Origin: Rubellimicrobium rubrum | GTDB lineage: Bacteria; Pseudomonadota; Alphaproteobacteria; Rhodobacterales; Rhodobacteraceae | NCBI RefSeq assembly: GCF_006152115.1 | Contig: NZ_VDFU01000027.1 | Coordinates: forward strand, 1 to 57,941 | DNA: 57,941 nt | Reading direction: 5' to 3' | Shown: positions 1 to 57,941 of the stretch, one piece after another | Layout: each line of letters starts with the position of its first letter | Numbering within the stretch: the stretch's first letter is position 1 | The notes under the pieces: model-generated | The model's database searches: none | Told to the model about the DNA's origin: nothing | Seen by the model: only the letters and a program-made list of their open reading frames with translations | Made by a program: the position numbers and the translations under genes

Positions 1-193
1 AATGGTGCGCGAGCGCGGGCGCGGCCAGAGCCGCCGCCAGCGCGGCGGCGCCCCAGAACGCACGGCCCCAGAACGCACGGCCCCAGAACGCACGGCCCCA
101 GGACGCACGGCCCCAGAACGCACGGCCCCAAGACGCACGGCCCCAAGACGCACGGCCCCAGGACGCACGGATGGGCAGGGTGGGCAAGGTCAT
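1..193 (-). CDS. Predicted secreted protein, N-terminal part only (runs off left edge)
   Basis: This minus-strand frame is open to the window edge. The ATG at 193 follows a strong GGAGGAGG Shine-Dalgarno six bases upstream, which is the main reason to believe in the gene. The N-terminus is MTLPTLPI followed by eight copies of the pentad R-A-(S/F)-W-G encoded by the 15-bp minisatellite, then an alanine/leucine-rich hydrophobic run ending in APALAHH, which resembles a signal peptidase I site. The repeats would therefore form an extended, arginine-rich n-region of the signal peptide. An exported protein beginning His-His after cleavage recalls small secreted families such as DUF6152, but too little is visible to assign it. 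It lies downstream of the carboxylesterase gene in the same direction, with a hairpin between them. Confidence 0.6.
   Translation of the reverse strand, partial: MTLPTLPIRASWGRASWGRASWGRAFWGRASWGRAFWGRAFWGRAFWGAAALAAALAAPALAHH
51..170. repeat. 15-bp minisatellite, eight tandem units
   Basis: Eight uninterrupted units of 15 bp with consensus CCCCAGAACGCACGG occupy this stretch. Units 4 and 8 read CCAGG and units 6 and 7 read CCAAG at the variable site. Because 15 bp is five codons, gain or loss of units keeps frame. On the minus strand the array lies inside a good open frame and encodes repeats of R-A-(S/F)-W-G at the very start of a predicted exported protein. Confidence 0.95.
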
Positions 194-339
194 GGCAGTC
201 CTCCTCCGATATGTGCAAAGGCCGCCAGCCGCTCCTCCCAGCCAGCCAAGCCCCCTCGCGCGATGATGCGCTCTGTGCTTGTCGCGAGCCCTTTTCGGAC
301 CCGACCATCGTTGCCCCGCGTGCTTACGGGTTCGTCCGC

Positions 340-367
340 CAGTGGCCGCACTGTTTCCCGGCCACTG
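340..367 (-). terminator. Hairpin downstream of carboxylesterase gene
   Basis: Perfect 9-bp inverted repeat CAGTGGCCG / CGGCCACTG with a 10-nt loop, about 70 bp past the stop of the minus-strand carboxylesterase gene. There is no clear U-tract, so it may be a weak terminator or only a processing or stability hairpin. Confidence 0.4.
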
Positions 368-436
368 CTTGCCAGGTGCTGCCGCCGACCTCCAATGGCA
401 CGCGAAGCGCCGGCTGGGAGGGCTGCGGGCCCGGTC

Positions 437-1108
437 TCACTTTGCCGTCTCCTGCAACGCGAAGACGGGCCTTTGCGCGACCAGGGCATCGAGCATGGCC
501 TGGAGCGCCTTTCTTTCCGTCTGCGTCACCGAATGATCGCGGCCGGGGAAGATGTCCGTCCGCAGACGTGCGCCCTGTTCGATCAGGATCTGGCACATCT
601 CGGTGTGGTTGGCGGACGGGATCCAGGGGTCCAGATCGCCGCAGCTTGCATAGATCGGCATCCCCTCGATCCGGGCGACCGGACGGTCATCCGAAGAGAC
701 ACCGACCCGGCAGCCCGTCAGGAAACATGCCGCGCCATCCCAAGGACCGCGCCGCATGAGGTACTCCACGGAAAGGCAGGCGCCTTGCGAGAAGCCGCCA
801 AGCACCAGGGGCGCGCCCGGGCTCTCCGCTTCGGCCGATGAAATGGTCTGCGATAGCCGCGCGAGCGCAGCCTCGAGTTGCGAGCGCCCGGCGTCGGTCA
901 GCGGATCCACGGCCTTCACGTCGTACCACGCCAGGCCATCCGACTTGGGCAGGACGAAACGGACGGAGGGTGCGTCGAGATGCTGGATCACGTTCTCCAT
1001 CATGTCCGCAGGCGATTGCGTGCGGCCATGGACAAAGACGCAGACGACCTTCGCATCCGCCGGTGCCGCGCCGTGGAACACGGTGTTCTCGAAATGACCC
1101 TTGGACAT
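437..1108 (-). CDS. MhqD-like phospholipase/carboxylesterase (alpha/beta hydrolase)
   Basis: A 223-residue cytoplasmic alpha/beta hydrolase of the Abhydrolase_2 type. Visible motifs are VHGRTQSP (oxyanion region, about residues 26-33), the nucleophile elbow GGFSQGA with Ser107, an acid in GDLDPW (Asp158 or Asp160) and the catalytic His192 in GRDHSV. A longer open frame exists upstream, but it overlaps the ring-cleaving dioxygenase gene, so the ATG at 1108 is chosen. The gene starts 25 bp after that dioxygenase. The pairing of an extradiol-type ring-cleaving dioxygenase with this esterase matches the Bacillus mhqO-mhqD pair of the methylhydroquinone stress regulon, where both help remove quinols. 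A role in hydrolysing a cleavage product or an aromatic ester is inferred; the substrate is not known. Confidence 0.85.
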   Translation of the reverse strand: MSKGHFENTVFHGAAPADAKVVCVFVHGRTQSPADMMENVIQHLDAPSVRFVLPKSDGLAWYDVKAVDPLTDAGRSQLEAALARLSQTISSAEAESPGAPLVLGGFSQGACLSVEYLMRRGPWDGAACFLTGCRVGVSSDDRPVARIEGMPIYASCGDLDPWIPSANHTEMCQILIEQGARLRTDIFPGRDHSVTQTERKALQAMLDALVAQRPVFALQETAK

Positions 1109-1133
1109 GCTCAGGTCATCCTCCGTCCTGATG

Positions 1134-2084
1134 TCACCAGGTGTACTTTTCGAGCCCGGCCGCGATCTCTTCCTTCCGGTCGGCGAACCACGGCGGGAAC
1201 TGCAGGGCCTGGCCCAGGGCATCGGCGGGCTCGTCCTTGGCCCAGCCTTCGCCATAGGAGAAGGCGAGCTCGAACAGCGCCCCGCCAGGCGAGCGGACGT
1301 AGCAGGACTTGAAGTAGTTGCGGTCCTTCTGGTCCGACACGTCGGTGAAGCCCAGGCCCTCGAGATGGGCCTTGAGGCCAAGCTGGTTCTCTTCGTTCAG
1401 CGTATTCAGCGCCAAGTGGTGGATGGTGCCGCCGGACAGGGTCCAAGTGCCTTGTGGCTGGTTCGGCTCGTGAAGGATCTCCACCGCGCCCCCGGGGCCC
1501 GACGTGGGCAACGAGAACTGAAGCGCGCCCCCATCATCACCTCGCCCCTCCATCTTGAGCCCGACAGTCAGGAAGTCGTCCATCGAGGTCTTGTCAAAGA
1601 CCGCGATCCCCACGCCGTAGATGCCCTTGATCCCCTGCGTGGAGATGCCTTCCGACACGATCGGCCGGCGGGCGTCTTCGGCCTCGGAGGTCTCCACGAG
1701 CTCATGGGGAATGCCGCAGGGATGCTCGGTCATGATGCGGGTGCGGGTGAAGCGGTCGACCTTGTTTGCCGGTCGGCCGGCAGCCGAAAGGCGCTCCACC
1801 CAGAAATCGGCGCTGCCCTTCGGGATCGACAGCATGATGGTCTTGGACTGGTTGGTGCCCCGGCGCCCGTAGACGCCCAGCTTGCGGAACGGGAAGGTCG
1901 TCACGACCGTGGACGGATCGCCCGTCTCGTTGCTGTAATAAAGGTGGTAGACGGGCAGGGTGCCGTCGAAGAGCACCGTCTTTTTCACCGACTTCATGCC
2001 CAAGGTGCCGGTGTAGAAGTCGTGATCCTCCTGCGCGCCGTCCACGCTCAGCGTCACATGATGATAGCCGTCTATGAGTGACAT
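1134..2084 (-). CDS. MhqO/PcpA-like ring-cleaving dioxygenase (VOC superfamily)
   Basis: A 316-residue protein of the two-domain vicinal oxygen chelate family that includes PcpA (2,6-dichlorohydroquinone 1,2-dioxygenase), LinE and MhqO. Matching PcpA by eye, the Fe(II) ligands should be His9 in GYHHVTL, a His in GTIHHLALN (222/223) and Glu272 in GALFELAF; all are present. Other family features such as PVYHLYY, TTFPF and RNYFKSCYVRSPGG are also intact. The expected reaction is O2-dependent opening of a hydroquinone-type ring to an acylic product. The ATG at 2084 is preceded by GGGAGGAGG; the longer upstream extension lacks support. It follows the intradiol dioxygenase gene by 28 bp and precedes the MhqD-like esterase, suggesting one transcript for quinol disposal. 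Confidence 0.9.
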   Translation of the reverse strand: MSLIDGYHHVTLSVDGAQEDHDFYTGTLGMKSVKKTVLFDGTLPVYHLYYSNETGDPSTVVTTFPFRKLGVYGRRGTNQSKTIMLSIPKGSADFWVERLSAAGRPANKVDRFTRTRIMTEHPCGIPHELVETSEAEDARRPIVSEGISTQGIKGIYGVGIAVFDKTSMDDFLTVGLKMEGRGDDGGALQFSLPTSGPGGAVEILHEPNQPQGTWTLSGGTIHHLALNTLNEENQLGLKAHLEGLGFTDVSDQKDRNYFKSCYVRSPGGALFELAFSYGEGWAKDEPADALGQALQFPPWFADRKEEIAAGLEKYTW

Positions 2085-2112
2085 CTTTCGTCCTCCTCCC
2101 TTCGTATTGAGA

Positions 2113-3024
2113 TCACTTTGCCCGCCTTCGCGTCGGAGCCGACTGGGGCGCCCCGGCATCGCCTTTCGCCTCCCACCGCTCCGGCGTCAGCACGAGCATC
2201 CAGTCGAGGCGCAGGCCGGGCCCGGTTTCCTCGACCGGAAGAAAGCGGGTCTGCAGCCGAGGGTCCTCGGCGAACAGGGCGTCGGTCCCGGTCGCGGCAT
2301 CCTCGGCGTCGAAGACATGCGTCACGAGGTCCTCGAAGCCGCGCGCCGTCACCCTGAAATGCAGATGAGCGGGACGGCGCATGGGCAGGCCGAGCGCCGA
2401 CAGCAGGCGACCGACCGGACCGTCCGACGGAAGCGAGTAGCCCTTTGGACGGATGGTCCGGAAGTGCACAAGGCCATCTTTGCCTGTCAGGAAGGCGCCT
2501 CGGAGATTGAGGTCCGGCTGGTTGTCGGGGTCCTGATTTTCATACAATCCCTCGTGGTTCGCCTGCCATACTTCGAGAAGCGCGCCGGTCACGGTCTTGC
2601 CCGCGAGATCCCGGATCGTCACGCTGACGTCGAGCGGCACGCCGGCCGCGACCTGGGCGATGTTCGTACCGTGGGCCATGACCGGGACCCCGGACCGGTA
2701 GAAAGGCCCCTGGATCGTGTTGGGCGTGGCCTCGGCGGGACGTGGGGCATTCAGCGCCTCGACAAGGCTCGTGATGCCCAGGGCATCCGCGAGCAGCACC
2801 CATTCCTGGCGATTGCTGTCGCAGGCATAGCCCACCTCGGTCAGGAACTGGATCAGGGAGGCGAGCTCGCTCCGTGAGATCCGGTTCGACTGGGCGAGAT
2901 GGTCGAAACAGGCGATAGCCTCGCCCACCAACGCCGCCAGCCGCGGATTTCGCGCATCCGTCATGCGCTTTCGCAGCATCGTCGGCAGGCCTCCGGCCGT
3001 CTGGAAGGGCTTGCTCATGCTCAC
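2113..3024 (-). CDS. Intradiol ring-cleavage dioxygenase (catechol/hydroxyquinol type)
   Basis: A 303-residue non-haem Fe(III) dioxygenase with the N-terminal helical dimerisation domain (about 20-100) and the C-terminal beta-sandwich catalytic domain. The predicted iron ligands are Tyr161 (VWQANHEGLYEN), Tyr196 (RPKGYSLPSDGP), His220 and His222 (RRPAHLHF). It should open a catechol or hydroxyquinol ring between the hydroxyls. The motif GPFYRSG differs from GPFFVEG in the second intradiol enzyme of this window, so the two probably prefer different substrates. The start is a GTG with GGGGAGG five bases upstream; an in-frame ATG six bases further is possible. It is the first gene of the quinol operon and is divergent from a LysR regulator. 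Confidence 0.87.
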   Translation of the reverse strand: MSMSKPFQTAGGLPTMLRKRMTDARNPRLAALVGEAIACFDHLAQSNRISRSELASLIQFLTEVGYACDSNRQEWVLLADALGITSLVEALNAPRPAEATPNTIQGPFYRSGVPVMAHGTNIAQVAAGVPLDVSVTIRDLAGKTVTGALLEVWQANHEGLYENQDPDNQPDLNLRGAFLTGKDGLVHFRTIRPKGYSLPSDGPVGRLLSALGLPMRRPAHLHFRVTARGFEDLVTHVFDAEDAATGTDALFAEDPRLQTRFLPVEETGPGLRLDWMLVLTPERWEAKGDAGAPQSAPTRRRAK

Positions 3025-3082
3025 AAAGGCCTCCCCAACCCTTGTCTTGCGATGAAGGCTAGGATGGGTCGACCGCGATGAG

Positions 3083-3095
3083 GATAATTATTATC
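3083..3095. promoter_or_regulatory. Palindrome in the dioxygenase/LysR divergent promoter
   Basis: The AT-rich perfect palindrome GATAAT-T-ATTATC stands out in the otherwise GC-rich 111-bp gap between the divergent dioxygenase operon and the LysR gene. It is a reasonable LysR recognition or promoter element, but this rests on position and symmetry only. Confidence 0.45.
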
Positions 3096-3135
3096 GACCC
3101 GTTTATACCGGATCGACATAACCTGTGGGGCTGGC

Positions 3136-4086
3136 ATGAAGTTCGACGAGCGTCATCTCGTCCAGATCGCAGCGGTCGTAGCCTATGGTGGCGTCACGGA
3201 AGCCGCACGGGAACTGGGCCTTTCACAACCCGCGATCTCGCGCACGATCGCGATGATCGAACGCCGCCTGGGCGAGCCGCTCTTCGTCAAGGGCCGTCGG
3301 CCCCTGCGCCCTACGCCCCTGGGCGAGCTCATCGCCAAGCACGGCGAGGTCATCCTGAGGGCGTCCCGCAAGGTATCCGAGAACATCGCGAGCTATCGCC
3401 AGGGCAGCACCGGAGTCGTCCGTATCGGCGGGGTGCCGTATTTCATGGACGCGTTCATTTCCGGCATGATCGCCTCCTTCCAGGTCCAGCATCCGGATGT
3501 TCGCGTGGACCAGTCCTACGGACACTTCTCGGAGCTGAGCGCCCAGTTGGAATCCGACCAGATCGATCTGGCGATCACCCCGATGGGCACGAGCGATCCC
3601 GGCGAGAACCTGCATTTCGTGCCGCTCTTGCCGGCTCGCAACGTCGTCACGGGGCGATCCAGACACCCGCTCCTCGCGAAGCGCATCCTGGCGACGACCG
3701 ATGTCCTCTTCTACCCATGGGTCGCGCCGCTGCCGGGGTCGCCGCTGCTCCTCGACCTACACTCGATCCTTCTGACGCTGGGGATCGACGAGGTTGCGAT
3801 CCGCTATTCCGGGGGGTCGCTCATGAGCGTCTGCAACTACATCACCAAGACGGATGCCCTTGCCATCCTTCCTCATAGCGTTGTGTTCTCGATGCGGCAT
3901 GAGAACCGGATTGCCATCATCCCGCTCGACATCCCCCAGCCGAAGCGGATCATCGGGATCCTGTCCTCGGCCGCGGCACCGATGAACGCCGCCGTCCAGC
4001 GCATGTCGGATCATATCGCCCGCGAGTTCGCGAGCCTGAGCGAGGCGATCCAGCGCCACGAGCGATCGCTGGTCTGGGGCCACTGA
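3136..4086 (+). CDS. LysR-type regulator of the adjacent quinol-cleavage operon
   Basis: A 316-residue LysR-type transcriptional regulator. The N-terminal winged helix-turn-helix covers about residues 1-60 (VTEAARELGLSQPAISRTIAMIERRLGEPLF), followed by a linker helix and the periplasmic-binding-like effector domain (about 90-300), which starts with the usual GVVRIGGVPYF. The gene is transcribed away from the dioxygenase operon with a 111-bp shared promoter region, the classical arrangement for a LysR activator and its target. Its effector is presumably an aromatic acid, quinol or ring-cleavage product, but this cannot be read from the sequence. Confidence 0.9.
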   Translation: MKFDERHLVQIAAVVAYGGVTEAARELGLSQPAISRTIAMIERRLGEPLFVKGRRPLRPTPLGELIAKHGEVILRASRKVSENIASYRQGSTGVVRIGGVPYFMDAFISGMIASFQVQHPDVRVDQSYGHFSELSAQLESDQIDLAITPMGTSDPGENLHFVPLLPARNVVTGRSRHPLLAKRILATTDVLFYPWVAPLPGSPLLLDLHSILLTLGIDEVAIRYSGGSLMSVCNYITKTDALAILPHSVVFSMRHENRIAIIPLDIPQPKRIIGILSSAAAPMNAAVQRMSDHIAREFASLSEAIQRHERSLVWGH

Positions 4087-4106
4087 GCGCCCGCTCCAAA
4101 CGGCTC

Positions 4107-4128
4107 GGCCCGGGACGGGTCCCGGGCC
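4107..4128. terminator. Bidirectional hairpin between convergent genes
   Basis: Perfect 10-bp inverted repeat GGCCCGGGAC / GTCCCGGGCC with a 2-nt centre, between the LysR stop and the convergent esterase stop. It is well placed to end transcription from both sides, although no U-run follows. Confidence 0.65.
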
Positions 4129-4154
4129 TGAAGGCAGGGTCTTTGGCGAAAGGT

Positions 4155-5240
4155 TCAGTCGGCTTGCGCCAGCTCCGCCGCACGGTCGATGAAGAACTGC
4201 GCCGTTTCGGCGTTGTTGGTCTCGGCCATCATGAAGTGGCCGACGCCCGGGAACCCCTCATCGGGCATGTGATGGGCCATGACCTCGGCTCCGGCCTGCT
4301 GCAGCGCTGCCGCGTTGCAGTCGAGCTGCTCCTTGGTGACGAAGATACCCGAAGCCACCAGGACGATGGGAATGCCGGACAGGTTGGGCAGGGTGCTCGG
4401 GGTTCTTTCAGCCTGCGCCGGGCAGGCCTCGGTTCCGGCGGGCGCATAGTCGGCCGGCAGCGCCGGTTCCCAGGTCAGGTGCGCTCGCATCTCTTCGTCG
4501 GCGATGGGGTTCGAGCCCGAAGCCTCGAAGGCGATGATGCCGACGACGTTCTCGGGGTTCATGTCGGCGGCCATGTAGGTGCTGCGTCCCCCTGCGGAAT
4601 GGGAGATCAGGATCGCGGGACCGATCTCGTCGAGAAGGAGGCTGATATCCTTGGCCGCGATCTCGTTGCCGGCATAGGGCGTGGTCTGGGATGTCTTGAG
4701 CCAGTCGATCACCGCCTCGTTCGTGGGGGTCACCTCGCCGCCGGGCCAGTTCTCGGACTGGGCAAGGCCGGCGATGATTCCCGAATGGGCCTGACCCAGG
4801 GTGCCCTCGCCATAGCTCGGCGCGGCCGGGGAGCGGCCGTAACCAGGGCGGTCCACCGAATAGACGTCGAATCCCGCATTCACGAAGTAGTCGCGCCAGC
4901 CGTCGCGGCCGTCAGGCGTTCCTGCCCAGTCGATCGCCTGACCGCCGCCGCCGTGAACAAGGACAACCGGCACGTCGTACCGCCGCTCGGCAGGCAGGAA
5001 GAACTCGACGTGCATCTGGTTCGAGACGGTCACGTTGCCGTCCGCATCGGGCTCGCTGACGTCGCCGCCCACGACCATGAAGCCGGCGTCGCGCAGGTGC
5101 ATGGCGCCGGCCTCTCCGCCGGGTCCGTCCTTCAGGTCCTGCGCGGCTGTGGCATCCTGGGCCGCGACGGACCACGCCGCCACGAGCCCGACCGTCACCC
5201 CTGCCAGAAGCCGGGCTCTTGCTTTCTGCATGTTCGCCAT
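4155..5240 (-). CDS. Exported alpha/beta hydrolase (esterase)
   Basis: A 361-residue predicted periplasmic esterase. A basic start (MQKARAR) and hydrophobic stretch to about residue 27 look like a Sec signal peptide ending near SVAAQDA. The hydrolase core has the oxyanion motif VHGGGG (about 95-100), the nucleophile Ser215 in SHSAGG, a likely acid Glu239 in AFEASG and catalytic His335 in GVGHFM. The layout resembles the bacterial esterase 713 group. The start is supported by GAGG seven bases upstream. The natural substrate is unknown. Its place among aromatic catabolic genes suggests it could release phenolic acids or alcohols from esters outside the cytoplasm. Confidence 0.85.
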   Translation of the reverse strand: MANMQKARARLLAGVTVGLVAAWSVAAQDATAAQDLKDGPGGEAGAMHLRDAGFMVVGGDVSEPDADGNVTVSNQMHVEFFLPAERRYDVPVVLVHGGGGQAIDWAGTPDGRDGWRDYFVNAGFDVYSVDRPGYGRSPAAPSYGEGTLGQAHSGIIAGLAQSENWPGGEVTPTNEAVIDWLKTSQTTPYAGNEIAAKDISLLLDEIGPAILISHSAGGRSTYMAADMNPENVVGIIAFEASGSNPIADEEMRAHLTWEPALPADYAPAGTEACPAQAERTPSTLPNLSGIPIVLVASGIFVTKEQLDCNAAALQQAGAEVMAHHMPDEGFPGVGHFMMAETNNAETAQFFIDRAAELAQAD

Positions 5241-5323
5241 CCGTTATCCTCGCTTGTCATTCGTGGTTGCGGCCTGATGGCCGACGTCCGCAGGACCGGA
5301 GCAGGCCAGGGCAGACCGGCATC

Positions 5324-6679
5324 TCAGTCGAAGGAAAAGAGATCCTCACCCTCCGGGCGGGTCATGCCGTCCTCGTGATACTTCTCCCAGACTCGGGCCC
5401 AGGGGCGTCCGAATATGTCCGGGACTTCGTATACGAAGGTGCTGCCGGGCTGGACGTTCTGCTGATAGCCGTCGACCGGAAAGATGGTGGCGACGCATTC
5501 GACAAAGACGTACGGGTCCACTTCGTTCAGGGCGCCGGTGCGCTTGAGGTCGCGGACGATGCGGACCGGTTCGACCAGGGCCTCGGGGTCGTAGAGGATG
5601 GTTTCCTGGTTCAGGCCCTGGAAGGCACCCGTTTCGTCCAGCCAAGGCGTGAAGACGTCGATCACCTGCAACTGGTTCGAATGCTCGAAGGCATTGTGGG
5701 TGGTCCAGCCCTGGATGTTCGAGGTCCAGGTGATGAGCGCCTCGCCGTCCCAGAAGCCGATCGTCTCGCCGTACCAGCGGGGAACATCCTCGCCCAGACG
5801 GGGCACGGCCCCATCCATGTTGAAATCACGGCCGATCTGGATGTGGCGGATGAAGTTGTCCGCCGTGCCGCCCAGGATCTGCACCTGCGTGGGCGTGAGC
5901 ATGAAGTCGTTCTCGATCATCGCTGGCCATTGGTAGAGCCGCATGTAGCCCTCGGGCCAGCAGTAGGAGGCTGGCCATTGATGGGCGTAGTCCACGCCGG
6001 TGTGGTAGGCCTGCTGGACGAAGCGGGTCTGATACTCCTCGGTCAGGAGAGACAGGATGGTCGGCACCTGGTTGACGTGCATGTTGAACCAGTTGGTCCG
6101 CCCGCCATGCCCCAGACCTTCGGGGATCAGGACGTCGAAGTCGTTGAGCGAATAGCGTCCGTCCCAGTCCGGCAAGCTGCTGCGGTCGTGCTCGGTCGGG
6201 CCGCCGTTCGCCTGGGTCTCGGCCAGGAGGGCCTCGTAATGCTCCTGCGCCGTCGCGAAGCCGTAGGGGCTCACGATGGCCTCGCGCGGGTAGTCGGCGT
6301 TGCAGTCCCCCCAGGGGGCCTGGGCCGGATCCTCGTTGTTGATCGGCTGCGAGTTGGGGTAGGCGCCCCACTGGTTCTCGATGCCCACCGAGCTGTTGCA
6401 CCGGAAATAGCGCGGATCGCTCCAAAGGTCGCGGTCCGCGTAGAAGTCGTCGGTCGTGAACAGATCCACCGGGAGCGGCTCAATCCCTTCGGGGGCCTCT
6501 CCGGCCGGTGCCGCCGGCTTGCCGCCGAGCATGGTCGTCGGCCCCACTGGCTGGGTCGCCAAGGGCTCGACGGGCCAGCCGCGTCCGATGCTCGCAGGCT
6601 CCTGCGCCAGAGTGGGCGTCGCTGCGCTGAATAGCAGCGAAGCCAGGGCCACAGCAACATTCGTGCTTTGCCGAAGCAT
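5324..6679 (-). CDS. Secreted protein of unknown function, first of two tandem paralogues
   Basis: About 451 residues with a typical signal peptide ending near TPTLAQEP. The mature protein is rich in Trp, Tyr and acidic residues and carries the block [26 protein letters not shown]. That block recalls the R-W-x-G-x-(S/T)-x-G-x-W-(D/E)-G-(D/E) motif of a large, poorly characterised exported family common in soil bacteria that degrade hydrocarbons or steroids. It also carries [19 protein letters not shown] and a [11 protein letters not shown]-terminus. Two ATGs lie six bases apart. GGAGG abuts the first and sits six bases before the second, so the second (6679) is preferred. It is paralogous to the next gene upstream, 113 bp away. 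I do not recognise an enzymatic signature. Confidence 0.8.
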
Positions 6680-6792
6680 GGTCATCCTCCGGTGTTCAGC
6701 AGATGGGAATGGATGGCCTGGCGCTCCGCTTCCGGCGGTTGCGCCAGGTCGGACGCCGGTCGGGAGGAAAGAGCGCCCGGCCGGCGACGTCG

Positions 6793-8172
6793 TCAGTCGA
6801 AGGAGAACATGTCCTCGCCCTCGGGCGCCTCGATGCCCATCTCCTCCTCGACGCGCGCCCAGGTCTGGGCCCAGGGACGGCCGAACATGTCTGGCACCCG
6901 ATAGTCGATCACGTCGCCGGGCGAACGCGGCGTGGCGACCCCGCGCTCGTCCGGGAAAAGGGTCTGGACGCATTCGATGAAGACGTAGGGCGTGCCGTCG
7001 TTGACCTCGCTTTCCTTGACGAGGTTGCGGACGATGCGGATCGGCTCAACGAGCGCCTCCGGATCGTAGAGGACGGTTTCGTGGTTCAGCCCCACGAAGT
7101 TCCCCTGCCCGTCGCGATTAGGGGTGTAGATCTCGATGGTCTGGAGCTGGTTCGAGTACTCGAAGGCGTTGTGCACCTTCCAGCCCTGGATGTTCGAGGT
7201 CCAGGTGATCAGCGCCTCGCCGTCCCAGAAGCCGACCGTCTCGCCGTACCAGCGGGGGACGTCCTCGCCCAGCCGAGGCACGTCGCCCTCCGTATTGAAC
7301 TCCGCGCCGACATAGATGTTGGTCACGAAGTTGTCCGCGACGCCGGCCATGACCTGCACGATGTCTGGCGTGGCGATGACCTGATGGTCCCACACGGAGT
7401 ACTGGTGAAAGCGCCGCATGAAGCCTTCAGGCCAGCAGAACTGGGACGGCCACTGGGACACCCCGCTGTTGGCCTGATGAAAATGCTCCTGCACGGCACG
7501 TTCCTGGTACTCGGGCGTGAGCAGGGACAGGATCGTCGGGATCTGGTTCACCCTCATCCAGTACCAGCTGTCGGCGTTTTCCCCGGTGCGCGGGTCCTGG
7601 TAGTGGCCGGTCCATTCGCCAGGAACCGTCTCGTAGGTGTGCTCCGTCGGGCCGCCGCGGGCTTGGGTTTCGGCGAGAAGGGCCTCGTAATGCTCCTGCG
7701 CCGTGGTGAACGGGTAGGGGCTCACGATGGCCTCGCGCGGATAGTCGCGATCGCAGTACCCCCAAGCCGCGGTGGCCGGGTCGCCTTCGAACATGGTGTT
7801 GCCGCCGTAGGCGCCGCGCTGGGCTTCAAGTCCCAGTCCGGAGTTGCAGCGGAAGTAGCGGGGATCCGACCAGAGTTCCCGGTCGGCATAGAAGTCCGTC
7901 GTCGTGAAGATGTCGCGGTCCAGAGGCTCGACGCCCTCCGGAACCTCTCCGTTCGTCGCCGCGGCGACGACGGTCTCGGGCGTCTCGCCTTCGCGGTTGC
8001 GCAGGACCGTTCCGCCCTTTCCGGGACCAACGACGTCGTGGTCGCCGATGTCAGCGGCCAGCGGCGCGCCGCGTCCGACGCTCTCGACATCCATCTGCGC
8101 CGTCTGTTGCGCGATGGCAGGGCAGGCTGCGGCAAAGGCCGCGAGCGATGCATGCATCAGTACTCGTTTCAT
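6793..8172 (-). CDS. Secreted protein of unknown function, second tandem paralogue
   Basis: About 459 residues, clearly homologous along its length to the following gene. Shared blocks include [13 protein letters not shown] in near-identical form, [70 protein letters not shown] and the C-terminal [10 protein letters not shown]. It has a signal peptide ending near CPAIAQQT and no lipobox at the cleavage site. The ATG at 8172 has GGGAGG six to eight bases upstream. Conserved paired cysteines (RCNS, GYCDRDY, FCWPEGF) suggest disulfides in the periplasm or outside the cell. The two genes probably form one transcript read away from the IclR gene. Function unknown. Confidence 0.82.
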
Positions 8173-8701
8173 GGGGTCCTCCCTTCGATGCGCCGCGACG
8201 ACGCGCAGCCGAGCCCGATTTCCGGGCCATTCTTGTTCACATCTGAAACAAGGGGCGGACGGCGCCCCGCAACCAGACGAACCCGTCCCGTTTGCTTCGC
8301 TGCCTCGTCCCCCTCGCCTGGGGCCGAGCGTCTCCTCCAAGTGAAAAATGGGAGCATCCGTCAAAGTTGAGTATACTCTTTCGCGTCCACAATATGCCGC
8401 ACGGTTATCCTGACGGCGGCGCGCAGCACGGCCTGTGTTGCTGCGCGTCCGGACGGTGTGGCGGCGTCCGCACCCCGGAGGAAAGCGCAGAGCATCTGAA
8501 AGTGCACGTCAGGCCTGCAGGGCAGGGGTGGCCGATCTCACCGAATGCTCTGCGAACGATGCAGGGCGGACACCGGAAGATCCGTCGATCCAAGCTGACG
8601 GCCACATCTTCGAGCTTGCGGCGCGAGCGCCGAACATCCTAGCCAGCATCTGGGCCGGTTCGCCTATCGACATTTGTTCGATAAGCGAACATGATGAGGG
8701 C
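8173..8701. other. Divergent intergenic region with candidate operators
   Basis: No convincing gene. It separates the minus-strand secreted-protein pair from the plus-strand IclR gene. It holds an inverted repeat CTTGTT/AACAAG (8232-8252, 9-nt centre) near the secreted-protein promoter, a 10-bp perfect palindrome GAGTATACTC at 8369-8378, and the IclR-type operator just before the regulator gene. Confidence 0.6.
8675..8691. promoter_or_regulatory. PcaR/PcaU-type operator upstream of the IclR gene
   Basis: Inverted repeat TGTTCG-ATAAG-CGAACA, ending 10 bp before the regulator's ATG. The inner 15 bases GTTCGATAAGCGAAC differ at only two positions from the 15-bp PcaR site of Pseudomonas putida as I recall it (GTTCGATAATCGCAC). 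Its position over the leader suggests autoregulation. Confidence 0.7.
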
Positions 8702-9466
8702 ATGTCACGTGATTCGACCAGCGATGTTGTCGGGGCGCTCGCCAAAGGGTTGAGGGTTCTCGAGTGCTTCCGGGCGGATCAGCCGCGGCTGTCGATCACC
8801 GATGTAGCCAACGCCACAGGTTACGACCGGGCCACGGCAAGGCGTTGTCTTCTGACCCTCGTAAGCCAGGGTTATGCCACCCATGACGGCAAGTACTTCG
8901 CATTGACGGCGCGGGCGCTGCGGCTGGGCATGGGCGCCTTGACCGCGATGCCGCTGCCACAGATCGTGCAGCCGTGGCTGGATCAGCTTTCGCAGCAGGT
9001 GGGCCATTCGGCATCGGTCTCGATCCTCGACGGCACCGAGATCGTGTATCTCGCCCGGGCCTCCCAACGACGGGTCATGTCCATCGGTTTGATGCCGGGA
9101 TCGCGCTTGCCAGCCTATTGCACCTCCATGGGCCGTGTCCTGCTTGCGGCTCTGCCCGAAGCGGAAGCGCGAGGGATCATCAACGCGTCGGAGCTTCGGC
9201 CCCGAACGCCGCAGACGCTGACCCATCCCGACGCGATCATGACACGCATCGCCGAGGTGCGGCGGGATGGCTTCGCCGTCATTGATCAGGAGGTCGAGAT
9301 GGGACTTCGCTCGATCGCGGTGCCGCTGGAATCCCAAGGGGGAAAGGTGGTGGCTGCCATGAACCTCGGGATGGCCGCGGTGCATGCGAGCATTGACGAC
9401 ATGGTGGCCGATTGCCTGCCCAGGATGCGCGTCGTCCAGGAAGGGCTTCGTCGGGAACTGACATGA
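8702..9466 (+). CDS. IclR-family regulator of the PcaR/PcaU/PobR type
   Basis: A 254-residue IclR-family protein. The N-terminal winged helix (about 15-75: LAKGLRVLECFRADQPRLSITDVANATGYDRATARRCLLTL) and the C-terminal effector domain (about 90-250, with YLARAS, GSRLPAYCTSMGRVLLA, GFAVIDQEVEMGLRSIAVP) match the subgroup controlling beta-ketoadipate and 4-hydroxybenzoate genes. The long upstream frame extension is rejected because the ATG at 8702 follows GATGAGGG and a fitting operator. The gene lies ahead of the maleylacetate/hydroxyquinol genes in the same direction, so activation of that cluster by a pathway intermediate such as 3-oxoadipate is likely, but inferred. Confidence 0.9.
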   Translation: MSRDSTSDVVGALAKGLRVLECFRADQPRLSITDVANATGYDRATARRCLLTLVSQGYATHDGKYFALTARALRLGMGALTAMPLPQIVQPWLDQLSQQVGHSASVSILDGTEIVYLARASQRRVMSIGLMPGSRLPAYCTSMGRVLLAALPEAEARGIINASELRPRTPQTLTHPDAIMTRIAEVRRDGFAVIDQEVEMGLRSIAVPLESQGGKVVAAMNLGMAAVHASIDDMVADCLPRMRVVQEGLRRELT

Positions 9467-9640
9467 TGCAACGCCCGACAGACCTCTTCGGAATGGGCCA
9501 GATCCCCTCTCGGATATCTGCAGATGGTTCCAGGGTGCCGCGCAGCGCTGATCCGCCGGGATGCCCAGGATCCGGACGCCACGGCCGATGCAATGCAACC
9601 GAGCCCGATGGGCTGACCCACCTGCAATGAAGGTGCCTGT

Positions 9641-10711
9641 ATGACCCGATCCGAAGAGCTAGCGTTCGTCTACACCGGGCGTCCTGGGCGCGTCATCTTT
9701 GAACGCGGCGCTCGCGCGAAGGTGGTCGAGGAGCTCGAACGTCTTGGCGTCAGCTCGGCCATCATCATCACGACGCCAGCCCAGGCCGATGTGGCCGAGG
9801 AGTTCGCCTCTGCGCTCGGGAAGCGGGCGGGGGTCGTCTACACGGGCGCGGCGCAGCATACCCCGACCGAAGTGACCGAGGATGCCATGGAGACGCTCCG
9901 GTCCGCTGGGGCGAATGGCTGCCTCGCCATCGGGGGTGGCTCAACCATCGGCTTGTCCAAGGCCATCGCGCTGCGCACCGACCTGCCGCAACTCGTCGTG
10001 CCGACCACCTTTGCCGGGAGCGAGATGACACCGATCCTTGGCCAGACCCAGGCAGGCCGCAAGACCACCCTGACCGACCCGAAGGTCCAGCCCGAGACGG
10101 TCATCTACGACCCGGACCTCCTCGCGACCCTCCCGCGGGAGATTGCGGGACCTTCCGCGCTCAATGCCATCGCCCATTCGATGGAGGCGCTCTATGCCCG
10201 CGAGGCCAATCCCGTCATCGACATGTTCGCCGAGGAGTCCATCCGCGCCCTGGGCGAGTCGGTTCCGGTCTTCATGGGCGAGGGTGACCCTGCGCACGCC
10301 TATGAGACGGCCCTTTACGGCGCTTGGCTGGGCGGAATCTGCCTGGGCAGTGTCGGCATGGCGATCCATCACAAGATCTGCCACACGCTGGGCGGGACCT
10401 TCGACCTGAACCATGCCGACGTTCACTGCCTCATGCTCCCGTATTCGGCGGCCTACAATCGGGAGGCCGCACCCAGGGCCATGGCGGCCATCGCCCGGGC
10501 CCTGGGAGCAGACGATGGCCCGAAAGGTCTGTTCCGGCTGATGCAGGTCGCGGCGCGGGTCACGTCGCTGCGCGATTTCGGCCTGACCGAAGCCGACCTT
10601 GATCGGGCAGCCGATCTGAGCGTCGAGAATCCTTACTGGAACCCTCGTCCCGTGACGCGCGAGGGGGTGCGCGAGATGCTGCAACAGGCTTGGCAGGGCC
10701 AGGAGCCGTGA
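9641..10711 (+). CDS. Maleylacetate reductase
   Basis: A 356-residue iron-containing alcohol dehydrogenase-fold enzyme of the maleylacetate reductase (MacA/TfdF) group, which reduces maleylacetate to 3-oxoadipate with NAD(P)H. Visible features are the nucleotide-binding GGGSTIGLSKAIAL (about 97-110), PTTFAGSEMT, ALNAIAHSMEALYA and HHKICHTLGGTFDLNHADVHCLMLPY, which carry the conserved active-site histidines of the family. It starts 174 bp after the IclR gene, with AAGG ahead of ATG 9641, and precedes the phenol hydroxylase by 125 bp. In the proposed pathway it connects ring opening of hydroxyquinol to the beta-ketoadipate endpoint. Confidence 0.93.
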   Translation: MTRSEELAFVYTGRPGRVIFERGARAKVVEELERLGVSSAIIITTPAQADVAEEFASALGKRAGVVYTGAAQHTPTEVTEDAMETLRSAGANGCLAIGGGSTIGLSKAIALRTDLPQLVVPTTFAGSEMTPILGQTQAGRKTTLTDPKVQPETVIYDPDLLATLPREIAGPSALNAIAHSMEALYAREANPVIDMFAEESIRALGESVPVFMGEGDPAHAYETALYGAWLGGICLGSVGMAIHHKICHTLGGTFDLNHADVHCLMLPYSAAYNREAAPRAMAAIARALGADDGPKGLFRLMQVAARVTSLRDFGLTEADLDRAADLSVENPYWNPRPVTREGVREMLQQAWQGQEP

Positions 10712-10836
10712 TGCGGCAGCAACCGACCAGAGGCACGATCCACGGATCTGTTCCATGCCGATGCTCACCGGCAATCGTGGGCAAGGAGCCTCCATCTTCG
10801 GGGGCCCATGAGGATCAGGAGGCAAGGAGTTAAGAG

Positions 10837-12591
10837 ATGGCGGACATCGTCACCGACGTGCTCATCATCGGCACCGGCCCGGCGGGCTCTGCCACCGCCG
10901 CGCTCTTGTCGAGCCAAGGCGTCGCCAACATGGCGGTGAATCGCTACCGTTGGCTGGCCAACACGCCGCGCGCGCACATCACCAACCAGCGCACCATGGA
11001 GGTGCTGCGCGACCTTGGCCGCGAGGTGGAGGACGAGGCCTACCTTCATGCCGCGCCGCAGGACCTGATGGGAGAGAACGTCTTCTGCGAAAGCCTTGCG
11101 GGCGAGGAGATCGGCCGCATGAAGAGCTGGGGCAAGCACCCGCTGTCCCGCGCCGAGCATATCCTGACCTCGCCCTGCCGGATGAACGACCTGCCGCAGA
11201 CCTTCATGGAGCCGATCCTGTTCAAGACGGCCTGCGCGCGGGGCACGCAAAGCCGGATGAGCACCGAGTACGTCTCGCACGAGCAGGACGCCCAGGGGGT
11301 CACGACGACGCTGCGCGACCGGCTGGACGGGCGGACCTTCACCGTGCGGTCCAAGTTCCTGGTGGGCGCGGACGGCGGCAACTCACTCGTGGCCGAGCAT
11401 GCGGGCCTGCCGTTCGAGGGGCGGATGGGCGTGGGCGGCTCCATGAACATCCTGTTCCGCGCGGACCTGAGCCGCTACGTCGCGCACCGGCCCTCGGTCC
11501 TTTACTGGGTCATGCAGCCCGGCGCGGATGTGGGCGGGATCGGCATGGGCTTGGTCCGCATGGTCCGGCCCTGGAACGAATGGCTGATCGTCTGGGGCTA
11601 TGACATCAACCAGCCCGCCCCGGTGGTGGACGAGGCCCTCGCGACCCAGGTGGCGCGGCAGCTCGTGGGCGACCCGGACCTGCAGATCGAGCTTCTGTCC
11701 GCAAACACCTGGACCGTGAACAACATGTACGCGACACACATGCACAAGGGCCGCGTCTTCATCATGGGCGATGCCGCGCACCGGCATCCACCGTCGAACG
11801 GGCTGGGATCGAACACCTCTATCCAGGACGGGTTCAATCTGGCTTGGAAGCTGGGGATGGTGGCCAAGGGACAGGCGTCGCCCGCGCTGCTGGACACCTA
11901 CTCCGCTGAGCGCGCGCCCATAGCCAAGCAGATCGTCACCCGCGCCAACCAGTCCATCGCCGAGTTCGGGCCCATCTTCGAGGCGCTGGGCATGGACGGC
12001 GGCGTGGACACCGACAAGATCCAGCGCAACATGGCCGCCCGCTGCGACGCGACGCCAGCCGCCGAGACCCAGCGCGAGGCGCTACGCCGCGCCATTGCCG
12101 ACAAGTGCTACGAGTTCGACGCCCACGGGGTGGAGATGAACCAGCGCTACCGCTCCTCTGCCATCGTCACCGACGGACAGCCGGAGCCGCCCTTCGAGAA
12201 GGACCCCGAGCTGCACGCCCAGCTCACCACCTGGCCCGGGTCGCGCCTGCCGCATGCCTGGGTCTTCGACCGCCAAGGCCGGGAGATCTCGACGCTCGAC
12301 CTATGCGGGCGGGGGCAGTTCACCCTGTTGACCGGCATCGGCGGCGAGGGTTGGGTTGAAGCCGCCCAACGGGTCGGCGCGAGCCTTGGCCTGCCGATCC
12401 GGGCGCACGTCATCGGTCCGCGGCGCGCCATCGAGGACCATACCGGCGACTGGGCCCGCGCGCGCGAGATCGGCGATGCCGGGTGCATCCTTGTCCGTCC
12501 GGATCACCACGTCTGTTGGCGCAGCGCCGGCCTCGCCTCCGACCCGGAGGCCGAATTCGGGCGCGTCCTCACCGCCATTCTGGGGAGATGA
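10837..12591 (+). CDS. FAD-dependent phenol hydroxylase (TfdB-like)
   Basis: A 584-residue class A flavoprotein monooxygenase. It shows the FAD-binding GTGPAGSATAALLSSQG (about 12-28), the NAD(P)H/FAD motif KFLVGADGGNS (about 171-181), the ribityl-binding GRVFIMGDAAHRHPPSNGLGSNTSIQDGFNLAWKL (about 303-337) and a C-terminal thioredoxin-like domain. Closest in feel are 2,4-dichlorophenol 6-monooxygenase (TfdB) and related ortho-hydroxylases of phenols or resorcinol. One oddity is MAVNRYRWLANTPRAH, where many relatives have an acidic residue binding the adenosine ribose. Its stop overlaps the hydroxyquinol dioxygenase leader by ATGA, so the two are translationally coupled. The likely product is hydroxyquinol or a substituted form; the exact substrate is not readable. 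Confidence 0.9.
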   Translation: MADIVTDVLIIGTGPAGSATAALLSSQGVANMAVNRYRWLANTPRAHITNQRTMEVLRDLGREVEDEAYLHAAPQDLMGENVFCESLAGEEIGRMKSWGKHPLSRAEHILTSPCRMNDLPQTFMEPILFKTACARGTQSRMSTEYVSHEQDAQGVTTTLRDRLDGRTFTVRSKFLVGADGGNSLVAEHAGLPFEGRMGVGGSMNILFRADLSRYVAHRPSVLYWVMQPGADVGGIGMGLVRMVRPWNEWLIVWGYDINQPAPVVDEALATQVARQLVGDPDLQIELLSANTWTVNNMYATHMHKGRVFIMGDAAHRHPPSNGLGSNTSIQDGFNLAWKLGMVAKGQASPALLDTYSAERAPIAKQIVTRANQSIAEFGPIFEALGMDGGVDTDKIQRNMAARCDATPAAETQREALRRAIADKCYEFDAHGVEMNQRYRSSAIVTDGQPEPPFEKDPELHAQLTTWPGSRLPHAWVFDRQGREISTLDLCGRGQFTLLTGIGGEGWVEAAQRVGASLGLPIRAHVIGPRRAIEDHTGDWARAREIGDAGCILVRPDHHVCWRSAGLASDPEAEFGRVLTAILGR

Positions 12592-12593
12592 AC

Positions 12594-13514
12594 ATGGAAC
12601 GGGATGGATTCTTCACGGAAGAGGACTCGGTGCAGGTCGTCACCGGCCGGAACCGGGGCGCCAAGGATGAACGCCTTCGCGAGGTCATGGAGGTCATCAC
12701 CCGCAAGCTTCATGAGGCCGTCAAGGAGATCGAGCCCACCCAGGACGAATGGATGGCCGCCATCCAGTTCCTGACCGCCACGGGCCACATGTGCAACGAC
12801 TGGCGGCAGGAGTTCATCCTGCTATCGGACGTGCTGGGCGTGTCGATGCTTGTGGACGCGATCAACCACCGCAAGGGCGGTGAGGTCGGGGCGTCCGAAA
12901 GCACCGTGCTCGGCCCCTTCTTCGTCGAAGGGGCGCCCGAGCTGCCGATGGGCTCCGACATCTGCAAGGACGGCAAGGGCGAGCCGATGTTCGTCCACGG
13001 TCGCATCCTCAATGCGGAAGGCAATCCCGTCGCGGGCGCCCGGATCGACGTCTGGCAGGCGAACGACGAAGGGTTCTACGACGTCCAGCAGAAGGGCATC
13101 CAGCCCGACTTCAACCTGCGGGGCGTGTTCCGGACGGGGCCGGACGGGCGCTACTGGTTTAAGGGCGTGAAGCCTAAGTTCTACCCGATCCCGGACGATG
13201 GTCCGGTGGGCAAGCTCCTGGGCGCGCTGGGCCGTCATCCCTATCGGCCCGCGCATCTCCACTACATGATCGAGGCGCCGGGCTTCGATACCCTCGTGAC
13301 CCACATCTTCGATCCCGCTGACCCTTACATCGGCTCGGACGCGGTGTTCGGGGTGAAGGAAAGCCTTTTGGCGGAGTTCCGGCCCGTGGACGACCCCTCT
13401 GCCATGGAGGCCTCGGGCTTCGCGGGGCCCTTCCTTGATGTGGAGTTCGACTTCGTGCTGTCGCGGCCCGGGCACCGGGACGGGGCGACCGAGTCGACGG
13501 GGGCGCTCGAATGA
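12594..13514 (+). CDS. Hydroxyquinol 1,2-dioxygenase
   Basis: A 306-residue intradiol dioxygenase. Iron ligands are Tyr162 (VWQANDEGFYDVQ), Tyr197 (PKFYPIPDDGP), His221 and His223 (RPAHLHYM). The motif VLGPFFVEGAPE is the pattern found in hydroxyquinol 1,2-dioxygenases rather than catechol enzymes, which favours cleavage of 1,2,4-trihydroxybenzene to maleylacetate, the substrate of the reductase two genes upstream. Two ATGs lie six bases apart (12588, 12594). GGGGAG abuts the first and is six bases from the second, so 12594 is preferred. If 12588 is used, the start overlaps the hydroxylase stop. Its own end overlaps the next gene by ATGA. Confidence 0.93.
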   Translation: MERDGFFTEEDSVQVVTGRNRGAKDERLREVMEVITRKLHEAVKEIEPTQDEWMAAIQFLTATGHMCNDWRQEFILLSDVLGVSMLVDAINHRKGGEVGASESTVLGPFFVEGAPELPMGSDICKDGKGEPMFVHGRILNAEGNPVAGARIDVWQANDEGFYDVQQKGIQPDFNLRGVFRTGPDGRYWFKGVKPKFYPIPDDGPVGKLLGALGRHPYRPAHLHYMIEAPGFDTLVTHIFDPADPYIGSDAVFGVKESLLAEFRPVDDPSAMEASGFAGPFLDVEFDFVLSRPGHRDGATESTGALE

Positions 13515-14350
13515 CCGAGCCGTGCATCATCTGCGTAGCGATCACCGGCTCCCTGCCGCAGAAGTCCGACAACCCGGCGGTGCCGATCAGCATCAGCGAG
13601 CAGGTGGAAAGCACGCAAGAGGCGTTCGAGGCCGGGGCCACCATCGCCCACTGCCATGTGCGCGACGACGAAGGAAAGCCCACCTCCGACCCGGAACGCT
13701 TCGCCCGCCTCAAGGAAGGGCTGAAGAAGCACTGCCCCGGCCTGATCGTCCAGCTTTCGACCGGCGGCCGGTCGGGGGCCGGGAAGGCGAGGGGGGGCAT
13801 GCTGCCGCTGCGCCCCGACATGGCCTCCCTTTCGGTGGGCTCCAACAACTTTCCGACCCGTGTCTACGAAAACCCGCCCGACCTCGTGGACTGGCTCGCG
13901 GCCGAGATGCTCGCCCACGGGGTCAAGCCCGAGGTGGAGTGCTTCGACCTCAGTCACATCTTCAAGGCCGCGCAGATGCATCAGGCGGGCCAACTCGCGG
14001 GGACACCTTATCTCCAGATCGTCATGGGGGTGAGGAACGCCATGCCTGCAGACCGTCCGGCCTTCGACTTCATGGTCGGCACGATACAGCGTTTCTTCCC
14101 TGGCGCGCCTTGGTGCGCGGCCGGGATCGGCCCTGCGCAGATCGTGCTCAACGAATGGGCTGTGGCAAGCGGGGGGCACGCGCGCACGGGGCTTGAGGAC
14201 AACGTGCGGATGGACCGCCACACCCTCGCGCCATCCAACGCTGCACTGGTGCGGCGCGTGACCGAGATCTGCGACCGGTACGAACGGCCCGTCGCCACCT
14301 GGCAGCAGGCCAGGGAAAGGCTAGGCCTCGGGATGCGAGCCGCAGAGTGA
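13511..14350 (+). CDS. Beta-keto acid cleavage enzyme (BKACE, DUF849)
   Basis: A 279-residue TIM-barrel zinc enzyme of the BKACE family, whose founder is 3-keto-5-aminohexanoate cleavage enzyme (Kce). Members condense a beta-keto acid with acetyl-CoA to give acetoacetate and a new acyl-CoA. The zinc-binding pair His47/His49 sits in AHCHVRDDEG, and Arg225/Glu229/Asp230 in GGHARTGLEDN align with the Kce catalytic residues. As the last gene of the operon, overlapping the hydroxyquinol dioxygenase by ATGA and cotranscribed with maleylacetate reductase, the natural substrate is inferred to be 3-oxoadipate, giving succinyl-CoA plus acetoacetate. This would replace the usual CoA-transferase and thiolase steps. 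The family call is secure; the substrate is inference. Confidence 0.9.
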   Translation: MTEPCIICVAITGSLPQKSDNPAVPISISEQVESTQEAFEAGATIAHCHVRDDEGKPTSDPERFARLKEGLKKHCPGLIVQLSTGGRSGAGKARGGMLPLRPDMASLSVGSNNFPTRVYENPPDLVDWLAAEMLAHGVKPEVECFDLSHIFKAAQMHQAGQLAGTPYLQIVMGVRNAMPADRPAFDFMVGTIQRFFPGAPWCAAGIGPAQIVLNEWAVASGGHARTGLEDNVRMDRHTLAPSNAALVRRVTEICDRYERPVATWQQARERLGLGMRAAE

Positions 14351-14604
14351 TTTCGGCCGTGAGGGATCGTTGCGCGTCGATGAGTTCATGTCGCCGCGTA
14401 GGATACGCTCGTCTTAGCTCCAGTTCGGTCCAGGTCGCGATCTGAGCTTGCTCTTGGCAGTGTGCCGTCGGTGTCCTGGATGGGCAGGTACTTACCCTCC
14501 GCATCGATGACTTACTGTTGCCGTCACTGCACATCAGGGGGCCAGTCCGCTCCGCCTTGGCCGTTCAGGACGTAACTGCCTGAAGAGTTCGTGGCTTCGT
14601 CAGC

Positions 14605-15090
14605 TGTAGGACTGCACGATCCAGCGAGACACTTTCGATCATCTCCGGTGCGCAGAGGGGAGGGGGCCGGCGAGGACCAACGACCGGCCGCAGATCCGTC
14701 GCAAGCTGCGGACCCTGGAGCACGCGCAGACCAGCTGGGGCGTCAGTCGAACGTGCCGCAGCTTCGCCAACGGTGGAGCGAGCTTCGACCGGCGGCGCTA
14801 GGCCCTCCAAGCCAGGGGCGAAGTTGGCTCGGCAAAAAACGGTCAGTGCCGCACAACCGTTCCGACAAGACATCGAACGAGGTCGTCGGAACGGTCCTGC
14901 ACCTGCGCCGAACGGTCCACCTCGGCCCCATGAGGATCGTCGGGGTCACCGGCGCGCCACCATGGGATCAAGATCTCCGATGCCGGCATCATCCGCATCC
15001 TCTGCCGCAATGGCGTGAGCCGGCTGCATGGCGGAACCCGCGCCCGCAAGATCGACACCACGCGCACCAGCAAGCAGGCGCCATGCCGCC
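14605..15090 (+). mobile_element. IS481-family element remnant, copy 1
   Basis: Degraded left part of an IS481-type element. Pieces of the transposase appear in three frames: IRRKLRTLEHAQTSWGVSRTC, then VVGTVLHLRRTVHLGPMRIVG, then HGIKISDAGIIRILCRNGVSRL and GTRARKIDTTRTSKQ, which match the N-terminal HTH portion and the start of the catalytic core. There is at least one in-frame TAG and two frameshifts, and the DDE domain is missing. The segment from about 14605, including the leader, is homologous to a second relic at 51062-51692 in opposite orientation. Confidence 0.8.
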
Positions 15091-16441
15091 AAAGCGCATG
15101 GCGCCGAGTATCCCGACGCCCTGATGGTTATCGCGGTGGACGTAGCCGACAATGCCGTGGCCATTGCGTGGCGCAAACCGGTCGAGGCTTGCTTCGTGCA
15201 GAGTATCATCGTCCTAGGCAAATGGCCCTCGACTGTGCAGTTCCTGGTCACGGCGCGAACCGGAGGGCTGTATGAGATGGCGCCTTCACGCAGCTTCGTG
15301 ACTGCCGACATCCAGCCCGTTACTCCGCAGGAGACCGAACCCTATGTACGCCGGACCTGGAACGCTCCCGCCGGGTGGCTCGACGCTTCCACCAACTCAT
15401 CGCAGGCGTGCTGCGCGTCCAGACTATGCGATGGACTCGGGTGACGCCCCTCCGGAGATTGCGACCCAGCCGCTGCTGCGGGCAGCGGGACCCTCGACCA
15501 GATGCTTCAGGAGCAGTTCGAGCGCGCGCTGGCCAAGAGCGGCAGTCCCTCCGATGTCGCGAGGGTCTGCGCGGGGCTGATCGCGCTGGCGCGGCCCTTC
15601 CCGCTGTCGGACTTGGCCGCCGTTCCAGCTATTCCGGAAGCCGCGTTTAGTGGGATGCAGAAGCTCCAAGAGCGCGCTTCCCCTTCATAGTCCTACTCGA
15701 TCCGACTCCCTTTCGCGTAGCGATAAGGATTCCAGGGCTTCAGCAACATTGTCCGCGCTCCCGAGCTGTCGCTCGACACGACGCGGCGCCTGGCATCCCG
15801 ATCGACCGGCCCGATGGGCGCACCTTCGCGCTCAGGTCGGAGCCGAGCGCGTGGCCGAGGTCGAAGGGAGGTCGAAGGCGGTCAGTGTGAGGACCGGCGC
15901 TTCGACCAGACTGCATGGACAGGCGCGCCGACAAAGACCTTGACCGCGTCCGCCTCTCGACGACGCATGCCGCTCTCGGCATCTTGGGAGACTTGGCTCA
16001 GTTGGCCGAATGCTGTCGAACTGCCGATGAGACTGCCGCCCCTGTAGTATTGTATGAGATACGCCACTGGTCCAGATCCATCCCGTTCTATCCTATCTGA
16101 ACCAAGCTTGGGTCTGAGCAGCAGTTCCGTCACGAGTGGCTGAACGCTGCGGAAGATCCCGGACTGGTGTCCGACATCAGGGCGGTGGCAGGTAGGCGGC
16201 GGGGGCAAACCGCGCGAGATTTGCCCGACATGGGACTTCAACACTACGCGAAAGACCGACAGCACGACTGAGGTCCGGAGCCATGCGCCGCAGGGGTACC
16301 GTCCTGTCTCGATCGTAACGGCTAACGCCATCGCGCTCGCGCAAGCTGAAGGGCGGCCCTGAGGAACCGCCCTCGCAATGCCGGACCTCTCCACATCCGA
16401 CGCAGCCCTACGGCAGCACCTTTTCAGGTCAGACCGTCAGG
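15091..16441. other. Non-coding or unrecognisably decayed region
   Basis: Open frames here are short, overlap on both strands and show no family motifs. One 62-codon frame (15502-15690, starting MLQEQFERALAK) has an amphipathic helical start but no recognisable family or ribosome-binding site. I see no RNA gene. It is best read as decayed sequence next to the IS481 relic. Confidence 0.5.
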
Positions 16442-17428
16442 TCATCCAAGCCAAGGAACGATAGCGGCATAATCATAGAGCTGCTGTGACAAAGCGTTGA
16501 TGTCCGCTTCGCTGTCGAAGCGCAGTCCATCTTCGAAGTCCTCGCCTGAAAAGCCTTTCAGCGTCAGAGTCTCGCCGTCGCTGATGGTGAATACAGTGCT
16601 GGTTCCGTTGTCGTTGACGTCAGTGACAGTGATCCCGGAGTCGTAGAGTGAGAACTCGAGGATGTCGCGCTCCCTAAGGCTGAAGTCGAGAATGCGGTCA
16701 TTGCCGACCCCGTAGCCCGGGTCCGGCGGGCCGCCCTCGTCGCGGCCAATATCCTCGTCGCGCAGGTAGAGGAACTGGTCCGCACCCGAGCCGCCTGTGA
16801 AGTCGTCCGCGCCCAGGCCATCAACCAGGCGGTCCCGGCCCGAGCCGCCGAACAGATTGTCACTGCCGTTCCGGCCGTTCAGGTCGTCATCGCCCCGACC
16901 GCCAAAGAGATCGTCGTTCTCACCACGACCATCCAGCGTATCGTTGCCGTTGCCGCCATGGAGGTCGTCATCGCCGAGATTACCGGTCAGACGATCATCC
17001 CCGGAGCCACCATAGACCCGGTCGTTTCCCCGCTCGGGCTCCGGAATCTCACCCCGATCGAAAAGGAAAGAGTCCCCCAAGATGTTGTCGTTGCCAGCAC
17101 CGCCGTAGATCACGTCCGTGCCGTCGCCGCCCCAGATGGTGTCATCCCCAGAACCGCCGTAAAGACTGTCGCGGTCGTCGCGACCGTGAAGGAGATCGAG
17201 GCCGTCACCTCCATAGAGTGTGTCGCGGCCTCCGCCGCCGTCCAGGGTGTCGCCGCCCCTCGCTCCGCTGATTGTGTCGTTGCCGGCGCCTCCGAAGATC
17301 TCGTCGGCTTCAGGGCCACCACTCAGGCGCGCGCTGCCCGGGCCGCCCTCGATCAGTCGGGCCGCTTCGGTGAAACGAGCCGTCTGAAGCCCTGTCCAGA
17401 TCGGGCTTTCAACGATGTTCGGTGCCAC
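16442..17428 (-). CDS. RTX (haemolysin-type calcium-binding) repeat protein
   Basis: About 328 residues. The central part (roughly 35-215) is a run of nonapeptide RTX repeats of type GGxGxDxLx, for example GGAGNDTIS, GGDGLDLLH, GGSGDDTIW and GGNGNDTLD, which bind Ca2+ in a parallel beta-roll. The C-terminus (GNDRILDFSLRERDILEFSL to LTLKGFSGEDF) is the usual RTX cap and type I secretion signal region; no Sec signal is expected or seen. The GTG at 17428 is preceded by GGAGGAGG seven bases away, which decides the start over a longer frame. No protease or lipase domain is attached, so it is probably a small extracellular calcium-binding protein. No type I secretion genes are nearby. Confidence 0.87.
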   Translation of the reverse strand: MAPNIVESPIWTGLQTARFTEAARLIEGGPGSARLSGGPEADEIFGGAGNDTISGARGGDTLDGGGGRDTLYGGDGLDLLHGRDDRDSLYGGSGDDTIWGGDGTDVIYGGAGNDNILGDSFLFDRGEIPEPERGNDRVYGGSGDDRLTGNLGDDDLHGGNGNDTLDGRGENDDLFGGRGDDDLNGRNGSDNLFGGSGRDRLVDGLGADDFTGGSGADQFLYLRDEDIGRDEGGPPDPGYGVGNDRILDFSLRERDILEFSLYDSGITVTDVNDNGTSTVFTISDGETLTLKGFSGEDFEDGLRFDSEADINALSQQLYDYAAIVPWLG

Positions 17429-18199
17429 TTGGGATCCTCCTCCGGTCACATGGCCGGTCGGATCTCGGCTGAGTCCTGACTCGTGGGGTGAAAGCCTAGA
17501 TCTTAAGTGATGCTGCGCAACAGTTAGGTTGAAGATGCCGACTGCTTCGAAAATCAGCTTCCCAGAGCCCAACACAACCAGTCGTCTGCCGGATCGGCAG
17601 CCGAAAGATCGAGAGGAGCGCGGGCCTGCTGGTAGTCGGCGCAGGGCAGCGTTTCCCTAGGTGTTGCCGCAGGGCATAGACCGTGGGCGCCGCTGTCGGG
17701 CGCATCTTCGGATCTCGTGGTACCTAACCTTGGGGCCGAGTGTCGTCGAGTGGGCAGCGACGAAGGGCCAAACACGCATACCGTGACCTCGCTGTCCGGT
17801 CAGGGCGATCTGCACGGTGACCCCGGACATCGAACAGGCGGTTCCGCCGCATTACCCGCAGAGGTCCAGGACCACGGAGGAGGTCCCCAGGTCAGAGTCG
17901 AGTCGCCATGGTTGAGGATGAGGTCGGTGGCGGGGAGGCCACCGGGCCGGATGATGCGGACAGGGCTGCGAAAGCATGCGTCCGCCGGCACAGACGCGTC
18001 GCGCGTCCCCTATTCGTGGCCGAGCGCGGCTGTGTCACGGACGGCGGTGCCGGCCGGGTGGACCCCCCGACCGCGGGTGGCATCGAGGAAGTCCGCGAGG
18101 GCCAGAAGACCCAGAGCGGAAGGCGCGGTCATGGCGGATCCTTTGGTGGCCGTGTCCCCGCCCTTGTCCGTTCCGGGCTTGCGACAGGCAATCCATTGC
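17429..18199. other. Region without recognisable gene
   Basis: Between the RTX gene and the AI-2E transporter remnant. Frames of 60-290 codons exist on both strands, but they overlap one another and none carries a recognisable domain or convincing ribosome-binding site. It is probably decayed sequence. Confidence 0.45.
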
Positions 18200-18712
18200 A
18201 GGCCCAAGATGGTCGGCCCAGACCTTCCCGTTCAGCAACAGCAGCACGGCGATCCACCGGCCGCTTGGAACCTCGGCCAGCATCAGGAGAATGCAGGTGC
18301 TGAGCGGGACCCTCAGCAGCGCCGCCAGTGTACCTTACAGGCCCGCCCAAGCGGTCAGCGAGAGGATCACCTCAAAGCGCGACAGGTTCAGGGATCGACC
18401 CATCAGGGCAGGTTCCAGCAGGTTGCCATGGATCATCTGGATCGTTGGGACGCCCCGGAGGATCACGGGGAATGGAAGCGGCTCGCCGAACTGTCCAAGC
18501 GGCATGGCCGCGGCCAGTGCGACGGCCAAGATGGAGCCGATGGACGGGTTGACGTTGAGTGCGAAAGTGAGGACCGCCCAGGGTAGAAGCAAAGGCGGGC
18601 TCGACGAAGTTTCATGACGCCGTTGCCTGCCCGCGCCCTCAGAAGTGAGACGAAGGTCTTCACGCCAAAGTACCGCTTGATCGAGACGGAGGCGCGAGGC
18701 GACCTCGATCAC
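18200..18712 (-). pseudogene. AI-2E family transporter, C-terminal remnant
   Basis: Frameshifted pieces of the conserved C-terminal membrane region of the AI-2E (YdiK/TqsA/PerM) exporter family are readable on the minus strand. They run VKTFVSLL, then PSIGSILAVAL, LGQFGEPLPFPVI, GNLLEPALMGRSLNLS and, in another frame, MLAEVPSGRWIAVLL. The order is that of the family, but at least two frame changes and a stop after LTAWAGL break it, and the N-terminal half is absent. Confidence 0.75.
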
Positions 18713-18785
18713 CTTGGCGCCCGAGCCTGTTCCGACTGCGGCAGATGAGAATCCGCCCTTTGGCGTGGAGCGGGCTCTGTGGCTG

Positions 18786-21590
18786 TCACTCCCGATGCTC
18801 TTGGGTACGGCGCATGAAGCTCACGACGTTTCCGCCGCTCAGGATGCCCGCCACCGCGCCGGCCAGATCTGCCATGCGGAATGGCTTGGGAAGGCGGGGT
18901 AGGCCGCCGCTGGCGGAGGGGGCCAGGTCGGCGTAGCCGGTGACGAGAAGCGCCGGAAGGCTGGGGCGGATCTGCCGCAGGCTTTCAACGAGGTCCACGC
19001 CGTTCATCCCCGGCATCAGGAAGTCGGTGACCAGGACGTCGGGCTCGAAGCCCGACCGCATCAAGGCCATCGCCTGACTGCCGCCATTGGCCTCGGTGAC
19101 GTCATAACCCAGGTCCCTGAGCATCTCGGCGGTGCCGGCGCGCACCACGGCTTCGTCGTCCACCAGAAGGATGCGAGCGGCGAACGGCGCCGGCGCCAGC
19201 TCGCGCGGCAGTAATGGCGCGACCACGGGCGCCTCATCGGTCTCGGGAAGCCAGATCTCGGCCCGAGTGCCGAGGCCCAACGAGGAGGACAGGGCAAGCG
19301 TGCCGCCCGACTGCGCCGCCATGCCATGCACCATCGAGAGGCCGAGCCCTGTGCCCTTGCCGATGCCCTTGGTCGAGAAGAACGGCTCGACTGCCCGAGA
19401 CAATGTTTCCTGGTCCATGCCCCCGCCCGTGTCGACCACCGAGAGGCGAACGTATCGGCCGGGTGCCAGGCCCGTGGGATGGTTAGCACCAACCTGCTCG
19501 CCCTGGGCGGACATGGTGAGCCTGCCGCCCCCAGGCATGGCATCCCGGGCGTTGAGGGCGAGGTTGAGGAGCGCGAGCTCAAGCTGGTTGGAGTCGACCT
19601 TGGCCGCAGGCAAGCCGTCCTCCACCTGGACAGAGACCGTGATCTGTGGCCCGATCGAGCGCTGGATCAGTTCCGTCATGCCATGGAGGAGCGCGCCGAC
19701 GTCCACAGGCCGCGCTTCTAGATGGCTGCGACGGGCAAAGGCCAGGAGGCGGGTCACCAGCACGCAAGCCCTCTCGGCCGCCTCCAGGCCACCGCGGATC
19801 AGGCGCAGGGTGCGCTCGTCGCCATCAAGCTTCTTCTGTGCCCGTTCGAGCGAGCCAACAATCGGGGTAAGGAGATTGTTGAAGTCGTGGGCTACCCCGC
19901 CCGTGAGCTGTCCCATCGTGTCGAGCTTGCGCATCTCGTGCAGCTGCGCCTGCGCCGCCTCGCGCTCGACCATCTCGGCTCGGAGGTGGCTCGCAGCAGC
20001 CTCCAGCTCTGCTGTGCGCTCGGCGACGCGCGCCTCCAGCTCCGCGTTGAAGGAACGCAGGCGCTCCTCCGTTCGGATCCGCTCGATGGCGAGCGCTACA
20101 TAATGGCAGATGGTGTGGAGGAGGGTGAGGTCCTCCTGGCTGAATCGCTCGTCCGAGCGGCGCCCAAAGGCCAAGGTCCCCAGGAGGTTGTCATCGACCA
20201 CGAGCGGCGTGCAGGTATAATCCGTGATCCCGATCGGCTTGAGGTACACCGACAGAGGCTCCTCCGAGACGAGGGCGTCGGCCAAGTGCCGGGGCTGGCG
20301 ATCGCTGGCCACCGTGCCACAGATCGTCTGGCCCAGGCGGATGCGGCTCACGTCGCGAAGCGTGGCCTCGTCGAGCCCGTTCTGGGCCACGAGGAGCAGG
20401 TCTCCTTCCCCGGTCAGGCGGTAGTTGAGGAAGACGTCGAGGCGCAGGGGACCGGCGATCAGCCCGAAGATGTCGGCCACCATGGCGGCGGGATTGCCCG
20501 AGGTCAGGAGCCGCGCCGCGGCCTCCCCCAGGAGTGCGATCCGCTCCTCACTGCGGCGCGCGCCCGTGATGTCGCGCGAAGCGGAAAGGAGCTTCTCCGG
20601 CGCCCCCTCCGCGTCAAGAATGGGGCTGACCGAGACATCCCACCACTTGGGCGTACCCTTTGCCGTCGGGCAGAAGGCTTGGAAGCGCCCGATGCCGCCG
20701 GCCAGCGCATCATCGATGGCAGCGCGTACCTTGGGCCGGTCGTCCGGCTTCCAGAACGACAGCCAGTCAGCGCCCTTGAGTTGGCGGTCGAAGTCGTCGA
20801 TCTCCATGGCGCAAAGGCCGCCCTCGGAGAAGAACTCGAGCCGGGCATCAAGGGTCATGAGCTTGACGCAGTCGGGCGAGGCCGCGAGGACCCGGCGGTT
20901 GAACTCGTCGCTCGCCCGGAGAGCTTCGGACGAGTTCGCGCGTTCCTCGGCGCGGGCCATGGCGAGGCCGAAGCGGGCGGCGACGCCCAGCAGAAGCAGC
21001 CCGAGGACACCAGCTGCATAGGTGAGCCATCGCGACCTGAGCGCCGCCTCGTCGGCTCGGGCGCTCCGCTCCCGGAGCAGACGCTCTTCCTCGGCGATGA
21101 TCACGTCGATCTGCTGGCGCGCGCGCTCCATGGCATCCCGGCCAGTCCCAGAGCTGATGAGAGCCAAGGCATCCGAGCGCCGCCCCACCTGCTCCAAGCC
21201 GACAACGTCCTCAAGGATGTCCAGCCGCTCATGGGCGAGCGCGTGGAAGCGAGTGAGGTTCTCCTGCTGGCTGGGGTTGTCGCTGGTGAGCCGAAGCAGT
21301 TCACCCGTCAGGTCGTCGAGCGTCTTGTGCGCCTGCTCGTTCATGTCGAGATAGGCCGGATTCTGGGTCAACAGATAGCCGCGCTGGCCGGTCTCGGCGT
21401 CCAGGAGAGCCGCAAGCAGGCGCTGCGCCTGGGCAATGACCTCGACCGTATGGATCCGCCAGCCTTCGGCCTCCTGCCGTGCCTTATCCTGACGAAGACT
21501 GACAAGGAAGAGCGCTGCCAGGAGCACCAGAAGACCCAAAAGGCCCGGCAACCCAGAACGCAAGGAGAAGGGCATCTCGGTCCTCATCAT
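18786..21590 (-). CDS. Membrane hybrid histidine kinase (CHASE3-PAS-GAF-HK-REC)
   Basis: A 934-residue sensor. It has TM1 (about 13-31), a CHASE3-like periplasmic helical domain (about 40-185, with DAETGQRGYLLT), TM2 (about 188-207), PAS (about 225-345), GAF (about 350-505) and a coiled coil (505-555). The HisKA phosphoacceptor is His568 in GGVAHDFNNLLTP. The ATPase N-box is NLALNARDAMPGGG, with DTGGGM and GTGLGLSMVHG. A C-terminal receiver has Asp856 in VTDFLMPGMNG and Lys902. It is a complete blue-light-independent, cytosol-signalling hybrid kinase: the PAS lacks the LOV cysteine motif. The start at 21590 is used, but an ATG at 21575 has a better-spaced GAGG. It stands alone with no adjacent regulator gene, so its output is unknown. 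Confidence 0.88.
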   Translation of the reverse strand: MMRTEMPFSLRSGLPGLLGLLVLLAALFLVSLRQDKARQEAEGWRIHTVEVIAQAQRLLAALLDAETGQRGYLLTQNPAYLDMNEQAHKTLDDLTGELLRLTSDNPSQQENLTRFHALAHERLDILEDVVGLEQVGRRSDALALISSGTGRDAMERARQQIDVIIAEEERLLRERSARADEAALRSRWLTYAAGVLGLLLLGVAARFGLAMARAEERANSSEALRASDEFNRRVLAASPDCVKLMTLDARLEFFSEGGLCAMEIDDFDRQLKGADWLSFWKPDDRPKVRAAIDDALAGGIGRFQAFCPTAKGTPKWWDVSVSPILDAEGAPEKLLSASRDITGARRSEERIALLGEAAARLLTSGNPAAMVADIFGLIAGPLRLDVFLNYRLTGEGDLLLVAQNGLDEATLRDVSRIRLGQTICGTVASDRQPRHLADALVSEEPLSVYLKPIGITDYTCTPLVVDDNLLGTLAFGRRSDERFSQEDLTLLHTICHYVALAIERIRTEERLRSFNAELEARVAERTAELEAAASHLRAEMVEREAAQAQLHEMRKLDTMGQLTGGVAHDFNNLLTPIVGSLERAQKKLDGDERTLRLIRGGLEAAERACVLVTRLLAFARRSHLEARPVDVGALLHGMTELIQRSIGPQITVSVQVEDGLPAAKVDSNQLELALLNLALNARDAMPGGGRLTMSAQGEQVGANHPTGLAPGRYVRLSVVDTGGGMDQETLSRAVEPFFSTKGIGKGTGLGLSMVHGMAAQSGGTLALSSSLGLGTRAEIWLPETDEAPVVAPLLPRELAPAPFAARILLVDDEAVVRAGTAEMLRDLGYDVTEANGGSQAMALMRSGFEPDVLVTDFLMPGMNGVDLVESLRQIRPSLPALLVTGYADLAPSASGGLPRLPKPFRMADLAGAVAGILSGGNVVSFMRRTQEHRE

Positions 21591-21773
21591 GCAGGGAAGT
21601 CGAACAGGCAGCTGAGACCCGAAAGGAAAAGCGGGCCCGACGTTCGACGGGCCTTTAACCGACTCTGGTCAAGAATCCACTCTTTTCTGGGCCTCAGGGT
21701 CGCAACACTATGACGCACCGAATGGGGGTGATCGGCAGAGCGGGGTCCAACGATCGTCGGCGGATGAGTTGGG

Positions 21774-22050
21774 TTACAAGCCGAAGCGGCGGGGCTGGAA
21801 GCGACGGGTCTGATTGGAGCAGATGAGGGCGCATCCGAGGGGGACCAAGGCTCCGTGGATGTCGCTACGATGCTCGTGAGCCGGATCCCGAGGCGACGGA
21901 AGCGGCTGAGCCAAGCAACCGTCCGTTCCACCACCTACCGAGTTCGACCAAGCCCTTGGCTCGTCTCCACGCCGCACCGCGCGATGCGGGGCCGGATGGA
22001 GCGGGCGCGGCATTCTCTGCGGCAGCGCCGGCGGTCGGCTGGCCCGGTTC
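21774..22050 (-). mobile_element. IS5-family transposase, C-terminal remnant
   Basis: The minus strand encodes, in broken frames, RRCRRECRARSIRPRIARCGVETSQGLGR, then VVERTVAWLSRFRRLGIR, then EHRSDIHGALVPLGCALICSNQ. These match the C-terminal signature of IS5-type transposases (GRHRWVVERTLAWL...RLxIRYERRxDIHxAFxxLxCALIC). The Trp before VVERT is replaced by TAG and a frameshift follows. The N-terminal two thirds are missing. Confidence 0.75.
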
Positions 22051-22151
22051 CGGTCTGGACCGGCCTTATCTGGTGGCGGCTCATAGCCTCGATGACGGAG
22101 TCCAGCCCCCAGAAATCCTGGGTGCCGTTTTGATCCACCATCGGCCGGGAG

Positions 22152-22338
22152 ATGCCACCCTGATGCCGAGAGACCGAAGGAGCGCATGGTCGTCGTCGCT
22201 GGGCCGGACCTGCTTGGTGCCGCAGCCTGCTTCCCCGCGGCGAACCCGCGCGGCAAGACCCACTTGGACGCTCTCGACGGCGAGAGACCCCTTGGCCAGG
22301 GCCCGACCGAGGGCTCCCTGGGCGCCGGTGGCGATCAT
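22152..22338 (-). pseudogene. NmrA-like NAD(P)-binding protein, N-terminal remnant
   Basis: A short minus-strand piece beginning MIATGAQGALGRALAKG, with later VRPSDDDHALLRSL, resembles the Rossmann start of NmrA/QorB-like reductases (VTGATGxLGRxV...DYDDxxxLxxAL). It is fused into the IS5 remnant and has no continuation. The assignment is tentative. Confidence 0.35.
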
Positions 22339-22387
22339 GGTTCTCGTGTCGAACCGAGCTGACCATCTGGGTTGCAGGCGGCAAGGC

Positions 22388-23203
22388 TCAGAGCCCGAAC
22401 ATGGCACGCAGGCTGCCCTGGAAGTCGGCGTCGCCCTCTGCGCTGCGGCGGGCCAGGAGGGCCTCGGCATCCGAGCCGGCGACATAGCGGAGCTGGTCCG
22501 AGCCGTCCGTCGCCGCCCGGAGGATCGTCGCGGCCACAGCAAGAGGATCCGAGCCCGAGGCCTGCCCGGCGGCCGTGCTCGCCATCAGGCGCTCGACCAG
22601 GGGCTGGTACTCGGTGAGGCGCTCGTCGTTGCTGAAGACGAGGGAACGGTCGACAAAGTCGGTCCGGACCATGCCGGGCTCCACGATCTTCACACGAACC
22701 CCGATTGCGGCCATCTCGAAGCTCAGGGCCTCGGACAGGCCTTCCACCGCGAACTTGGTGCCGTGGTAAAGCGCGCCGAGCGGAAAGGCGATCCGGCCGC
22801 CCATCGAGCTGACGTTGACGATCAAGCCCGCCCGGTTGGCACGAAAGTGCGGGATCAGCGCCTTCGTGACCCGCAGGACGCCCAGGACGTTGGTGTCGAA
22901 CTGCCGACGGACCGTGTCCATCGGCGTGGCCTCGAGCGGACCGTAGGCGCCGACGCCCGCGTTGTTTAGCAGGACATCGATCCGGCCGAAGTGGTCGAGG
23001 CCCTGGGCGACGGCGGCGTCCACAGTGGCCTCGTCCGTCACGTCGAGCCTTGCCACGAGCACGCGGTCGAGGTCCGACAAATCCGCTTCGCGTTCGGGCG
23101 AGCGCATGGTGGCGACGACGTTCCAGCCTTGGGACTGGAACAGCCGGGCCGTAGCCCGGCCGATGCCGCTGGACGCGCCGGTAATCAGGATGGTGTTCGT
23201 CAT
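22388..23203 (-). CDS. Short-chain dehydrogenase/reductase
   Basis: A 271-residue classical SDR. It has the cofactor motif TGASSGIG (residues 8-15), NNAGVGAYGP (about 87-96), a catalytic serine in VNVSSMGG (about 132-139), the YxxxK motif in YHGTKFA (about 151-157) and PGMVRTDF after the active site. Arg33 in TMRSPE favours NADP(H). It should oxidise or reduce a small alcohol or ketone; the substrate is unknown. It is divergent from a LysR gene with a 103-bp shared control region, and LysR/SDR pairs of this kind usually mean the regulator controls the SDR. Confidence 0.9.
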   Translation of the reverse strand: MTNTILITGASSGIGRATARLFQSQGWNVVATMRSPEREADLSDLDRVLVARLDVTDEATVDAAVAQGLDHFGRIDVLLNNAGVGAYGPLEATPMDTVRRQFDTNVLGVLRVTKALIPHFRANRAGLIVNVSSMGGRIAFPLGALYHGTKFAVEGLSEALSFEMAAIGVRVKIVEPGMVRTDFVDRSLVFSNDERLTEYQPLVERLMASTAAGQASGSDPLAVAATILRAATDGSDQLRYVAGSDAEALLARRSAEGDADFQGSLRAMFGL

Positions 23204-23243
23204 GAGGGTGGCTCCTTGCTACGGGGGCCGGTCCGGCCCTTGG

Positions 23244-23277
23244 TCCGCAACATCTGGCAATTGACCGTTCCGCAACA
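23244..23277. promoter_or_regulatory. Direct repeat in SDR/LysR divergent promoter
   Basis: The 9-mer TCCGCAACA occurs twice (23244-23252 and 23269-23277) with a 25-bp period inside the 103-bp divergent gap, consistent with tandem regulator contacts. Position only; no family-specific consensus was matched. Confidence 0.35.
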
Positions 23278-23306
23278 ATCGTGCTCAGAGCGCATGAAGG
23301 GATGAG

Positions 23307-24209
23307 TTGGATTCAGCAATGCGGCAGGCCGGCCTCGCGCATCTCGTCAGCTTCCTGGCCATCGCAGAGCACGGGAGCTTCCGGAAGGCTGCCGAGGCTC
23401 TGGGCCAGTCGCCCTCGGCGCTCAGCCACGCAGTCCGAGGGCTGGAGGAACGGCTGGGACAGCGTCTCCTGAACCGGACCACGCGCAGCTTGGCGCTGAC
23501 CGATGCCGGGCGGCTGCTCCTCGCGCGGGTTGGGCCCGCCATGCGGACAATCCAGGACGCCCAGGCTGAACTGGCCGAGGCGAGCGACCACCTGAGGGGC
23601 AGGATCCGTATCAACGCGATGGAGAGCGGCGCGATGGCCCTTTTGCGCTCGGCAGTGGCCCACTTCGCGCACCATCATCCCGAGGTGGAGATCGAGATCG
23701 TTACCGACACTTCCTTGGTCGACATCGTCGCTGCGGGCTTTGACGCCGGGGTGCGGCTGCGCGAGGCGGTGCCGCTCGACATGGTGGCCGTGCCCATCGG
23801 ACCGGAGGCCGCCTTTGCGGTCGTGGCCGCGCCCGGCTACCTGAGTGTAATCCCCCCGCCCGCGTCGCCAGCGGACTTGGCGCGGCATCGCGGCATCCGA
23901 CTGCGCTTCCCAGGCGGAGTGATCAGCCGATGGGAGTTCGAGCGGCGGGGCGAGGCGGCCGTGTTCGATCCTCCCTCCGGCCTGACGCTCGACAGCCTGA
24001 ACGTGGTCGTCGAGGCGGCGCTGCAGGAGCTTGGTCTCGCTTGGGTGCCGCTCGACCTCGTGGCCGATCATATCGCCGCCGGGCGCCTTGTTCGCATGTT
24101 GGAGGAGTGGTCGCCTGCCTTCCCGGGCCTGTGCCTTTACTACCCGAGCCAAAGACATCATGCGAAGGCGCTGTCGGAATTCATCCGGCGTGCGCGACAC
24201 GAGTCTTAA
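23307..24209 (+). CDS. LysR-type regulator divergent from the SDR
   Basis: A 300-residue LysR-type regulator. The HTH is at about residues 12-65 ([53 protein letters not shown]), and the effector-binding domain starts near [14 protein letters not shown]. The subgroup with [23 protein letters not shown] is the CrgA/AaeR-like clade often found beside SDRs or quinone reductases. A TTG at 23307 has GAAGG six bases upstream; the ATG at 23319 is the alternative and changes only four residues. It probably represses or activates the divergent SDR. Confidence 0.9.
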
Positions 24210-24628
24210 CGGAGGGCAGCGCATCCGGCGTAGGTGTCGCGCCGACCTGTTTCGCATGAGGAAAGCTGGACCGGTTCTTGGTGAAGCTCCGGAGGTTTGC
24301 CTCATGTCGGACGGACCTCAATCCAGCCTCGCTCTTGGTCGCGAACCAAGGCAGAGCTCGGTCGATATCGGCCGGCGCAATTGTAATCGAGCTTTTCGCC
24401 CGGCCGACACCGAAGATGCTGGATGTGCGATTGACGTCGCCGCTGAACTTCGCATCCTCCAAGACCACACTCCCCGGCGGATCGCCCGCCGGTCGTCTAG
24501 TGCACCCTCACTTTGCGCGGCGGATGCTATCGTACGTGTCTCCATGGGTCGTGCAGTCCCGTATCCATCATCTCCTTGGTATGTCTTGGTCTGACCTCTC
24601 GCTTGGAATGTCCCGATGCTCCACGAAA
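24210..24628. other. Intergenic region without recognisable gene
   Basis: Frames on both strands are short and show no motifs or credible ribosome-binding sites. Nothing supported is seen here. Confidence 0.5.
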
Positions 24629-24653
24629 GGCCGGGCCCGGTATGAGCCCGGCC
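24629..24653 (-). terminator. Hairpin after serine hydrolase gene
   Basis: Perfect 8-bp GC inverted repeat GGCCGGGC / GCCCGGCC with a 9-nt loop, 15 bp beyond the stop of the minus-strand serine hydrolase operon. It lacks a clear U-tract. Confidence 0.5.
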
Positions 24654-24668
24654 CGGCCGGCTCGTCGA

Positions 24669-26786
24669 TCAGTAATGCAGGCCCCAGCTGATGAGATCGT
24701 AGGCCCAGGCCACCCAGAGCAGGAGCAGGGCCGCCGCCAGCAGGATCCCTCCCCAGAGCCGGTGACCCCAGCCGCGCGTTCCTGTCCAGGCCCGGGACGC
24801 TTCCCGGGCGGCGGACAGGGCCAAGCCACCGAAGATGACCGGCGTCAGAATCTGTAGGCTCCGCAGCAACGGGTCGAGCGGGCCTCCCAGCAGGGCGAGC
24901 CGCGAAAGCCCGAGCCCGATGAAGGCCACCCATCCTACGACAGCCAGCAGCACGAGCCAGGAAAAGCCATGGGTCATCCGTCTGCCCCACAGGTCTTTTC
25001 CCCGAAGGGGCTGCGGCACGCCATGCCGCCACCGAGCCACGGCTCCGGCCGGCCAAGCCAACGCGCTCAGGGCCACCACGAGGAGCGAGGTCATGACCGC
25101 CGGCAACAGCCATGCCGGATCGCGCCACCAAGGCACGCGGTCGAAGACAAGGAACGGTGACGCGGCGTCATAGCTGATCCGGACGACCTTCCCGTTCTCC
25201 ACCACCGCGGCCACTCGCGTGTCGCCTGGGGCATTGCCCCAGACATTGGGCTCGGTCTCGACCCAATGCTGCGGCTGGTCGGCGGTCCCGGGGAAGGCGG
25301 GCGCGGACAGGCTGCCCTCCTCGTCGACGGCGAGACGCACCGGGGCCACGAGGTCGAGGATGCTCAGGAAGGTGGTGGGAGAGCCTCGGCTCGCGACGTA
25401 GCGGCCCGCCATCTGCGCTGCGTGTTCGGCTGACGTCGCGGCGTCGATGCGCTCCTCGGTCCTGGGAGGCGCGGGGAAGTAGCGATCCGCAAACTCCTGC
25501 AGGAGAGCCGCCCGGATGGCGTGGGCCGTTCCCGGCGTGCCGTTGCTGTTCACGGCGACGAAGAGACCCACGTCTTCAGCTGGGAACAGCATGAGCTGCG
25601 AATGGCTGAACTCCGTGTCGCCCGCATGACCGATGGCGCGGCGGCCGTTGACCTCCTGCTCGTAGAAGCCCAGCGCCATGCCGTTAAGCGGCGGCACGAG
25701 CCGGGTAGTCGTGTCGTGCATGAGCGCAGCCGTTTCCGGGCGCAGGAGCCCCCGGCCGTCCTCCAGATGCGCGATCATGAAGCGGCCCATGTCGGCGCCC
25801 GAGGCGGCCAGACTGCCCGCCGGGGCCGGGACCACGATCTCGTAAGGCTGCGCCTTGCCCGAGGCGACGTCATAGCTCTGCGACACGAGCGGTTGGAGAT
25901 CCTCCGGCAAAGGCTGGCGGAAGCTCGAACGCGCCATCCCAAGGCGGGCGAAGACATGACGCTCTATATAGTCGTCGAAGCTCAGGCCCGAAGCACGCTC
26001 GACCAGATGGGCGGCGAGAGCGGTGCCGTAGTTGGAGTAGGCAGGCGTCGTGCCCGGCGGGAAGATGCGGGGCGGCAGGTTCTCGCGGAGGTATGTCTCC
26101 ATTGGGACGACGTGCGAAGGATCGTCGGTGATGAGGTGGCGCAGGCTCTCGGCGAAGCCCGCCGTGTGGGTCATCAGGTGGCGCAGGGTGATGGGCTGGC
26201 CATCGAAGGGCGGGATGGTGAAGCCGATGTACTGGTTCACGTCGGTGTCGAGATCGAGCGCGCCCAGTTCCACCTGCTGCATGACGGCCGTCCAGGTCAC
26301 GAGCTTGGAGACCGAGCCCACGCGGAACAGCGTGTCCTGCGCCAGGACAGGTGTTCCGGCCGCCACGTCGGCCAGACCGTAGCCCTTCTGGAGCAGGACC
26401 TCGCCGTCGCGCACAACGACAGCCACGGCGCCCGCCACGTCGCCGCGCGCCAGCGCGAAGGGCATGAACCCGTCGAGCCAGGACTCCAGATCCGCCCGGT
26501 TGAGAGGAGTGGCCTGCGGCTGGATCTCGGGAGCTACGGCGGCCGATGCGTTGAGGCCTTCGGGGTGAGCGCCCGATGGCTCGACCTCCGGTGCCTGCGC
26601 GAACCCGGGCGCGGCTGCGCCGAGCGCGAGCAGGCCACCGGCGGTCACACTGCGGAGCCGGCTGGTCCAAGCTGGCGTCACGAGGAATGGCAGGGCGGAC
26701 TGCCTAGCGAGTGACGTCGTGCTACGGATGGTCTTCGCGGAAAGGTCCGGGGTAGTCTGCGCGGCAAGATCAGTGGTGACAGCCAT
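24669..26786 (-). CDS. Membrane-anchored serine hydrolase (beta-lactamase/PBP family)
   Basis: A 705-residue protein. A long N-terminal segment with a hydrophobic stretch (about 45-63) ending in APGFAQAP exports the catalytic domain. The class C beta-lactamase-like domain (about 100-440) has the SxxK motif Ser158-Val-Ser-Lys161, the YxN motif Tyr250-Ser-Asn252 and IGHAGDTEF in the position of the third motif. A linker domain follows, then four transmembrane helices in the last 150 residues. Such fusions are peptidase or esterase-like rather than proven beta-lactamases. The start at 26786 has GGAGG seven bases upstream, preferred to an ATG 33 bases earlier. It lies 49 bp after a histidine kinase gene in the same operon, suggesting a role in cell-wall or envelope response. 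Confidence 0.88.
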   Translation of the reverse strand: MAVTTDLAAQTTPDLSAKTIRSTTSLARQSALPFLVTPAWTSRLRSVTAGGLLALGAAAPGFAQAPEVEPSGAHPEGLNASAAVAPEIQPQATPLNRADLESWLDGFMPFALARGDVAGAVAVVVRDGEVLLQKGYGLADVAAGTPVLAQDTLFRVGSVSKLVTWTAVMQQVELGALDLDTDVNQYIGFTIPPFDGQPITLRHLMTHTAGFAESLRHLITDDPSHVVPMETYLRENLPPRIFPPGTTPAYSNYGTALAAHLVERASGLSFDDYIERHVFARLGMARSSFRQPLPEDLQPLVSQSYDVASGKAQPYEIVVPAPAGSLAASGADMGRFMIAHLEDGRGLLRPETAALMHDTTTRLVPPLNGMALGFYEQEVNGRRAIGHAGDTEFSHSQLMLFPAEDVGLFVAVNSNGTPGTAHAIRAALLQEFADRYFPAPPRTEERIDAATSAEHAAQMAGRYVASRGSPTTFLSILDLVAPVRLAVDEEGSLSAPAFPGTADQPQHWVETEPNVWGNAPGDTRVAAVVENGKVVRISYDAASPFLVFDRVPWWRDPAWLLPAVMTSLLVVALSALAWPAGAVARWRHGVPQPLRGKDLWGRRMTHGFSWLVLLAVVGWVAFIGLGLSRLALLGGPLDPLLRSLQILTPVIFGGLALSAAREASRAWTGTRGWGHRLWGGILLAAALLLLWVAWAYDLISWGLHY

Positions 26787-26835
26787 GGTTTGGCCTCCGA
26801 TCGACTGAGGAAGCCTCACCGCTAGGACTCGAACC

Positions 26836-28188
26836 TTACGCCTGCATGAGCCGATCGGACGGTGGGAACTCTATGACGAAGGTGGCGCCACCGCCCTTGG
26901 TCGCCTCGACCCGAATGCTTGCGCCGTGATGGCGCACGATCTCGGCGACAATGGCGAGGCCCAGGCCCGAGCCCATCCGAGCGTCTCCATTTCGCCAGAA
27001 CGGCTCGAAGACGAGCCCTACCACTGCAGGGTCGATGCCCGGGCCATGGTCTTCGATCTCTACCCGCCGGCCATCCTTCAGACGGACCTCGACGCTTCCG
27101 CCGGCGGGCTCCGCGCGCAGGGCGTTGTCGAGCACGTTGGCGAAGGCCGCCGTCAGCGCTGCCGGATGCCCGTCCACAAGCGCGGGCTCGCCCGACTGGG
27201 AGAAACCGACGGTGAGTTCCATCTCGTGAGCCAAGGGCGCGTAGTCGGCGACGAGGTCGACCAGAAGGGGCCCAAGGTTCATGGGTGCCGGCACGGGCGC
27301 CCAATCGGAGGACAGCCGCGCCGAAGCCAGCAGCTGGTCCGAGAGCGCCCGGAGCCTGCGGATGTCGCGCTTCAGAAGCGTGCGCTGTTCGCCTGCCGGC
27401 ATTGCGTCAACTCGGGCAGCCATGACGGCGAGAGGTGTCCGAAGCTCGTGCGCGGCGTTGTCGAGGAAGCGCTTGCGGGCGGCAAAGGTTGCGCTCAGCC
27501 GATCGAGGGCATGATTGAAGGCCTGCGCCAGAGGCCTCATCTCGACCGGCACTGCCGTGAGGTCCAGTCCAGCGTGGTCCCGATCGAGATCTACGCTCGC
27601 CGCTTGCCGCGCAAGATTGGCCAAGGGCCGAACACCCGTCCTGAGCCGCCACCATGTCGTGAGGAGCGAGGCGATCAGGATAGGTCCCAGCAGGACGGCA
27701 ATCTGGGTGCCGAGGATCCAGATCCCATAAGCAAGGTCCAATCCATCGGGCTTGTTGCCGGCAGTAAGGATCAGGACCGGACGACCCTCGATATCGCTCG
27801 TCGTCGCGTGACCTTCGACCAATCCCCCGGGAGTAGCGAGGGTGAAGCGGCTGTCCTCCATCAAGACGCCGTTGGCCTGGCCGAAGTCCGGCATGAGCGT
27901 GGAGCCCGGGAGCCAGCGGGCCTCGACGGCAACACCAAACCGAAGGCCCTCATGGCGCTGGACGTAGTCGATCAGTTCCGGCAGGGGCTCGATGGCGCTC
28001 AGGCCGCCTGCCTCGGCCGCCCGCGCCAGGATCACCGCCGCGCGGGCATGACCCAGCTCGCTCGCCGAGAGATCGTTGGTCAGGGTTGCGTAGACCCAAA
28101 GCACCGCAAGGAAGACCGCGACCTGCACGACGACGAGGTCGCGAAAGAGCGTCCCGGTCAGGCTCCAGGCGTGCCTCGAGGCCCTCAC
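26836..28188 (-). CDS. Two-component sensor histidine kinase
   Basis: A 450-residue kinase of the EnvZ/QseC layout. It has TM1 (about 17-36), a periplasmic sensor region (about 37-150), TM2 (about 152-177), a HAMP-like linker, the HisKA dimerisation helix with His247 in DNAAHELRTPLAV, and HATPase_c with NVLDNALRAEP (N box), EDHGPGID (G1) and GSGLGLAIVAEI (G2). It starts at a GTG three bases after the stop of the response regulator, so the two are tightly coupled. The periplasmic domain has no family I recognise. The signal may be envelope-related given the downstream serine hydrolase. Confidence 0.92.
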   Translation of the reverse strand: MRASRHAWSLTGTLFRDLVVVQVAVFLAVLWVYATLTNDLSASELGHARAAVILARAAEAGGLSAIEPLPELIDYVQRHEGLRFGVAVEARWLPGSTLMPDFGQANGVLMEDSRFTLATPGGLVEGHATTSDIEGRPVLILTAGNKPDGLDLAYGIWILGTQIAVLLGPILIASLLTTWWRLRTGVRPLANLARQAASVDLDRDHAGLDLTAVPVEMRPLAQAFNHALDRLSATFAARKRFLDNAAHELRTPLAVMAARVDAMPAGEQRTLLKRDIRRLRALSDQLLASARLSSDWAPVPAPMNLGPLLVDLVADYAPLAHEMELTVGFSQSGEPALVDGHPAALTAAFANVLDNALRAEPAGGSVEVRLKDGRRVEIEDHGPGIDPAVVGLVFEPFWRNGDARMGSGLGLAIVAEIVRHHGASIRVEATKGGGATFVIEFPPSDRLMQA

Positions 28189-28191
28189 CGC

Positions 28192-28866
28192 TCAGGTCGC
28201 GCCGGTGAGCATGTAGCCCACGCCACGCACCGCCGTCAGTTCGACCTCGGCGTCCAGCTCGCGCAGCCGGGCCCGCAGACGCGACACGTTGGCATCGAGC
28301 GCATTCGGAAAGACGTCGGCGCCCGCCTCGTACACCGCCTCGACTAGGCTCTCCCGCGTTACCACGCGGTTGGCCCGGCGCACCAGCGCCTCAAGGAGGT
28401 TCAGTTCCCGCACTGCCAGGGTCAGGGGGACCCCGCGCACCTCCACTGTACGGTCGCGGGCGTTCAAGACGACCCGCCCGACGCTGATGGGGAGGTCCGG
28501 CTCAAGCCCCGGCCGGCGCAGCAGGGCGCGCACGCGCGCGGTCAGCTCGCCGCTGTCGAAGGGTTTTGGCAAGTAATCGTCGGCCCCAGCATCAAGTCCC
28601 TCGATGCGGCTCTCTATGTCGTCCAGGGCCGTCAACATAAGGATCGGCATGTCCGCTCCATGCCGACGCAAGTCCGGAATAGCCCGGAGCCCGTCTCCGT
28701 CCGGAAGGCGACGGTCGAGGACGACGATGTCGTATGACGCGAGCTCGGCGAGTTCGGTGGCCTCGCCGCGTGTTTGCGCGATGTCGGAGATGACCCCCAT
28801 CTTCGCCAAGAGACGTGCCAGGAAGCGCGCAAGCTCCTCCTCGTCCTCGACGATCAGCGCACGCAT
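28192..28866 (-). CDS. OmpR/PhoB-family response regulator
   Basis: A 224-residue response regulator. The receiver (1-115) has the acidic pair Glu7/Asp8, phosphoacceptor Asp51 in VVLDRRLPDGDGL, a Thr in MLTALDD and Lys in DYLPKPFD. The winged-helix output domain (about 128-222) has VNALDANVSRLRARL-type recognition helix features and VRGVGYML at the end. The ATG at 28866 follows GGAAGG; a longer upstream frame is not supported. It is the first gene of a three-gene operon with the sensor kinase and the serine hydrolase. Confidence 0.93.
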   Translation of the reverse strand: MRALIVEDEEELARFLARLLAKMGVISDIAQTRGEATELAELASYDIVVLDRRLPDGDGLRAIPDLRRHGADMPILMLTALDDIESRIEGLDAGADDYLPKPFDSGELTARVRALLRRPGLEPDLPISVGRVVLNARDRTVEVRGVPLTLAVRELNLLEALVRRANRVVTRESLVEAVYEAGADVFPNALDANVSRLRARLRELDAEVELTAVRGVGYMLTGAT

Positions 28867-29794
28867 GATCCTTCCCATCCCGCGGCTCACTATTCGCTTC
28901 GCAGTATCTGGCGGGACCCAGTCCGAGTAAAGCATCGCCCATGCCCTCCAGCGCTGCGGTGCCTTGGGTTGACCTGACCGAGGCGCCCTATCCGGGAAAC
29001 GGGCCGAACTCGTTTTGCCGCCCTCAGCTTGGAGAGGTCGCCGACCGGGCTGGGCGGCTATGGCGGCGGTTTTCAGGCGCAGGTCGTCTTGAATCGCCTT
29101 CGCCGGGGACGCGACCGCGACGCTCGGCGTGCGCTTGGCCCAGACCGAGCACCACGACGCGCGTGAGGTGGACCGTTTGGCCATTCTCCTCAGGCTCTGC
29201 GTCGTGTTGCGTCACTCGCTCGTCCGGCACATCCCGCCCGCTCCCCCTGGATGCGGGAGATCAATTGCCGGCTGGCGGACGCTCGGCGACATCATGCAAT
29301 GGTCTTGCTGGAGCCTGCGCGCGCACGCGGCCGGACCGCCCGCCCGCTGACCGCCGACTGACGCTCCGACCGCGAATGCCAAGCGTGAGTGCCGCTCGGG
29401 GACACATCGAACACGCGGAACATGAGCAGCACCGGGTAGTCCGGCATACGGTGCTCGATGAAAGCGAACCTCACTTCGGTAGCTCCACGACGATGCCGAT
29501 GGCCTTCTTTGAAATGTCGCCCTCCATGCGCACGTTCAGCAACCATCCTAAAATCCTGTGGACTGGTGTGCCGATGCAGGCTGATCGGATCGTCCCGGCA
29601 CAGAAGTATGGCGAGGTATGCCGAGAGGCCCAACAGCGCCAGCAGGCTGTGAAAGCGTCTGCGCTGTAGATGCAGCGACGCTGCGAGCAGTGATCTCTGC
29701 GAAGGCCTCGACCCGCATCGGGACGATCAGCGGAAGGACGCCGAGGCTGATGCAGCCGAAGAGCGGCCGGCTGTGAACCGACCGCCCCCGAAAC
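28867..29794. other. Intergenic, largely decayed region
   Basis: There is no intact gene in about 930 bp. Apart from a possible exopolyphosphatase remnant in its middle, no frame shows a family motif. It contains the promoter of the response regulator operon on its left side. Confidence 0.5.
29140..29330 (+). pseudogene. Possible Ppx/GppA phosphatase C-terminal remnant
   Basis: A plus-strand piece reading EHHDAREVDRLAILLRLCVVLRHS resembles the helical C-terminal domain of exopolyphosphatases (xxRVARLALLLRLAVxLxHSR). The continuation PLPLDAGDQLPAGG is in another frame. It is too short and broken for a firm call. Confidence 0.35.
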
Positions 29795-32700
29795 TCATGA
29801 GGAACGCGTGTGAATGCTCTCGCTGACCCTGGCCGCGCCCCGGCTGTCGCCGCCGAAGATGCGTGCGACGACCACGTAGAAGAGCGGGACGAACAGCACG
29901 CCCAGCACGGTGGCCGAGATCGTGCCGCCCAGCACGCCCGAGCCGATAGCCGTGCGCCCGCCCGAGCCCGCCCCATGGCTGAGCACCAGGGGCAGCACGC
30001 CCAGGGAGAAGGCCATGGAGGTCATCACGATGGGCCGGAATCGCTGGCGCGCGGCCTCCTTGACCGCTTCGAGCAGGGGCTCGCCGGCCTCCTGCCGCTC
30101 GCGCGCGAACTCGACGATGAGGATGGCGTTCTTGCCGGTCAGGCCGATGACCGTGAGCAGGCCCACCTGGAAGAAGACGCCGTTCTCGAAGCCGCCTGCC
30201 CAGGCCCCAAGCAGGGCCCCCAGCACGCCGATGGGCATGGCCAGCATCACGGCGAAAGGAATGCTCCAGCTCTCATAAAGCGCGGCCAGGGACAGGAAGA
30301 CCGCTGCCAGCGACAAGGCATAGAGGAGAGGGGCCTGGTTTCCGGACTCGCGTTCCTCGAGTGACAGCCCGGTCCAGGCTACGCCGTAGCCGCCGGGTAG
30401 CTGTGCCGCCAGCCGCTCGATCTCGGCCATGGCCTCGCCCGTGGTGACGCCCGGCGCGGGCGAGCCCTGGATCTGCATGGAGGGGACACCGTTGTAGCGG
30501 CTCACGCCCTGCGCTCCCTGGGACCAAGACCCTTCTGCGAAGTTGGAGAAGGGCACGAGTCCCCCGGACGCATTGCGCACGCGCCATTGCTCGAGGTCGG
30601 TCGGTGTGGCCCGAGAGCCCGGCTCGCCCTGGACATAGACCCGCTTGATGCGGCCCTGATCCAGGAAGTCGTTCACGTAGCGCCCCGCCCAGGCGACCGA
30701 CAGCAGGTTGCCGATGTCCGTGGCCGAGACGCCCATGGCGCCCGCCTTGCGCCAGTCGATGTCGATGTTGAACTGCGCCGCATCCTCGAGGCCGTTCGGC
30801 CGGGCCGAGGCGATGAGCGGATTCTGCGCCGCCATGCCGAGGAGCTGGTTGCGCGCGTCGAGCAGCTGCTCGTGGCTTTGGCCGCCCCGTGCCTGAAGGT
30901 AGAAGTCGAAGCCGGACACGTTGCCGAGTTCGATTACCGAGGGCGGGACGATCGGAAAGGCGAAGGCGTCGCGGATCTGGCTCAGGGCGCCGAAGGCCCG
31001 GCCAGCCACGGCCTGCGCGCTCAATGCGGGGTCGTCGCGCTCTTCCCAGTCCTTCAGCTTGACGAAGGCGAGACCCATGTTCTGGCCCTGTCCGGCGAAA
31101 CCGAAGCCCACGACTCCGAACACGGACTCCACGGCGGCGCTTTCCTGCTCGAGGAAGTAGTCCTCGATCTGCTCCACCACATCGAGCGTCCGGTCGGCCG
31201 TGGCACCCGTGGGCGCCTGGACCATGGTGAAGAGGATGCCTTGATCCTCCTCGGGCAGGAACCCCGTGGGTGTGCGCACGAACAGCAACCCCATGGCGAC
31301 GGCGAGCCCGAGATAGACCACCCCGACTCGGACGGGCCGCCGCACGATCCAGCCCACGCTGCCGGCGTAGCCGCCCAGAAGCTTGTCGAAGCCACGGTTG
31401 AACAGGCCAAAGGGGCCACGGGTCTTGGCGTGATCGCTCCGCCGCAGGAGCGTGGCGCAGAGGGCCGGGGTCAGGGTCAGGGCCACCACGACCGACAGTC
31501 CCATGGCCGAGATGATGGTGATGGCGAACTGCTGATAGATCACGCCCGTGGAGCCGCCAAAGAACGCCATGGGCACGAACACGGCCGACAGCACGATGGC
31601 GATACCGATCAGCGCCCCGGTGATCTGGTCCATCGACTTGCGCGTGGCCTCCAGCGGGCCGAGTCCCTCTTCGTGCATCACCCGCTCGACGTTCTCCACG
31701 ACGACGATGGCGTCGTCCACCAGAAGGCCGATCGCCAGCACCATGGCGAGCATCGTCAGCGTGTTGATGGAAAAGCCCGCCGCCGCGAGCACCCCGAAGG
31801 TGCCCAACAGCACGACCGGGACCGCCAGGGTCGGGATCAGCGTGGCGCGGAAGTTCTGGAGGAAAAGGTACATGACGAGGAAGACCAGGACGATGGCTTC
31901 GACCAGCGTCTTGATGACCTCCTCGATCGAGATCTCGACGAAAGGGGTGGTGTCGTAGGGGATGACGTACTCGACGCCTTCGGGGAAGAACTGGGCGAAC
32001 TCCTCCAAGCGCTCCTTCACCGCCTCCGACGTGTCGAGCGCGTTCGCGCCCGGCGCCAGGCTGATCGCCATGCCGGCCGAGGGCGCGCCGTTGTAGCGCG
32101 AGATGAACTCGTAGTTCTCCGCCCCGATCTCGACCCGTGCCACGTCGCCCAGCAGCACGAGCCCCCCGCCTGTGTCGGCGCGCAGCACGATCTGGCGGAA
32201 ATCCTCGGGCGTTTGGAGCAGGGACTGCGCGGTGATCGTGGCGTTGAGTTGCTGTCCCTCCGGAGCCGGACGCGTGCCGAAGGCGCCAGCCGAGATCTGC
32301 GCGTTCTCCTCGGAGACCGCGGTGATGACGTCTGCCGGGGTCAGGTCGAAAGCCGCAAGCTTGGAGGGGTCCAGCCAGATCCGCATCGCGTACTGACCAC
32401 CGAAGACCTGCACGCTGCCCACGCCCTCAAGCCGGCTGAGATCGTTGACGAGGTTGCTGACCAGATAGTCCGCGAGATCCACCTCCTCGTACTCGCCGCG
32501 CCCGGAGATGAGCGAGACCACCATCAGGAAGCCCGCCGCGGACTTCTGCACGCTGACGCCCTGCCGCTGCACCGGTTCGGGCAGGAGCGGCGTGGCTTGC
32601 GCAAGCTTGTTTTGCACCTGCACCTGGGCGATGTCGGGGTCGGTGCCGGTCTCGAAGGTCAGGGTGATGGTCGCCGTGCCTGACGAGGTCGAGTTCGAAG

Positions 32701-32935
32701 AGATGTAGCGCAGGCCGTCGAGGCCGGTCATCTGCTGCTCGATCACCTGGGTGACCGTGTTGCCCACCGTCTCGGCCGAGGCTCCGGGATAGCTCGCCCG
32801 GATCGAGACGGATGGAGGCGCGATCTGCGGGTACTGCGCGACCGGGAGGGTCAGCACGGCCAGCAGGCCCACGCCCATGATGAGGATCGAGATCACCCAG
32901 GCGAAGACGGGGCGGTCGATGAAGAAGCGGGCCAT
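29795..32935 (-). CDS. RND multidrug efflux pump, inner-membrane transporter (AcrB/MexB-like)
   Basis: A 1046-residue hydrophobe/amphiphile efflux-1 RND pump. It starts [20 protein letters not shown], the typical first helix, and has 12 transmembrane helices with two large periplasmic loops. The proton-relay aspartate pair is in [18 protein letters not shown] in TM4, and the TM10-11 region includes [14 protein letters not shown]. Length and order match AcrB/MexB. The ATG at 32935 is chosen by homology and a GGAGAG upstream; the upstream extension overlaps the adaptor gene end. It starts 25 bp after the adaptor gene and needs an outer-membrane TolC-type channel, which is not encoded nearby. 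Confidence 0.96.
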
Positions 32936-32960
32936 GCGAAGCTCTCCGGTCCGGGTGGGG

Positions 32961-34160
32961 TCAGTCGGCGGCGCGGTCGCCGGAGGCGAGTTCGGTGCTG
33001 TCAGTGGCCGCAGGGCCGGCTCCGCCTGTGGCCTCCGCCGTCGTGGCAAGCTCTTCGGGCGCGACCGTCGCGCCGGGGCCGGTCTTCTGAAGGCCCGCCA
33101 CGATCACCCGGTCGCCCGCCGCAAGCCCTTCGCTCACGATCCAGTCCGATCCACGATCCTCCAGGACCGTGAGCAGCCGCTCCTCGACCACGTCCTCGGC
33201 GTTGACGACCATCGCGGTCGGGCGCCCCCGACGGTCGCGGCCGACGCCTTCCTGCGGAACGAGGAAGACGCCGTCGGCCGTCCCCGTGGGCATCTCCGCC
33301 TGAACGTACATTCCGGGAAGCAGCAGCTTCTCGGGATTGGGGAACTCCATGCGCAGCACGACCACACCCGTTTGCTCATCGACATGCGGTTCGGCCGCGG
33401 TCAGTTCGCCGGTGTGTTCGAACTCCGTGCCGTCCGCGAGGATCAGCCCCACGGTCCGGTCGGCCTGCCCCAGATCGGCTTCGGTCTGGCCGCGGCGCCA
33501 GGCCAGCAGCTCGGCTGCTGATTGGGTGACATCCACATAGACCGGATCGATCTGGCGAATGACCGTCAGCGGCTCGGCTTGGCTGGCCGTTACCAGCACC
33601 CCTTGGCTGGCCAAGGACAGGCCGATCTCGCCCGAGATGGGCGCGCGTATCGTGGTGCGCTCCAGTTCGATCTGGGCGGCCAATTGCTGCGCTTGGGCGA
33701 CCTTGAGCGCGGCCGCGGCGGCATCGCGGGCCGACACCGCCTCGTCGTAGACCTGTTGGCTGGCCACGTCGCGCGCCCGCAGTTCCTCGACCCGCGTGGC
33801 CTCCCGCTCGGCCGCTCCCAGCTGCGCCTCGGCCTGCGCGACGGCGGCCTCTGCCTGGGCCAGCGCCGCCTCGTAGGTTGTCGGATCGATCGTGTAGAGA
33901 ACGTCCCCTTCCTCCACCCTGCTCCCTTCCTGGAACAGGCGCTCGGTGATGAGCCCGGCCACCTGCGGCCGCACTTCTGCGGAAGCTGAGGGCACCACCC
34001 GGCCTGGCAGGGCGGAGGTCAGCGTCACCGTCTGCGGCTGAAGCGTCACGACCGTGACGGCCGTCGGTGGCGGCGCGTCCTGGGCATGGCTGCCGTCGGC
34101 CATGCACAGGCTCAGCAAGCCGATAACCGCGACGTACAGCGTTCGTGGAAGGACAGCCAT
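32961..34160 (-). CDS. RND efflux periplasmic adaptor (AcrA/MexA-like)
   Basis: A 399-residue membrane-fusion protein. It has a signal peptide ending near GSHAQDA, a lipoyl/barrel-sandwich half (about 60-85, [31 protein letters not shown]), a coiled-coil hairpin (about 95-170, Ala/Glu-rich), the second lipoyl half ([22 protein letters not shown]), a beta-barrel and a membrane-proximal domain. The C-terminus is extended by an Ala/Thr/Gly-rich tail. No canonical lipobox cysteine is present, unlike AcrA. It is the first gene of the efflux operon and is divergent from TetR across a 164-bp gap containing a palindromic operator. Confidence 0.95.
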
Positions 34161-34213
34161 GGATCGAAACTCTCAGGTGGTGGGCCGCTTGGCAGAGACC
34201 CGGAGGTGGAATA

Positions 34214-34233
34214 AAGAAACCTGCCGGTTTCTT
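34214..34233. promoter_or_regulatory. Candidate TetR operator of the efflux operon
   Basis: Perfect inverted repeat AAGAAACC-TGCC-GGTTTCTT (8-bp arms, 4-nt centre) lies in the divergent gap between the adaptor gene and tetR. It has the size and symmetry of AcrR/TtgR-type operators and is well placed to repress both promoters. Confidence 0.75.
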
Positions 34234-34324
34234 AATGGTAGGAGAGTCTAGGATGCAAGCGAATGCTGCAAAGCAGAACTGAGTTTGTGACGTGGTCTGG
34301 CTTCTGCCCGGACAGGAGGCACGA

Positions 34325-35047
34325 GTGAGGGATGTCGGTGACGAAGTCGTGCGGCCGAAAAGGGGGCGCCCCGTCGCGATCCCTGTGCAGGACCGCCGCA
34401 AGCTGATCCTCGATGCTCTTGACGAGGCGTTCCGAGAGGCCGGTCTCAACGGGACAAGCATGGCGGCCGTGGCTCGCAAAGCCGGCATGTCGAAGCGCAC
34501 GGTCTACGAGGCTTTCGAAGACCGCGCCGCCCTTTTCGGAGCCTATCTCCGGCGGCTGCGTGACGACTTCATCCGACCGCTCGATGGGGACGATCACAGC
34601 TTGCCCCTTGAGGAGCGGCTGCAGCGCCTGCTGGCGCCACGCTCCGATCCGGCGTCCTTCGAACTGCCGCTTGCCATCCTCCGGGCCATGATCGCCGAAG
34701 GGCCGCATCGGCCCGACCTGGCTCGCAGCTTCTTGGAGGAAGGCCCCAGGGCCGTGCAGGGAATGATCCGCGCCGAACTCGACCGTTCCGTAGCAAGAGG
34801 AGAGATCGTCATCGCGGATACCCAGGCCGCCGCCGCTCTGCTCAATGACATGATTCGACCGAGTCCGTTCGAGGTTCTGATCGATCCAGCAAGCTTGGCG
34901 ACCGAAGAGCAGATCCAAGCGCGCTTCGAACTGGCGATCCGGGTCTTTCTACGTGGTATCACCGGTGCCACGTCGGTCGAAAACGGACAGGATACAGGCG
35001 GGTCCGCTGAGCTGTTGGAGGGCAGGGCACGTTCGGTGCCGACCTGA
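34325..35047 (+). CDS. TetR/AcrR-family repressor of the RND operon
   Basis: A 240-residue TetR-family regulator. The N-terminal HTH (about 20-70) has LDEAFREAGLNGTSMAAVARKAGMSKRTVYEAFEDRAALFGAYL; the rest is the all-helical ligand-binding and dimerisation domain with a C-terminal TetR_C-like segment. The GTG at 34325 has AGGAGG five bases upstream and is preferred to an earlier GTG at 34292. It is divergent from the adaptor/pump operon, the standard arrangement for a local repressor relieved by pump substrates. Confidence 0.92.
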   Translation: MRDVGDEVVRPKRGRPVAIPVQDRRKLILDALDEAFREAGLNGTSMAAVARKAGMSKRTVYEAFEDRAALFGAYLRRLRDDFIRPLDGDDHSLPLEERLQRLLAPRSDPASFELPLAILRAMIAEGPHRPDLARSFLEEGPRAVQGMIRAELDRSVARGEIVIADTQAAAALLNDMIRPSPFEVLIDPASLATEEQIQARFELAIRVFLRGITGATSVENGQDTGGSAELLEGRARSVPT

Positions 35048-35100
35048 GCCCTCGGCTGGTCATCGGGATCCTTGCGCGACGGGCCTCTCGGGAATCGGAG

Positions 35101-35133
35101 CACCTGGCGGTCTGGGATCCAGACCGCCAGGTG
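35101..35133. terminator. Strong bidirectional hairpin between tetR and the porin-like gene
   Basis: Perfect 15-bp inverted repeat CACCTGGCGGTCTGG / CCAGACCGCCAGGTG with a 3-nt loop, between the stops of convergent tetR and the outer-membrane protein gene. It has no long U-tract, but the stem is very stable. Confidence 0.8.
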
Positions 35134-35144
35134 TTGATCCCTGA

Positions 35145-35807
35145 TCAGAACCGGTAGGCTGCACGCACGCCCACGGTGGTCAGGCCCGTGTCGAGACCGT
35201 CCACATCAAGGTCGAATTCGTGGCGCAGCACTTCGCCGCCGAGGCTGAAGCGGTCGGTCACAGCATATTCGACGCCACCGCCGAAGTAGTAGCCGTCCGC
35301 GCTGTCCTCGCCCGAACCGGCAAGCTCCTCGGAGAGGTTCGCCCGGGCGTAGCCCCCTGTGGCGTAGGGCAAGACGCGACCGCCGTCGTAGCCCAGGCGG
35401 AGACCGGCCCTCGCGATGCCCTCGAGATCGGCACCCGCGTCGAAGGTGACCTCGTCCTCGTCATCGACCTTTAGATCAGCCCAATCGTAAGCCACCTCTG
35501 CACCCGCGACGATGCGGCCGAAGTCGCGCAGGTAGCCGGCGTGCAAGCCGCCTACCGCGCCGTCGAGGTCTGCCTCGCCCGCGTCACCGTCATCGCGCTC
35601 ATAGCCGAGTTGGCCAAAGGAAAGCTGGCCGCCGAGGTAGAGGCCGGTCCAGTCGCCCGAAGGGGCAGCCTGAGGCGTGATGACCACCGGGGCCGGCGCG
35701 GGTGCAGTCACGGGAGTTTCAGCCACGACTGGAACGAAGCCGCCGGCAGCAGCCGCGCCGGCGCTTGCGACCAGAGCGGCCGCAAAGAGGGGAAGGAGTT
35801 TGGTCAT
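35145..35807 (-). CDS. Outer-membrane beta-barrel protein (Omp25/opacity-like)
   Basis: A 220-residue exported protein. It has a signal peptide MTKLLPLFAAALVASAGAAAA, a short Pro/Ala/Val linker and an eight-strand-type OMP barrel starting WTGLYLGGQLSFG and ending in VGVRAAYRF, with the terminal aromatic residue needed for BAM insertion. Repeated glycine-aromatic strands (GGLHAGYLRDFGRIVAGAEVAYDW, LPYATGGYARA, GYYFGGGVEYAVTDRFSLGGEV) fit the Omp25/Omp31 family of Alphaproteobacteria. The acidic loops are unusually rich in Asp and Glu. The leader and signal peptide are nearly duplicated at the small secreted gene at 36606, and the upstream region carries the same 33-bp element as the HxlR gene, suggesting HxlR control. 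Confidence 0.9.
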   Translation of the reverse strand: MTKLLPLFAAALVASAGAAAAGGFVPVVAETPVTAPAPAPVVITPQAAPSGDWTGLYLGGQLSFGQLGYERDDGDAGEADLDGAVGGLHAGYLRDFGRIVAGAEVAYDWADLKVDDEDEVTFDAGADLEGIARAGLRLGYDGGRVLPYATGGYARANLSEELAGSGEDSADGYYFGGGVEYAVTDRFSLGGEVLRHEFDLDVDGLDTGLTTVGVRAAYRF

Positions 35808-35889
35808 GAGAGCGCCTTTCAGGATCAGCTACGGAACGGTCCTTGGTCGAACCGCCTCCGCACCCAAATCGGCCCTTCAGAGGAATCTC

Positions 35890-35932
35890 TCAAGTAGGAT
35901 GAAATTTCTGAGGTAGTATGGATTTCCATACT
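35890..35932 (+). promoter_or_regulatory. Candidate HxlR operator upstream of the barrel gene
   Basis: A 33-bp element (35890-35922, core GTAGGATGAA then CTGAGGTAG) recurs on the minus strand at 36493-36525 with only three mismatches. An overlapping inverted repeat AGTATGG-ATTT-CCATACT covers 35915-35932. The location about 85-125 bp upstream of the barrel gene fits an operator. Confidence 0.65.
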
Positions 35933-36065
35933 GAGAGACGCACGCCTCCCAGAGCTCGGATCAGCTGGTTCGAAGAGACCGCGCCGCCGAGGTCGACGCG
36001 GCTGTCCCCACCCGCGCCGGACAGGTCCGGGGCCAACCTGCCGTCCCAGACCTCGTCTGCTGCCC

Positions 36066-36497
36066 TCACCTACGCGGGCTTTCCTCATCCTGCTCGTCCA
36101 CCTCTCCCAAACGCAGAGTTGCAGCATGCTGCTCGGCCCAGCCGTTGAGCGCCTCGAACACGGGCTTTAGGTCGTAGGCCACGGGGGTGAGCTCGTACTC
36201 CACGCGGGGTGGCACCTCGGCATAGATGGTCCGGGCGACCAGACCATGGCGCTCCATGTCGCGCAGCTGAGCTGTCAGCATGTGCTGGGTGATACCAGGG
36301 ATGCCGCGCATGAGCTCGCCAAAGCGGCGCTTGCCGTCCTTGAGGCTCCACATGATCTCGGCCTTCCACTTGCCAGTGATGAGCCGCAGGGCCGCGCGCA
36401 TGCAGAGCACCGGGTGTGCGTCACCGCACAACGCGAGGCTTTCCTCAGCTTTGGTGCGGGTCTTGATCGTCACGACGCCATTAGTATTCATTTCCAT
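36066..36497 (-). CDS. HxlR-family winged-helix regulator
   Basis: A 143-residue MarR-like regulator of the HxlR (DUF24) family. It has the characteristic N-terminal cysteine segment followed by GKWKAEIMWSLKDGKRRFGELMRGIPGITQHMLTAQLRDMERHGLVARTIYAEVPPRVEYELT. Cys32 just before the GKW motif corresponds to the redox- or quinone-sensing cysteine of YodB and CatR-type members; Cys24 is a second candidate. Two ATGs six bases apart are possible starts. The repeated operator-like element covers the first, so translation and binding sites overlap. Neighbours (Ohr, small secreted protein, barrel) suggest control of an oxidative or electrophile stress response, which is inference. Confidence 0.9.
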   Translation of the reverse strand: MEMNTNGVVTIKTRTKAEESLALCGDAHPVLCMRAALRLITGKWKAEIMWSLKDGKRRFGELMRGIPGITQHMLTAQLRDMERHGLVARTIYAEVPPRVEYELTPVAYDLKPVFEALNGWAEQHAATLRLGEVDEQDEESPRR

Positions 36498-36525
36498 CCT
36501 ACCTCAGGAAATTCATCCTACTTGA
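36493..36525 (-). promoter_or_regulatory. Candidate HxlR operator overlapping its own start codon
   Basis: Second copy of the 33-bp element found upstream of the barrel gene; 30 of 33 positions agree. It includes the Shine-Dalgarno and first ATG of the HxlR gene, consistent with autorepression close to the transcript start. Confidence 0.65.
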
Positions 36526-36605
36526 TGCTTTTGCCTTGGAGGACAATTTTGTTTCGCAGAGGCGATCATTGCAAGACGCTTCTTGGATTTGTGAAAGGCA
36601 CGATC

Positions 36606-36935
36606 ATGACCAAGCTCCTCCCCCTCCTCGCCGCTGCCCTTCTCGCGACCGCCGGTATGGCTTCGGCCAGCAACACCCTCGGGTTCAACGAGGTTCAGTC
36701 CTCGGGCACCCAGATCGAGTTGGGCACCGTGGTCGCCAACGGCGACGGAATCGTCGAGGTCTACGAGTACCAAAGGGCACAGCAGGGCCGTCTTCTCGGC
36801 GCTGATGCTGTCCGTGCGGGCGCCAACACGAACGTGCGGGTCCCGGTTGGTTCCACCACCGCCAACCGGTTCCTGGTAGTCCTGAAGGTCGATGGCAACG
36901 TCGTCGCCCAGCAGGTCGTGCGGACCGACAACTGA
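36606..36935 (+). CDS. Small secreted protein (possible DUF7282-like)
   Basis: A 109-residue protein. The signal peptide MTKLLPLLAAALLATAGMASA is followed by an approximately 88-residue mature domain that is beta-rich and cysteine-free (TLGFNEVQSSGTQIELGTVVANGDGIVEVYEY...LGADAVRAGANTNVRVPVG). The pattern of a short strand, an L-G-x-x-x-V-R-A-G turn and N-V-x-V-x-V resembles the DUF7282 domain of secreted proteins, tentatively. Its leader, start and signal peptide are strongly similar at the DNA level to those of the barrel gene at 35145, as though a shared expression/export module had been duplicated. It is divergent from HxlR and may share its control. Function unknown. Confidence 0.8.
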   Translation: MTKLLPLLAAALLATAGMASASNTLGFNEVQSSGTQIELGTVVANGDGIVEVYEYQRAQQGRLLGADAVRAGANTNVRVPVGSTTANRFLVVLKVDGNVVAQQVVRTDN

Positions 36936-36971
36936 TCGGAACGAAGGCTGCCGCAGCATGGGTTGCGCAAC

Positions 36972-36995
36972 GAGGCGCCGGGTAACCGGCGCCTC
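36972..36995 (+). terminator. Rho-independent-type terminator after the small secreted gene
   Basis: Perfect 10-bp GC-rich stem GAGGCGCCGG / CCGGCGCCTC with loop GTAA, followed by TTATGTTTG, 37 bp after the stop codon. Confidence 0.75.
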
Positions 36996-37055
36996 TTATG
37001 TTTGTCGTCAAGGATCAGGCACCTCGACGCACAACGTGGGACAAAGGAAAACTGC

Positions 37056-37481
37056 ATGAGCGCGATCTACAGCACCAAGGCCACCGTCGTGGGGGGACGC
37101 ACCGGGACGGTACGGACTGAGGACGGACTTCTGGACCTGCCGCTCGCCATCCCGCGCGAGATGGGCGGCAGGGGAGGGGCCACGAACCCCGAGCAACTCT
37201 TTGCTGCGGGCTACGCCGCCTGCTTCGAAAGCGCGGTGATCCACCACACGCGGAAGCAGGCCGAGAAGGTCAGGGACGAGGACATCGAGGTCACCGCCAC
37301 GGTCGGGCTGGCGTCGAACGGCCAAGGCGGTTTCGCTCTCACAGTCGAACTCGACGTGGCCATCCGAGGGCTGGACCAGGCCGCTGCCGAGGAGGTCGTG
37401 GAGGCCGCCCACGCCATCTGCCCCTACTCCAATGCCATTCGCGGCAACGTCAACGTGGCGACGACCGTAAGAGCGCTTTGA
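37056..37481 (+). CDS. ohr: Organic hydroperoxide resistance protein
   Basis: A 141-residue OsmC/Ohr-family thiol peroxidase, of normal length for Ohr. The catalytic peroxidatic Cys56 is in GYAACFESA and the resolving Cys122 in AICPYSNA; Arg20 and Glu46, which order the active site, are present. It detoxifies organic and fatty-acid hydroperoxides using lipoylated protein reductants. The ATG at 37056 follows AAAGGAAA. Most ohr genes are controlled by OhrR. Here the nearest regulator is the HxlR protein, but a terminator separates the small secreted gene from ohr, so separate control is possible. Confidence 0.94.
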   Translation: MSAIYSTKATVVGGRTGTVRTEDGLLDLPLAIPREMGGRGGATNPEQLFAAGYAACFESAVIHHTRKQAEKVRDEDIEVTATVGLASNGQGGFALTVELDVAIRGLDQAAAEEVVEAAHAICPYSNAIRGNVNVATTVRAL

Positions 37482-37500
37482 CTGAAGCGCCCCAAGACGG

Positions 37501-37525
37501 TGGAGATCACCATCGGTGATCTCCA
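37501..37525 (+). terminator. Hairpin after ohr
   Basis: Perfect 11-bp inverted repeat TGGAGATCACC / GGTGATCTCCA with a 3-nt loop, beginning 20 bp after the ohr stop. The sequence could also be remnant coding sequence of the following transporter fragment. Confidence 0.5.
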
Positions 37526-37529
37526 TCTG

Positions 37530-37772
37530 GGCAGCGCCTTCACCAACATCGTCCATCAACTCTCCGGCTAGGCTGGCATTGCGACCATGTTCTCCATCAT
37601 GGCCGTAGCCGGCTCTGGCTATGTGGTGGCCGGGGAAGAGGTCGGCCCGGCGATGGCGCAAGGCGCCCAATTGGCCTGCCTTGTCGGAAACTGGTTCGTC
37701 CTGCTCGCCTTGGTGGTGGCCTTGCTGATCCCCCGACGGTTCTGTCCAACCGCGCCGGTGCCAGCCCACTGA
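37530..37772 (+). pseudogene. MFS (DHA2-type) transporter C-terminal remnant
   Basis: The frame GSAFTNIVHQLSG, TAG, AGIATMFSIMAVAG and then NWFVLLALVVALLIPRR resembles the last two helices of drug:H+ antiporter-2 proteins (xASAxxNxxRQLGGSxGIAxxxxI...LxLxxALLxPRR). It contains an in-frame stop and lacks everything before it. The call rests on pattern only. Confidence 0.4.
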
Positions 37773-38104
37773 GGTGGGGTCGGGCGCCCGGAGATGGAGG
37801 TTCTACAGATGCGCCGCAACGAGGTCGAATGATGCCTCGCCGCTCTCCTGCCTGGGCGCGGCCTGCGTCGGACAACGGACTACGCGCCTCGAAACTCCTA
37901 CGGCCGTTAGCGTCAGCCGGCTGCCGCACAGGGCCAAGCCGGCCCCGACACCCAACTCACCCCCCCGAGGACCTCATGAGTAGGAGATGATCATTGGTCT
38001 GCATAGGGGGAACGGATGCGGCTCGCAGCCAGGGGCATAGCTCATGCCGTGCGTCGATCCAACGAGCCACACGAGCTTTGACGAAGGTCCGTCATGCACG
38101 GACG
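37773..38104. other. Intergenic region without recognisable gene
   Basis: No frame with motifs or a convincing ribosome-binding site is visible between the MFS remnant and the luciferase-like remnant. Confidence 0.45.
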
Positions 38105-38351
38105 GCCGAGCGTGGAAAGCTCCAGTTCCTGTTTCTGCCGGACGGTCCGATACACGTCAGCGACATGGAGGATGAAGCCCCACACTTCAACCTCGACATC
38201 ATGCCCACGCCTGCGGCCAGGGCCCGTGGCACAAGCCGCATCAGCCTGGCCGCAACCGGCTCCACCACGCTGCGAGAGCCCTACAATCTCACCCGGCAGT
38301 TCAAGACGCTGGGGGTCTTGCACGCGCGGGTGGGCTGGAACGCGGTCACCC
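38105..38351 (+). pseudogene. LLM flavin monooxygenase remnant (NtaA/SnaA/DszA type)
   Basis: The frame GKLQFLFLPDG... then RISLAATGSTTLREPYNLTRQFKTLGVL...RVGWNAVTP closely follows the N-terminal half of NtaA/SnaA/DszA-type luciferase-like monooxygenases (KFDxxFLADG...RIGLAATxSTTxxEPYxLARxFAxLDxLSxGRxGWNxVT). A segment between the two blocks is missing and no C-terminal half follows, so it is a degraded fragment. Confidence 0.65.
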
Positions 38352-38591
38352 CCAAGCTGAGAGGACCTCGCGGCAACCTATGGCAGGCGCGTTCCATCCA
38401 GTTCGGAACGCGTTGGCGGGACCCTCGTGAGAACTTTACTCGAGCTTTCGATGCTGCTAGCCGCCGGCTCAAGCATTCATTGCCTCCGGTCGCAGCCTAC
38501 CCGGTCAAAACAAGGATCTCTGGATCATTCAGGTCGCTCCCCTTTAAGGGCGGCGTGGTTGCGTAGGAGGCCTTATCCGAGGTCCTTCCCC

Positions 38592-39059
38592 ATGTCTCAT
38601 GATGACATCTATTCTGGCCTGAGGCAGCTCGGTGCCGCCATCAAGCTCCCCCAATGTCCCGAGGAGGCGGTCCTCGAGCGCGTGCTGAACCCGCAGAAGG
38701 GCGTGGCCTATGCGGTCCGCTTTGCGGCGCCCGAGTTCACGTCGCTTTGCCCGATGACCAGCCAGCCGGACTTTGCGCATCTGGTGATCGACTACGTGCC
38801 GGGCGAATGGCTGGTGGATAGCAAGTCGCTCAAGCTCTTCCTGGGGAGCTTCCGCAACCACGGCGCCTTCCACGAGGACTGCACGGTCACCATAGCCCGA
38901 CGGCTCGTGGACCTGCTCGCGCCCCGGTGGTTGCGCATCGGCGGCTACTGGTATCCGCGCGGCGGCATCCCCATCGACGTTTTCTACCAGACCGGCCCAG
39001 TGCCCGAAGGAGTTTGGATTCCCGACCAGGGCGTCCCGCCCTATCGCGGGCGGGGCTGA
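38592..39059 (+). CDS. queF: NADPH-dependent 7-cyano-7-deazaguanine (preQ0) reductase
   Basis: A 155-residue single-domain (type I) QueF of the tunnelling fold, which reduces preQ0 to preQ1 in queuosine tRNA biosynthesis. The catalytic Cys53 (EFTSLCPMT) and Asp60 ([14 protein letters not shown]) are in place, and the QueF signature [22 protein letters not shown] supplies NADPH and substrate contacts, with Glu95 and His94. Length and motifs are intact. The gene sits alone among decayed sequence; no other que gene is adjacent and I do not see a clear preQ1 riboswitch upstream. The upstream frame extension lacks support. Confidence 0.95.
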
Positions 39060-39329
39060 GCCCATGTTCATGCCCCGAACCGAGCGCCACCACGCGGCTC
39101 GGCGGCTCGAGTGCTACATCTATTTCCCACTCTTCTGCGGCTGCATCCCATTCGTTCGTTCCGACCAGACAGTTTGAAGCTTTACCAAGAGCAAATAGGC
39201 TGGAATGGGCGCTCCTACGGTCCTTCTTGGCCGCCCTGGGCCAAGTGGGTCGGCGCGACGCAGCGGACCTTGAGCCGGCTCGTGAGGGAGTTCACGGCCT
39301 CGCTTGAGGTCGGCCAGTTCACCCCGTGC

Positions 39330-39764
39330 GCGAGAAGGCTTGATCCGACCGCGGCGGCCCTCGGCCTCGTTGATAACGCCAAGGTCAAGGAAGTGCCGGC
39401 CAAGACCCTGAACCTGAAGGTGCGGGGGCGCTCGCATCAGCTGTTCGGGATCCTAAAGATCGCGGCCTTTGTCATGGTGGGCAGCCTGAGGCTGCCCGTC
39501 CTCGCTGACTTGCGGCCACCGAAGCCGAGCATCCAAATCGAATTCGTCGCGTCGGATGCAACCCAGAACCTGCTTGGCCGGGCCGCTGACATCGCCATTT
39601 GCATAGCGGATCCGACGCAGTACGCGCTGATCGCCCGCAAGGTTAGGGACACGCCGATGGGCCTGTTCGCGACGCGCGGCTACTTCGACCGGCGTGGTCG
39701 CGTCTTCTCGCGAAAGGACCTCGGCGGGCATGAGCCGTCGGGTTCGATCGAGGTGATCTCCTGA
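39330..39764 (+). pseudogene. LysR regulator effector-domain remnant
   Basis: The frame KVRGRSHQL...LPVLADLRPPKPSIQIEFVASDATQNLLGRAADIAICIADPTQ...LIARKVRDTPMGLFATRGYFDRRGR...DLGGHE follows the LysR substrate-binding domain. Key spacing is altered, the DNA-binding domain upstream is unrecognisable and the C-terminal third is missing. Confidence 0.65.
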
Positions 39765-39928
39765 TCCGAGGCTTCGGCGCGCACGGCGTCCACCTCACAC
39801 GGAAGGATTTCGCCCTTTGCCCGAATAGTGCCATGCGGACTTGTAACCTCCTGCTGGCCGGCACCGGCTGGCCCGCAACCTCTTGGCAGTGCTGCCGCCG
39901 GTTCCTGTCGTAGTCGCGTGGGCCTCAG

Positions 39929-40330
39929 TCAGTCCCCTGTCTGGGACATCAGTTGCGCCTGGATCGCTGTCTTGTCGATGACCGACCATACCTGCATAAT
40001 TCGGCCAGCCTGGATCTGATAAAAGACGTTCTCAGCAAAGGAGACGCGCCGTCCATTCACGGTGAGGCCGAACAGCACCCCTTTGGGAGTGCAGTCGAAG
40101 TTCAGGCGGCTCGCGACATAGGAGGAGTCAGAGATCAGCAGGACGATGTTGAAGTGGAGGTCCGGGATGGCCTCGAAGTCACCTTCCAGCATCTCGCGAT
40201 AACCCGACAGTCCGATCCGCTGGCCGTTAAACCGAACATCGTCGTGCACGAACCGTCCCAGGTCCGACCAGTCCTGCGCGTTCAGACAAGCGATGTAGCC
40301 TCGGTAGATCTCTGGGAGGTCGTCGTCCAC
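39929..40330 (-). CDS. SnoaL-like (NTF2-fold) protein
   Basis: About 133 residues with the SnoaL/ester cyclase pattern: YRGYIACLNAQDWSDLGRFVHDDVRFNGQRIGLSGYREMLEGDFEAIPDLHFNIVLLISDSSYVASRLNFDCTPKGVLFG, then VSFAENVFYQIQAGRIMQVWSVIDK. The family forms a cone-shaped alpha+beta fold used by polyketide cyclases, isomerases and uncharacterised proteins; no specific substrate can be inferred. The GTG at 40330 has GAGG six bases upstream and begins where family members usually start. A GTG at 40381 would add 17 residues. It stands alone, flanked by decayed regions on both sides. Confidence 0.8.
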   Translation of the reverse strand: MDDDLPEIYRGYIACLNAQDWSDLGRFVHDDVRFNGQRIGLSGYREMLEGDFEAIPDLHFNIVLLISDSSYVASRLNFDCTPKGVLFGLTVNGRRVSFAENVFYQIQAGRIMQVWSVIDKTAIQAQLMSQTGD

Positions 40331-41018
40331 GCAGATCCTCTTTTGCTGTTCCTCGCCTTGCTGCCAAGTCAGTGGTGCCACTCTTCAGGCAAGCTTGGCA
40401 GCACGCGCGCTGGCCACTTGCAGCCAAGCCGCTTGAGCGGTGCCCTGGGGCGATCAGGTCTTGGACCTGGATGAGGCCCTGCCTGACACGTTGGATTCAG
40501 GGGAGTGGAGCAAACTCAAGGCGCGATCGAGCGGGTCAGCTCCACGGTCACTTTCGCCTAGACCCTGGGCATGTCGTCGAGCGTTTCGGCAGGCAAGGCG
40601 AGTAGCTCCTGCGAGGATATCACATAGAGCTTCTCGCAATCGCCGAAGATCTCGTTGCGCTCGGACTGGGAGCCTTGTCCTTCAAGCGCGACGCCCCGCG
40701 GATTCGACCTGTCGGAGGTCTGCCGAGCTTGACGGCTTTTCAGTTTCGGACGTTTCAGAGCCACCTTGCAGACACTTGTCAGCGCAGCCCGTCTGCTTCC
40801 TGGAATATGCCTTTCTGCAGCGAGTGTAAGGCATTGCGCGGCTCTGCCTGGATTTACTGACAAGGCGTCGCACCTCCTTGCCACTCTGCCGCGTGATGCG
40901 CATCTTAGCGAGCGACGGGGGTCCGGGCCCCTCTGGCGGCGGCTCATGGCCCCGCGATGTCGGACCTTCCTTCGGCGCCGCCGGAGGTCGCGGCGCCCCA
41001 TTCGAGGGAGACGCCGAC
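40331..41018. other. Region upstream of cydAB without recognisable gene
   Basis: Frames on both strands lack motifs. The right part must hold the cydAB promoter. I see no convincing FNR box or other operator by eye. Confidence 0.45.
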
Positions 41019-42365
41019 GTGTTGGACGATCCAGTCCTTCTGGCCCGCATGCAGTTCGCGGCCAATATCACATTCCACATCCTTTTCCCCACCATCACCA
41101 TCGCGCTGGGATGGATGCTCCTGTTCATGAAGCTGCGCTTCACCTGGACGCGTGACGGCGCCTGGATGGAGCTTTACCGCTTCTGGGTGAAAGTCTTCGC
41201 GCTGACCTTCTCCTTGGGCGTCGTGTCCGGCATCGTGATGAGCTTCCAGTTCGGCACCAACTGGCCGGGCTTCATGAACACGGTGGGCAACATCGCCGGG
41301 CCTCTCCTGGCCTACGAGATCATGACCGCCTTCTTTCTCGAGGCGGTGTTCATCGGCGTCATGCTGTTCGGCCACGGACGGGTGCCGGCTTGGGCACATA
41401 CCATCGCCACGGCGCTGGTGGCGATCGGCACGACCATCTCGGCCTTCTGGATCATGGTCCTGTCCTCGTGGATGCACACGCCCGCCGACTTCGAGATGCG
41501 CGACGGCGTGGCGCATGCGACCGACTGGGGGGCCATCATCTTCAATCCCTCGATGCCCGTGCGTCTGGCGCACATGCTTCTCGCCTCGGGCCTGACGGCG
41601 GCCTTCCTTGTGGCGGGCTTCTCGGCTTGGCGAGGGCTGCGCGGTGACCGCGCGCCTTCGGTGGCGAAGGGCCTGCGCCTGGGCGTCGTGACGGCGGCCC
41701 TGCTGATCCCGGTTCAGATCTTCGTGGGCGACCTCCATGGGCTCAACACGCTCGAGCACCAGCCGGCCAAGGTCGCGGCCATCGAGGCCAACTGGGAAAC
41801 GAGGCCCAATGTCCCATTGGTGCTCTTTGCACTGCCTGACGAGGAGGCGAGGGAGAACCGCTTGGAGATCGGGATCCCGAACGGAGCCTCGCTCATCCTC
41901 AAGCACCATGCCGACGGTGTCGTGCCGGGGCTCAACGACTTTGAAGGCGAGCACCCGCCCGTTGCCCCAGTGTTCTGGTCCTTCCGCGTCATGGTGGGTG
42001 TGGGAATGCTCATGCTTCTTGTTTCCTGGGCCGCCGCCTGGCGGCTCTGGCGGCGCGGTGAGCCTGGGGTCTGGATCAGCTGCGCGCTCGTGGGGATGAC
42101 CTTCTCGGGCTGGGTCGCCACCATTTCGGGTTGGTACGTCACCGAGATCGGTCGTCAGCCGTGGCTGGTCTATGGCGTGCTCACCACGCATGAGGCCGCG
42201 TCCGAGGTGCCGGCATCAATGATCGCCACGACCTTCCTGGGCTACATGGCGGTCTACGCCTTCCTGCTCGCGGCTTATGTGGGCACGCTTTACTACCTTG
42301 CCGGGAAAGGCCGGAAGGCGGACGTCACCGTTGAAGGGCCGGGCGCCGTGCCCGCCCGCGCCTGA
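41019..42365 (+). CDS. cydA: Cytochrome bd (cyanide-insensitive type) quinol oxidase subunit I
   Basis: A 448-residue membrane subunit of bd oxidase. MQFAANITFHILFPTITIALGW carries the first haem-ligand His20. The helix with SSWMHTPADFEMR, the quinol-binding region and GWYVTEIGRQPWLVYGVLTTHEAAS are all typical. The short Q-loop and overall length fit the CioA subgroup found in Alphaproteobacteria rather than the long E. coli CydA. The GTG at 41019 has GAGGGAG eight bases upstream; a TTG follows directly. It oxidises quinol with O2 at high affinity, supporting microaerobic or cyanide/NO-stressed respiration. cydB follows 10 bp later. Confidence 0.94.
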   Translation: MLDDPVLLARMQFAANITFHILFPTITIALGWMLLFMKLRFTWTRDGAWMELYRFWVKVFALTFSLGVVSGIVMSFQFGTNWPGFMNTVGNIAGPLLAYEIMTAFFLEAVFIGVMLFGHGRVPAWAHTIATALVAIGTTISAFWIMVLSSWMHTPADFEMRDGVAHATDWGAIIFNPSMPVRLAHMLLASGLTAAFLVAGFSAWRGLRGDRAPSVAKGLRLGVVTAALLIPVQIFVGDLHGLNTLEHQPAKVAAIEANWETRPNVPLVLFALPDEEARENRLEIGIPNGASLILKHHADGVVPGLNDFEGEHPPVAPVFWSFRVMVGVGMLMLLVSWAAAWRLWRRGEPGVWISCALVGMTFSGWVATISGWYVTEIGRQPWLVYGVLTTHEAASEVPASMIATTFLGYMAVYAFLLAAYVGTLYYLAGKGRKADVTVEGPGAVPARA

Positions 42366-42375
42366 GGAGGGCAGC

Positions 42376-43389
42376 ATGGAGCTTCTGGGACTTCCGCCCG
42401 CGACGTGGCTGCCGGTGGTGTTCGCGGGCCTGATGGGGGTCGCCATCCTCCTCTATGTCATCCTCGACGGCTATGACCTGGGGGTTGGGATGCTCCTTGG
42501 CGGAGCCCAGGATGAGGGAGAGCGCGACACCATGATCGCCTCCATTGGGCCATTCTGGGACGCCAACGAGACTTGGCTCGTGCTTGCCACCGGCCTCCTC
42601 TTGGTGGCTTTCCCGATGGCTCACGGGGTGATCCTGGGCGAGCTCTACCTGCCCGTGATGCTCATGCTCGTGGGGCTGATCCTGCGTGGAGTGGCCTTCA
42701 AGTTCCGGACCAAGATGACGCCGGGATCCAAGCTGTTGTGGGATCGGGCCTTCCTTGGAGGAAGCATGCTGGCGGCGCTGGCGCAGGGTTGGATGCTTGG
42801 GTCGTATGTGCTGGGCTTTCAGGACAGCTGGGCCGCGCATCTCTTCGCGGCTATCACCGCCCTCGGTCTCGCGGTGGCCTATGCCTTCATTGGCGCCTGC
42901 TGGCTGGTGATGAAGGCAGAGGGTGACCTCCAGCGCCGGGCGGCGCATTGGGCCCGGGCGATGCTGGCCTTCGCGGCTCTGGGTCTCGTGGCCGTGTCGG
43001 TCGCGACGCCGCTCGTGTCACCGCCTATTTTCGAGAAGTGGTTCTCCCTGCCGAACTTCATGCTCCTTGCGCCTATCCCGCTGGTGACGGCGGTGACACT
43101 GGTGGCGCTGTGGGTGGCCCTGGGGCGTTACCCGCGTCCAGGCGACCGCTGGAACTGGGTGCCATTTGCCGGGGCGGTGGCAGTCTTCGCCTTGGCCTTC
43201 CAAGGGCTCGCCTTCTCATTCTATCCGTATGTCGTGCCGGGAAGTCTCACGATCTGGGACGCTGCGGCAGCGCCCGAGAGCCTTGGGGTGATCCTGGCCG
43301 GAAGCGTCTTCGTCCTGCCGATGATCGTGGCCTACACGGCTTTCAGCTATTGGGTTTTCCGCGGCAAGGCGGGAGAGCTGCGCTACTAG
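42376..43389 (+). CDS. cydB: Cytochrome bd (cyanide-insensitive type) quinol oxidase subunit II
   Basis: A 337-residue CydB/CioB. The start MELLGLPPATWLPVVFAGLMGVAILLYVILDGYDLGVGML has the conserved DGYDLG. Further on are GPFWDANETWLVL, ELYLPVMLMLVGLILRGVAFKFR and the closing FPYVVPGSLTIWDAAAAPESLG region, here FYPYVVPGSLTIWDAAAAPESL, seen in all family members. Eight to nine transmembrane helices are apparent. The ATG has GAGGAGG five bases upstream. There is no small cydX-like subunit obvious downstream; the next bases lead into a hairpin. Confidence 0.95.
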   Translation: MELLGLPPATWLPVVFAGLMGVAILLYVILDGYDLGVGMLLGGAQDEGERDTMIASIGPFWDANETWLVLATGLLLVAFPMAHGVILGELYLPVMLMLVGLILRGVAFKFRTKMTPGSKLLWDRAFLGGSMLAALAQGWMLGSYVLGFQDSWAAHLFAAITALGLAVAYAFIGACWLVMKAEGDLQRRAAHWARAMLAFAALGLVAVSVATPLVSPPIFEKWFSLPNFMLLAPIPLVTAVTLVALWVALGRYPRPGDRWNWVPFAGAVAVFALAFQGLAFSFYPYVVPGSLTIWDAAAAPESLGVILAGSVFVLPMIVAYTAFSYWVFRGKAGELRY

Positions 43390-43437
43390 TGAGATGCGAA
43401 TGGCTGGGTTGTTGATCCCTGCCGGACGACCTGTTTG

Positions 43438-43459
43438 GCCGGGCAGAGGTGCGCCCGGC
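43438..43459 (+). terminator. Hairpin after cydB
   Basis: Perfect 7-bp stem GCCGGGC / GCCCGGC with an 8-nt loop, 48 bp beyond the cydB stop. No U-tract, so moderate support. Confidence 0.45.
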
Positions 43460-44045
43460 ATCGGGTCGGAGCTCAAGTGTTTGCATGCAATGCGGGCTGT
43501 TGGGCTTCGACACGAAAGCGCGCAATCGGATCACAGGGACGAGCGGCCCCGTTCAGCGCTTCGGGCCTACGCGGACCAAGCTCGCCTCGCCCGAAACCTT
43601 GCATAGACCCCGGACCAAACTCGGGGTCAGGGCCATATGCCCGAAACGGTGCCGTCGGATTGGACTTGGGTGATGGGGGAACGACCGCTGCCCAGTCGGC
43701 AGCTGATCGAGCAGACTTTTCGCCCTAATCCGGGTGCAGCTCCGGCTATAAGACTCAACTGTGCCTTGTGCACCTTGGCAACGGGATTCCTCTGGAGCCG
43801 GTTCGACAAGGTCCAGACGACCCGTTCAAGGAATGCCTGCTTTCCTTTGCCTTCGACGTCCATCTGCAAGGCGGGGAAGGAGCAGGGAGAACAGCTCGAC
43901 TTGAGAGCTGATGCCGCAGCGACTGTAGAGCTGTTCTCGAAAGACCTCCATGGTCTGGGCCGCAACATCAAGCCTCGGGGGCGATCGAGGCCGTTGAATC
44001 GCTCCGCAGAATCGGAGAAGTGACCTCGGCCTGACGAGTCGACAG
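43460..44045. other. Intergenic region without recognisable gene
   Basis: No frame with a known motif is present between cydB and the ABC ATPase fragment. Confidence 0.45.
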
Positions 44046-44235
44046 ATGAATCCCATGGTCAAGCGCTACGAGTCGACGACGGCCATCCATGGCGTGGCGC
44101 TCGACATCGGCGGCAAGGAGTTTCTTACGTTTCTTGGGCCGTCTGGCTGCGGGAAGACCACTCTGCTCAGGATGATCGCTGGCTTTGGGAATGTGACCGA
44201 AGGGCAGAACCTACTGTCTGGCGAGGACACTTCAG
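44046..44235 (+). pseudogene. PotA-like ABC ATPase, N-terminal fragment
   Basis: About 60 codons encode the start of a spermidine/putrescine-type ABC ATPase: [17 protein letters not shown]...[22 protein letters not shown]...TEGQ, including an intact Walker A. The sequence then jumps without a gap into the tail of an unrelated flavoprotein at about 44240, so this marks a deletion junction. Without Walker B or the signature motif it cannot function. Confidence 0.85.
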
Positions 44236-44239
44236 GCAG

Positions 44240-44778
44240 ATGCCGACGGGCGGCCGCGTGATGCTTTACGACGACGCCCATTTCTACATGGGCTCGGTGA
44301 TTGCGGAGGTGCTGGTCCCGCGAGACTGCACGGTGGAGTTCGTGACGTGCTCTGCCATCGTCGCGGACTGGACGCGCAACACACTGGAGCAGGCAACGAT
44401 CCAGCGCCGCCTGCTGGAGATCGGCCTGACGCTCCACCTATGCAAGGCCCCACTCTCGATCGGCAGGGTCGGAGCGACGCTGGCCTGCACGAACACCGGG
44501 GCCGATGACGTCCTGCCCGCCGATGCCGTGGTCATGGTCACGTCGCGGCTCCCCAGGGACGGCCTCTATCTGGCGGTCCGCACGCTCAACTGGCAGGGAG
44601 CAGCATCCAAAGCGTATAGCTCAACGGGGGTGCCGTGGCACCCGCGCCCACCGCCCGGGCCATCTACGCGGGCCGTCGCTACGCCGAGGAGCTCGACGAG
44701 CCGGATCGTGCCGACGCCTAATCGTTCCGACGAGAGATCGCTGAACTGCTGCCTCACGCGCGCTTCACCCCGGCCTGA
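44240..44778 (+). pseudogene. TMADH/DgcA-type flavoprotein, C-terminal fragment
   Basis: The frame [22 protein letters not shown]...VTCSAIVADWTRNTLEQATIQRRLLEIGLTLH...LPADAVVMVTSRLPRDGLY matches the C-terminal FAD/ADP-binding part of trimethylamine dehydrogenase/dimethylglycine demethylase-type proteins. It then shifts frame to RAIYAGRRYAEELDEPD and RREIAELLPHARFTPA, with an internal TAG. All of the N-terminal FMN barrel is missing. Confidence 0.75.
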
Positions 44779-44791
44779 CACGGAGGTTTCC

Positions 44792-46287
44792 ATGCTCGAC
44801 CACTCCCAAGACTCCCGGGAAGCCAAGGCTAAGGCGCTCCGCCTGCGTTACCGGGCCGTCATCGGCGGGCGGTCCGTCGACGCCGCCTCGGGCGACGTCT
44901 TCGACAGCATCAACCCCGCGCCTGGCGACGTACTGGTTCAAGTCGCCGCCTGCGACGCCCCGGACGTGGACCGCGCTGTGGCCGCCGCGCGCCGGGTTAT
45001 CGCATCCGGGGCATGGTCCCGCGTCGTACCGTCCCACCGCGAGGAGGCCCTCCTCCACCTCGCCGGCCTGATCCGCGAGAGCCAAGAAGAGTTGGACCTC
45101 CTCGACCCACCCGACATGGGCAAGCTGATGACGCATGCGGCGACCATCGACGTGCCGGGCGTGGCGGGCATCTGGCAGTGGTAGGCCGAGGTCATCGACA
45201 AGCTCTAGGACTAGGTCGCGCCCACCGGGCGGGGGACCTCGCGCTCGCTCGCCAGATGCCGCTGGGCGTGGTGGGGGCAGTGGTCCCGTGGAACTTCCCG
45301 CTCGACATGGCGATGGGGAAATGCACGCCCGCGCTCACCACCGGGAATGCGGTTGTCCCGAAGCCCGTCGAGCAGTCGCCGCTCTTTGCCTTGCGTCTGG
45401 CGGAACTCGCAGCCGAGGCCGGGCTGCCGGACGGCGTGCTGAACGTGGTCCCGGGCTTCGGCGCAACGGCGGGCCGGGCGCTGGGCCTGAACCCGGATGT
45501 GGACTGCCTCGCCTTCACGGGGTCCACCGCCACCGGCAAGCTCTTCATGCAGTATTCGGGCCAGTCCAACCTCAAGCCGGTCTGGCCCGAGACGGGAGGC
45601 AAGAGTCCGAACCTCGTATTCGCGGATTGCGACAACCTCGACCGGGCCGCGGACATGGCGGCCTTCGGGATCTTCTTCAACCAGGGCGAGGTCTGCTCGG
45701 CCAACTCGCGGCTCTACGTGGAGCGATCCATCCGCGACGGCTTCGTCGAGAAGTTGGTGGAGCGCGCAGAGGCGGCCCAGCCCGGCGATCCGCTCGACCC
45801 CGCCTCGCGCATGGGCGCCATCGTGGACGAGCGGCAGACCCGGAAGATTATGAGCTTCATCGAGGGAGCCCGCGCGACGGCGCGCCTCGTGACCGGGGGG
45901 GAGCGGGTGAGCGTGGATGGCCGCGGCTGCTTCGTCGCGCCCACGATCTTCGAGGATGTGCGCCCCGACGACCCACTGGCGCGGGAGGAGATCTTCGGGC
46001 CGGTGCTGGCCGTGATCCCTTTCGACACGGAGGAGGAGGCCGTGCGGATGGCAAACGACTCGCTCTACGGCCTCGCTGCTTCGGTCTGGACCGACGACCT
46101 GAGCCGCGCGCTGCGGGTGTCGGATGCGCTGCATGCGGGCACCGTGTCCGTGAACACGGTGGATGCCCTTTCGGTGGGGACACCCTTCGGCGGCATGAAG
46201 CAGTCGGGCTTCGGGCGGGACCTGTCGTTGCATTCGCTCGACAAGTACACCGCGCTCAAGACGGTCTGGGTCAAGTACGGCGCGTGA
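44792..46287 (+). pseudogene. Aldehyde dehydrogenase (PuuC-like), broken by three stops and a frameshift
   Basis: The sequence covers a complete-length NAD(P)+-dependent aldehyde dehydrogenase of the gamma-aminobutyraldehyde/betaine aldehyde type. The N-terminal half (from ATG 44792, with GGAGG upstream) reads normally to GVAGIWQW. Then TAG replaces Tyr at 45182, and TAG occurs twice more within 30 bases (WYAEVIDKLYDEVAPTG expected). A frameshift near 45229 follows, and the frame then continues intact from LARQMPLGVVGAVVPWNF to the stop at 46287. Catalytic Cys (NQGEVCSANSRLYV) and Glu (PETGGKSPN) survive. The M20 deacetylase begins three bases after the stop, so the original operon order is preserved. 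The 3' part is unlikely to be an active enzyme alone. Confidence 0.85.
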
Positions 46288-46290
46288 CAA

Positions 46291-47466
46291 ATGGACAGCC
46301 TCGACCTCCTCGCCCGGCTGCTGGCGCATGACAGCGTGAGCCGGAATCCGAACCGCGTCCTGGTCGAGGAGGTGGCGGAACTCCTGCGCGGGGCGGGACT
46401 CGATCCGGTGATCCTGCCCGACGCCTCGGGCGGCAAGGCGAACCTGTTCGTGACGGCCGGGCCCACCGACCGCGCCGGGGTCATGCTGTCGGGGCATACC
46501 GACGTCGTGCCTGTCGATGGGCAGGCTTGGACCGTGCCGCCCTTCGCGCTGACCCGGCGGGACGGGCGCCTTTACGGACGCGGTGCAGCGGATATGAAGG
46601 GTTTCGTCGCCTGCGCATTGAAGGCGGTGCTGGGGGCCGCACAGCGGGACCTGCGGACGCCCTTGCACCTCGCGCTCTCCTACGACGAGGAGCTGGGCTG
46701 CCTCGGCGTGGGCTCCCTAATCGACATGCTCGCCCAGGTGCCACACCGCCCGCGCCTTTGCATCGTGGGGGAGCCCACGGGCATGCAGGTCGCCACCGGG
46801 CACAAGGGCAAGATCGCGCTCCGGGCCACCTGCACGGGACGCGAGGCGCATTCCGCGCTGGCCCCGCTCGGCCTCAACGCGATCCACCTCGCGGCGGACC
46901 TCCTGTCCCGGCTGCGTGCCTTGCAGGAGCAGCTGGAACGTGAGGGGCCCCGCGACACCGACTACGACGTGCCCTACACGACCGTCCATGCCGGCCGCAT
47001 CGACGGGGGCGTCGCGCTCAACATCGTGCCGAACCGCTGCATCCTGGACTTCGAGATCCGCAACGTGGTCGAGGACGACTTGCCCGCGCTCGTGGCCGAA
47101 CTGCGCACCGAGGCCGAGGCAATCGCCCACGCAGCCCGCACCAACGCGCCCGAGGCGGGGATCACGATCGAGGAACTCTCCTCCTATCCAGGCCTCGGGA
47201 CGCCCACGGACGCCGGGGCAGTGCGCTTCGTGCAGTCGCTGACGGGCGCCAATGGCACGACTAAGGTGGCGTTCGGGACCGAAGGCGGGCTCTTCTCCGA
47301 ACGCTTGGGCGTGCCGACGGTGATCTGCGGGCCGGGCTCCATGGCGCAGGGGCACAAGCCCGACGAATACGTCACCGAGGAGCAGTTGGCCCGCTGCGAC
47401 GCCATGCTCGCGCGGTTGCTCGACCGGCTCGAAGCCGGGCTCGACCACGCGCCGGGCGCTGACTGA
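46291..47466 (+). CDS. M20 metallopeptidase, acetylornithine deacetylase (ArgE)-like
   Basis: A 391-residue dinuclear zinc amidohydrolase. Metal and catalytic residues are His69/Asp71 in SGHTDVVP, Asp101 in GRGAADMKG, Glu133/Glu134 in SYDEELGCLG, a Glu in CIVGEPTGMQ and a C-terminal His in MAQGHKPDEYV. The dimerisation domain (about 180-290) carries the GKIALRATCTGREAHSA segment. Annotation as ArgE fits the length and motifs, but the neighbours (broken aldehyde dehydrogenase upstream, divergent FMO/RidA/DUF1028 operon opposite) suggest a catabolic N-acyl amino acid hydrolase. It starts three bases after the aldehyde dehydrogenase stop. Confidence 0.88.
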   Translation: MDSLDLLARLLAHDSVSRNPNRVLVEEVAELLRGAGLDPVILPDASGGKANLFVTAGPTDRAGVMLSGHTDVVPVDGQAWTVPPFALTRRDGRLYGRGAADMKGFVACALKAVLGAAQRDLRTPLHLALSYDEELGCLGVGSLIDMLAQVPHRPRLCIVGEPTGMQVATGHKGKIALRATCTGREAHSALAPLGLNAIHLAADLLSRLRALQEQLEREGPRDTDYDVPYTTVHAGRIDGGVALNIVPNRCILDFEIRNVVEDDLPALVAELRTEAEAIAHAARTNAPEAGITIEELSSYPGLGTPTDAGAVRFVQSLTGANGTTKVAFGTEGGLFSERLGVPTVICGPGSMAQGHKPDEYVTEEQLARCDAMLARLLDRLEAGLDHAPGAD

Positions 47467-47620
47467 GGCGGGGGCTGGTCGCAATGCGCGGAACATGAGA
47501 GCGGGCAGGACACACGCGGACATGACGTGCGGCAAAGCCTCGGCTGACCGATACGCGGCATGGGCTATGCCCCGCCATCGTGCCAAGGGACGGTCCGGAG
47601 CGGCTCGATGGCCGGACCGA

Positions 47621-48550
47621 TCAGTCCGTCCGGATGCCCGGTATCGATGTCGGGGTCACGAGGGCGCGGCAGTGGGCCTCGAAGGCCTCCGTGACGCGGG
47701 TTGGGCGCATTCCCTGGAGGCGCGCCATCCCGAGGCGAAGCGCGCGGGGTCCTCCCGAGAGAGGGCGGTAGACCAGCGGCTTCCCGTCCGGCGCGAGTTC
47801 GGACAGCGGGCGGACGTTCATGAGGAGGAAGCCGAAGCCATTGGCGACCATGGACCGCGCAAGCGCCATATCCCGAGTGCGCGCCGCGATCTGGGGGACG
47901 ACGCCTTTCGGTCCAAAGGCCGAAAGGAAATAGGCGGTGCTTCCGGGCAAATCGAGCAGGATCATCGGCTGGTCGGCGAGGTCGGCGGGCGTTACGACGG
48001 GGAGGTTGACCAGCGGGTGGTCGGGCGGCAGCGCGATATAGGGCGGGATCGGGGCGAGGGGCTCGAACCCGATGCCGGGCGGCACTTCGAGATCGTAGGT
48101 CAGGCAAAGGTCGAGGCTGCCTTGCTGCAGCCCCTCCATAAGGCCCGCGTGGTCGTCCTCCAGTTGCCGGACCTCAACCTCGGGGTGCTTGCGCTCGAAG
48201 CGGGCGCGCAGTTCGGGCAGAACCAAGGCGGAGAAGCTGGACAGGCAGCCGATGGACAGGGGGCCCGACACGCTGGAGCGCAGGTCGGCGGCGAGGACCA
48301 GGACCCGCTCGGCCTGCCGGAGCGCGTCGCGAGCCGCCGCCATGATCCGGTGCCCCGCGGGCGTGAGAACCAAGGCCTGTGCGTGGCGGCGGTGGAAGAG
48401 TTGGACTCCGAGCTCCGCCTCGAGCTGCCCAATCGCGGTGGAGATCGACGGCGCCGAGACGTGGAGCCGCTGGGCCGCCTGAGCGATCGATCCTTCCTCG
48501 CCCACGGCGACCACGTATTCCATCTGACGAAGGGTGATGCGAAGGGCCAT
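47621..48550 (-). CDS. LysR-type regulator at the end of the FMO/RidA/DUF1028 operon
   Basis: A 309-residue LysR-type regulator. The HTH lies in MALRITLRQMEYVVAVGEEGSIAQAAQRLHVSAPSISTAIGQLEAELGVQLFHRRHAQALVLTPAG, followed by an effector domain with SVSGPLSIGCLSSFSALVLPELRARF at its start. It is the fourth gene of a minus-strand operon, 38 bp after the DUF1028 gene, and faces the convergent M20 gene. It may regulate its own operon and the deacetylase genes. Confidence 0.92.
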   Translation of the reverse strand: MALRITLRQMEYVVAVGEEGSIAQAAQRLHVSAPSISTAIGQLEAELGVQLFHRRHAQALVLTPAGHRIMAAARDALRQAERVLVLAADLRSSVSGPLSIGCLSSFSALVLPELRARFERKHPEVEVRQLEDDHAGLMEGLQQGSLDLCLTYDLEVPPGIGFEPLAPIPPYIALPPDHPLVNLPVVTPADLADQPMILLDLPGSTAYFLSAFGPKGVVPQIAARTRDMALARSMVANGFGFLLMNVRPLSELAPDGKPLVYRPLSGGPRALRLGMARLQGMRPTRVTEAFEAHCRALVTPTSIPGIRTD

Positions 48551-48588
48551 GGCCCCTTTGTCCCGCTAAGTGCGGCGGGGCTCAAGCC

Positions 48589-49263
48589 TCAGGGGTCGCC
48601 GGGAACGCCGTAGGATGGGGCTGCCGAGGGATCAAGCGCCCGTTGGACATAGGTGCCCATTTGCGGGCGGTAGACGGCCCAGGCCGCAGCGAGGGCGGCA
48701 ATCGGGTCGTCCTCGGACCAGTCGATGCGGAGATCGACCAAGGGCCAAGGCTGGTCGTGGACGAGGAGGAGCCCTGCGGAATGGACCGGTCCGGCCTCGC
48801 CGCCCGAGTCCCGCCCGGCCGTCAGGGCCAACAGCAGTCGGTGGCCCAGATGGCCTTCGGAGCCATCGAAGGCGTCCAGCATGGCTTGGGGGACGCCTTC
48901 GTGCGACAGAAGATTGCCGCCCGCTGCCGCGTCCTGGCCCCTCGCCTCCGCCCAAAGGCCCAGCGCCCGCTCGCCCGAGTGGATGGACGGGGGACCGTCA
49001 TTGCCCACCGCAAGGACCTGCCGCCATTCCATCGCGGCGCCGCTGCGCCTCAGGATCGCGACGGTCTCCTCGGCGGTCGCGCCCCGTGCCATAAGATCGA
49101 GAGCGCGGGGGCCGAGGCGCGGGTCGGTGACGTTCTGGCTCGCGACCGCGCCTACGCCGGCGCGTGCATGGGCGCATCTCGCGGCGACGGCGGGCGAAGA
49201 GGACGAGATCACCATGCCGAACATGCCCGTCCGTGCGCAGCGTGCGACGAGGGAGAAGGTCAT
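48589..49263 (-). CDS. DUF1028 family protein (Ntn-hydrolase-like fold)
   Basis: A 224-residue protein of the DUF1028 family. It begins MTFSLVARCARTGMFGMVISSSSPAVAARCAHARAGVGAVASQNVTDPRLGPRALDLMARGATAEE, where the first conserved residues after Met (TFSLVARD/C) and the GAVATQN-like segment define the family, and ends with DLRIDWSEDDPIAALAAAWAVYRP. Structural members have an N-terminal nucleophile hydrolase fold, but their reaction is unproven. It starts four bases after the RidA gene and belongs to the same operon. DUF1028 genes are often seen beside RidA and M20 enzymes in amino-compound catabolism. Confidence 0.88.
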   Translation of the reverse strand: MTFSLVARCARTGMFGMVISSSSPAVAARCAHARAGVGAVASQNVTDPRLGPRALDLMARGATAEETVAILRRSGAAMEWRQVLAVGNDGPPSIHSGERALGLWAEARGQDAAAGGNLLSHEGVPQAMLDAFDGSEGHLGHRLLLALTAGRDSGGEAGPVHSAGLLLVHDQPWPLVDLRIDWSEDDPIAALAAAWAVYRPQMGTYVQRALDPSAAPSYGVPGDP

Positions 49264-49267
49264 CGCC

Positions 49268-49681
49268 CTAGTCCGGGATCACGGCGGTGGCGTCGATCTC
49301 CACCAGCCAGTTGGGCCGCGCGAGCGCAACGACCACAAGGCCGGTGGACACGTAGTGGATGCCGGGCAGCATCTCCCCCAGGGTTCGGTAGACTGGCTCC
49401 CGATGGCGCACGTCGGTCAGGTAGATCACGAGCTTGCAGATGTGCTCCGGCCTTGCTCCGGCTTCGGACAGGAGCTGGAGGATGTTCCCAACCACCTTGC
49501 GCGTCTGGTCGGCCGGGTCGTGGCTGTCGATGTCCTGCCCGGTGTCGAGATCCTGCGGGCACTGCCCGCGCAGGAACACGGTCGTGCCCCGCGCCACCAC
49601 GGCATGGGCGAGGTCGTTGGACAGGCGCTGCTCGGGGTAGGTGTCGCGGGTGTTGAAGGGGCGGATCCGGGTATGGGCCAA
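49268..49681 (-). CDS. RidA family reactive-intermediate deaminase-like protein
   Basis: A 137-residue YjgF/YER057c/UK114 protein. It has the trimer core with FLRGQCPQDLDTGQDID, QTRKVVGNILQLLSEAGARPEHICKLVIYLTDVRHREPVYRTLGEML and a C-terminal VVALARPNWLVEIDATAVIPD. The archetypal catalytic Arg (about R105 in RidA, in the motif ARxxLxxxxLVEIE) is at ALARPNWLVEIDA here, so Arg is retained. Function: hydrolysis of enamine/imine intermediates, or a specialised step in the pathway. The start is a TTG with GAGG five bases upstream. Its end is four bases from the DUF1028 start, and it follows the flavoprotein gene by 15 bp. Confidence 0.88.
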   Translation of the reverse strand: MAHTRIRPFNTRDTYPEQRLSNDLAHAVVARGTTVFLRGQCPQDLDTGQDIDSHDPADQTRKVVGNILQLLSEAGARPEHICKLVIYLTDVRHREPVYRTLGEMLPGIHYVSTGLVVVALARPNWLVEIDATAVIPD

Positions 49682-49696
49682 GGGGTCCTCGTACGG

Positions 49697-50941
49697 TCAG
49701 GCGGTGAGCGGCGCGGGCGCGCGGGCGGCGATGCGGTCGGCGACCTCGGCCGCATCCTTCCAGGCGCCCCAGATGAAGGCCGAGCCTCGGCAGGTGAGCC
49801 AAGGCAGTCCGACGAACCAGAGCCCCGGCACCGTCGAGGCGCCGCGGTCGTGAACGGGTCGCCCCTGCGCGTCGAAAGTGCCGGCCCTCAGCCAGCCGAA
49901 GTCGAAGGCATATCCCGTGGCCCAGATGATGGACCCGATGCCCGCCGCCTTCAGGTCCAGTTCAAGGACCGGCTCCGTCAGGCAGGCCGGGTCGGGGTAG
50001 GTGCGCCGCGCCTCCGGATCTTCAGGCAGTTCGAGGCCATGACGCGCCGCATGGGCGTCGGCCTCCTCGAGGACCGACAGGTAGTTTGCGTCGCCCCTCG
50101 CTATGTTGGCCGCAAGGTCCCGGGCAATCCGCAGACGCCCCTCCGAATACCCCTCGGCTCGGCCGAGAAGGTTGATCCCCTCGCCCCCGAGGCGGCGGAA
50201 GTCGATCGTCTCTCCTCCGCGGGTGCCGGAGACGGCGATGGTGACATGCTCTGTCCCGGGGGTGCGGGCTCGGGCGTCCCACTTGCCGAGAGCGCCGAGC
50301 CACCAGGTGAAGTCACGGCCCCGGTAGCGGCGGGGCGGACGGTCGTGGGGGCCCACGCAGAGATGGACGTCCCGGCCGGCGCGATTCAGCTCGTCGGCGA
50401 TCTGGGTGCCCGACGAGCCGGCGCCGACCACCAGGACGCCGCCTTCGGGAAGCTGGTCCGGGTTCCGGTAGGCAGCGGAGTGTATCTGGAACGGAACGAC
50501 GTCGCGCGGGACGAAGTCCGGCACGATGGGCCGCTGGAACGGACCGGTGGCCGCCACAAGGTTCCGCGCCTCGATAGGTCCCGCGGTCGTCTCGATGCGG
50601 AAGCCCGCGCCCGAGGGCAGGGGACGTGCCTCGGTCACCTCGACGCCGCAGTGGATCGGGGCGGCGATGCGTGCGGCGAAGCATTCGAAATAGGCGACGA
50701 TCCGATCCTTGGGGGCGAACGCGTCGGGATCGAGGCCATCGAACTCCTGCGCCGGGAAGCGGTCGTGCCAAGCCGGGCCATTGGCAACGAGAGAGTCCCA
50801 GCGCTCCGACCGCCAGCGCTCTGCGATCCGATGCCGTTCGAGGACGAGGTGGGGCCGCCCGTGCCGGCGCAGATGCGCGCTCATGGCCAGACCCGCCTGG
50901 CCCGCGCCGATGATGAGGGTTTCCACCGTTTCCACTGACAT
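49697..50941 (-). CDS. Flavin-containing monooxygenase-like NAD(P)/FAD oxidoreductase
   Basis: A 414-residue protein with two Rossmann motifs: FAD-binding GAGQAGLAMSAHL (about 11-23) and NAD(P)-binding VVGAGSSGTQIADEL (about 168-182), plus an ATGYAFDF motif near the C-terminus. It resembles the FMO/CzcO-like group (YhiN, CzcO, siderophore-type). The FMO fingerprint FxGxxxHxxxY/F appears only in degenerate form (FQIHSAAYRN), so monooxygenase activity is plausible but unproven. The ATG at 50941 has GAGG eight bases upstream. It heads the RidA/DUF1028/LysR operon, so it may oxidise an amine or its imine product, with RidA clearing a reactive intermediate. Confidence 0.85.
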   Translation of the reverse strand: MSVETVETLIIGAGQAGLAMSAHLRRHGRPHLVLERHRIAERWRSERWDSLVANGPAWHDRFPAQEFDGLDPDAFAPKDRIVAYFECFAARIAAPIHCGVEVTEARPLPSGAGFRIETTAGPIEARNLVAATGPFQRPIVPDFVPRDVVPFQIHSAAYRNPDQLPEGGVLVVGAGSSGTQIADELNRAGRDVHLCVGPHDRPPRRYRGRDFTWWLGALGKWDARARTPGTEHVTIAVSGTRGGETIDFRRLGGEGINLLGRAEGYSEGRLRIARDLAANIARGDANYLSVLEEADAHAARHGLELPEDPEARRTYPDPACLTEPVLELDLKAAGIGSIIWATGYAFDFGWLRAGTFDAQGRPVHDRGASTVPGLWFVGLPWLTCRGSAFIWGAWKDAAEVADRIAARAPAPLTA

Positions 50942-51061
50942 GTTGCGACCTCGTCCGTTTCGCCATGCCCGCAACATCTGGGCCGGCCCTGGAGACAACT
51001 GTATCGAAGCGGAGTTTGGTGAAAAACTATGATCTGGCTTCGCCCAGCTTAGGCATATCCT

Positions 51062-51692
51062 AGGGTTGGTGCATCGGGCTGGGTGTGCCGTGCGCCGATC
51101 CTGAGGGTGCAGACACGGATGGCGTCGCCGATTGCCGCGTACTGGAGCTGCGGAACGTCCGGCAGTCTTCATCCCGGAAGGTCAGGAGCATCCCGTTCAT
51201 CTGGACGGGATGGCCGTGCCCCTGCTTGTGGGTCGTGCATAGTGGGGCTCTTGCGGATGCGGGTTCCACCGAGCAACCGGCGCAGGCCACTGCGGCATAG
51301 GATGCGGGGACGCCAGCCTAGGAGATGGTGATGCCGTGACAGCGCACCAGTGACCCCGACCATGCGCATGGAACCGAGGTGGACGTCCCCGCAGAGGTGC
51401 AGGAGCGTCTCCACGATCTCATGGGAGGTCGTATCGCGATGCGTGTGCCGCACTGACCGCTTGCTCTCCAGCCCGGCTTCACCCTTGGCCGAGCAGGCTT
51501 GCCGCCACGTGCGAGAGTGTGGCCCGGTCCGCCCCTAGGATGCGACAGATTCAGCTGACGTCTTCGGTGGTCTGCGCGTGCTCCAGGATCCGCAGCTTGC
51601 AACGGATCTCTTGCTGGTTGTTGGTCATCGAAGGCACCCTCCTCCTGCACCGGAGTTCATCGACGGTGTCTCTGCACCACGGACAGTCCTAC
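51062..51692 (-). mobile_element. IS481-family element remnant, copy 2
   Basis: Minus-strand relic homologous to copy 1 at 14605-15090. The start NNQQEIRCKLRILEHAQTTEDVS is followed by a stop. Further pieces are HEIVETLLHLCGDVHLGSMRMVG and, near 51060-51250, QYAAIGDAIRVCTLRIGARHTQ, which reaches the start of the DDE catalytic core (QYTAIDDATRVRALRIY). There are several frameshifts and the C-terminal part is missing. The shared leader (GTAGGACTG plus TCCGGTGC) marks the outer end near 51692. It is oriented oppositely to copy 1. Confidence 0.8.
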
Positions 51693-52137
51693 GATCATTG
51701 AATGCTCCTTCCGTGTCTGCGTTCCAGTACGACGTCAGACTTAGCGCCGCCTCAGGAACCGGGGGCGGGACCCAAGGCCTCGCACCGGTCGACGGGGCGT
51801 ACCCTCGATGCACAGCCGCTGCAGCAAGGCTGTCCGGCCCTGGCGCATCATGACGTGGATGGCGGGCATCCCGCTTAGCTTGGGGCCTCTCAAAAGCCGG
51901 TGAGGTGATCGTCGGTCGGCTCGCCTGCCACGAGGGAATTTCCTGCCCCGAGACCGGCCCGACTCCGGCAGCCCGGCTCGGGAGTCTCATGGGGTGGGAT
52001 CCGGCGGCAGATTTGATGACTTGAACCGCGATGATGGGTCGTTCTTCGAGGCGGACCGATCCGAGAGGTGCCGGGACCCCAGCCCCTGTTACATAGGACC
52101 GATCCGTCTCCTTGCGCGTGGTTGGCGGGGATCGTGC
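51693..52137. other. Intergenic region without recognisable gene
   Basis: Between the IS481 relic and the ABC exporter. Only short frames without motifs; nothing supported. Confidence 0.45.
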
Positions 52138-53841
52138 TCAGGCCGCAGCAAGCCGGGCGTAGAGGCCACCTTTGGCGGCGAGTTCTGCATGGCTGCCCAG
52201 TTCGGCGATCCGACCGTCGGCCACGACCGCGATCCGGTCGGCGTGACGGATGGTGGCGAGCCGGTGGGCGATGATGAGCGTGGTGCGACCTTGGGCCAGC
52301 CGGTCGAGAGCCGCTTGGATCTCGCGTTCGGTTTCGGTGTCCAGAGCGCTCGTGGCTTCGTCGAGGATGAGGATCGGCGGATTCTTGAGGAATACGCGGG
52401 CGATGGCCACGCGTTGCTTCTGTCCGCCCGACAGGGTCACGCCCCGCTCGCCCACCACCGTGTCGAGCCCATGGGGCATGGCGTCGATCATGGGGCCGAG
52501 TCGGGCCAGGTCGGCCGCTTCTCGGATCTGGTCCTCGCTGGCGTCCAGCCGGCCATACGCGATGTTGTCCCGAAGCGTGCCGCCGAACAGGAACACGTCC
52601 TGGCTGACGATGCCGATCTGGCGCCGCAAGGAATCGAGGGTGAGGTCCGTCACGGGGATGCCATCGACGGTGATCCGCCCCGCCGTGGGCTCGTAGAAGC
52701 GGGGCAGGAGGGCGAGCGCCGTGGTCTTGCCTGCCCCCGAGGGACCGACGAAGGCCAGCGTCTCGCCGGGACGAACCTCGAAGTCGAGGTCGCGCAGGAC
52801 GGGTCGCGACGGGTCGTAGCCGAAGCCCACGCCCTCGTAGCGCACCGCGCCTGTCAGGCGGGGCGCAGGACGGGCCGCCGGGGCGTCGGTCACATCGGGC
52901 TCGGTCGCGAGAAGGTCGAGGTAACGACGGAAGCCTGCGATCCCCTTGGGATAGGTCTCGATGACGGCCGCGATCTTCTCGAGGGGCCGTACGAACACCC
53001 CAGCCAGGAGCAGAAAGGCCACGAAGCCCCCGGTGGTCATCTCGCCCCGGAGCACGAGCCAGGCGCCCGAGACCATGACGATGACCTGGATGCCGCGCAT
53101 GGCCATGTAGTTGATCGAGATGGAGGCAGCCATGATCCGGTAGGCGTCCAGCTTGGCGCGCCTGTAGTTGGCGTTGTCGCGAGAGAAGAGGTCGCGCTCG
53201 TGGTCCTCGTTGGCGAACGCCTGCACGACGCGGATGCCGCCCACGTTCTCCTCCAGCCGGACGTTGAAGTCGCCCAGGCGCGAGAAGATCGAGCGCCAGG
53301 TGTCGGTCATGCGACCGCCGTAAACGATGACCAGCGCCACGGTGACCGGGACGATGACGGCGGTGAGGGTGGCCAGCCCCGGATGAATGGCGACCATCAG
53401 CGCAAAGGCACCGAGGAAGGTCATGATCGCGATGAAGAGATCCTCTGGCCCGTGGTGCGCGACCTCGCCGATCTCCTCGAGGTCCCGGGTTACCCGCGCC
53501 ACCAGCCGACCCGTGCGCTGCGTGTCGTACCATCGCCAGGAGAGCCGCTGGAGGTGGTCGAAGGCGCGGGCGCGCATTTCGGTTTCAATGTTGATGCCGA
53601 GCTTGTGGCCCCAGTAGGTGACGATCGCCATGAGCCCGGTATTCACGAGGTAGATCGCGAGCAGGACCACCGCAGCGAGGACGGTCAGGGCCAGGTCCCC
53701 CTGCGGCAGCAGCCGGTCGATGAAGACCCGCACCGCGAGGGGAAAGGCGAGTTCCAGGAGGCCAGAAACGACGGCGCAGCCGAAGTCGAGCCAGAACAGG
53801 CCCATCCAGGGACGGTAGTAGGCAAAGAACTGGCGCAGCAT
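52138..53841 (-). CDS. ABC transporter, fused permease/ATPase (exporter half-transporter)
   Basis: A 567-residue type IV ABC exporter half-transporter (MsbA/LmrA-like). An N-terminal six-helix domain (about 1-300) ends near LLLAGVFVRPLEKIA; the nucleotide-binding domain (about 335-560) has Walker A GPSGAGKTT, Q-loop QIGIVSQDVFLFGG, signature LSGGQKQRVAIAR, Walker B ILILDEATSALD and switch His in IAHRLATIR. It would act as a homodimer to export a lipid, drug or peptide. The start at 53841 has GGAGAG eight bases upstream; a longer frame is not supported. Next to a siderophore receptor it could export a siderophore or xenobiotic, but nothing decides this. Confidence 0.92.
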   Translation of the reverse strand: MLRQFFAYYRPWMGLFWLDFGCAVVSGLLELAFPLAVRVFIDRLLPQGDLALTVLAAVVLLAIYLVNTGLMAIVTYWGHKLGINIETEMRARAFDHLQRLSWRWYDTQRTGRLVARVTRDLEEIGEVAHHGPEDLFIAIMTFLGAFALMVAIHPGLATLTAVIVPVTVALVIVYGGRMTDTWRSIFSRLGDFNVRLEENVGGIRVVQAFANEDHERDLFSRDNANYRRAKLDAYRIMAASISINYMAMRGIQVIVMVSGAWLVLRGEMTTGGFVAFLLLAGVFVRPLEKIAAVIETYPKGIAGFRRYLDLLATEPDVTDAPAARPAPRLTGAVRYEGVGFGYDPSRPVLRDLDFEVRPGETLAFVGPSGAGKTTALALLPRFYEPTAGRITVDGIPVTDLTLDSLRRQIGIVSQDVFLFGGTLRDNIAYGRLDASEDQIREAADLARLGPMIDAMPHGLDTVVGERGVTLSGGQKQRVAIARVFLKNPPILILDEATSALDTETEREIQAALDRLAQGRTTLIIAHRLATIRHADRIAVVADGRIAELGSHAELAAKGGLYARLAAA

Positions 53842-53933
53842 GGGACGTTCTCTCCGGCGGCCCCTTTGACCGCAGCATGGGACGGGTCGTCCGGCGCATC
53901 TAGCGGGCCGGTGGCGGGGGCTCCAGACAAAGT

Positions 53934-53964
53934 GCCGCCGGAACCCGAGGGAGGCTCCGGCGGC
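53934..53964 (-). terminator. Hairpin between TonB receptor and ABC exporter genes
   Basis: Perfect 9-bp stem GCCGCCGGA / TCCGGCGGC with a 13-nt loop, in the 182-bp gap after the TonB receptor stop on the minus strand. Confidence 0.5.
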
Positions 53965-54023
53965 GGACGGCTCGGGAGGGCCGTTTGGGGTTGTTGGGCG
54001 GGTCCTTTGGGAGGCCGTCGGGC

Positions 54024-56174
54024 TCAGAAGCTCTTGCGAACCGCCAGGCTCACGTTCCGGCCTTCGCCCTGGTAGCACCAGTAGGCCGTCTGGCAGGCGG
54101 CCACGTAGTCCTCGTCCGTCAGATTCGAGACGTCGAGGTTGGCGGTCCAGCCGCCCGCGACGTCGTAGGAGACGCCTGCGTCGTAGAGCGTCGTCGATGG
54201 CACCTCGAGGGTGTTCTGGTTATCCGCCCAGGACTCGCCCACGAAGCGGACCCCGGCCGTGAGCGTCAGGCCCTCCACCGCCATAGGCTCCCAAGCGACC
54301 GAGAAGGCGGCCTGGTCCTCGACGACGACGTAGGGGGCGTTGCCGACGATCGTCGGGTCCACATCGTCCGTGATCTCGACGTCGAGCCTCGTGAGGCTCC
54401 CGCGGTAGGTCAGTCCTGCCGCGATCTCGCCCTGGGCCTCGATCTCGAAGCCGCGCGAGCGGACTTCGCCGATCTGGAAGTAGTCGTAGCCTGCACCGTT
54501 CCACCGGGTCTGGCTGATGTTCTCTCGGGTGGTCTCGAAGGCCGCCAAGGTGAGAAGGGTGCGCTCGTTGGGCGACCACTTGAGGCCCGTCTCGACCTGC
54601 CGCCCGATTTCGGGCTCAACCTCATCGCCGGCTGGGTCGTTCACGACCTGCGGGTTGAAGAAGGTCCCGGCCGAGACGTAGGGCACGACATCCCTGATCT
54701 CCTTCGCAAGGCCCAGGCGCCAGGAGAACTCGCCGTCCTGGCGATCCACGCCGGCGACGCCGGTCGCCTCGTTGGTGTCGGCCTCGGTGTGAACGAGGTC
54801 GTAGCGGCCGTTCAGGGTGGCGATCCATCCGTCGCCCCAGCGGACCTGGTCTTGGGCATAAAGGCCCAAGCCCGTTTGCGTCAGTTCCTGATCGATGTAG
54901 GGCACAGTGTCCGGCTGGGCGGCTCCGTACACCGGGTCGGTGGCCGAGAGCCCGGTCCCCGTGGCGGAGGCCTGCACCTGATCGAGTTGGTAGACCTTGG
55001 CATCGAAGCCGAGGAGCAGCCGGTGCTCGGCCTCCCCGGTGGCCAGCGTCCGCTCGAGCCGGAGGTCGTTGTGCAATCCCGTGGCCGTGGTGTCGTGCTC
55101 GAAGACCAGGCGGGACAGGGTGCCATCGGCGTCCTGAGGCGTGAGGGCAAAGCCCGCGTAGCCATAAGCGTAGACCGAGGACTCCTCTACATGGGCCCTC
55201 TCGTAGCGCGCGGTGTTGGTCAGCCGCCAGGCGCCCAAGTCCTGCCGGTAGATGGCCGTCAGGAGCCATTGGTTGCGGATGTAGGAGTCGACGTCCGACT
55301 CCCCGGTGTTGAAGTCCTCATCGAAGGTACCAAAGCCCACCGGCTCGACGGTGCCGTAGTAGGGCAGCCAGGCGCCGCCGACATGGTCCTCGTCCATGCC
55401 TGTGTAGCTGGCGGTGAGCGTCAGCGTGCCCCCGTTGTCGAAGGACGTGGCGACCCCGCCCGTCACGATCCCTTCAAGGCCGTCCTCGAACGCGCCGTGC
55501 CCGTCCACGCGCTGGAGCTTGGCCCCGAACCGGTAGGCGACGTCACCGGCGGTCGTACCGCCCAGGTCGACGCTCGACCAGGTGCGCCCCTCCGTGTCCG
55601 CCCCGAACTCCAGGAGAGTGCCGGGCTCGCCCCCGGGAAGGCGGCTGACATAATTCACGACCCCGCCCGGATTCGAGGCGCCGTAGAGCATGGAGGAGGG
55701 CCCGCGCAGCACCTCGATGCGCTCGATCAGGAAGGGATCGATGTAGAAGCCTCCGAAGGCGTAGGCATAAAGCTGGAGCCCGTCGAGGAACACGCCGGTC
55801 TGCGTCGCATCGAACCCGCGCGAGTAGATCCAGTTGGTGTCGCTGTCGTACGAGAATGGGGCCGCCTGCACGCCCGCCGTGCCGGACAACGCCTCGTCGA
55901 TCTTGGCCGCATTGGTGGCGGCGACCTGCTCGGCGCTGACCACGCTCACGGACTGGGGCACCTCGGTGATCGGGGTCGGAGTCTTGACACCGGTCAGCGT
56001 GAAGGGGTTGGCACGGTCACCTACCGGATCGGCACCCAGGACGGAGAAGGTGATCTCACCCAGATCGACGACCGGCCCCTCATCAGGCGTCTCTTGGGCG
56101 AGGACCAGCGCCGGAAGGAGCGCGACCAAGGCCGTTTGTCCCAAAAGGCGTGCGGTGAGGGGGAGGCGTGTCAT
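54024..56174 (-). CDS. TonB-dependent siderophore receptor
   Basis: A 716-residue outer-membrane receptor of the FhuA/FpvA/PupA type. It has a signal peptide ending PALVLAQETP, and a plug domain (about 55-175) with ITEVPQSVSVVSAEQVAATNAAKIDEALSGTAGVQ and RIEVLRGPSSMLYGASNPGGVVNYVSR. A 22-strand barrel follows, ending in FxSLAVRKSF-type SLAVRKSF with the terminal Phe for BAM recognition. The motif IDEALSGTAGVQ and GGVVNYVSRLP are typical of ferric-siderophore transporters. The ATG at 56174 has GAAGGA six bases upstream. It is transcribed away from its AraC regulator with a 136-bp gap carrying a tandem repeat, and depends on ExbB/ExbD/TonB proteins, of which one begins at 57872. Confidence 0.93.
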   Translation of the reverse strand: MTRLPLTARLLGQTALVALLPALVLAQETPDEGPVVDLGEITFSVLGADPVGDRANPFTLTGVKTPTPITEVPQSVSVVSAEQVAATNAAKIDEALSGTAGVQAAPFSYDSDTNWIYSRGFDATQTGVFLDGLQLYAYAFGGFYIDPFLIERIEVLRGPSSMLYGASNPGGVVNYVSRLPGGEPGTLLEFGADTEGRTWSSVDLGGTTAGDVAYRFGAKLQRVDGHGAFEDGLEGIVTGGVATSFDNGGTLTLTASYTGMDEDHVGGAWLPYYGTVEPVGFGTFDEDFNTGESDVDSYIRNQWLLTAIYRQDLGAWRLTNTARYERAHVEESSVYAYGYAGFALTPQDADGTLSRLVFEHDTTATGLHNDLRLERTLATGEAEHRLLLGFDAKVYQLDQVQASATGTGLSATDPVYGAAQPDTVPYIDQELTQTGLGLYAQDQVRWGDGWIATLNGRYDLVHTEADTNEATGVAGVDRQDGEFSWRLGLAKEIRDVVPYVSAGTFFNPQVVNDPAGDEVEPEIGRQVETGLKWSPNERTLLTLAAFETTRENISQTRWNGAGYDYFQIGEVRSRGFEIEAQGEIAAGLTYRGSLTRLDVEITDDVDPTIVGNAPYVVVEDQAAFSVAWEPMAVEGLTLTAGVRFVGESWADNQNTLEVPSTTLYDAGVSYDVAGGWTANLDVSNLTDEDYVAACQTAYWCYQGEGRNVSLAVRKSF

Positions 56175-56270
56175 CCAGGGTCCTTCCATATTCGTCGAAG
56201 AGCTTCATCCGGGCGGGCCTACCCAACCGATGATTTCCCGAGCTTTTATGTCAGGCATCCAAGTGGGTCT

Positions 56271-56305
56271 TGAAGGATCCTGTCGTGCTTTGAGGGATCC
56301 TGCGG
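56271..56305. promoter_or_regulatory. AraC-type direct repeat upstream of the siderophore receptor
   Basis: Two copies of a roughly 15-bp element, TGAAGGATCCTGTCG (56271) and TGAGGGATCCTGCGG (56291), with a 20-bp period, matching two turns of helix as expected for an AraC dimer. It lies between the AraC gene stop and the receptor start. On the minus strand it would precede the receptor promoter, as in PchR/YbtA systems. Confidence 0.7.
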
Positions 56306-56310
56306 AAATC

Positions 56311-57180
56311 TTATGTCGTGAGCCGCCGCCAAGCGGCCGGAGTGGCCCCGGTGGCTGTTCGGAAGGCACGGGTCATATGGGCCTGATCCGCGAAGCCGGT
56401 TGCCGCCGCGACCTCGCCGATGGTCATGGTTGCGCCCTCGAGAAGCTGTCGCGCCCGTTCAATGCGGCGAGCCATGAGGTGGCGGCCGGGCGAGGTGCCG
56501 ACTGTGGCGCGGAAGGCATGGGCGAACCAGCTTTCCGACAGGCCTGCGGCGGCGGCGAGTTCGGCCACGCTTAGTCGGCGATGGAGTTCGGCGTCCATGA
56601 GGTCCGTGACGCGGCGAAGCTGCGCCGGGGTCAGGCCCCCGCGCGGCACGGCTTCCGCCGAGCCCGTTCGTCCCAGGATCAAGCTCAAAATGGTCGTGGC
56701 GAGGCCGTCCGGCACGAGGTCGTCGTGGCAAGGCTCCTCGACTTCGGCAGCCAGCAGCCCCGCGAGGTGTTCGATCGTGGGGTGACCGTCGAGGAACACG
56801 GGGCAGGTGAGGCTGGTCGCAGCGCGCGGCCCTAGGCTTTCACGCAGCCGTCTCTCGATGCCGGCAGCTTCGAAATGGAGGTCCAAGTGCCGGAAAGGTC
56901 GTGGCGCCGTCACATGGCTCCAGATCGTCAGCCCGGCGGGGATGAAGGCCACCTTGCCGAACGCCAGACCTGTCCGCCGCTCTGCGAGACCGATCGGCTG
57001 AGTCTCTGCGCCGAGGAAGACGACCACACGGGGGTCGGGCGACAGGTAGTGGCCTCGCGCGCCTTCGCAACCTTCCGCATCCGAAAGATCGGCCACCGTT
57101 CCGTCCCAAGCCCTCCAGCGAAGTGGCGCAACCAGACGTATCCCGTCGGTGAAGGCGGTCATGTTGGGACGGAACACCAT
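56311..57180 (-). CDS. AraC-family activator of the siderophore receptor
   Basis: About 289 residues. The C-terminal AraC domain (about 190-285) has two helix-turn-helix units, LSVAELAAAAGLSESWFAHAFRATVGTSPGRHLMARRIERARQLL and MTIGEVAAATGFADQAHMTRAFRTATGATPAAWR. The N-terminal half is a cupin-like sensing domain of the PchR type. The start at 57180 has GGAGG four bases upstream; an ATG at 57213 is possible but lacks a ribosome-binding site. The gene precedes the receptor in the same direction, with the 20-bp-period direct repeat in the gap between them. It is likely activated by the incoming ferri-siderophore. Confidence 0.87.
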   Translation of the reverse strand: MVFRPNMTAFTDGIRLVAPLRWRAWDGTVADLSDAEGCEGARGHYLSPDPRVVVFLGAETQPIGLAERRTGLAFGKVAFIPAGLTIWSHVTAPRPFRHLDLHFEAAGIERRLRESLGPRAATSLTCPVFLDGHPTIEHLAGLLAAEVEEPCHDDLVPDGLATTILSLILGRTGSAEAVPRGGLTPAQLRRVTDLMDAELHRRLSVAELAAAAGLSESWFAHAFRATVGTSPGRHLMARRIERARQLLEGATMTIGEVAAATGFADQAHMTRAFRTATGATPAAWRRLTT

Positions 57181-57377
57181 CGAGCCTCCGGGCCGAGCGA
57201 TTGGACCAGCCATGCTGTCGGGCCGATCCGTCGAGGAACATACTTGACGCTTTTTGTCGGGTAGCTTAGCCCAACCAGGATGTCGAGTCCGATGGTTCCG
57301 GGTCCGACGCTCCGCTCCGGTCAGCCACCTTGCCAGCCACGCCGGTTTCCAGAAGTCTTGTTGATGCAAGGACCGTC

Positions 57378-57848
57378 ATGTCACGTCCCAGCCTGCCGAC
57401 CCGCCTTTATCCCGCGTTGCCGTTTCTCGTCCTGCTGACGGCCGGAGCGGTCTCGGCCCAAGAGACCGCGCCGACTAACGCAGCCCCCGCAGAGGAGGCC
57501 GCGGTCAGCGCGCTGTCGATCGAATTGAACGACGTCACCCCGGCCGATGGCGGCTGCCGTCTGACCTTCCTGGTCCAGAATGCTCTCGGCTCCGACCTGA
57601 CGAACCTCGCGCTAGAAACAGCCGTTCTGACGACCGAGGGGCAGGTTCAGCAGGTCACGCTTTTCGACTTCGGCGACCTTCCGGATCAGCGTCCGCGCGT
57701 CCGCCAGTTCGATCTGCCCGATCTGCCATGCGAGAGCGTGGGCCAGGTCCTCGTCAACGACGTAGCGTCCTGCGAAGGCCTGGAGACCGGCGCCTGCGAG
57801 GCTGGCCTCGTCCTGTCCACCCGCACCGACATCGGCCTGATCGGCTGA
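57378..57848 (+). CDS. Small exported protein of the TonB/ExbB locus
   Basis: A 156-residue predicted periplasmic protein. It has a signal peptide ending VSAQET and a mature beta-rich domain with DDVTPADGGCRLTFLVQNALGSDLTNLALETAVLTTEGQV-like pattern, here ELNDVTPADGGCRLTFLV. It has four cysteines in GGCR, LPCES, ASCEG and GACEAG that could form two disulfides. The ATG at 57378 follows AAGGA six bases upstream. It precedes the ExbB/TolQ gene by 23 bp, and such small proteins of unknown role commonly head exbB-exbD-tonB operons in Rhodobacterales. A role linked to TonB energy transduction is inferred from position only. Confidence 0.78.
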   Translation: MSRPSLPTRLYPALPFLVLLTAGAVSAQETAPTNAAPAEEAAVSALSIELNDVTPADGGCRLTFLVQNALGSDLTNLALETAVLTTEGQVQQVTLFDFGDLPDQRPRVRQFDLPDLPCESVGQVLVNDVASCEGLETGACEAGLVLSTRTDIGLIG

Positions 57849-57871
57849 TCTCCGCCTCGAAGGACCCTGGC

Positions 57872-57941
57872 ATGGACCAAGCGACCGACTACACGATGTG
57901 GGGGTTGTTCGCCCACGCGACCCTTGCGGTGAAGCTCATCA
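57872..57941 (+). CDS. ExbB/TolQ-family proton channel protein, N-terminal fragment (runs off right edge)
   Basis: Only the first 23 codons are visible: MDQATDYTMWGLFAHATLAVKLI, typical of the amphipathic start and first transmembrane helix of MotA/TolQ/ExbB proteins. The ATG has GAAGGA nine bases upstream. Given the TonB receptor and AraC regulator nearby, it is most likely exbB of an iron-uptake TonB system; tolQ is the alternative. Confidence 0.65.
   Translation, partial: MDQATDYTMWGLFAHATLAVKLI

Follow-up and report, generated by a model that had tools for sequence, protein, structure and literature searches.

Does this locus encode a hydroxyquinol pathway that ends in a beta-keto acid cleavage enzyme (BKACE) instead of PcaIJ and PcaF, and would such a pathway make the usual transferase and thiolase superfluous, as the initial annotation proposed? 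The window, i.e. the whole stretch of DNA analysed (positions 1..57,941), carries the four same-strand genes described there, recognised as open reading frames with profile or structure matches. Their order on the plus strand is maleylacetate reductase (MAR, 9641..10711, 356 aa), a group A flavin hydroxylase of the HbpA/TfdB type (10837..12591, 584 aa), hydroxyquinol 1,2-dioxygenase (HQD, 12588..13514, 308 aa from the overlapping ATG, with an alternative in-frame ATG at 12594) and the BKACE, here called KCE (13511..14350, 279 aa). Two of three reported ATGA start/stop overlaps can be read in the sequence, between hydroxylase and HQD (12588..12591, plus strand) and between HQD and KCE (13511..13514, plus strand), but the third does not exist, as MAR and the hydroxylase are separated by 125 bp. 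A scan for promoters and terminators gave no promoter-like site and one terminator-like site, located inside MAR, against a mean of 1.8 in shuffled sequences.

MAR contains the Pfam Fe-ADH domains and its solved relatives are 3jzd, 3hl0 and 3w5s (357-367 bits). The top match, 3jzd (367 bits), is named merely as an iron-containing alcohol dehydrogenase, whereas 3hl0 and 3w5s (357-361 bits) are named maleylacetate reductase. In HQD both dioxygenase domains, PF04444 and PF00775, are present, and its solved relatives include 8r2x (6-chlorohydroxyquinol dioxygenase, 324 bits), 3n9t (PnpC, 266 bits) and 1tmx (hydroxyquinol dioxygenase, 263 bits). Altogether, three entries named as (chloro)hydroxyquinol dioxygenases, PnpC and one unnamed intradiol entry matched HQD at 231-324 bits, the best catechol dioxygenase at 158 bits, and the catechol equivalogs of NCBIfam stayed under their cut-off. 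Regarding the hydroxylase, the closest solved structures are 4cy6 (2-hydroxybiphenyl-3-monooxygenase, 601 bits) and then 6u0p (2,4-dichlorophenol 6-monooxygenase, 463 bits), and full-length homologues with 74-83 % identity occur in 24 other genomes out of 198. Phenol, previously suggested as the substrate, does not fit, because its ortho-hydroxylation yields catechol; the enzyme would need resorcinol or hydroquinone instead. From its adjacency to HQD we infer that it hydroxylates one of these two compounds to hydroxyquinol.

KCE matched the NCBIfam profile NF053568, '3-oxoadipate:acetyl-CoA acetyltransferase', with 479.4 bits (cut-off 350) and Pfam PF05853 with 302 bits. The closest solved structures are the DUF849 entries 3fa5 (496 bits), 3chv and 3no5, none of which carries a function. 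In the alignment to 2y7d, the Kce of lysine fermentation, H47, H49 and S83 of KCE are kept and a leucine stands opposite Glu14. We take the two histidines to be those of the HxH metal site of the BKACE fold. The 3-keto-5-aminohexanoate cleavage enzyme of lysine fermentation was considered as an identity for KCE and rejected, as NF052387 gave 239.6 bits against a cut-off of 382. The profile score supports the central prediction of the initial annotation, namely that the hydroxyquinol route finishes with a BKACE, here one putatively active on 3-oxoadipate.

Further genes with predicted roles in aromatic degradation lie upstream. On the minus strand, we found a VOC-type, PcpA-like ring-cleavage dioxygenase of the hydroquinone type (1134..2084, start provisional), whose closest solved relative is 4huz, a 2,6-dichloro-p-hydroquinone 1,2-dioxygenase (221 bits), and HQD2 (2113..3024), another hydroxyquinol-type intradiol dioxygenase, closest to the 6-chlorohydroxyquinol dioxygenase 8r2x (188 bits). 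An alpha/beta hydrolase of the phospholipase/carboxylesterase type (437..1267, minus strand, start provisional) adjoins these ring-cleavage genes; it matched Pfam Abhydrolase_2 (47.5 bits) and nothing in NCBIfam, and its membership in the module is uncertain. Two putative regulators are encoded on the plus strand. The LysR-type protein (3136..4086), a presumed regulator for the aromatic module, scored 127 bits with NCBIfam PcaQ, under the cut-off of 303.8, and has homologues with 36-68 % identity in related clusters. The IclR protein (8705..9466) belongs to the PcaR/PcaU/PobR family (TIGR02431, 324 bits, cut-off 284.75), and a homologue 63 % identical to it lies next to pcaI-pcaJ-pcaF, in divergent orientation, in loci L042 and L106.

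These upstream genes raise the possibility that the main targets are chlorinated or hydroquinone-type phenols, degraded via the PcpA-like dioxygenase and HQD2, with hydroxylase and HQD as a side branch and KCE taking (chloro)3-oxoadipate from both. Homologues of the VOC dioxygenase (59-64 %) were found in the related clusters L097, L106, L108, L111 and L112 and those of HQD2 in L097, L105, L106 and L108; in L097 and L108 both recur near MAR. However, in L091, L093, L096 and L109 a LysR gene lies directly beside MAR within a hydroxylase-HQD-KCE cluster, and queries with the window proteins or cluster representatives recovered neither a VOC nor an HQD2 gene there. We consider this alternative unlikely.

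A second alternative concerns the rest of the genome, which is 99.98 % complete and in which KCE is the only BKACE. The search for pcaIJ and pcaF proposed earlier returned no PcaF over the cut-off of 597 bits, the best thiolase reaching 365 bits; two thiolases resembling acetyl-CoA acetyltransferases score with the pcaF model under its cut-off. Just one pair of CoA-transferase subunits was recovered, on contig 15. It matches the PcaI/ScoA and PcaJ/ScoB subfamily models of NCBIfam, which are mixed only, so that the pair may be an enzyme of broad specificity. Such a transferase could process 3-oxoadipate together with a general thiolase, while KCE would serve another beta-keto acid and owe its position to history. 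KCE and pcaF-family genes do coexist in 92 of the 198 genomes of the Rhodobacteraceae, the family of the window, with KCE only in 49, pcaF only in 27 and neither in 30 (KCE in 141 in total); the pcaF-family matches may, we presume, include PaaJ. Outside the family, six of 14 KCE-bearing genomes (G205, G225, G244, G337, G345 and G462) gave no intradiol dioxygenase at E <= 0.001, which means that the NF053568 family does not accompany ring cleavage in every genome. Against this reading, the contig 15 pair is 82 % and 85 % identical to the SCOT-type representatives from L026 and L032, which neighbour KCE, and just 47 % and 49 % to PcaI and PcaJ of L042, and the nearest solved relatives of its subunit A are SCOTs. 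The pair thus seems SCOT-like rather than PcaIJ, and the tight coupling of HQD and KCE recurs across genera. We find this second alternative quite improbable.

The coupling was characterised in 18 other loci chosen for holding both genes close, so that the informative features are the spacing and the recurrence of such loci. In 17 of them the spacing is -4 to +7 bases, and ten have the 4-base overlap of the window when the start codon nearest to the match is taken; L109 is a further HQD-KCE locus. Because other genomes of different genera keep this order and spacing, chance clustering is disfavoured. A random juxtaposition of unrelated catabolic genes, or a misannotated general beta-keto acid enzyme, for which one could invoke the substrate promiscuity described for BKACEs in the part of PMC4922564 available to us, is very hard to reconcile with this spacing and with the curated equivalog score of KCE.

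We consider it likely, judging from sequence comparisons, that the window encodes an aromatic funnel in which a hydroxyquinol route ends in KCE and acetoacetate is reactivated by SCOT and a thiolase; substrates, reactions and regulation are those we would predict. The starting compound would be a dihydroxybenzene, with resorcinol and hydroquinone as the most probable candidates. The HbpA/TfdB-type flavoprotein would ortho-hydroxylate it to hydroxyquinol, HQD would open the ring to maleylacetate, and MAR would reduce this to 3-oxoadipate. KCE would convert 3-oxoadipate and acetyl-CoA to succinyl-CoA and acetoacetate. The SCOT of the genome could then form acetoacetyl-CoA and succinate from acetoacetate and succinyl-CoA, with acetoacetyl-CoA cleaved by thiolase; alternatively, acetoacetate may be used directly in C4 assimilation. 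Reactivation by SCOT and a thiolase appears most likely, and no acetoacetyl-CoA ligase was found over the cut-off in this genome. The PcaR-like IclR regulator may sense 3-oxoadipate. A bypass of transferase and thiolase is not what such a pathway would achieve, because acetoacetate must still be activated and thiolysed, and in related loci KCE has genes of the SCOT type in its neighbourhood. Nor is the cassette self-contained, since the CoA-transferase and the thiolases sit on contigs other than the window. The earlier observation is confirmed and its interpretation partly supported.

Catechol and protocatechuate routes were also considered for this genome and rejected, as there is no pcaGH pair among the intradiol dioxygenases found, namely HQD, HQD2 and an intradiol-like protein on contig 27. 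The N-terminus of the latter resembles, by eye, a secretion signal.

In the relatives, genes were named by their best tblastn match to window proteins or cluster representatives, and ORF calling was crude. SCOT-type genes occur near KCE in eight of 80 loci (L025, L026, L030, L032, L041, L053, L085 and L086), the 80 having been taken for their high similarity to the window KCE and not at random, and also in L099 and L101, which makes ten related loci. The KCE tree contains a few rows from the same genomes (L104/L023, with the same KCE and equally long contigs, and L103/L088, whose contigs are also of equal length). Within the family, co-location was counted over 150 KCE places from 132 genomes, with further places existing, so that these counts are lower bounds; in 18 of 96 KCE loci, some cut by contig ends, none of the tested aromatic genes was near. 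Conversely, the family sample contains 20 pairs of hydroxylase and HQD, 11 of which have no adjoining KCE; the surrounding sequence was inspected for nine of these, the other two being G142, which reaches a contig edge, and G118. Several relatives carry transporter genes between MAR and hydroxylase; Pfam identifies those of L050 as encoding a periplasmic binding protein and two ABC ATPases. In G121, which has no KCE match, homologues of the window module share one contig with IclR-pcaI-pcaJ-pcaF; pcaF of L042 owes its name to an 84 % homologue in G121 that exceeds the pcaF cut-off, and L042 pcaI and pcaJ are named from context. The clusters L085, L086 and L098-L102 are treated as unassigned. 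A 'cat' label would not be justified for them, since ORF and Pfam inspection of L099 showed an intradiol dioxygenase together with an alpha/beta hydrolase and one ORF that matches nothing in Pfam.

It is about an even bet, in our view, that a portable KCE module, with or without SCOT, ends the 3-oxoadipate pathway of this family and feeds ketone-body/C4 metabolism, having been inserted several times over into clusters for protocatechuate and for hydroxyquinol as well as into the unassigned type with an intradiol dioxygenase, and replacing pcaIJF in otherwise similar hydroxyquinol modules. The window copy would then probably derive from a protocatechuate cluster lost in its own lineage. The findings point to acetoacetate as a possible entry point for aromatic carbon in a large family of environmental bacteria, and annotation seeking only pcaIJ and pcaF would rate such pathways incomplete.

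The gene set combines known parts in a new way and brings no new kind of chemistry. Its KCE belongs to the same enzyme family as the BKACE for 3-oxoadipate credited to Bastard et al. 2014 (NF053568), to which the operon setting is added here. In deoxyribonate oxidation another BKACE acts on a different beta-keto acid and releases acetoacetate, which must become acetoacetyl-CoA and then acetyl-CoA, as proposed for KCE; in P. simiae a CoA-transferase was dispensable for another BKACE pathway, and the authors cite redundancy (both from the available part of PMC6365646). The KCE step itself is not new, as the sections available to us of PMC8963497 and PMC12379598 describe Methylobacterium pca clusters with a DUF849/KCE gene in an aromatic operon without PcaIJ/PcaF and propose succinyl-CoA and acetoacetate as its products. 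M. extorquens grew on protocatechuate when given pcaHGBL and kce (and vanABK) on a plasmid, a result reported with no mention of a kce deletion in the accessible text of PMC12379598. The 80 closest relatives include a locus from Methylobacterium, L051, with 77 % identity to the window KCE. The Methylobacterium cluster serves the protocatechuate branch (pcaHGBL), whereas the window, with hydroxylase, HQD and MAR, would extend this recently proposed beta-ketoadipate shortcut to the hydroxyquinol branch. It also brings in SCOT as a candidate partner, which the available parts of PMC8963497 and PMC12379598 do not name for the protocatechuate case. What is new is the linkage of KCE to hydroxyquinol genes, the related cluster with pcaIJF instead, and the occurrence of KCE across several cluster types.

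With the classical hydroxyquinol pathway, in which MAR is followed by PcaIJ/PcaF and which is represented by a hydroxyquinol-type cluster with pcaIJF on one contig (L106/L107), the window has the HQD and MAR steps to 3-oxoadipate in common. The net conversion of 3-oxoadipate and CoA to succinate and acetyl-CoA would also be the same. Unlike in the PcaIJ/PcaF route, the CoA-transferase would work on acetoacetate and acetyl-CoA would prime the step, KCE together with the putative SCOT and acetoacetyl-CoA thiolase replacing the last two reactions.

All four genes of the hydroxyquinol operon lie on the same strand and where the initial annotation had put them, as sequence and profile searches agree: maleylacetate reductase (MAR, 9641-10711), an HbpA/TfdB-type flavoprotein hydroxylase (10837-12591), hydroxyquinol 1,2-dioxygenase (HQD, 12588-13514) and a BKACE/DUF849 enzyme (KCE, 13511-14350), predicted to turn 3-oxoadipate and acetyl-CoA into succinyl-CoA and acetoacetate. 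This core reading, an operon ending in KCE, is real, recurrent and was correctly made. ATGA overlaps had been claimed for the last three junctions; the sequence has two, hydroxylase/HQD (12588-12591) and HQD/KCE (13511-13514), while MAR and the hydroxylase are separated by 125 bp. Directly upstream on the same strand is an IclR gene (8705-9466), over the PcaR/PcaU/PobR family cut-off. Ordinary neighbours include a CHASE3/GAF/PAS hybrid histidine kinase (18786-21590, minus strand), an AcrB-type efflux pump (29795-32920, minus strand) and cytochrome bd oxidase subunit II (42364-43389, plus strand). An RTX calcium-binding repeat protein with 8 HemolysinCabind stretches lies downstream of the operon (16442-17575, minus strand).

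The best-scoring solved relative of MAR was an iron-containing alcohol dehydrogenase with no more specific name (367 bits), followed by two entries named maleylacetate reductase (361 and 357). HQD scored best with 6-chlorohydroxyquinol dioxygenase (324 bits), PnpC (266) and hydroxyquinol dioxygenase (263), followed by an unnamed intradiol entry (250), another hydroxyquinol dioxygenase (231) and catechol dioxygenase (158). The hydroxylase resembles 2-hydroxybiphenyl-3-monooxygenase (601 bits) and 2,4-dichlorophenol 6-monooxygenase (463 bits). Hydroxylases of this type act ortho to the phenolic OH, so the substrate giving hydroxyquinol would be resorcinol or hydroquinone. Phenol, proposed initially as the starting substrate, does not fit, and the solved phenol hydroxylases 1pn0, 1foh and 8r2u scored just 60-65 bits.

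KCE scored 479 bits with NF053568, the curated equivalog named "3-oxoadipate:acetyl-CoA acetyltransferase", whose cut-off is 350. Identity with the Kce of lysine fermentation was rejected, that model scoring 239.6 with a cut-off of 382. In the alignment to Kce (2y7d), the HxH motif and a serine are conserved and a leucine stands opposite Glu14; we take these positions to be the metal ligands and the substrate-amine reader.

As contig 20, the window belongs to a draft genome of 4.6 Mb in 104 contigs (99.98% complete), in which KCE is the single BKACE. No PcaF exceeded the cut-off in this genome (best 365 bits, 597 needed), and the two thiolase genes matching the pcaF model are acetyl-CoA acetyltransferase-like. 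The one CoA-transferase pair, on contig 15, matches NCBIfam models that are mixed PcaI/ScoA and PcaJ/ScoB only. The solved relatives of its subunit A are acetoacetate-activating CoA-transferases (SCOTs), and the pair is 82%/85% identical to SCOT-type genes near KCE in L026 and L032 and 47%/49% to PcaI/PcaJ of L042. It may still be an enzyme of broad specificity. At the thresholds used, the genome thus holds neither a PcaF nor a pair that looks like PcaIJ, a point that the initial annotation had raised as a check. Besides HQD the genome has two more intradiol dioxygenases, one of the hydroxyquinol type (HQD2, 2113-3024) and one encoded on contig 27; there is no pcaGH pair among them.

Acetoacetate released by KCE would have to be activated before use. 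No acetoacetyl-CoA ligase exceeded the cut-off in this genome. Among the 80 loci closest to the window KCE, taken from named genomes and read by tblastn, SCOT-type genes adjoin KCE or sit a few genes away in eight (L025, L026, L030, L032, L041, L053, L085, L086), and they also occur near KCE in L099 and L101. For another BKACE pathway, in P. simiae, a thiolase proved important and transferases did not, the latter being explained by redundancy in that study (PMC6365646). KCE, SCOT and thiolase would together convert 3-oxoadipate and CoA to succinate and acetyl-CoA, the same sum as PcaIJ and PcaF; thus the supposed bypass of transferase and thiolase would amount to moving CoA-transfer and thiolysis onto acetoacetate.

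That KCE takes the PcaIJ/PcaF slot is supported most directly by pcaIJF-linked counterpart modules. Genome G121, in which the family-sample search gave no KCE match, carries homologues of the window module and IclR-pcaI-pcaJ-pcaF on one 57 kb contig (L106, L107). Genes for LysR, HQD2, a PcpA-like VOC dioxygenase and a transporter adjoin pcaF there; HQD, LysR, MAR and hydroxylase follow about 20-25 kb further on, and the IclR is 63% identical to that of the window. In two more distant clusters (L114, L115) pcaF and MAR are immediate neighbours, and the hydroxylase and dioxygenase there show 56% and 31-32% identity, respectively. Separately, G091, a genome with no NF053568 match in the family-sample search, has a hydroxyquinol-type cluster with a distant BKACE homologue nearby (L117, 11283; 30% identical to the KCE of the window).

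Across 198 genomes of the window's family, one per genus, KCE exceeded the cut-off in 141 and pcaF, whose matches presumably may include PaaJ, in 119; PF04444 dioxygenases occur in 77. Both KCE and pcaF were present in 92 genomes, KCE alone in 49, pcaF alone in 27 and neither in 30. Since about 85 genomes with both are expected under independence, the two do not exclude each other and there is no strict swap rule. In L042 (Paracoccus siganidrum, 8001-13769) the two endings stand side by side, KCE in a pca cluster and IclR-pcaI-pcaJ-pcaF within 6 kb. KCE adjoins 9 of 20 hydroxylase-HQD pairs from this sample (19 with at least 74% identity and, in addition, L094). Nine loci of the other 11 were read (all but G142 and G118), and seven of these 11 genomes have KCE elsewhere. 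One TGA falls within the KCE match in four cases among the matches listed (G052:C11, G043:C29, G171:C7, G029:C37).

HQD lies upstream of KCE on the same strand in 9 of the 80 loci (L020, L039, L046, L049, L050, L068, L073, L074, L077), and nine more such loci were taken from the KCE matches listed for the family sample (L090-L097, L109). In these 18 loci, chosen for holding both genes, the distance from HQD stop to KCE start is -4 bases in 10 and between -4 and +7 in 17, the single exception being L046 (2.8 kb). Fuller clusters such as L050 and L097 have the order MAR, transporter gene set, hydroxylase, HQD, KCE; in L050 Pfam identifies two ABC ATPases in this set along with a periplasmic binding protein, and two permeases were recognised by eye. 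Because L097 also carries the LysR, HQD2 and VOC (1134-2084) genes found at 1134-4086 in the window, the aromatic module of the window probably spans about 1.1-14.35 kb, without a transporter and with three other genes (4155-8178) inside. These encode an alpha/beta hydrolase (4155-5240) and, adjoining it between the module halves, two similar minus-strand proteins with secretion-type N-termini as judged by eye (5324-6661 and 6793-8178), neither with a Pfam or NCBIfam match.

A recurring divergent cluster (L085, L086, L098-L102) combines KCE, between 7032 and 9964, with an intradiol dioxygenase gene on the opposite strand whose product is 37-40% identical to HQD of the window. Behind KCE, four of them (L085, L086, L099, L101) have scoA-type genes; ahead of it, L099 has an alpha/beta hydrolase and an ORF with no Pfam match.

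KCE exceeded the cut-off in 24 of 299 Pseudomonadota genomes (ten within the window's family, 14 outside it), and intradiol dioxygenases were sought in 20 (all but G000, G023, G055 and G075, of the family). Five of the 14 non-family genomes (G201, G256, G282, G361, G453) have two intradiol genes, arranged in the manner of pcaHG, right upstream of KCE, three have intradiol genes solely on other contigs, and six (G205, G225, G244, G337, G345, G462) have no intradiol match at all. These six speak against every NF053568 member being the end of an intradiol pathway; KCE there may have another 3-oxoadipate source or another substrate. A lone HQD-type gene immediately upstream of KCE was found in none of the 14; inside the family, G400 has a lone intradiol gene in that position.

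We labelled 96 KCE rows (the window, the 80 named loci and 15 fetched loci) by neighbourhood: 53 have pca genes, 18 HQD (window counted), 7 an unassigned intradiol cluster and 18 none of the tested aromatic neighbours, some of the last being cut by contig ends. A quick-method tree of these rows (95 different) places the KCE of Rubellimicrobium aerolatum (L010), which lies in a pca cluster, as sister to the window KCE (97% SH-aLRT). The HQD-linked label requires at least 11 changes, three forced by starred branches, so the neighbourhood of KCE changed more than once; the count is soft, with 34 of 92 inner branches open and cut contigs counted as changes, and does not tell gain from loss.

Specialists should find use in the probable SCOT partner, in the counterpart linked to pcaIJF and in the shifting neighbourhoods of KCE. 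Within the open-licence literature, we found no paper joining hydroxyquinol with BKACE or 3-keto-5-aminohexanoate cleavage; the link may be printed elsewhere. Placing this pathway ending in the hydroxyquinol branch would be new; the ending itself is already known and KCE is common in the window's family. Beta-ketoadipate is reported among the substrates of one BKACE group (PMC4922564); Methylobacterium pca operons without pcaI, pcaJ and pcaF carry DUF849, whose predicted action on beta-ketoadipate is credited to Bastard et al. 2014 (PMC8963497); and transfer of pcaHGBL and this gene, named kce, with vanABK gave growth on protocatechuate (PMC12379598). The Methylobacterium pathway and that of the window share the KCE ending, which would close the protocatechuate branch in the former and the hydroxyquinol branch in the latter.
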